From: Ignavibacteria bacterium
Lineage (GTDB): Bacteria; Bacteroidota; Ignavibacteria; UBA10030; UBA6906
Assembly: GCA_003251275.1 (NCBI GenBank)
Contig: QKGJ01000003.1
Location: forward strand, 1 to 32,444
DNA: 32,444 nucleotides
Direction of reading: 5' to 3'
Made by a program: the position numbers and the translations under genes
Part shown: positions 1 through 32,444 of the stretch, piece after piece
Layout: each line of letters begins with the position of its first letter
How positions within the stretch are numbered: position 1 is the stretch's first letter
Notes under the pieces: model-generated
The model's database searches: none
Told to the model about the DNA's origin: nothing
What the model saw: the letters and a program-made list of their open reading frames with translations, nothing else

Positions 1-260
1 TCATTTGGGTCTACAACCGGAAGTCTCCGCTCAAAGTCAGCGTACACCTGGATCAAGTTGGATTTGATTTCGAACTTCCAGGGCTGGGTATTGTAGCTGG
101 AGGGAGCAAGAACGGCGTAGTGGAGGAGGAACGCACACTGTTCTTCGATTGCATCGCTCCAGGGAAACTCCTCTTCAAAAACCTCATACGGCGTATTCAA
201 AGGGTCAAAGCGTTTCTCATCCATACCGAGATCGATTTCAAGTTTGTGGTCAGTTCCCAT
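1..260 (-). CDS. Nitroreductase-family protein (Acg-like), N-terminal fragment truncated by the window edge
   Basis: Reverse-strand reading from ATG at 260: MGTDHKLEIDLGMDEKRFDPLNTPYEVFEEEFPWSDAIEEQCAFLLHYAVLAPSSYNTQPWKFEIKSNLIQVYADFERRLPVVDPN, open to base 1. PSSYNTQPWKF is a typical FMN-nitroreductase N-terminal motif. Confidence 0.75.
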   Translation of the reverse strand, partial: MGTDHKLEIDLGMDEKRFDPLNTPYEVFEEEFPWSDAIEEQCAFLLHYAVLAPSSYNTQPWKFEIKSNLIQVYADFERRLPVVDPN

Positions 261-267
261 GGGGGTC

Positions 268-525
268 TCACTCTCCTTCTGGAGACAGGACGCTATTGCC
301 TTCAACTTGTATTGCGTCGATCGGACAATCGCTCAACGCTTCATCAACAAGCTCTTCCTCATTGGGATCGACCGGCTGCTTGGAAACATAGTATGAGTTT
401 GATGGTTTATCAAAGTCGAAGTTTTCGGGTGCAACGCTCGCACAATATGCACACCCGTTGCAATCGTCGGTGGTGTAATATTTCCCCTCGACATTTTTCG
501 GTAGACGATTTCCTGGTTGATCCAT
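268..525 (-). CDS. Ferredoxin, single [4Fe-4S] cluster
   Basis: MDQPGNRLPKNVEGKYYTTDDCNGCAYCASVAPENF...SDCPIDAI; C-x2-C-x2-C plus a distal CP. The start overlaps the ccmF stop (TAATG). An alternative in-frame start is at 543. Confidence 0.8.
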   Translation of the reverse strand: MDQPGNRLPKNVEGKYYTTDDCNGCAYCASVAPENFDFDKPSNSYYVSKQPVDPNEEELVDEALSDCPIDAIQVEGNSVLSPEGE

Positions 526-2753
526 TACTGTACCCTCCGCCATTTCAAGAGTGAAAGAAGAAAACCCAGTGTCATGATAATCGTTCCCACCCACACCAGT
601 CCAATCCATGGTTTGATGCTTGCCTCGACGACAAGCGCTTCAGGCGCATGCTGTGTTTCTCCGGAACGCAGTACCTCGACAGTGACCATGGACGCGCCTG
701 CCTCCATAGCGACGTTCATTGAAACGAGCTGTATGTTTGCGCCGAGCAGTTTCGAAGATGTCGGCTTGTACGTTGTTGCGCCGCCCGGTTCGTATACCGC
801 AATTGGTGTTACCGTTTCAGAACCGACATGGTTTCTTAATTGAAGGACCGACCCAACTTGCATGGCCCCGTTGCCCGACGCCATGGCATCCTGTCCACGA
901 CTCCCCATATCGAAACGGACGAAGGTCGCCTCAATGTCGCCGATCATTACTGACTTCCCTTTTTGAATATCGTAATGTTCATGATGTGCTGAAGAAGAAG
1001 CGTCATTCAGAGACACAGGGGCGATATAGAGATCTGAGGTCATGAACGATGCGATGTCCGGAGTTCGCATAACCCCCTGTTGACCCGCATCGAACATCAC
1101 GGGAGTCATGAAAAACTCCTTGCCGTCCTGCTCGACCCGAACACGAAAGCCGGCTTTCTGATTTTCGTCGTATGACCATCCGGTATAAGTCATCGTTCGC
1201 CCGAGCGCATTTGTTGCGACATCCTTCGGCAGCGTGAGGTGTTTCGTAACGGAATACCTGCCCGAGATGATCACACCAATGAAGAAGAGCGCAATCCCAA
1301 CATGTGCAACCTTTCCTCCGATGGTGCGGATGTCGATCTTTCCAAGCTTCCAGGCGAAGTATGCATTCCCCGCAATCGCGAAGAGAGACCCTGCAATGAA
1401 GAGAAGAACGATCGGTTCGCTGAACTTCAGAAAAAGAAGGCCAACAACCCCGATTGCCGCAATAGCGAACGACGGAATTGCCTTCTTCAGACTTGCCTTC
1501 CAGTCCTGCGTTTTCCACTGCATGAAAATGCTCAACCCGAGGAGGAATGCCATGATGATAGCGATGGGAAGATTCGTCGCGTCATAGAATGAGGGGTCCA
1601 CTGAACTCTTGGAAAAGATCGGAAGACTGGTGCCGGCCAGGATGACCGCGGCGCTCAGAAGAATTGCCAGCGAACCGTTGCCGAGCATTGCTTCGCGCGT
1701 GAGAAACAGATGATCACTCGCAACAGGACGGAGTTCACTTCTCCGAAGGTACAGAAGGCCAACTGCACTGGACAGAATTACGATCATGAAAGTGAGAAGA
1801 AGCCAGTAGATGGCAGCACCGCCATCGGCGAAGGAATGAACCGAGGAATCGCCGAGAATACCGCTCCGCGTCAGGAACGTACTGTAGATGACAAAGAAGA
1901 AGGCGAATGTCGCCAGTACCACATTTGTTCTCTTGAACTTGTCGGCTCCGCGTTGCGCGAGTATTGTGTGAATCAACGCAACACCAACGAGCCAGGGAAT
2001 CAGAGACGAATTCTCGACTGGATCCCATCCCCAATATCCTCCCCAACCCAGAACGCCATACGCCCAGTAGGCGCCGAGCATGATTCCCGTTCCAAGAACA
2101 ACTGTTGCAAAGATTAACCAAGGGAGTCCGTGTTCGCTGAGGAGCGAGTAACTCTTCCGCCATAGTCCGGCGATCGCAAAAGAGAAGGGAACCGCAAGAG
2201 CAGCAAAACCCAAAAAGAGAACAGGCGGATGAATGACCATCCAGAAATTTTGCAAAAGAGGATTGAGTCCTTGACCGTCTTTCGGAACATGAACGCTCGG
2301 TATTTGCGGAAAGAGCTCCCAGACCGAGACAAACGGCGATTTCACCACGACGAACAGGAACATAAACGAATTCACTCCCATCAGCAGCGCCATCACCGGC
2401 GCTTCATGTCCTCGACGCTTTGTAAATGCAAGAACGCCGACGGCGATCAGCGCGGAGCAAAACGCCCAGAAAAGAAAACTCCCCTGCTGGCCTGCATAAA
2501 AACTTGAAAGCAGGAAATGGAGGGGGAGTGAACGCGAACTGTAGCTGTAAACGTAGCCGTTGGAAAAGTCATGCTGGAGAAGTTGAACGAGAAGCAAACT
2601 CGAGGCCGCGACAATTCCTACAAGACTTCCATACACCCATCGTCGGGCGACTTCTTTTGTATGCTTTCCCTGTACCGCCCGATAATACTGAATCATGGCC
2701 AGCAGTGACGCAATGAGGGCAACCAACACAACTGAATTTCCAAGAACAGACAT
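525..2753 (-). CDS. ccmF: Cytochrome c-type biogenesis protein CcmF (heme lyase)
   Basis: 742 aa multi-TM protein with the tryptophan-rich WGGYWGWDPVENSSLIPWL (WWD) motif and VHPPVLFLGF-like region (here VIHPPVLFLGF). Confidence 0.93.
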   Translation of the reverse strand: MSVLGNSVVLVALIASLLAMIQYYRAVQGKHTKEVARRWVYGSLVGIVAASSLLLVQLLQHDFSNGYVYSYSSRSLPLHFLLSSFYAGQQGSFLFWAFCSALIAVGVLAFTKRRGHEAPVMALLMGVNSFMFLFVVVKSPFVSVWELFPQIPSVHVPKDGQGLNPLLQNFWMVIHPPVLFLGFAALAVPFSFAIAGLWRKSYSLLSEHGLPWLIFATVVLGTGIMLGAYWAYGVLGWGGYWGWDPVENSSLIPWLVGVALIHTILAQRGADKFKRTNVVLATFAFFFVIYSTFLTRSGILGDSSVHSFADGGAAIYWLLLTFMIVILSSAVGLLYLRRSELRPVASDHLFLTREAMLGNGSLAILLSAAVILAGTSLPIFSKSSVDPSFYDATNLPIAIIMAFLLGLSIFMQWKTQDWKASLKKAIPSFAIAAIGVVGLLFLKFSEPIVLLFIAGSLFAIAGNAYFAWKLGKIDIRTIGGKVAHVGIALFFIGVIISGRYSVTKHLTLPKDVATNALGRTMTYTGWSYDENQKAGFRVRVEQDGKEFFMTPVMFDAGQQGVMRTPDIASFMTSDLYIAPVSLNDASSSAHHEHYDIQKGKSVMIGDIEATFVRFDMGSRGQDAMASGNGAMQVGSVLQLRNHVGSETVTPIAVYEPGGATTYKPTSSKLLGANIQLVSMNVAMEAGASMVTVEVLRSGETQHAPEALVVEASIKPWIGLVWVGTIIMTLGFLLSLLKWRRVQ

Positions 2754-2813
2754 GCAACCTCCTGATTAATCTCTACGATGAAGAGGTCAACACGCGTGCC
2801 ATGGATGTACTCC

Positions 2814-2854
2814 AAAAAACTAAGAAATCAGCCTACATTCATTGATTTCTTAGT
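2814..2854 (-). terminator. Candidate Rho-independent terminator downstream of the DHOD-like gene
   Basis: Perfect 12-bp inverted repeat: arms ACTAAGAAATCA (2819-2830) and TGATTTCTTAGT (2843-2854), 12-nt loop. On the minus strand it is followed by a T run (2818-2814). The stem is AT-rich. Confidence 0.55.
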
Positions 2855-3054
2855 GTAGGAATCCGAAACCCGACTTTATCTTCCAACAGGTAGGAATGGA
2901 TTTGCAGGAGTGAAAACGCGCGAAGCGAGCTGATTTGAGGAATGGAAATGTCGCACTCGTGGGGTGATTCAGTAATGAAACGGCTCACCATTCAGGATGA
3001 GCAAGAGGAAAACCGCGGCTCTTGGAGTTGAACCCTGCTTATCACGAAGAAAGT

Positions 3055-4053
3055 TTACTTGTGAGTCGAAAAGGAACTAAGTGCCCTCATGTAGTTCGCG
3101 CGCTCAAAAGCAGACGGATCGGCAACGGACTTCTGGCTCATACTCCCGCGCATTTGTTCAAGCGAAACGTATTCGTGCTCGACCATCCAGTCGCGAACTG
3201 TACTGAGGACCTCCGTAATGTGGTTTGGACCGTGTTTTAATAATGCAGAGCACATCATTGTTACATCGGCTCCCGCCATTGTCATTTTCAGCACATCCTC
3301 TGCCGTGTGAATACCGGTCGTTGCAGCGAGACTCGCTTTCACCCGTCCATGAAGGATGGCCACCCATCGTAATGGGAGACGGAGTTCGTGCGGAGTGCTG
3401 AGGAGAACATTCGGGACAACTTCCAGTTCATCGAGATCGATATCCGGCTGATAGAATCGGTTAAAGAGAACCAGTCCGTCAGCGCCGGCTAGGTCCAGAC
3501 GGTGCGCCAGGTGTGCGAGCGAACTGAAGAATGGACTCAGCTTGATTGCGACGGGAATAGTCACGGAGCGTTTGACTGCATGAAGGACTTCGAGATATCG
3601 GTCTTCTACGTCGGTGCCGGAAAGATTCGGATCCGTCGGTATATAGTAGACATTCAACTCAAGCGCATCGGCACCCGCTTCCTGTATCTTCTTTGCATAG
3701 TCGATCCATCCTCCTGAAGTAATTCCGTTCAGACTACCGATGACCGGAATCGACAATGCCTCTTTAGCTTTGCGGACAAGGTCAACGTACTCATCCGGCC
3801 CGACATTGTATTCAGCCGCCTCGGGAAAATAGGTGAGCGATTCGGCAAAACTCTCCGTTCCGTATGCGAGATAGTGGTCCAACTCTTCCGCTTCGTGTGC
3901 GATTTGTTCTTCAAAAAGGGAGTACATAACAATCGCTGATGCGCCTGCGTCTTCGAGACGTTTCATGCTGTCCACATTGTGTGAAAGCGGGCTCGCCGAG
4001 GGAACGATCGGATTCTTCAACTGCATTCCGAGGTATGAAGTCTTTAAGTCCAT
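3055..4053 (-). CDS. Dihydroorotate dehydrogenase-like protein
   Basis: 332 aa; [24 protein letters not shown]..., [48 protein letters not shown]-barrel DHOD/PreA-type. Starts 10 nt after the PFOR gene. Confidence 0.85.
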
Positions 4054-4062
4054 GATATTCTC

Positions 4063-7000
4063 CTAGTGTTCCTGTGGTGCATGCGATTGTTCGATCACCT
4101 TCTTCACGTCCGTGCCAGTGTCTGCTTTTGCAAGGCGCTCCAGCACTTTCCATCTTTTTTGCGTGTCTTCCTGTGCGAGCGCAGAAAGCTTCTTTGCCTG
4201 TTCGGGATGACTTTTCGTAAGCATTTTGAACCGCGCTTCCATCGATGCGTATTGCTCAAACTTGATCTTTGGCTCTTTCGAATCCAGCACAAATGGATTC
4301 TTCCCCTGCCCGACCAGCGTCGGGTTGAACCGGTAGATCGGCCAGTGACCGCATTCCACTGCCGCCTTCTGGTTGCTCATTCCTTTCGTCATGTTGATGC
4401 CGTGCGCAATGCAATGGCTGTACGCGATGATCAACGACGGGCCATCATATGCCTCAGCTTCCATGAACGCACGGACCGTCTGCGTGTCGTTGTAACCCAT
4501 CGCTATCTGTGCAACATAGACATTTCCGTACGTCATGGCAATGAGTCCCAGGTCCTTCTTCGCGAGCGGCTTTCCTCCAGCAGCAAACTTTGCAACAGCT
4601 GATCGCGGTGTTGCTTTGGACATCTGTCCGCCAGTGTTGGAGTAGACTTCCGTATCGAGCACGAGGATGTTCACGTTCTTCCCGGATGCGAGCACGTGAT
4701 CGAGTCCGCCGAAGCCGATATCGTAAGCCCATCCATCGCCGCCCATGATCCAGACGCTTCTTTTCACCAGGTTGTCTGCAAGGCTGAGAAGATTCCGGGC
4801 AACAGGATCGTTCATTGGCTTGAGTTTCTTCTTAAGTTGTTCGACCCATACGCGCTGTTCATAAATACCGGCTTCATCAGATTGGTCGGCATTGAGAATC
4901 GCGCGTGCGAGCTCATCGCCTACTTGCGGAGCAAGTTGGGTTAGCATCTCCCGGGCCATTGCTGTATGCTTGTCCACAGCGAGGCGCATACCAAGACCGA
5001 ACTCCGCGTTGTCTTCAAAAAGAGAATTCGACCACGCCGGTCCGCGCCCCTCCGGATTCACCGTCCAGGGAGTGGTGGGAAGGTTTCCACCGTAAATTGA
5101 AGAGCACCCTGTTGCGTTTGCAACGATCATCCGGTCACCAAACAACTGACTGGCCAGCTTCACATACGGCGTTTCGCCGCATCCAAGACACGCGCCTGAA
5201 TACTCAAAGAGCGGCTGGAGGAACTGAGAACCTTTCACAGAATCTACCTTGACTGTGCGACGATCAATTTCGGGAAGGCTGAGGAAGTATTCGTAATAGC
5301 TCCGTTCCCGTTCTCTGAGAGGGGGCTGCGCTTCCATGTTGATCGCCTTGAGGCGAGTTTCAGATTTGTTTTTGGCCGGGCAGATGTCAACGCAGATGCC
5401 ACATCCTGTGCAATCCTCAGGGGCAACCTGCACCGTATACTTCATCCCTTTGTATTCTGCCGCCTTGTAGTCCATGGACTTGAAACCTGCAGGCGCATTC
5501 TTCAACGTTTCACCATCATACACTTTGATGCGAATTGTTGCGTGTGGACAAACGATTGCGCACTTGTTGCACTGGATACAAATGCTCTCGTCCCAGATAG
5601 GGATCTCGAGAGCAATGTTTCTTTTTTCCCATTGTGCCGTACCCGTGGGATAGGTTCCGTCGGCAGGCATGGCGCTGACGGGAAGCGCATCCCCAAAGCC
5701 CGCGATCATTCCGGCGGTCACCTTCTGCACGAACTCTGGTGCGTTTTCCGAAACAACCGGCGGCATCTCGATCTTGCTTGTCACCATTGCCGGCACTTTC
5801 ACCTCGAAGAGGTTTGCAAGAGTCTGATCGACCGCATCAAAATTCTGTTGGACGATCTTGTCTCCCTTTTTTCCGTACGTCTTTTTGATAGCATTCTTAA
5901 TTGCCTCGATTGCCTTTTCGCGTGGCAGGACACCGGAGATTGCAAAGAAGCAGGTCTGCATGATCGTGTTAATACGACCCCCCATGCCTGTCGCCTGCGC
6001 CACTTTGTAGGCATCGATCACGTATAGTTTGATCTTCTTTTTGATGATTTGTTCCTGTATATGCCGAGGCAGTTCCTCCCAGACTTTGTCTGCGCCGAAG
6101 TAGCTGTTCAGGAGGAACGTTGATCCGGGAACGGCGGTCTTAAGAACATCGAACTTCTCAAGAAAGAACCATTGATGACATGCAACAAAATTGGCCGAAT
6201 CGACGAGATAAGTGGAATGAATCGGTCGTGGACCAAAGCGGAGGTGCGATACCGTAGTGGACCCGGATTTCTTCGAGTCATAGACGAAGTACCCCTGGGC
6301 AAAGAAATCAGTATCCTCTCCAATAATCTTGATTGAGTTCTTGTTTGCGCCCACAGTGCCGTCGGCGCCGAGGCCGTAGAACATTGCACGAATCACGTCA
6401 TCCGGCTCCGTGCTGAATGCCGGGTCGAACTCCACACTCGTGTGCGTGACATCGTCGTTAATACCGACGGTGAAATGGTTCTTCGGCTTCTCCTGCTTCA
6501 TCATGTCAAAGACGCCTTTGACCATGGCAGGAGTGAATTCCTTGGAGGAAAGTCCATAGCGTCCGCCGATGATTTTCGGGAAGCCGTTCAAATGAAGCGA
6601 ACCGTCGATAAACGTCTCGGTAATCGAAGTGCTGACATCCATATAGAGCGGCTCACCTGTTGCTCCGGGTTCCTTCGTACGATCCAGGACTGCGATTGTC
6701 TTTGTGCTCGGGGGAAGCGCCTTCACGAAGTGCGAAGCCGAAAATGGCCTGAACATGTGGACCTTAAGCAGTCCGACCTTTTCTCCTTTTTTATCGAGAT
6801 GATCGACTGTCTCTTCAACAGCCTCCGCGCCGGAGCCCATAATGACGATAACGCGCTCCGCATCGGGGGCGCCTGTGTATTCGTACAACTTGTACTGCCG
6901 TCCCACTTGTTTGGCGAATCGATCCATTGCTTTCTGCATGATCGCGGGGAATGCAGCGTAATACGGGTTCACTGTTTCTCGCGCCTGAAAGAACACATCC

Positions 7001-7665
7001 GGATTTTGCGCGGTGCCGCGTACAACGGGATGATCCGGCGACAGGGCCCGGGAGCGATGTCCGCGGATCAGCTCATCATCGATCATTGCACGTATATCGT
7101 CGTCGGTCAGTTCTTCGATCTTCATTACCTCGTGTGAAGTACGGAATCCATCGAAGAAGTGAACGATCGGAACCCGCGCTTCGAGCGTTGCGGCTTGCGC
7201 TATCAATGCAAAGTCCATTACCTCTTGAACAGAGTTGGAGGCAAGCATGCCGAAACCTGTTGATCGTGCAGCCATCACGTCGCTATGATCGCCGAAGATG
7301 GAGAGAGCCTGCGCCGCAACCGAACGAGCCGACACGTGAAACACCGTTGAGGTAAGCTCACCGGCAATCTTGAACATATTAGGAATCATCAGGAGCAATC
7401 CCTGCGACGCAGTAAACGTTGTGGAGAGGGCGCCGGTCTGCAGCGCTCCGTGTATCGCTCCGGCTGCTCCGCCTTCACTTTGCATTTCCGTCACCGACGG
7501 GATGGTTCCCCAGAGATTTTTTCTTCCCTGCGACGACCATTCGTCCGCCCATTCTCCCATGTTGGAGGAGGGAGTGATGGGATAAATTGCGATGACTTCG
7601 TTGAGTTTGTGTGCGACATACGCGGCAGCTTCATTGCCGTCGATCGTGACCTTATTCCGTTTCAT
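4063..7665 (-). CDS. nifJ: Pyruvate:ferredoxin (flavodoxin) oxidoreductase, single-chain NifJ type
   Basis: About 1200 aa; TIDGNEAAAYVAHKLNEVIAIYPITPSSNMGEWAD; two ferredoxin motifs CIQCNKCAIVCPHATI and CTGCGICVDICPAKNK; TPP-domain GDGWAYDIGFGGLDHVLASG..NVLVLDTEVYSNTGGQ-like region. The 7728 ORF start is probably too long; MKRNKVTIDG starts at 7665. Confidence 0.95.
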   Translation of the reverse strand: MKRNKVTIDGNEAAAYVAHKLNEVIAIYPITPSSNMGEWADEWSSQGRKNLWGTIPSVTEMQSEGGAAGAIHGALQTGALSTTFTASQGLLLMIPNMFKIAGELTSTVFHVSARSVAAQALSIFGDHSDVMAARSTGFGMLASNSVQEVMDFALIAQAATLEARVPIVHFFDGFRTSHEVMKIEELTDDDIRAMIDDELIRGHRSRALSPDHPVVRGTAQNPDVFFQARETVNPYYAAFPAIMQKAMDRFAKQVGRQYKLYEYTGAPDAERVIVIMGSGAEAVEETVDHLDKKGEKVGLLKVHMFRPFSASHFVKALPPSTKTIAVLDRTKEPGATGEPLYMDVSTSITETFIDGSLHLNGFPKIIGGRYGLSSKEFTPAMVKGVFDMMKQEKPKNHFTVGINDDVTHTSVEFDPAFSTEPDDVIRAMFYGLGADGTVGANKNSIKIIGEDTDFFAQGYFVYDSKKSGSTTVSHLRFGPRPIHSTYLVDSANFVACHQWFFLEKFDVLKTAVPGSTFLLNSYFGADKVWEELPRHIQEQIIKKKIKLYVIDAYKVAQATGMGGRINTIMQTCFFAISGVLPREKAIEAIKNAIKKTYGKKGDKIVQQNFDAVDQTLANLFEVKVPAMVTSKIEMPPVVSENAPEFVQKVTAGMIAGFGDALPVSAMPADGTYPTGTAQWEKRNIALEIPIWDESICIQCNKCAIVCPHATIRIKVYDGETLKNAPAGFKSMDYKAAEYKGMKYTVQVAPEDCTGCGICVDICPAKNKSETRLKAINMEAQPPLRERERSYYEYFLSLPEIDRRTVKVDSVKGSQFLQPLFEYSGACLGCGETPYVKLASQLFGDRMIVANATGCSSIYGGNLPTTPWTVNPEGRGPAWSNSLFEDNAEFGLGMRLAVDKHTAMAREMLTQLAPQVGDELARAILNADQSDEAGIYEQRVWVEQLKKKLKPMNDPVARNLLSLADNLVKRSVWIMGGDGWAYDIGFGGLDHVLASGKNVNILVLDTEVYSNTGGQMSKATPRSAVAKFAAGGKPLAKKDLGLIAMTYGNVYVAQIAMGYNDTQTVRAFMEAEAYDGPSLIIAYSHCIAHGINMTKGMSNQKAAVECGHWPIYRFNPTLVGQGKNPFVLDSKEPKIKFEQYASMEARFKMLTKSHPEQAKKLSALAQEDTQKRWKVLERLAKADTGTDVKKVIEQSHAPQEH

Positions 7666-7892
7666 TGTTTTCCTTCGAGAGATGCGAATCAAGAATCTGT
7701 CCCTAGGAGATTTGCCGGGACACAGCACCGTCTTTCCAACGAAATATCATGCCACAGGGAATACCATCAAAAAGACTTGTAATTGCCCACAATCTAGAGG
7801 ATTCTGTCTGATTTAGGGTTGTTGGATTCCAAAGGATGGGAAAACAAGTTGCAGCGGTGAAAAAAGAAAGGCCAGTCGAATGTCTTGCATGA

Positions 7893-7923
7893 CCCCGTAT
7901 AGCTAACGGGGGCTAACTAGCCC
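7893..7923. repeat. Two overlapping short inverted repeats in the tnaA-like/nifJ intergenic region
   Basis: CCCCGT (7893-7898)/ACGGGG (7906-7911) and GGGCTA (7910-7915)/TAGCCC (7918-7923) share bases 7910-7911, so the two stems would be mutually exclusive. Confidence 0.45.
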
Positions 7924-8133
7924 TGGTGGACAGGCGGGATTGTTGTTCTACTTGCATTTGATTGTGCAAAATCCGCGCTTCCTCCGTTCAATTGGAACCC
8001 CACTTAACTGGCTGATTAGAACATCGATTTTAGGAGAGAGAAGACATGTTAGAATAAGTTCTTTCCCGCCTCTAATACAAACACGCACATAGTGATAGCT
8101 CTCCATTGGAGTCATTTGAAAACAAGACCAGCT

Positions 8134-9513
8134 TCATGGAACCGGCTCAAAATGTGCAGTGAAGTGCCTTAGGAACTTCGGCTCGTGTGTAATCCGCATC
8201 CCTTTCGTTTCGCGCGCGTGAGCGGCGATCTCCTGGAACACTTCCACCACATAGTCCACGTGGCTCTGTGTGTAAACGCGGCGGGGAATAGCAAGCCGCA
8301 CAAGTTCCATCGGTGCAGGGATAAGCGTTCCCCTTTCGTCATATGTTCCAAACATCACCGAACCCACCTCGACACAACGAACACCGCCAATACGGTACAG
8401 CGCACAGACTAATGCCTGTCCAGGATATTGCTCAACAGGAATGTGTTTGTACAGCCCTTTTGCATCTACATAGACTGCGTGCCCCCCGATCGGCAGCATG
8501 ATGGGGATGCCGTACTCCTGAATCTTCTCGCCCAGGTATTCCGTACTGCGGATTCTGTAGCGCAGATAATCCCTGTCGAAGACCTCTTCCAATCCGACAG
8601 CGATCGCTTCCATATCGCGTCCCGCGAGTCCGCCGTATGTGGTGAATCCCTCGGTGATGATCAGGAGGTTTGTGCATGCATCCGAAAGCTCATTGTCCCG
8701 CAACGCGAGGAACCCCCCGATGTTTACGAGCCCATCTTTCTTTGCACTCATCACGCAGCCATCGGCGAGAGAGAACATCTCCTGTGCGATTTCCTTGTAT
8801 GATTTGCCTTCGAACCCTGTCTCCCGGTGATTGACAAAGTACGCGTTCTCGGCGATGCGACACGCATCGATGACAAAGAGAATCTTGTTTTCTTTGCAGA
8901 GAGCCGAAACGGCTTTCATGTTTTCCATGCTTACTGGCTGTCCGCCACCAGTGTTGTTCGTGACGGTCATGATCACCGCGCCAACGTTTTTCGCACCATG
9001 TTCTCGAATCAGTTTCTCAAGCCTGCTAATATCCATATTCCCCTTAAACGGATGGCGTACCGAAGGGTGAAGCGCTTGCTCAATCGGGCAGTCGATTGCC
9101 TTCGCGCCAGAGAATTCTATGTTGGCGCGAGTCGTATCGAAGTGCGTGTTGCTGATGAATACCTTTCCTTTGCCACCGAGGAGACTGTAAAGAATTCGTT
9201 CCGCAGCGCGTCCTTGATGTGTCGGAAGGATATGAGGATATCCGGTGAGGTCGTGAATGACGTGCTCAAGCTTCTTCCAACTGCGAGCGCCGGCATAAGA
9301 TTCATCACCCGACATCATTGCAGACCATTGGGCAGTGCTCATCGCGGAAGTGCCGCTGTCGGTGAGCAGATCAATGATCACCTGGTCGGAGGTGAGAAGA
9401 AACGGATTGTAATGAGCCTTGCGCAACCACTCCAGCCTTTGTTTCTCCGTCGACATGGTAATTGGTTCGACGGTCTTGATCTTGAACGGCTCGATGATGA
9501 TATGCTGGTGCAC
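8134..9513 (-). CDS. Tryptophanase / tyrosine phenol-lyase family beta-eliminating lyase (PLP)
   Basis: 459 aa; EPFKIKTVEPI, IDLLTDSGTSAMS, MMSGDESYAG, PTHQGRAAE, MFSLADGCVMSAKKDGLVNIGGFL (PLP Lys), GGLAGRDMEAIAVGL, VRLAIPRRVYTQSH. Substrate not resolved by reading alone. Confidence 0.92.
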   Translation of the reverse strand: MHQHIIIEPFKIKTVEPITMSTEKQRLEWLRKAHYNPFLLTSDQVIIDLLTDSGTSAMSTAQWSAMMSGDESYAGARSWKKLEHVIHDLTGYPHILPTHQGRAAERILYSLLGGKGKVFISNTHFDTTRANIEFSGAKAIDCPIEQALHPSVRHPFKGNMDISRLEKLIREHGAKNVGAVIMTVTNNTGGGQPVSMENMKAVSALCKENKILFVIDACRIAENAYFVNHRETGFEGKSYKEIAQEMFSLADGCVMSAKKDGLVNIGGFLALRDNELSDACTNLLIITEGFTTYGGLAGRDMEAIAVGLEEVFDRDYLRYRIRSTEYLGEKIQEYGIPIMLPIGGHAVYVDAKGLYKHIPVEQYPGQALVCALYRIGGVRCVEVGSVMFGTYDERGTLIPAPMELVRLAIPRRVYTQSHVDYVVEVFQEIAAHARETKGMRITHEPKFLRHFTAHFEPVP

Positions 9514-9641
9514 GGAACATTGCCTCTAAAGATGTGAGCTAGTGAAGTTACAGCAATCCTCCAAGAGGATGGCGAGAAAACAAATTAAGCCGCCCGGGCT
9601 GCACACTTCCCAACTCGAACGGCTCAATAAACAATATCCGC

Positions 9642-9661
9642 TGGGTCAACTCGATGACCCA
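9642..9661. repeat. 7-bp inverted repeat just downstream of the tetraheme cytochrome gene (possible terminator, no T run)
   Basis: TGGGTCA (9642-9648)-ACTCGA-TGACCCA (9655-9661). Confidence 0.4.
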
Positions 9662-9681
9662 CAGGTTTCACCCAATTCGGA

Positions 9682-10215
9682 CTATTTCTTTTCTTTGCCT
9701 GAGTGCTCGATCTTCGCCCACATTTCTTTGAATTTGAATTCTTTGTGTGACGGGCTTTCGGCGTTGTGGCATTTTTCGCAACTTTTTCCTGTCATATCAC
9801 CCTCGATGAGTCCAGCAGCTTTCGCCTTTTCGAGGCTGTTAGGTTTGCTGTGAAGTACTTTATAACCAGATGCCGCGCCATGACAAACTTCGCAGCTTAC
9901 TCCCTCCTCCATCTTGTATGTTTTCTCGATGTTCTCTCCTGTTCCACCGTCAGCGACGTGGCATCTTAAGCACTCAACACTTTCATGCGGCGCGGTTTTC
10001 AGACCTCGCTCTTTTGCGACTTGCTTTGCTTTGGCGCTCTTCAGTGTCTCAAAGGCTTTGGCGTGTGCAGTTTTTTGCCAGACTGCGTAAGCAGTGCCAC
10101 CTTTTCCGGACTTATGACACGCTGCACAAAATTTTACTCCGGTGTACTTGTTCTGGGACATCGCGAGGGAAGTCAGAAGAACCACACTTAAACAAACTGC
10201 AACTGTAAAACGCAT
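9682..10215 (-). CDS. Tetraheme cytochrome c, c554-like
   Basis: 177 aa with signal peptide; CAACH, CLRCH, CEVCH, CEKCH; YTGVKFCAACH...AYAVWQKTAHAKAF resembles the cytochrome c554 family. Confidence 0.85.
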   Translation of the reverse strand: MRFTVAVCLSVVLLTSLAMSQNKYTGVKFCAACHKSGKGGTAYAVWQKTAHAKAFETLKSAKAKQVAKERGLKTAPHESVECLRCHVADGGTGENIEKTYKMEEGVSCEVCHGAASGYKVLHSKPNSLEKAKAAGLIEGDMTGKSCEKCHNAESPSHKEFKFKEMWAKIEHSGKEKK

Positions 10216-10286
10216 AATTATCCTCTTTGATTATTGGTTGTTGTTAGTTTAATTCTCGCCAGAGTTATTAAGTTCCCGTCCGTGAT

Positions 10287-11618
10287 TTATGACGATCCTG
10301 GGAGATAGCTCTCAATCCGGTTTTCAACTTCTTTCCGTCCGTGCGTACGTCCTTCTTCGATTTCCCAAACGGAAATCAGAGGGAAGAATTTCGAAAAAAT
10401 CATAAACCCCATAACAAAAACAGCTAACCCACCTGCGAAGAGTGCCCACTCGAGTACCGTTGGGACATAAATCCCGATCGGAACATCAAGACGAGGATTT
10501 GCCAAAGAAGGAACTACAATAATAAACCGCTCAAGCCACATGCCGATAACCACAGCGACGGACGCAATAAAAATTCCAGTAATCGTTCTCAGCTTCTTGA
10601 AGCTGATGATGATGACGGGGACGAGGAAATTGCAGAGAATCATTCCCCAAAAATAGAAGGCGAAAGGTCCCGTGAACTTGTAAAGAATGATATGCATCTC
10701 ATGAGGCTCTGCTCCGAAAACACCAGTCAAATATTCCGAAAATGTGAAATAAGACCAAATGAGCGACATAATCAGGAGAAGAGTGCTGAGGTACTGAAAG
10801 TGAATCTCTTTCAGATAGTTCTCGAAGTGATAGACTTTTCGGAAAGCAATCATAACAATTAACAGAGCTGCAATTCCCGAAAAGATCGCCCCCACGACGA
10901 AATAGGGACCAAAAATCGTACTATGCCAGCCTGGTTGGAGCGTCATCGAGAAAATGTATGAAATCACGGTGTGAACAGAGATCGCAATTGGGATCACCAT
11001 AACCATCAGGATGTTGATAGCACGATTTAGTACCCGTTTCTGTTTTTCTGTTCCTTGCCATCCCCATGCCATGAATGCATAAAGCCACTTGAATTTCCCG
11101 CCGCGATCACGTATCCGAGCGATATCGGGAATCATTGGAAGATAGAGATAGACAGTACTGGCCGTGAAGTAGGCAGTAATGCTTGTGACATCCCACAGCA
11201 ATGGTGACTGTAGACGACCAGCTTCGAGGAGATTCATCATACGGTCCGGTCTGCCAAGGTCAAGGATGGGATGAAGACCACCAATGGCAAGGACAATAGC
11301 CGTGATGACCTCGGCCATACGCGTAATCGGCCGCCGCCACTCTGCCTTCGAGAGCCGGAGAATTGCTGAGATGAGGGTCCCCGCATGACTAATTCCGATA
11401 AAGAACACAAAGTTCACAATGTAGAATCCCCACGTGACAGGTTGATTCATCCCTGTCATACCCAGCCCAAACCGGACTTGCATGACGTACATATACAAAG
11501 CCCAAAGAAGAATCAGACCCAGAATTCCAAGGGTCACGTAAAACCCGGTTCCTGTGTGGTAAATCGGCCGGAACAGGGTTTCATCTTTGTCGGCTAGTTC
11601 GATGTTTTCTGGTTTCAT
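10287..11618 (-). CDS. NrfD/PsrC-family polytopic membrane subunit (QrcD/ActC-like)
   Basis: 443 aa, many TM segments; YIVNFVFFIGISHAGTLISAILRL, GGLHPILDLGRPDRM. Overlaps the end of the FeS gene by 4 nt. Confidence 0.88.
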   Translation of the reverse strand: MKPENIELADKDETLFRPIYHTGTGFYVTLGILGLILLWALYMYVMQVRFGLGMTGMNQPVTWGFYIVNFVFFIGISHAGTLISAILRLSKAEWRRPITRMAEVITAIVLAIGGLHPILDLGRPDRMMNLLEAGRLQSPLLWDVTSITAYFTASTVYLYLPMIPDIARIRDRGGKFKWLYAFMAWGWQGTEKQKRVLNRAINILMVMVIPIAISVHTVISYIFSMTLQPGWHSTIFGPYFVVGAIFSGIAALLIVMIAFRKVYHFENYLKEIHFQYLSTLLLIMSLIWSYFTFSEYLTGVFGAEPHEMHIILYKFTGPFAFYFWGMILCNFLVPVIIISFKKLRTITGIFIASVAVVIGMWLERFIIVVPSLANPRLDVPIGIYVPTVLEWALFAGGLAVFVMGFMIFSKFFPLISVWEIEEGRTHGRKEVENRIESYLPGSS

Positions 11619-12301
11619 GTTTCAGTTCTGCGAGAAAGATAATAGACTTTGGGCTTCACGCCGAGGTCCTCTCCATAGCGCATCACACGGTATGACCGGG
11701 AAAGTCGATAGACCCTGCTTTCCTCGTTCTCAATATCCCCAAAAACAATGGCCTCGGCCGGACAACTTTCAGCACAAGCAGGAACATATTCCCCATCCAT
11801 GATCGGCCGATCTTCGCGGTGGGCAGTTTCCTTCACACTCATAAGCCGATGGGAACAGAAAGAACACTTTTCGACAACGCCAACCATCCGACGGGAAACG
11901 TCCGGGTTTCCAACTTCTGCGCCGTCAATCCACTTCGGATCATACCAATTGTATACTTTCGCGGTAAACGGACACGCAGCCATACAATACCGACATCCGA
12001 TGCAGCGGTGGTAGATCTGTGCGACAAGTCCCTCCGGATTTCGATAGGTGGCCCCAACCGGACAAACGAGCGTGCACGGCGGATCATCACAGTGGAAGCA
12101 GGGCTTCGGGACTCGTTTCGTAACGGTATTCGGGAACGCTCCTTCAGTGGTCGTCATCATGTCCATCCAGAACATCGCGCGGCCGCTTTGCGCCTCGGCT
12201 GGATCAGCAATCGGTACGTTGTTCTCCATCTTACACGCGACTGCACATGCATCGCACCCGGTGCACTTGTCTAAATCGATTACCATGGCCCACTTCGGCA
12301 T
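11615..12301 (-). CDS. 4Fe-4S dicluster-type electron transfer subunit (NrfC/DmsB/QrcC-like)
   Basis: 228 aa; CTGCDACAVACKMENNVP, CFHCDDPPCTLVCPVGATYRNPEGLV, CIGCRYCMAACPF, CSFC...CAESCPAEAIVFGD; cysteines for four clusters. Confidence 0.92.
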   Translation of the reverse strand: MPKWAMVIDLDKCTGCDACAVACKMENNVPIADPAEAQSGRAMFWMDMMTTTEGAFPNTVTKRVPKPCFHCDDPPCTLVCPVGATYRNPEGLVAQIYHRCIGCRYCMAACPFTAKVYNWYDPKWIDGAEVGNPDVSRRMVGVVEKCSFCSHRLMSVKETAHREDRPIMDGEYVPACAESCPAEAIVFGDIENEESRVYRLSRSYRVMRYGEDLGVKPKVYYLSRRTET

Positions 12302-12319
12302 TGTTGGAATTTCCTCCTC

Positions 12320-14779
12320 CTATGTTGCTCGAGCGATCTTTACTTTCGTTGCCTGTAGAGCTGGTTTCCCGTTCAACTGATCATATAGATTCCTCATGAT
12401 CGTATTGGGGTTTACCCCGTGTCCCTTCGCATAGCGTCCAAGGGAGGTGTGTCCGAGACCGAATGGGATGGCGACGACACTGGGCATGATTCCTTCAGTG
12501 ATCTTTGCCCGCAGCCTCAGACTTCCCACCACCGATGAGATCAGAACCCAGTCTCCATCGCTGATATTATTAATCGCAGCCGTCTCCGGATGAATCTCAG
12601 CCCACGACTCCCAATGACGATTCGCCGAATGGCCAAACAATTCTTGCATCATAGGCAGAGCTGCTCCCTGCCCGTCCCTCACCGGAAGAACGCGGAAGGT
12701 GACGAGGTGAAACAGCATGTCGGGTTCGTGCGGTATAGGTTCGTGATGTGGTAAGAAGACAGTATCTCCACGTGCTGAAATATTCAGCCGGTTCAATACA
12801 CGTTCGTAATTCTGCGCGGTGCCGCTTTCGCCTCCGCTTTGATTTGTTAGGTTATCAAGAGCCTTCTTAAGAGTCTGAGAAAAAAATTCGAATTTCTTCG
12901 AAGGCGTTTTGAAAACTACATCCCAGTTTTTTCTCTTCCGGATCGGATTCCACCATCCGCCTTGCCCGACCAAACGATCCCAGAATTCGTCAAACGATGA
13001 ATATCGACCGATTTGCCACCCGCGTTGTTGTAAGTATTGTATCCAGAGCGAGCCTGCACCTCCCGCTGCAATCGCTCCCGTTCCTGACTTATAGACCCCC
13101 TCCATTGCAAATTTCAATTCTTCTTCATAGTTGGAAAAAGGAAAGGCTTTCCCGACAACTCCTCCGACTTGTTGGGCGAGACCGATTAACACGTCGCCAA
13201 CCTGTTTGGTGTCATGGAAGGGCTGAACGACTGGATGCTGTATGCCGACATGAGCAAAGGGTATTGAATCGACGGCAGAGATTGCATCCCACCTTTCCAT
13301 GAAATGATGTTCCGGGAGAATCAGATGGGCGAATTCGCTGGTTTCACTCAGAATCGAATCAAAGCTGACAACGAGAGGAATCTTCTTAAGTGCCTCCGCA
13401 AGTTTACTCCGATTCAGTGACTCGAACAAAGGATTTCCTCCGCGGATGAACAAAACACTAAGAGGATAGGGAGTCTCCGAAAGCACGTTTTTCGTGAAGG
13501 CTTCAATTGAAAAGCGTGTGAACGGGTAGACGTCCCCTTCTGATATGCCTATCGGAGACTGCTTCAATCCATCCCGCGCCACGACATCTGATTGAACGGG
13601 CTCGAATCTGGAAAATGGAGGATCATCTACGAAGAAAATTCCACCTTCGCGTTCAAAATTACCGAGAAGGGCATTCAGGCTATGAATAGCCATTGTGGAA
13701 AACGTGCCATTTGTATTGTCAATGGCCCCTTGGTCGCCAACCACTAGTGCAGGATGAGCATTGCCCAATTCACGACCGAGTTGTAGGATAACAGGACTGG
13801 GTACACCGGTTAGTTCTTCAACTCTTTCAGGGTAATAATTCCCGAGCACCATGTTCTTGAATCCTACATGCCGAACCCCAGAACTGTCAACTCTGTCTTC
13901 AAAACCAAACGTCTTTGATCGCACGAACTCACGGTCGTACAGTTCCTCACGAATCAACACATAGGAGAGGCCGAGTGCCAGTGCTCCGTATGTACCAGGT
14001 CGAATTGGAATCCACTGGTCGGCGTTGGAAGCCGTTAGACTGTGACGAGACTCGATTTGGACATACCGGGTTTGTTGTTCCTCGTGATGGCTGTACACTT
14101 TAGTGTAGTACACGGGAGAAGAACCCTCTTCAAGGAAATTTGAGCCAAAGCTCACGATGAGCCTTGCATTGAGAAAATCATAGGCCGGCAATGTCAAGTG
14201 GCCCTGGAGAAGAGAATAGGGGGTAACCGTGTTTTGGGATGGAGCAAACTGGAAGTAGTTCGGAGATCCATAGGCCTGCATGAACCTGGCAAAATGTTGT
14301 TTCAGTAATCCGTTTTCTTCATGTCCGAGGAACGCAACCTGATGCGGCTTTCCTGCGACACGCAACTCTACAAGTCGTTCTGCGATTTGACTGAGCGCAT
14401 TTTCCCATGAGATGGATTCCCAAGTGGCGTGGTCGGGAGTGCCTTTCCTTTGCACAGGTCCTTTGAGTCGGTCCGGATGATACAAAGAATGAAGGGCATT
14501 GAGGCCAAGCGGACACATACCTCCTCTGTTGATCGGGTAAACCGGGTTCCCCTTCACTGAAACAGGAATGTCATCGATCAAGCGCACGCGGGTCCCGCAG
14601 CCTGCGGGACAGAGGCCGCAGATTGTATTTTGCCATGTCTCGATGCCGGGACCTCTTCTGGCTTGTTCGATCATCGACTGAGGAATATCGAGAACATCGT
14701 CCAGTCCACAGCCGACGAAGAGGAAACTGCCGGAGAGGCCGCCGAACAATCTCAGGAATTCACGTCGTTTAATCTCCAT
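12320..14779 (-). CDS. Molybdopterin oxidoreductase-family protein (QrcB/ActB/PsrA-like) with Tat-like leader
   Basis: 819 aa; KRREFLRLFGG leader; proximal FeS motif ICGLCPAGC...GGMCPLG; VSFGSNFLEEG, VVGDQGAIDNTNGTFSTMAIHSLNALLGNFEREGG, C-terminal MopB-binding-like VAIPFGLGHTSLGRYAKGHGVNPN. Confidence 0.88.
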   Translation of the reverse strand: MEIKRREFLRLFGGLSGSFLFVGCGLDDVLDIPQSMIEQARRGPGIETWQNTICGLCPAGCGTRVRLIDDIPVSVKGNPVYPINRGGMCPLGLNALHSLYHPDRLKGPVQRKGTPDHATWESISWENALSQIAERLVELRVAGKPHQVAFLGHEENGLLKQHFARFMQAYGSPNYFQFAPSQNTVTPYSLLQGHLTLPAYDFLNARLIVSFGSNFLEEGSSPVYYTKVYSHHEEQQTRYVQIESRHSLTASNADQWIPIRPGTYGALALGLSYVLIREELYDREFVRSKTFGFEDRVDSSGVRHVGFKNMVLGNYYPERVEELTGVPSPVILQLGRELGNAHPALVVGDQGAIDNTNGTFSTMAIHSLNALLGNFEREGGIFFVDDPPFSRFEPVQSDVVARDGLKQSPIGISEGDVYPFTRFSIEAFTKNVLSETPYPLSVLFIRGGNPLFESLNRSKLAEALKKIPLVVSFDSILSETSEFAHLILPEHHFMERWDAISAVDSIPFAHVGIQHPVVQPFHDTKQVGDVLIGLAQQVGGVVGKAFPFSNYEEELKFAMEGVYKSGTGAIAAGGAGSLWIQYLQQRGWQIGRYSSFDEFWDRLVGQGGWWNPIRKRKNWDVVFKTPSKKFEFFSQTLKKALDNLTNQSGGESGTAQNYERVLNRLNISARGDTVFLPHHEPIPHEPDMLFHLVTFRVLPVRDGQGAALPMMQELFGHSANRHWESWAEIHPETAAINNISDGDWVLISSVVGSLRLRAKITEGIMPSVVAIPFGLGHTSLGRYAKGHGVNPNTIMRNLYDQLNGKPALQATKVKIARAT

Positions 14780-14792
14780 TAGAATATCGTCC

Positions 14793-15317
14793 TCATCGAT
14801 GACACGCTAGACAGTCGTTTGTCACACCGTTCAAGCGATGGCAATCCATACAACTCTCCATCATCACAGGCATGAAAGTCGAGGTGACTGGTTGAGTAAA
14901 ATCAGGGATGTTTCCATGGCACGTGGCACATTCGATTCTGCCATCCGTCACATGCCGCTGATGCGAAAAGTACACATGATCCGGAACGCTATACACGCGC
15001 TGCCATGGAATCTCATTTCCGTCCGCAACAAACTTGAGGAGTTTTGGTTCTTCCGGAGAATCGGAAATCGGTTCGCCCGAATGGCAGCTTGTGCAGATTT
15101 CAAGCCGTGGGATGGTCGCGGACGCCGAAACAAGAACTGACTCGTGGCAGTCCACACATGTCATTCCCGCGGACTCAATATGGATTTTGTGATTATATTG
15201 AATGGGCTGGCGTAGATCGCTGTGAAGGAAAACCTTGAAGTACCCAGCGATCAGAATGATGCCACCGATGGTACCGAGCAGAACCAATTTTCTTGTGGTT
15301 GGCCGAAGCTTCGGCAT
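14793..15317 (-). CDS. Membrane-anchored pentaheme cytochrome c (QrcA/ActA-like)
   Basis: 174 aa; N-terminal TM; CVDCH, CTSCH, CATCH, CMDCH, CLACH; YNHKIHIESAGMTCVDCH and YFSHQRHVTDGRIECATCH typical of cytochrome c7/ActA-type proteins. Confidence 0.85.
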   Translation of the reverse strand: MPKLRPTTRKLVLLGTIGGIILIAGYFKVFLHSDLRQPIQYNHKIHIESAGMTCVDCHESVLVSASATIPRLEICTSCHSGEPISDSPEEPKLLKFVADGNEIPWQRVYSVPDHVYFSHQRHVTDGRIECATCHGNIPDFTQPVTSTFMPVMMESCMDCHRLNGVTNDCLACHR

Positions 15318-15347
15318 GGAATGAGACTCTCTGGTTCTTGTAAAGTG

Positions 15348-16502
15348 TTAGTCTTTGTTCCGGAGATAGCCGTAGAGGTCGCGCATTTCATTGGTGGTAA
15401 GCACCGGCCACCGTTTGTTCTGCGTAATGAGAAGATCCTCCATCTCTCCTGCATGATTCCACATCAATTGAATCATCCTGACAGGAGATGTTATTTTCTT
15501 TATGGATCCAAGATCTGGTCCTTTTCCCTTACCCCCTTTCGCGTGACAGCTGTTGCATCCTTTTTCTGAAAACACACGTTCACCCTTTGTTGGGTTTCCA
15601 GGCAGGTCCTCGAAGCCGAGGAAATAGATATAAGCAATAATATCAGCCATCTCGTTCTTTTTGAACTGCGGCCATTCAATAGACGCTCCCTGCATGTACT
15701 CAAGCATAGCCTCACCGTGGTTCCACATTGCTCCGGCAACTTCCGTGACGCCCTTCTTCAAGTCGATTTTAATGAGGCCGGCTTCAATGCGCTTTCGTTT
15801 TCCCTCCCCGACATGGCAATCGGAGCAGTGTTTTTCAGTAAAGAGAACGCGGCCGTTTTTTGGATTACCTATCGACAAACGAACTTCAACGTCGGCCGTA
15901 CTCGCTTGGCGCAAATACGACGCAATGTCGACGATATCCTGTCCCGAGAGAATGGGATAGTTCATCTTTCCTTTTCGAATCTGCTCTTGCATCGCAGGAC
16001 CGTGATTCCACATAGCCTGGACAAGATAGAGCGGAGCCGAATATTTCTGAATTTTCTTGAAATCCGGTCCGATCGTGCCTCCTTCTCCTCCATTACTATG
16101 ACATCCCATACAACCTTTGGAGGCGAGAAGGCTTTTTCCGTTTGCCACACTTCCTGGTTCGCCGAGGTATCTTAGATAATAAAGGAATCCCAGAAGGTCC
16201 AACATCTCGGCTTCCGTGAGTTTCGGTCGGTCCATTCGAAGCTGCCTGAACTTCCGGTTCATCTGTGGCGAATGGTTCCAGATAATAGTCGCCAGCTCAA
16301 TGCTGCTGCCAAAGTACTGATCACGGCTCAAATCCGGACCGGCTGTCCCTCCAAAGCCTCCCACTGCATGGCAGGCAATACATTTTTTTTCTTCGAAGGT
16401 AATACGGCCATTCAGGGGATCTGTTGGCAGTTCGATCTCTTGCGCGATCAATGTTCCAGCAGTGAGAAAAACCATGGAAAACCCGAAGACGATAATGCGC
16501 AT
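15348..16502 (-). CDS. Cytochrome c with four tandem class I-like monoheme domains
   Basis: CIACH, CMGCH, CSDCH, CNSCH, each followed by a WNHxxxM segment (IIWNHSPQM, AMWNHGPAM, AMWNHGEAM, LMWNHAGEM). ATG at 16502 with signal peptide MRIIVFGFSMVFLTAGTLIAQ. Confidence 0.88.
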   Translation of the reverse strand: MRIIVFGFSMVFLTAGTLIAQEIELPTDPLNGRITFEEKKCIACHAVGGFGGTAGPDLSRDQYFGSSIELATIIWNHSPQMNRKFRQLRMDRPKLTEAEMLDLLGFLYYLRYLGEPGSVANGKSLLASKGCMGCHSNGGEGGTIGPDFKKIQKYSAPLYLVQAMWNHGPAMQEQIRKGKMNYPILSGQDIVDIASYLRQASTADVEVRLSIGNPKNGRVLFTEKHCSDCHVGEGKRKRIEAGLIKIDLKKGVTEVAGAMWNHGEAMLEYMQGASIEWPQFKKNEMADIIAYIYFLGFEDLPGNPTKGERVFSEKGCNSCHAKGGKGKGPDLGSIKKITSPVRMIQLMWNHAGEMEDLLITQNKRWPVLTTNEMRDLYGYLRNKD

Positions 16503-16503
16503 A

Positions 16504-16776
16504 TTACTTCTCCTCTGTCGTTGAGGTGGGAGATTTTTCTCGTTGCAGACCGACAAATACATACGTCAACACACTGGCCAACGTAATGAATACAGGGATG
16601 GCGACGATACTGATACCGACTGAGGCACCAGGGGCATCATTGAGCTCAAGAGAGAGTTGGATCAGATTGACAATCCAGACGGTAATCACGCAGACAAAGA
16701 CCCAGATAAACAATACACTGAACAACTGTGCAAGGAAGACAACCTTGCTCATTGTTGAGTTGACCTGCTCGTTCAT
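16504..16776 (-). CDS. Small two-TM membrane protein of unknown function
   Basis: MNEQVNSTMSKVVFLAQLFSVLFIWVFVCVITVWIVNLIQLSLELNDAPGASVGISIVAIPVFITLASVLTYVFVGLQREKSPTSTTEEK; a GAAGG RBS-like sequence precedes ATG 16776. In-frame ORF extends to 16851. Confidence 0.7.
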   Translation of the reverse strand: MNEQVNSTMSKVVFLAQLFSVLFIWVFVCVITVWIVNLIQLSLELNDAPGASVGISIVAIPVFITLASVLTYVFVGLQREKSPTSTTEEK

Positions 16777-16968
16777 GGTTGCGCCTTCGTCCTTGGTTTT
16801 GTGGAAAACTCCAACAATCGTGCCAACTACCCAATGTACATTTCCAAACAAAGACAGAGGGCAGGCAGAGGTTGGGCAGGAGGATTTTTGGATCTCGCGG
16901 TCTCTTTCCTCGTTTTGCGATTCTTGATTCCTAATTTTGCAAAAGCGCGTGCGAAAAAATGCTGAGCT

Positions 16969-18453
16969 TCAGGATCGAGCTCGTGAAGCTTGCTGCTTCT
17001 CGATGCGCCGAATAAATGCATAGAGAGATATCGCGAGGCTCGTGATAATCAGAGAAGCGATCAGCAATCCCCAGCGCCTGAAATAGTACTGGTCGATTGC
17101 CTGCGTGGCCTCCTCGGAGACCACCGTGGATACGGCGAGACCCCGTTCCGCGACCTCGCGAAACTGGCTTTCATTGAACGAATGGACATTCGTTCGTGAT
17201 TCCAATCGAGCCTGGCGGATCTCGCGTAACTTGAATCTTGCCTCACCGACTTCCATCCCTTTTTGTTCTGCTTCTTCGACGCGTAGCACCGCATGATTTT
17301 CTGACGCCTGCAAACTGTCCACGAGTAATCGCATTGTTCGAGCGACCTCGAATCCCTTAGGAGCCTTCTCAGGAGTGTGACACCATGCGCACACCGCCCC
17401 TTTGCCTACACCTAGAAGTTTGTCTGTTGCAGCGACAACATCATGATGGCTGTGACATGTTTCGCATTCGGGAAGCTTGCGTTGATCGAAAGCCTTCTTA
17501 TGCGGGCTCGCAGAGAAAAGCTCTGCGTTGAGGGCGTGGCAAGTTCCGCACACTCTTGAAATTGATTCGACCCCTGGTGGCACGGCGCCGTGATTTCCAT
17601 GACAATCATTGCAGGCCGGCGCTCCGAGGTCTTTCTTTTCCAGTAACGCAATTCCGTGGACGCTGCGAGAGTATTTCTCAAGTTGATCGGAAGGGAGTGC
17701 ATATTTCCTCATTAGGTTCGTATTCGAATGGCAGGATCCACAGGTCTTCGGCAAAGTCGTCGCGTACACCCGTGAACGAACATCCGCTGCCGGGAGAATG
17801 TCATGGCTTCCGTGACAACTCGCACACTCAGCGACGCTTGCATCACCTTTAGCGTTTTGCTTTCCGTGCACGCTTGTCCGGTATTTGTCGAGCTGATCTA
17901 CGGGGAGGGCCGGGTTGTAATCGCGCAGATATTGGGCACTTGAATGACATTTCGCGCATGTCGCCGGAACATTCAAAGGGTGTACGGAAGAAGAGCGATT
18001 ATTTTTCGAAACGATCCCATGTGCCCCATGGCATGAAGTACACTGGGCTATTCTCTGACCTCCCTTAGTCGAGGATTCTCCATGGACACTTGATGTTAAG
18101 GAGGACATTTGATCAAGAGGTAGCAAGGAATTGTACTTTTTCACCATGACCGTTGCGCTGGAGTGACAATTTGAACAAACCGACGAGATTGCATTTCCTG
18201 ATGGAACTCCCATGAATCCCGCATTCTTGCTCATCGATTCTTCCGCATCTTCTTTTGTTGCATCGCCTCCGTGACAGCTCGCGCACGTGAGGCCATTTGC
18301 AAAATGCACGTCTCCTTTAAAGAGCGCGGCATTCTTGTCTTCTATTGCCTCATGGCACACCAGGCATTGATCCTGTGTGCTTGCAACCTGTTGTTCAAAA
18401 ACTGTGAGGAGGAAGGTAAAAAGGATAATACGACAGCTCCACATTTTTTTCAT
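16969..18453 (-). CDS. 11-heme cytochrome c with C-terminal membrane anchor
   Basis: CLVCH, CASCH, CSNCH, CTSCH, CAKCH, CASCH, CGSCH, CNDCH, CGTCH, CETCH, CAWCH; repeated SVHG modules; C-terminal [26 protein letters not shown] at 18453 overlaps the cytochrome b stop (ATGA). Confidence 0.9.
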
Positions 18454-19520
18454 GCGATGTATCCCAGGATTGTAAACAATAGAATATAGAGCACAACGAA
18501 AATCCCAACATAGTTGACCAGCCGATTCTGCTGGCCGGCGGAACTTTTGCGGTCCCAAAAAGGAACGATCATCCATAAGAGACCGGCGAAACCAAACAAC
18601 AGAACCCCCAGGACTTCGCCGTCAATAAAGAAAACTTGAGCGGGGATATATTTGAGGGTTTGAAACATGAACAGGAAATACCATTCCGGCTTTATACCGA
18701 CGGGAGCTGAGGCAAAAAGGTCCGCCTTTTGTCCCAATTCCCAGGGAAAAAGAACCGCCAACACCGCCAGGACATTCAGAATCAGAAGCCATAAGAGAAG
18801 ATCCCGGAGCAGAAAATTGGGGAAGAACGGCATGGTGCGTTGAGACCCGTCGGGCGGGGAGTCTTCAAATTCGATCGGCTCGCTCATTCCTTGCCGCTGC
18901 ACGAGGAGAAGATGAATGCTAAGGAACAAGACAAAAAGCCCGGGGAATATTGCAACGTGAAACCCGAACATCCTCGAAAGAGTGGCCCCCGTAACATCTT
19001 CTCCCCCCCTCATCAAGATCATGATCGGTTTTCCGATTACTGGGATGTCTGTTCCGACCTTAGTGGCAAAAAAAGCCAACTCGTTCCAGGGGAGGAGATA
19101 GCCGCTGAAGCCGAACCCCATACCGAGAAATAGCATAAACATCCCTGTCAGCCAGGTGATTTCACGGGGTTTGCGATAAGCTTTGGTAAAATAGACGCTG
19201 AACATGTGAATAACAGCCGCACCAACGAACAGATTTGCTGCCCAGCTATGAATTGACCGGATCAGCCAACCAAATTCCACCTTTGACATGATAAACTGAA
19301 TACTCTCAAACGCAAGTTCCTCGCTTCCCTTATAGTAGAGAAGTAGTAGAATACCGGTGACGACTTGGATAATGAAGAGGAAGAGGGAGACTCCTCCGAA
19401 ATAATACCATATGGAGTGTTCATGAATGGGAACATATTTCTTTCCCATGAATTCAACCAGGTCACGGAGATGAACCCGGTCATCAATCCACTTGTAGAGA
19501 GTATTGATTCTGTTTTTCAT
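18450..19520 (-). CDS. Cytochrome b of a bc/b6f-type complex (fused N- and C-terminal parts)
   Basis: 356 aa; [58 protein letters not shown] (H-X14-H), [17 protein letters not shown] (PEWY). Confidence 0.95.
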
Positions 19521-19972
19521 ACGTTTTTCGAGATTATGACATCATCATTTTGAACCATCACACGGAATTCTTCAAGAGGACGGGGGGGTGGGCCTGAGAT
19601 GTTCCGGCCGTTTAGATCATACTTCCCGTTGTGGCATGCGCACCAAATGACTTCCATGTCTGACCGGAACTGAACTGTGCAGTCGAGATGAGTGCAGGTA
19701 GCTGAAAATGCCCGAAGCTCACCGTCGGCTTTCCGCACCAAAATAACTGGCTTTGTTCCAAACTTCACGATTTGCCCACTATCTTTTGGGATGTCCACAA
19801 TCTTCCCAACTTTTACACTACTTACCTCCACCTCCGCCTGTTTTGGTGGCTTCAGGTAGGCGATAAGCGGATATACTACCGAAACCACCCACGCAAGGAG
19901 CGTTCCCCCGAGAGCATACTTGAGGAAGTCTCTTTTCCCTTGATCATTACCGGTTGCTACGGTGTCATTCAT
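19517..19972 (-). CDS. Rieske [2Fe-2S] protein of a bc/b6f-type complex
   Basis: 151 aa; N-terminal TM; CTHLDC...[23 protein letters not shown]. Overlaps cytochrome b start by 4 nt. Confidence 0.93.
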
Positions 19973-19984
19973 TGAAACACTCAG

Positions 19985-21478
19985 CTATTGTGAATTATGA
20001 CAGTCACTACAGTTCATTTCTTTCCATGAATCACCAATATCGACAGGGTGTTGGTAGGCGACGCCGCCCAGTGATATACGAAGCGAATCATTTTCAAAAT
20101 GTTGTGCCAGGATGGTATGGCATGTGTTGCAGTCCCTCGAGAGAACCTTGCCGTCGTCGCTCACATGTTTTCCATCGTGGCAGCGGAAGCAACCGGGATA
20201 ATACATATGCCCGATGTTGTCGGGAAATTTTTTCCAGCTGACCTTCATTTCGGGGAAGAAATTCCGGCTGTAGATTCGTTGCACGTTTGTCACCACGCTA
20301 TCGATGGCAATGGGACGAGAAGACGCGACATCGGGATAGGTTGATTCGTAATAATCCTTGATGAACAGCCGAATGCTGTCCAGACCTCCCTGTTTTGTCG
20401 AGTAGTCTGTATTCAATGCCTGCACACTCACGCTTTTCACGTCGGGGAGAGTCGGATCTATCCAGCCTAAAGCCATGACATGATTGACCGAAGGTGCTGG
20501 GGGATTATAGATGTGGGATGGTCGGTTATGGCAATCGAGACAATCCATGCGACGGGTGAAAGACTTTTTGAGCGAGTCTTCAGGGATATCGTTTTCGGTA
20601 CTGCGATAAATCGTTTCGACCCCGTCGGGAGTTCTTGAGCTCACCCACGGAATAACCTGGCGTCGTGTATCGACCGCAATGTACTTGACCTCGTGAGCGA
20701 TATTCATATGCCAGTGGATGCCGGACGTGGGCCCTGCTTCAACATTGCCCCCGCCAATTTTCATCAACAGATCTAATTCCCACTTGGTATTGCCTTCATC
20801 TGAGAGAAAATACTTGTTGGTGTGAAGTTTTTCGTTGAAAAAATGCTTTGGCCAATGGCACTGCTCGCACGTTTCCTGCGCCGGACGGAGGTTCTCAATC
20901 GGCGTCGGAATTGGTCGAGGGTATTTGTCAAAGAGAACGGCATACACCTGATACGAGCCGGAGATCTTTGAGCGCACAAACCAATCCGCTCCCGAACCAA
21001 TGTGGCACTGCACGCAGCCAACACGTGCATGAGGGGAAAATTGATATGCGGTAAACTCGGGTTCCATGACGGTGTGACACGTCTCGCCACAGAATGTATC
21101 GGAATCGGTGGCCTCGTAGGCCTTGAAGCTTCCAAACGCGGAGAGCAGCAACAATAGTATCGTTCCTCCACCGAACAAAACGGCTGCGCGACGATGCTTG
21201 GGATTGTTCAGATCCACCTTCGGTAGATGGAGACCATGGGGCTTTCCTGCTCGTTCCCGGCGGTGTTCCCGCATGATACCGAGGACGAGAACAATGAGCC
21301 CGGCAATCATAATCGCAGGTAAGATGACAAACGCGATAATTCCCATATACGGCTTTGGGCTTGCTGAAACAGACTCCAGGAGAACGAGAAAGAGAATAAG
21401 CCCGAAGCTGATGGATGCAATGGCAGTACCAATGAGCGTTACGAGGTTGTAAAACGAACTCGGAAAAACCTTCTTCAT
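19985..21478 (-). CDS. Heptaheme NapC/NirT-like membrane cytochrome (ImcH-like architecture)
   Basis: 497 aa; three N-terminal TM segments; FCGETCHTVMEPEFTAYQFSPHARVGCVQCH, CEQCH, CLDCH, CFRCH, CNTCH, CSDCH (one CX3CH plus six CXXCH). Confidence 0.87.
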   Translation of the reverse strand: MKKVFPSSFYNLVTLIGTAIASISFGLILFLVLLESVSASPKPYMGIIAFVILPAIMIAGLIVLVLGIMREHRRERAGKPHGLHLPKVDLNNPKHRRAAVLFGGGTILLLLLSAFGSFKAYEATDSDTFCGETCHTVMEPEFTAYQFSPHARVGCVQCHIGSGADWFVRSKISGSYQVYAVLFDKYPRPIPTPIENLRPAQETCEQCHWPKHFFNEKLHTNKYFLSDEGNTKWELDLLMKIGGGNVEAGPTSGIHWHMNIAHEVKYIAVDTRRQVIPWVSSRTPDGVETIYRSTENDIPEDSLKKSFTRRMDCLDCHNRPSHIYNPPAPSVNHVMALGWIDPTLPDVKSVSVQALNTDYSTKQGGLDSIRLFIKDYYESTYPDVASSRPIAIDSVVTNVQRIYSRNFFPEMKVSWKKFPDNIGHMYYPGCFRCHDGKHVSDDGKVLSRDCNTCHTILAQHFENDSLRISLGGVAYQHPVDIGDSWKEMNCSDCHNSQ

Positions 21479-21526
21479 GAAAATCCTTTGATATTTGCTA
21501 GCCCGTGAATTTTGCCCCGCATCGAT

Positions 21527-22405
21527 TTATCGATACGCAAAAAGCATTGCATAAATAATCGCCAGAACAATGCTGAATCCCAGCGTCAAGGCCGTCCAGC
21601 CAAAAGTGCGAACAGCTCGAATTACAATGGGAGGATATGGCTCGACAAGATACTTCTCCAGTTCACCGCTTGCAACAAGCGCTTCATACTCTTTTGGTTT
21701 GTCTTCCCTAAATTCTTCAACGGACATCCTTCCGGTAAAGACAACGATGTCCATGGGGAATTTCTCGGGACGTAAGTGGGTGTTGAAAAAATGGACAGTG
21801 AAGATGAACCCGGTCGCGAGCAGAGCCTCATCACTATGGATGATCGTGGCAACATTGATTGCCCACCCCGGGAAAACCCTTGTGAACAATTCGGGGAACC
21901 ACAACATCATTCCTGTTGATCCGATGACCGCGATTCCCCAGAATACCGCAAAGTAATCAAATTTTTCCCAGTAAGTCCACCTCCCGTATTTGGGGCGCTC
22001 TCCTTTTCCAACAAACCACTTGATGGAATCTCTCAAGTCGCGCAAATCGCTTTTGTTGAGCAGCATCGTGTGTTTTCCAAAGAGGAGGGCGCGCCACGAG
22101 AGAAACTCTTTTCGTTTCATCCTCACCAGGTCGATAATATGGACGATAAAAACCCCGATCATGACGATTGCGGCTAGCCGGTGGATGTATCCGGCGGATT
22201 CAAAACCACCGAAGAGCCGTGAGAGGAATGAAGCCCAACCGGTGTAGGCGAACTTCAATGACATACCGGTGAGTGCAAGGCTAATGAAGCTGACGATCAT
22301 GAGGGCATGAAGCGCCCGATTCAATCGAGAGAATCTCTGGAACTGTTTTTTTATGCCAGCGTGTCCGTTGACCCTTTTTGATTGGTTCGTCGTTTCCTTA
22401 CTCAT
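21527..22405 (-). CDS. Cytochrome b561 / FdnI-HydC-like di-heme b membrane protein
   Basis: MSKETTNQSKRVNGHAGIKKQFQRFSRLNRALHALMIVSFISLALTGMSLKF... IHRLAAIVMIGVFIVHIIDL, WTYWEKFDYFAVFWGIAVIGSTGMMLWF, IIHSDEALLATGFIFTVHFFNTHLRPEKFPMD. ATG 22405 overlaps the upstream stop at 22398. Confidence 0.88.
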   Translation of the reverse strand: MSKETTNQSKRVNGHAGIKKQFQRFSRLNRALHALMIVSFISLALTGMSLKFAYTGWASFLSRLFGGFESAGYIHRLAAIVMIGVFIVHIIDLVRMKRKEFLSWRALLFGKHTMLLNKSDLRDLRDSIKWFVGKGERPKYGRWTYWEKFDYFAVFWGIAVIGSTGMMLWFPELFTRVFPGWAINVATIIHSDEALLATGFIFTVHFFNTHLRPEKFPMDIVVFTGRMSVEEFREDKPKEYEALVASGELEKYLVEPYPPIVIRAVRTFGWTALTLGFSIVLAIIYAMLFAYR

Positions 22406-24407
22406 TTGATTCTTCACTCTGAATAGATTCCTGGCTCTTCTCCCGGGCGCGTCGTTCACGACGCATCTGAAGAGCGCGAGGGAGCCACATCAACGTGTGA
22501 ATGCCGCTAAAAGCAAACGTCCCGAGAAGCAGTCCTGTCATTCCCCAGAATGTCCAAAAAAGAAACGGGTACTTCTCCGGGTCATGGTGCGTTGCATGCG
22601 TTAGATACCCCGCAAAGCGACGCGTTGCACCGGGATGACACTTCTGGCAGGTTGCGACGACGTTTTCTCTGCTGAGATGCGACTTGGGGTCGGCGATGGG
22701 GAGGATATCATGCGCCCCGTGACAGTCGTAACATTTCGCCGTTTTCGTATACCCGAGCTGTGAGACCTTCCCATGGTAGGTATCGAAATACGTCTTTGCG
22801 ATATCTTCGTGACAGCGCCCGCATTGGGACATGATATTCAACTTGAAGCCTTCTTCATCTGCACGTCGAATTGTGTGCGCCGTGTGGCAGTCGTTGCAAA
22901 CGGGAAGGCTCTTTTCGGTGTGCCCGACCTTAGTTGCATGGACGCTGGACTGGAACTGTTCCTGTATCCCATGGTGGCATCTACCGCATGTTTCCGGGAT
23001 ATTCTTTCTACTGATGCTGGACGAATCATTTTGGTGCGGAAGAACCCGATGGGCGGTATGGCAGTTGGTGCATGTGGCAGTGACGGTAAGTCCGCTTTTC
23101 ATCAAGCCTTTGCCGTGAATGCTTTCCGTATAGTGTTCGAGTATATCATGCTCGGCGCCTTTGTATCGAACCGCTGCTTTGTTTCCCTCCTGATGGCACG
23201 TGGCACACAAACGGGGAATGTTCGTTGCAAATGTTGGCGATCGTGGATCCGTTTTGCCACGGACGTTGTGTGTACCATGGCACTCTTTGCACGTTGGCGC
23301 ATTTGGGTCGTTCTTCAGAAGAAGCGTGCCGTGCATGCTGCTCAAGTACTCCCGTCCTATCTCCGCGTGACACGATGAACAGTCGACCTTCTGATCGATG
23401 GTCTCGCACGGTCGTTTCCGTGATGCGGTAACTCCCGTGTGACACTGGCTGCAGGCGGTTTTGACATGCTTGGAGAAAGAGACTTCCTCCGCATTCACCG
23501 TAAGTGATCGTCCGTCGCGTGTTGCCTTGAGATTCGGATCGCTATGACATCGCATACAGTCGCTGTCCGCCATACCTTGGTCATAAAACACTTTTCGGAT
23601 TTTGTGTGGTTGATGGCAATCGATGCAGGCCGGCAGCACATGTGCTTGCTTCTCCCAAAGCTCTCCCTTGATAACCTTACGATGAACCTCCTCGATCTGT
23701 GCATGACATTTTGCGCAGGTAGATGCAATATTATTTCTGGAAATCGAGGAGGCGTTGTCTGTGTGGGGCAAAATCAGGTGCGCAGTATGGCACGATGCAC
23801 AACTGGGCGCGACTATCAGCCCTTTGCGAAGCAATCCCTCGCCATGGATGCTTTCGGAGTAGTTATCAACGATATGATCCTGATGAATGACCCGTTGCTT
23901 TTGGACAGGTGTTCCCTCCTCATGACATTTACCACAAACAAACGGGATCCTCAAAGGCGCCACAGCAGATTGAGGGTTCTTCACCGGTAGAATCTCATGC
24001 GAACCGTGGCAATTCTGGCAAGTGGGGGCCAGTGCGTCTCCCTTCTCAATCGCTTTTCCATGAAGAGACCGTGCGTGCATTTCTTCTTCGGCGGAATGGC
24101 ACGTCCCGCATTGAACCCGCGCCACTTCCTCCGCGTGAGGAAGCTCTGTTCCTGCAAGATCAAGATGACACGAGACGCATCCAACCGATCCGTGGACTGA
24201 CCCGGCGAACTGTTTTTCGTTCACGAACACGGAAATTGTCCGTCCATTTCTTTTCCCTTCGAGAGTGTTATCCTCATGACAGATGAGGCATTCACTATCT
24301 TCCTGGGCGAATGCCGCGGCGGTGGCAAACAGCGAACCCAGCATGAACATGGATGCGATCACTGATATGCCGGGAAACTGGTATGTTCTACATTTCCTCC
24401 TTGTCAT
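22398..24407 (-). CDS. 19-heme c-type cytochrome with C-terminal TM anchor
   Basis: 669 aa; 19 CXXCH counted in the translation; signal peptide; C-terminal TM FLFWTFWGMTGLLLGTFAFSGIHTLMWL. Confidence 0.93.
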   Translation of the reverse strand: MTRRKCRTYQFPGISVIASMFMLGSLFATAAAFAQEDSECLICHEDNTLEGKRNGRTISVFVNEKQFAGSVHGSVGCVSCHLDLAGTELPHAEEVARVQCGTCHSAEEEMHARSLHGKAIEKGDALAPTCQNCHGSHEILPVKNPQSAVAPLRIPFVCGKCHEEGTPVQKQRVIHQDHIVDNYSESIHGEGLLRKGLIVAPSCASCHTAHLILPHTDNASSISRNNIASTCAKCHAQIEEVHRKVIKGELWEKQAHVLPACIDCHQPHKIRKVFYDQGMADSDCMRCHSDPNLKATRDGRSLTVNAEEVSFSKHVKTACSQCHTGVTASRKRPCETIDQKVDCSSCHAEIGREYLSSMHGTLLLKNDPNAPTCKECHGTHNVRGKTDPRSPTFATNIPRLCATCHQEGNKAAVRYKGAEHDILEHYTESIHGKGLMKSGLTVTATCTNCHTAHRVLPHQNDSSSISRKNIPETCGRCHHGIQEQFQSSVHATKVGHTEKSLPVCNDCHTAHTIRRADEEGFKLNIMSQCGRCHEDIAKTYFDTYHGKVSQLGYTKTAKCYDCHGAHDILPIADPKSHLSRENVVATCQKCHPGATRRFAGYLTHATHHDPEKYPFLFWTFWGMTGLLLGTFAFSGIHTLMWLPRALQMRRERRAREKSQESIQSEESNE
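22827..24290 (-). repeat. Protein-level tandem duplication of an octaheme unit (units about 24290-23559 and 23558-22827, 732 bp / 244 aa period)
   Basis: Heme Cys at aa 40,77,100,130,158,203,231,261 and again at 284,319,343,373,401,446,474,504. Sequence correspondence e.g. YSESIHGEGLLRKGLIVAPSCASCHTAHLILPHTDNASSISRNNIASTCAKCH versus YTESIHGKGLMKSGLTVTATCTNCHTAHRVLPHQNDSSSISRKNIPETCGRCH. Confidence 0.85.
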
Positions 24408-26554
24408 AACGGGTTGTCAGCGGGCGTAGCACGGTTGTCGGCGTGTTCGTTTGACTGTTGTCGCAACGCTTCAAGTTCAAGCGGATGTTCCTCTTCCATC
24501 TCCTCTTCGGTCAGCGTTCCTTTCCAAAATGCAAGATTAATCGGATAGGTGTGGGGGTTAAAGATGACAAAATAGAGATGCCACACAAGGATCGCAAGCG
24601 TGGCTAGCCACGCTTCATAATAGTGCACCGTTCGCGCCACGTCCCATCCAAGCTTTGTGAGAAGATTCAGGAAGGTGTTGTCGAACCAGAGAATAAATCC
24701 TGTTACGGCCATAACGATGGTGCCCCAGACCAATGCCCAGTATTCGCTCTTCTCCACATAGCTGAACCGTCCGAGGAGCGGTTTCTTCTTTGTGAGACCG
24801 AGGTTAAACCTCATCACGCCGATCGCATCCGAAAGATCCTTCCGGAAAGGGAGAAGGTCGCGAAAAAGTTGTCTGCCTCGCGGCGTAGCAAATAAATACC
24901 AAACATGATAAAGGCTTACCGCGATCAACAGAACCCCGGAAATCCGATGGACGATGCCGCGAAGATCGAACATCCACGGGCTTAAATCCCGGATGGACAC
25001 GACCCACCATGCATCCGGAAAACGGAGGGCAAACCCGGTAAAGACCAGGAGGACGAAGCTGACCAGCAACAACCCATGCTGCATCCGTTCATTCAAAGTC
25101 ATACGGAGATAGAGCCGATGCGATGCCGGATGGCGCGGAATGTGTCCGCGACGATATGCCAGTTGTTGTCGTGACTTCTTGATAAAGTCGAAGAAATTGT
25201 GGAACGCCATTCCACCGATAGTCACGACAATAAGGATAATGTAAAACGTCGATACGAAATAGAGAAGACTTTCGTCTTTTGTTGTTGCGATGACATGGAC
25301 TTCACCTTTGGTGAAATTCTCGCTCGCGCCGGGATGGCATTTTCCACAGGTGGTGGCAAGGTTCGCTTTGTTGATACGGGATGCAGGATCAGTTGACGGG
25401 AGAATATCATGAAACCCGTGGCAACTTGCACAGTTGGCAACCTCAACAGAACCAGCTCGTCCCGCCAGGCCGTGATAACTATCTTCAAAACTCGCAAAGC
25501 GATCACTGGCCAGTCCGTACTTCTCGCTCAATTTGACGGAACTATGGCAAGGCGAACAGACCTTTGCTGAAACGTTCGCCGCTGCAACAGGTGACCGAAC
25601 ATCTTTTGGAGAAAGTATGTTGTGCTCTCCGTGGCAATCGGTGCAGGTTGCCGAAGCGGTTACCCCGGCCGCTAACGTTGTGCCATGAATGCTTCGTTCA
25701 TACAGTCTCTGAATATCACCGTGACATTGACCGCAGGTTGATGCGATATTCCTTCTGGCGACCTTCGACGCGGGGTTCGACCCCTTTTTCATTTCATGAC
25801 TGCCGTGGCAGTCACTGCAGGTTGCGGCCCCTACATTTCCCTGCTTCACCGCCTGACTGTGAACACTATTCTCGTAGGACGAAAGAAACCCTGCCGACGG
25901 TCCGACAAGCGCGCGAATCTCAGGCTTGTCAAGGTGACAACTGAGGCACATCGCCGCTTCGTTGTCTTTCCCCGTCGGAGATCCCTCCTCGAAAGGAGAC
26001 TGAACAGTGTGCTCTCCATGACAATCCGTACAGGTGGGCGCGCCTTTGATCCCCGCCATCAGCGCCACTCCATGGTCCGAAAGAAGATATCGTTCCTGCA
26101 CAGAAGAGTGGCAACGACCGCAGACTTGCTCATCATAAATTTTACGGGAGGAGGGTTCCTTGTCGCTCACTTTCTGAATTGCGTGTGTTGTGTGGCAGTC
26201 ACTGCACGATGCGGCGCTCCTACCGCTCTTGTTGCGACGGCCATGAACGCTTTCCGTATATCCGGCGATGCGCTCTCCATCATGACACGAAAGACAATCG
26301 ACTGGACGGATCTTGCTCGCATGAGGTATAGCGGTCGCGTCTAAGCCCTCATGACAGGTGATGCAACCGAGTTCCGCATGAGCGGACTTTGAGAAACCTG
26401 CCGGGTCCACCGAGATGGAAATGGTCTTTCCTTTCTTCACCATCGTCAAAGAAGATTCCCCATGGCACATCATGCAATCGCCATCCGATTGGCCTGATAC
26501 ACTTCTGCTCGAAAGAACGAAAGCGCAGACGAATATTATCCTTGAAAGGGTCAT
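24404..26554 (-). CDS. 13-heme cytochrome c fused to a cytochrome b561-like membrane domain (CbcL-like)
   Basis: 13 CXXCH (CMMCH...CGKCH), then TM domain MQHGLLLVSFVLLVFTGFALRF, VHRISGVLLIAVSLYHVWYLF, SYVEKSEYWALVWGTIVMAVTGFILWF, HYYEAWLATLAILVWHLYFVIFNPHTYPINLAFWKGTLTEEEMEEEHP. ORF also open from TTG at 26575; ATG at 26554 gives a signal peptide. Confidence 0.9.
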   Translation of the reverse strand: MTLSRIIFVCAFVLSSRSVSGQSDGDCMMCHGESSLTMVKKGKTISISVDPAGFSKSAHAELGCITCHEGLDATAIPHASKIRPVDCLSCHDGERIAGYTESVHGRRNKSGRSAASCSDCHTTHAIQKVSDKEPSSRKIYDEQVCGRCHSSVQERYLLSDHGVALMAGIKGAPTCTDCHGEHTVQSPFEEGSPTGKDNEAAMCLSCHLDKPEIRALVGPSAGFLSSYENSVHSQAVKQGNVGAATCSDCHGSHEMKKGSNPASKVARRNIASTCGQCHGDIQRLYERSIHGTTLAAGVTASATCTDCHGEHNILSPKDVRSPVAAANVSAKVCSPCHSSVKLSEKYGLASDRFASFEDSYHGLAGRAGSVEVANCASCHGFHDILPSTDPASRINKANLATTCGKCHPGASENFTKGEVHVIATTKDESLLYFVSTFYIILIVVTIGGMAFHNFFDFIKKSRQQLAYRRGHIPRHPASHRLYLRMTLNERMQHGLLLVSFVLLVFTGFALRFPDAWWVVSIRDLSPWMFDLRGIVHRISGVLLIAVSLYHVWYLFATPRGRQLFRDLLPFRKDLSDAIGVMRFNLGLTKKKPLLGRFSYVEKSEYWALVWGTIVMAVTGFILWFDNTFLNLLTKLGWDVARTVHYYEAWLATLAILVWHLYFVIFNPHTYPINLAFWKGTLTEEEMEEEHPLELEALRQQSNEHADNRATPADNPL

Positions 26555-26708
26555 CGGTCTTCTTTGGTCATACAACTCACTTACCTCCGGTCAATCGCCG
26601 TACCATAAGAGAACAACTGATTTCACCACGAAAACAGGGACTTTCGCACCACTTTTTCTCATATCTGAGATGGTGATTGCCTGCGTTATCATGCGTAGGA
26701 AGCTGGTT

Positions 26709-27122
26709 TTAGGCAGGAAGAAGCTCGGCTACTCGGGAAGAAAGATCGTTGACATCGATCGGTTTATAGTACAGTGCGTCCACGTGGCTGCGGAGTTGGT
26801 TTTCAAGCTCTTTCGCTCGTTCGCTGTACACAAAGAGCGAAATAATCGGAATGTTTGCCTGCCGTCTTTTCAAGCCGGCGATCTTCTCCAGCAGGGACTC
26901 CGACGGCACCGCATCCACGATGACAAGATGAGGAGCGTGTGTGTCATCGCAGGATTCTATCATCGCAGGGTTCGTTGTCGTGACGACTGAGTACCGGTCC
27001 TGAAACAACATCGACAAACTGAAACAGAAATTCAGATCGGGACTGTAGATAAAGATCCGTTTCTTTTCTTCTGTCGGCGATGGCTGTGCCTGGCGTTCAT
27101 TTGATTTTGCGGAAGGCACCAT
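26709..27122 (-). CDS. Stand-alone receiver-domain-like protein (degenerate REC)
   Basis: 137 aa; KKRIFIYSPDLNFCFSLSMLF...HLVIVDAVPSES...IPIISLFVYSER...ALYYKPIDVNDLSSRVAELL matches the REC beta-alpha pattern with D (IVDA) and K (YKP). Confidence 0.7.
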   Translation of the reverse strand: MVPSAKSNERQAQPSPTEEKKRIFIYSPDLNFCFSLSMLFQDRYSVVTTTNPAMIESCDDTHAPHLVIVDAVPSESLLEKIAGLKRRQANIPIISLFVYSERAKELENQLRSHVDALYYKPIDVNDLSSRVAELLPA

Positions 27123-27126
27123 ACTC

Positions 27127-27630
27127 TTATCGGAGATGAAGATTATCCTCGACTTCTTCCCGTGTGATCAATGGCGACCGTGCGCCTTGTGGCTTCACGG
27201 TGAGGACAGGAATATTGGAGGTTCGTACGAGTTTTTCCGCAACGCTTCCGATCAACATATGGGACAAGCCCGTCCGCCCGTGCGTTGCCATCACGACCAA
27301 GTCGATCTGTTCCTCCTCTGCGAATCGTTTGATTTCCACCGCCGGGTGCCCGATGCGGATCACGGAGATGGGCCGCAGGTCCGGGCTGATGCGCTGATGA
27401 ACAAATCGTTCTACCTCCCGGGTCGCGTCCGTCTGAACACGATGCTTCAACACATCGATATCAATATCCATCCCGTGCATGGAGGGAAGCAAGGGAATGG
27501 CCTCGCCGGTTACGTGCAGAACATAGAGCTTTGCAGCGTACATGATTGCGAGCGTCGACGCGAATTCCATTGCCGCAAGCGAATACTCCGATAGGTCGGT
27601 CGGAACAAGGATTTTCTTCAGGTGTACCAT
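27127..27630 (-). CDS. Universal stress protein UspA family
   Basis: MVHLKKILVPTDLSEYSLAAMEFASTLA...DLVVMATHGRTGLSHMLIGSVAEKLVRTSNIPVLTVKP; GGAGGT RBS just upstream of ATG 27630. Confidence 0.93.
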   Translation of the reverse strand: MVHLKKILVPTDLSEYSLAAMEFASTLAIMYAAKLYVLHVTGEAIPLLPSMHGMDIDIDVLKHRVQTDATREVERFVHQRISPDLRPISVIRIGHPAVEIKRFAEEEQIDLVVMATHGRTGLSHMLIGSVAEKLVRTSNIPVLTVKPQGARSPLITREEVEDNLHLR

Positions 27631-27835
27631 ATCCACCTCCGTATGGATTGGCAATGACAATCCATTGTAAATTCAAAAAGGTCAACTTATGTGCCAAGGG
27701 AGAGATTGCCTGGAAAGTGTTGATTCCCCAAGGGTTTTGAGAAAAAGCCGAACGTGGAAGGGGATCCATTCTGATTTGTGGGAAATGGAAAAGGTGGTAT
27801 TCCTAATGATGAAAAGGGGGGGAAGGGGGGCTTCG

Positions 27836-27863
27836 TATGCCACGGGCTTAAACCCGTGGCGTA
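27836..27863. repeat. REP-like palindrome
   Basis: GCCACGGG (27839-27846)-CTTAAA-CCCGTGGC (27853-27860), plus TA/TA outer pairs, intergenic between tag and uspA. Confidence 0.6.
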
Positions 27864-27910
27864 TGAAAATTCTCAAAGCCAAGGGTTTTAACACCTCGCC
27901 ACATCGATCA

Positions 27911-28483
27911 TCACTTGTACCGAAAGCACGTAACCAGATGATCATCCACCAGTCCGCAGGCCTGCATGAACGCATAGCAGATCGTTGAGCCGACGAATCT
28001 GAATCCGCGCTTCCTGAGGTCTTTGCTCATGGCGTCAGAGTCGACTGTCCTAGGAGGAAGCTGTTTCATATTTCTCCATGAATTGTGTTTCGTTCGCCCA
28101 CCAACAAACTGCCAGATGTATTTATCGAAGCTCCTGAATTCCTTCTGGATTTCCAGGAAGGCGCGTGCATTGGAAACTGTTGATTCGATCTTGAGGCGGT
28201 TGCGCACAATTCCTTCATTCTTCATTAGTTCAGAGACTTTCCTCCGGTCATATCGGGAGATTGTTTTTGGATTGAACCCGTTGAAGGCTTTCCGGTAGTT
28301 CTCCCGCTTCCGGAGAATCGTAATCCAGCTGAGTCCGGCTTGCGCTCCCTCCAGTGTGAGCATTTCGAACAATTTCCGGTCGTCATGCACCGGACGGCCC
28401 CATTCGTTATCGTGGTACTTTATATAAAGAGGGTCGGTACCTGCCCAGGGGCAGCGTGATTTTGCGCGGGAATGGAGGGACAT
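27911..28483 (-). CDS. tag: DNA-3-methyladenine glycosylase I
   Basis: RCPWAGTDPLYIKYHDNEWGRPVHDDRKLFEMLTLEGAQAGLSWITILRKRENYRKAF; GFRFVGSTICYAFMQACGLVDDHLVTCF. The ORF could start as far upstream as 28576. Confidence 0.93.
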   Translation of the reverse strand: MSLHSRAKSRCPWAGTDPLYIKYHDNEWGRPVHDDRKLFEMLTLEGAQAGLSWITILRKRENYRKAFNGFNPKTISRYDRRKVSELMKNEGIVRNRLKIESTVSNARAFLEIQKEFRSFDKYIWQFVGGRTKHNSWRNMKQLPPRTVDSDAMSKDLRKRGFRFVGSTICYAFMQACGLVDDHLVTCFRYK

Positions 28484-28579
28484 CGGCAACCTCAACGTAA
28501 TGTTCGGTGATGATTCAGGATGAAACATGACCAGGGAGTCTGCGTATGAATCAATGTAGATCTCACTGAAGGACAATCC

Positions 28580-28771
28580 ATGCTCACATTCATACTCTGG
28601 CTCTTGCTTGCCATTGTTTGCTGGCCGCTCGCAATTCTCGCATTGGTACTCTATCCGATTATCTGGCTTCTACTCTTACCATTCCGACTGATTGGCTTCG
28701 CTGTCGAAGGAGTGTTTGCTTTCATCAAAGCACTCTTTCTTTTCCCGGCGCGGGTCCTGGGCGGGCGTTGA
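28580..28771 (+). CDS. Small hydrophobic membrane protein
   Basis: MLTFILWLLLAIVCWPLAILALVLYPIIWLLLLPFRLIGFAVEGVFAFIKALFLFPARVLGGR; AAGGAC SD-like sequence ahead of ATG; the only non-antisense plus-strand ORF. Confidence 0.6.
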   Translation: MLTFILWLLLAIVCWPLAILALVLYPIIWLLLLPFRLIGFAVEGVFAFIKALFLFPARVLGGR

Positions 28772-28831
28772 TGAACACCGACTGCGTCATAATGTAGGGA
28801 CTCGACGTGTGCGATTCAAGAAACCGATATC

Positions 28832-30028
28832 CTACACGCTATCCAAAATCTCTGTGACACAAAGGTACAGGAAGAGCAGAAGGGAGAGGGCAAGAAGGAT
28901 GTTCACCATGAGGCTGTTCTTGCTTGTGTCAACCCATGCCGACCGGTTATTCATCACCAGAAGTATCCCCGCCAGAACCGGCATGAAGAACGCACCCGCT
29001 ATAGTATAGATGATGACAATCCATACTGGTTTCCCAACGAAGAGCAGAAGCATCGGTGGAAAAGCGAGGTATAGGAGGTAGCCTTTATAATAGAGAGAAG
29101 AACCCGTTGAGTGTGGTCGCCAATGCGTCATGAAATCATGAAATAAGTAGGGGACACTCTGCCATACACCGAACAGCGATGTAAACACGGCGCCCCAAAA
29201 ACCGATCAGGAATATCCAGAGTCCAACCTGACCTAACACTTCACCCACGCGGCTGCCTACTTCGAGCACCATCGAAGTTCCGCTCAGAATCCTCGGCGTC
29301 ACTCCTGCGCTGATGATGATCATTCCCATCCCAAAGACTCCTGTAAGGACATATGCAATTCGCAGATCGATCTTCACGATCGAAGAATCTTCGTGCGAAG
29401 TCCAACACTTCTCCCTCATCCAATAGCTGTAGCTAAGTAGAGTCACACTTCCTCCGACGCCGCCGATCACTCCCAGAAGAAATTTCGCGGAGCCATCCGG
29501 AACAGATGGAAATAATTTGGAGAACTCAATTTGTGGCAGGAGGAGGATTGCGCATGTGAGGATCGCGGCCACCATGAGGCCTGCAAAGAATTTGATGAGA
29601 GTTTCAAACAGCTTGTATCTTCCAATCAGGACAAGAACGACACCGGCAAGTGAGTGAATGATTCCCCAGGTGGTTACCGAGAGTTGGGGAATCATCGCAT
29701 GTGCCGCAAGGCCGCACGCAGAAATGAGCGCACCCGCGACGATGAATGACCAAAGCACGAGGTAAACGAGAAAGTAGATTGAAACAGCAGGATGGAGCTT
29801 GTGGATCCATCCCTCAAGAAGTGTTGAACCTGTCGCAAGCTGCCAGCGGGCGACGCCTTCATTCAGGACATACTTCATCACCGCTCCTACCAGCGCAGCC
29901 CACAACACTGTCACTCCAAATTGGGCGCCAACCACCGACGCAGCAATCAGATCACCTGCGCCGACTCCTGTTGCGGCGATGGCGATGCCCGGACCGATTT
30001 TTTTGAGGAGCGATCTATCAAACTTCAT
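28832..30028 (-). CDS. Nramp-like divalent metal transporter family protein
   Basis: 398 aa; KKIGPGIAIAATGVGAGDLIAASVVGAQFG, MKYVLNEGVARWQLATG; multi-TM Nramp-like topology. Confidence 0.82.
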   Translation of the reverse strand: MKFDRSLLKKIGPGIAIAATGVGAGDLIAASVVGAQFGVTVLWAALVGAVMKYVLNEGVARWQLATGSTLLEGWIHKLHPAVSIYFLVYLVLWSFIVAGALISACGLAAHAMIPQLSVTTWGIIHSLAGVVLVLIGRYKLFETLIKFFAGLMVAAILTCAILLLPQIEFSKLFPSVPDGSAKFLLGVIGGVGGSVTLLSYSYWMREKCWTSHEDSSIVKIDLRIAYVLTGVFGMGMIIISAGVTPRILSGTSMVLEVGSRVGEVLGQVGLWIFLIGFWGAVFTSLFGVWQSVPYLFHDFMTHWRPHSTGSSLYYKGYLLYLAFPPMLLLFVGKPVWIVIIYTIAGAFFMPVLAGILLVMNNRSAWVDTSKNSLMVNILLALSLLLFLYLCVTEILDSV

Positions 30029-30717
30029 TTCTCCAATTGCTCCAACACAGGTACAAGGAGATCACGCCATCGTTTGTACGCTGAGGCGGTCAGGTGGACA
30101 CCATCCCATGTATATTCGCTGAGCAACTCGGAATCAAGGGAGAGCACGGAGTTCAGGTCGAGGTAGGTAATGTTCCTGGATGATGTATACTGCTTCAGCA
30201 ATTCGTTGAGAAGAGCGACTTCCCGGTTCTTCGTTTTGGAGTTGTGCCACTTCGGAGAAACGTACAAGGTGGATTGAACGACAGGAGTGATCTTGTTTGC
30301 GACGAGTTCTTCCAGGAGCGTTCGATAATTTTGGAATACCGCCTCAACCGGAACGTTTGAGTAAAGATCGTTGATTCCTCCCATTACGCAGACAACACGA
30401 GGGTGAAGAGCGTAAATGTTCGTGAGCCTGTTCAGATAGCCTTCGGTCACGTCGGAGCCGATGCCGCGGTTCACCACATCGGGACGCCCCAGAAGCTCCT
30501 GCCATTCAACTCCCTGCGTTATGGAATTCCCCAGCATCACGATTGTTGCACGCTGGGTCTTGTAGATGCTGTAGAGTTTCGTCTGCAGGCGGTAATTCGG
30601 ATTGCGGCGGAAGAGAGGCTCTTCTTTCTCCTGCCGGACATCCTGTCCGCATGCAGGGGCCAGAAGAGATAATGTAAAAGCAAGAAGGAAGAAGAGCATG
30701 AAGGTCGTTTGTTTCAT
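30025..30717 (-). CDS. SGNH/GDSL hydrolase, exported
   Basis: From ATG 30717: signal peptide MKQTTFMLFFLLAFTLSLLAPACGQ; IVMLGNSITQG (block I), GGINDLY (block III), WDGVHLTASAY (block V). The longer 347 aa ORF start at 31068 overlaps the TauE gene and is rejected. Confidence 0.85.
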   Translation of the reverse strand: MKQTTFMLFFLLAFTLSLLAPACGQDVRQEKEEPLFRRNPNYRLQTKLYSIYKTQRATIVMLGNSITQGVEWQELLGRPDVVNRGIGSDVTEGYLNRLTNIYALHPRVVCVMGGINDLYSNVPVEAVFQNYRTLLEELVANKITPVVQSTLYVSPKWHNSKTKNREVALLNELLKQYTSSRNITYLDLNSVLSLDSELLSEYTWDGVHLTASAYKRWRDLLVPVLEQLEK

Positions 30718-30722
30718 CGAGA

Positions 30723-31463
30723 TCACCAGAAAAGAAGCTTGACGGCCATGAGCAGGATCGCCGCAATAAGAAGTCCCCGGATGAAGGCGTCTCCTTTTTT
30801 GACAGACACATGCGCTGCCCACCAGCCACCGAGAGCGCTGCCGAAACCGAGCGCGACTCCGGGAACCCATTGTAGTTTGTCGGTGAGGAAGAAGACCAGG
30901 AGGGTGGGGAGCGAGTAGATAAGAACGATGAACACTTTGTGCATGTTCACGCGCACGAGCGAAATGCGCATCAGATGGTAGAGTGATGCCATAAACAAAA
31001 ATCCAACGCCCACCTGTATGAATCCGCCATAGAAGCCAACTCCCACCATTGCAGGATAAACCCACCATGAAGTGTGAGGGGCATTGGCAGAATTGTTTTT
31101 CGGCTGGGGGAGAAGCATGCTGATAACCACTCCGATCATCACCACGGCGAGGATTTGTTGAAACAACTCGTCACTCACGCGGACCGCCGTCATCGAGCCG
31201 GCAACGGCGCCTGGCAGAGCCGCAAGGGCAAGCTTGAAACTTTCCTTAAACTCCGAGTGGCTGTGCTGATGAAAGGAGGCGACGGAGGAGATGTTCTGCA
31301 TCAGGATCCCGATCCGGTTGGTGCCGTTCGCGACCCCGGGGTCCATCCCCATGAAAATCAGCAGGGGGAGGACGATCGTCGAGCCGCCTCCGGCTGTGAC
31401 GTTCAGGAACCCGGCAAGTATCCCGACGCCGGCAAGCAGAAGAAGAGAGAGAGGCTCCGTCAT
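30723..31463 (-). CDS. Sulfite exporter TauE/SafE family membrane protein
   Basis: MTEPLSLLLLAGVGILAGFLNVTAGGGSTIVLPLLIFMGMDPGVANGTNRIGILMQNISSVASF...; TAGGGS and NGTNR motifs. Confidence 0.9.
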   Translation of the reverse strand: MTEPLSLLLLAGVGILAGFLNVTAGGGSTIVLPLLIFMGMDPGVANGTNRIGILMQNISSVASFHQHSHSEFKESFKLALAALPGAVAGSMTAVRVSDELFQQILAVVMIGVVISMLLPQPKNNSANAPHTSWWVYPAMVGVGFYGGFIQVGVGFLFMASLYHLMRISLVRVNMHKVFIVLIYSLPTLLVFFLTDKLQWVPGVALGFGSALGGWWAAHVSVKKGDAFIRGLLIAAILLMAVKLLFW

Positions 31464-31476
31464 CGTCGCGATGCGA

Positions 31477-32444
31477 TTATTTCTTGTTCGCGAAGTATGC
31501 CCGCGATTCCGCAGCGACAATGCCTGCAAGTCCAAGCAGGCCGATCAGGTTCGGGAATGCCATCAGGCCGTTCATCACGTCGGAAAGCGCCCACACAAGA
31601 TCGAGGCGAACCACGGCGCCGACGAAGACGAAGATGCAGAAGAGAATACGATACGGCTTCCTGAACTTCTCCCCAACAAGATAGCCAAGAGATTTTTCGC
31701 CGTAATAGCTCCAGCCAAGGATTGTCGAATACGCAAAGAAGATAATGCCGAGAGCGACAATAATACCGCCCCAGGTGCCGGGCAAGCCATGACTGAATGC
31801 AACGGTCGTCAGCTCTGCGCCAGTGAGTCCTGTTGACCACGCACCGGACGATATGATAACGAACCCTGTGAAGCTGCAGACGACAATTGTATCGATAAAG
31901 GTTTGCGTCATGGATACAAGCGCCTGTGTGACTGGATTTTTCGTTTGCGCTGCGGCCGCGGCAATAGATGCACTGCCGAGGCCCGACTCGTTGGAAAAGA
32001 CGCCGCGCGCAACGCCCATGCGTACCGTGAGCATGACCGACGCGCCGAGGAATCCGCCTGTTGCCGCAGAAGGATTGAACGCGTCCATGAAGACATACTG
32101 GAAGATTGCCGGGATACCCTCGTAATTCAGAATGGTCACCACGATGGCGGCGAGCATGTAGAAGACGATCATGAAGGGAACGAGGAACTCCGTCACGCGT
32201 CCGATACTTTTGATGCCTCCCAGTATCACCAGGGCTGTACTGACGGCAAGGACAATTCCGGTAATCCACATCGGGAAACCGAACGCGCCGTGCACCGCAT
32301 CGGCGACGGAATTGGACTGTACCATGTTGCCGATCCCGAATGCAGCGATGGATGCGAAGAGCGCGAAGAGCCACCCAAGCCATTTCCAGCCGAGGCCATT
32401 GGCAATGTAGTACATCGGTCCGCCGCTCATCGTGCCGTTTGCAT
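31477..32444 (-). CDS. Sodium:alanine symporter family (AGCS) protein, N-terminally truncated by the window edge
   Basis: ...[49 protein letters not shown]... [47 protein letters not shown]; frame open to 32444. Confidence 0.93.

Follow-up and report, generated by a model that had tools for sequence, protein, structure and literature searches.

In the window, by which the whole analysed stretch of 32,444 nucleotides is meant, the product of a set of minus-strand genes is rather probably a variant of alternative complex III (ACIII) that lacks molybdenum, has an ActC-type NrfD subunit and would most likely oxidise quinol and pass the electrons on to multihaem cytochromes of the periplasm. That the complex is Mo-free and serves electron transfer is well supported by the sequence, from which the identities of the subunits, the loss of the Mo-ligand cysteine and of two other pocket residues, the kinship with ActC, the channel residues and the gene neighbourhood can be read directly.

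The locus centres on four genes (10287-15317, all on the minus strand, with intergenic gaps of 13, 18 and -4 bp). They encode a pentaheme c-type cytochrome resembling ActA and QrcA (14793-15317; five CXXCH motifs, N-terminal membrane anchor, Pfam Cytochrome_C7), a MopB-family subunit resembling ActB1 and QrcB (12320-14779; 819 residues, Tat-type RR N-terminus, Pfam Molybdopterin, Molydop_binding and Fe4S4), a 4x[4Fe-4S] ferredoxin subunit of the ActB2/QrcC/PsrB kind (11615-12301; Fer4, four 4-Cys motifs, 16 Cys) and an NrfD-family integral membrane quinone subunit (10287-11618; Pfam NrfD), assigned to the ActC type by its PDB matches, channel residues and trees. This gene set and the motifs quoted for it had been correctly described in the first-pass annotation, as judged from open reading frames, motifs and Pfam. 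The gene order, which had been likened to QrcABCD, does match; however, it is equally that of ActA-B1-B2-C.

The functional unit extends beyond these four genes, which belong to a run on the minus strand (9682-26575) containing 62 CXXCH motifs in total. The run begins with a 13-heme/b561 fusion, a 19-heme cytochrome and a b561-type protein (21527-26575), genes that are present in only some relatives. It continues with a NapC/NrfH-like hexaheme cytochrome (19985-21478; PF03264, six CXXCH), a Rieske iron-sulfur protein (19517-19972; PF00355), the cytochrome b of a Rieske/cytochrome b complex (18450-19520; PF00033/PF00032, PEWY motif within KPEWYF), an 11-heme c-type cytochrome (16969-18576), a small hydrophobic protein of 90 residues with two likely helices (16504-16776) and, in an ActE-like position, a tetraheme cytochrome with four class-I cytochrome c domains (15348-16562; four CXXCH, PF00034). 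The four genes named above follow, and a cytochrome c554-like tetraheme cytochrome (9682-10215; PF13435) comes after NrfD. The start of the 11-heme reading frame overlaps the cytochrome b gene, and its true start is probably located downstream, as is probably also the case for the tetraheme cytochrome. In the upstream part (22398-26575), the 13-heme cytochrome and a b561-type membrane domain form one fused protein, accompanied by the 19-heme cytochrome, with the separate b561-type protein behind them; the 13-heme/b561 and 19-heme genes are common to only some relatives (L048, L050, L093 in part). Downstream of the module, a tryptophanase-type beta-eliminating lyase (8134-9513) and a 1221-residue pyruvate:ferredoxin/flavodoxin oxidoreductase (4063-7728) were observed.

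In the MopB subunit of the window, the proximal iron-sulfur motif is kept, as had been noticed earlier (CGLCPAGC...MCPLG, i.e. C-x2-C-x3-C-x27-C), and all four cysteines of this FeS0 site are present in 14/14 members of the module family, 9/11 QrcB and 12/12 ActB. QrcB has been described as devoid of redox cofactor, yet most curated QrcB retain these cysteines; they are gone in two derived sequences (L116, L121), and the remaining ones retain all four.

The molybdenum site was compared in an alignment of 14 module-family MopB from several phyla, 11 QrcB (the sequences above the NCBIfam cut-off), 12 ActB, 13 ArrA-type and 19 PsrA-type sequences. The first-pass annotation had read no cysteine in the segment where the Mo ligand is expected, GSPNYFQFAPSQNTVTPYSLLQG, and the alignment bears this out. 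It is aligned to the segments that bear the Cys in ArrA (SSVCAEAHK) and PsrA (SLCTAP), and the ligand Cys of the PDB ArrA and PsrA falls beside a gap next to APSQN of the window protein. A Mo-ligand Cys in register was found in 0/14 module-family members, 0/11 QrcB and 1/12 ActB, against 12/13 ArrA-type and 19/19 PsrA-type sequences (31/32 together). The ActB tallied as an exception (L038) is a divergent protein of the window's own genome, whose Cys (EAISCSAI) is in register with that of PsrA. The cysteines of L046 (YQCSS) and of QrcB L118 (WDCY) were rejected as Mo ligands, both being out of register. Inside the module family the ligand segment varies (APSQN, ASSKN, SSLPN, SKDSN), and on the sequences aligned the loss of the Mo ligand is a family-wide trait, not the accident of a single sequence.

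Two further pocket positions are changed. The Arg or Lys that bridges FeS0 and the pterin occurs in 32/32 ArrA/PsrA-type sequences and 11/12 ActB, but in 0/14 module-family members and 0/11 QrcB, the CPRG motif having become CPLG in the window. The Asp of PGTD, present in 32/32 ArrA/PsrA-type sequences, is found in 0/14 module-family members (Tyr in 13/14; PGTY in the window). Alignment to QrcB, ActB and PsrA, proposed in a structure-based form with the first reading, exposed the loss of the Cys, the R/K and the Asp, but the window MopB also retains 70% of the positions that ArrA and PsrA have in common, including GLGH...GRYA. ArrA is its best PDB match as well as the nearest fold of its AF2 model (6cz7, TM 0.77; pLDDT 82). 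Since the top Foldseek matches of this model were Mo/W enzymes only, the comparison demonstrates the fold and not the function. Low confidence in two loops (698-722 and 775-785) was not taken to indicate an empty pterin pocket, the ArrA control on the same sequences being equally low (724-747 and 802-813). Given the fold, the shared positions and the motifs that are retained, some pterin binding by MopB may persist. ArrAB and PsrABC resemble the module in the fold and the general sequence of both the large subunit and the FeS subunit, and differ from it in keeping the Mo-ligand Cys, CPRG and PGTD.

In a MopB tree of 26 sequences, the groups without Mo ligand are all located on one side of a branch supported at 99/98, with ArrA and PsrA on the other side. 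The module family stands beside QrcB (84/87), and its grouping with ActB stays unrejected (p 0.197). A NarJ/TorD-type chaperone gene (PF02613), a further point of difference, was present at 4/4 ArrA-type loci checked, and none was recognised beside the module in a non-exhaustive look at the module loci. Because arsenite oxidase holds molybdenum without any ligand from the protein, loss of the Cys is in itself no proof that the metal is absent. Taken together, however, the Cys, R/K and Asp losses, the tree and the chaperone pattern make the loss of Mo likely, if unproven, and the protein would then be in a Mo-free state. The earlier suggestion of an electron-transfer complex rather than a reductase is in agreement with the three changed pocket positions and with the 99/98 branch.

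For the NrfD subunit, the top four PDB matches were the ActC chains of four ACIII structures (245-252 bits; best match 6f0k_C, 252 bits). A phylogeny of this subunit had been called for in the first-pass annotation, and its outcome was contrary to the Qrc assignment made there: the module family joined ActC/ActF with 100/100 support and a grouping with QrcD was rejected (p-AU 0.00013). In addition, QrcD genes from authentic qrc loci gave no BLAST match to the window NrfD at 1e-3. When the published ActC residues (PMC8076601) were transferred through a phmmer alignment, 13/13 N-side and 5/6 P-side channel residues proved to be conserved. At the quinone site, S164 and D169 are kept and two of the four residues are changed (H139 to Asp, D253 to Ile). 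The relation to ACIII, which had been mentioned beside Qrc, was therefore the better half of the first wording.

The best PDB match of the pentaheme cytochrome was ActA of ACIII (95 bits), and characterised ActA is a pentahaem protein, whereas QrcA is a hexahaem one (PMC8076601). The FeS subunit was best matched by the C-terminal domain of ActB. At its quinone-proximal site (FeS1) it has CIGCRYC, with CIGC as in QrcC where ActB has CIGT; a [4Fe-4S] cluster is predicted on this basis, as opposed to the [3Fe-4S] cluster of ACIII. With four cysteines at FeS1 and both quinone-site replacements, the complex may deviate from ACIII in its redox tuning and direction. In the tetraheme protein, an invariant H...M pair lies downstream in each of the four domains in 14/14 sequences, which is consistent with Met-ligated haems of relatively high potential. 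The small membrane protein, for which Pfam gave no convincing match, is 38-70% identical across 10 loci and is a conserved, family-specific accessory subunit.

The module shares with the ACIII of Rhodothermus marinus (6f0k) a pentaheme ActA, a Mo-free MopB domain and an FeS domain, and the N-side channel residues of its NrfD are identical to those of R. marinus ActC. The two differ in that R. marinus ActB is fused and carries CIGT at FeS1, whereas B1 and B2 are separate genes in the module; domain B1 of R. marinus is without cofactor (PMC5928083), whereas the module MopB retains the FeS0 cysteines. Canonical ACIII, a quinol:cytochrome c oxidoreductase, includes ActD, ActF and a monohaem ActE. 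The module is without all three and has the tetraheme cytochrome in place of monohaem ActE, together with the conserved small membrane protein and altered quinone-site residues. In the Ignavibacterial module loci, neither ActF (a second NrfD) nor monohaem ActE was found, and no ActD (PF11821) was found beside the module. ActD is absent from 6/11 genomes carrying the module, and the only copy of the window's genome sits in a separate canonical act operon on contig C174 (that of L038; ActA, fused ActB, ActC, ActD, ActE and ActF), which adjoins nar-like nitrate reductase genes and a moaA-like gene. On this evidence the module does not belong to a canonical ACIII. A mosaic complex combining a Qrc MopB with an ACIII NrfD is not claimed, as the grouping of MopB with ActB was not rejected.

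Among published cases, compared by description only, an ACIII-like cluster of the MBNT15 bacterium SHF-111 (cluster 4) comes closest. There, ActABCD are accompanied by an ActE-like protein with four hemes, not one, extra FeS/NrfD modules are found nearby, and the authors discuss the cluster under iron reduction (PMC9386147). They name ActD, whereas the module loci have no adjoining PF11821 ActD, and they mention no Rieske/cytochrome b genes.

The family has a patchy distribution. Full-length members were found in 4/60 sampled near relatives, the window's genome included, and in 2/297 sampled genomes across the phylum, one of them being the window's own. That genome carries a paralogous module on another contig (L034, G000:C133; MopB about 67% identical), whose cluster runs off the contig end, so that two paralogous operons are present in one genome. 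In a genome scan, close MopB relatives (55-77% identity) came from MAGs of Ignavibacteria and Bacteroidetes; a Deferribacteres MAG (38%) and one of Nitrospirae (32%) supplied more distant ones. The core of pentaheme, MopB, FeS, NrfD, small membrane protein and tetraheme genes is also present in the Deferribacteres MAG and largely in the Nitrospirae MAG. The Nitrospirae locus carries Rieske and cytochrome b genes as well, and at the Deferribacteres locus none were seen.

In the window and in ten further loci (L034, L046-L050, L052, L053, L086, L093), cytochrome b adjoins the 11-heme gene, and in those ten loci the Rieske gene lies upstream of it wherever the contig continues. A NapC-like gene is found in most of the ten, L034 having another gene at that place; in L051 the genes are ordered differently and the upstream side is cut off. 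The c554-like gene after NrfD is conserved across the Ignavibacterial loci. In the open-licence papers searched, no description of Rieske, NrfD and multihaem clusters in Ignavibacteria was found. In L047 (2106-4820), the NapC-like and Rieske genes are separated by an octaheme cytochrome and a second FeS/NrfD pair. Immediately downstream of the module, L049 (10346-12905) and L086 (15269-19978) show a possible outer-membrane barrel gene, with a weak Pfam match in L049, and cytochromes with 14 and 5 hemes; these genes are suggestive of an extracellular electron route. Outside the family, ACIII genes often adjoin cytochrome oxidase genes, and a related pentaheme-MopB-FeS set does so in a Syntrophaceae MAG. 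A separate group of Mo-ligand-less MopB (L110, L111/L140, L113/L139; Syntrophaceae and a Thermodesulfobacteriota MAG) keeps a bridging Lys (CPKG); L139 and L140 adjoin a DsrOP-like pair, and L138 adjoins cytochrome oxidase genes.

We infer that the subunits assemble into one complex, most likely a quinol:multihaem-cytochrome oxidoreductase. The ActC-type NrfD would bind quinone on the periplasmic side and provide a proton half-channel from the cytoplasm, which would allow proton translocation. Electrons would be exchanged between the quinone and the FeS subunit and would move on via the pentaheme cytochrome to the tetraheme protein and the operon's other multihaem proteins, which are the presumed acceptors. 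MopB would serve as a scaffold holding the FeS and haem proteins, with the FeS0 cluster only and no Mo active site. In the direction that we favour, the module would oxidise quinol and reduce periplasmic multihaem cytochromes, side by side with the Rieske/cytochrome b complex that its operon also encodes. It is also conceivable, although quite unlikely, that in Ignavibacteria both complexes form a single functional unit, perhaps a supercomplex, sharing multihaem proteins; one would oxidise quinol and the other could re-reduce quinone, in a reversible two-site loop for electron exchange with the outside.

The main competing reading is a menaquinone reductase of the Qrc kind, in which low-potential periplasmic cytochromes would feed the pentaheme cytochrome and then menaquinone. 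As in QrcABCD, which reduces menaquinone with electrons supplied by Type I cytochrome c3, the cytoplasm would provide the protons. The QrcABCD complex of Desulfovibrio vulgaris has the same four-gene order, a MopB lacking both the Mo ligand and the bridging R/K, and a separate FeS subunit carrying CIGC; among NCBIfam models, QrcB and QrcC match the window MopB and FeS proteins best, and the MopB tree weakly favours QrcB as sister. Nevertheless, the four window subunits scored 102, 298, 271 and 37 bits against the QrcA, QrcB, QrcC and QrcD models, all below the cut-offs of 180, 440, 400 and 570, whereas genuine QrcB and QrcD controls reached 970 and 750 bits. QrcD belongs to another NrfD branch. 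Its residues D70 and Y110 are essential by mutation and form part of the proton path with Y150, S138 being at the quinone site (PMC13059093). According to a mapping read from the alignment and numbered via a QrcD with a constant offset of eight, of the residues probed by mutation D120, S138, Y150 and R358 are matched in the window NrfD, but D70 and Y110 are replaced by Phe and Leu. Qrc has a hexahaem QrcA and is without the tetraheme, the small membrane protein and the Rieske/b partners, while the module is regularly accompanied by a class-I tetraheme cytochrome with conserved Met and by a Rieske/b complex. Membership of Qrc, as first assigned, is rejected on the family cut-offs, the NrfD tree and the QrcD residues, and a Qrc-like function is unlikely.

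A working Mo/W enzyme without protein ligand, acting like arsenite oxidase as a periplasmic reductase or oxidase, would account for the retained MopB fold, C-terminal pterin-domain motifs and intact FeS0 motif, in a genome that probably makes the Mo cofactor (judging by eye from the moaA-like and nar-like genes on C174). This is very unlikely in view of the three lost pocket residues, the unconserved ligand segment, the lack of a recognised chaperone gene and the position of the family within the Mo-ligand-less clade alongside QrcB and ActB. Finally, the heme-rich gene run and, in some relatives, neighbouring genes for multihaem and possible outer-membrane proteins could point to extracellular electron uptake, for example Fe(II) oxidation, with the Rieske/b or NrfD complex reversed to reduce quinone. 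We regard this as highly improbable: no gene for a known iron oxidase was recognised beside the module, and the sequence fixes no direction. Oxidation of quinol by a Mo-free ACIII variant remains the reading that we prefer.

These results indicate that complexes with a Mo-ligand-less MopB span more than Qrc and canonical ACIII. A third architecture is present in several phyla, with an ActC-type subunit and FeS0 cysteines and without ActD or ActF. As these cysteines are also found in most QrcB and in all sampled ActB, the characterised proteins, with their 'no cofactor' state, may not be representative. Whether NrfD complexes work as quinol oxidases or as quinone reductases is still debated, and a module so regularly accompanied by a Rieske/cytochrome b complex offers a defined system in which the direction of such a complex can be tested.
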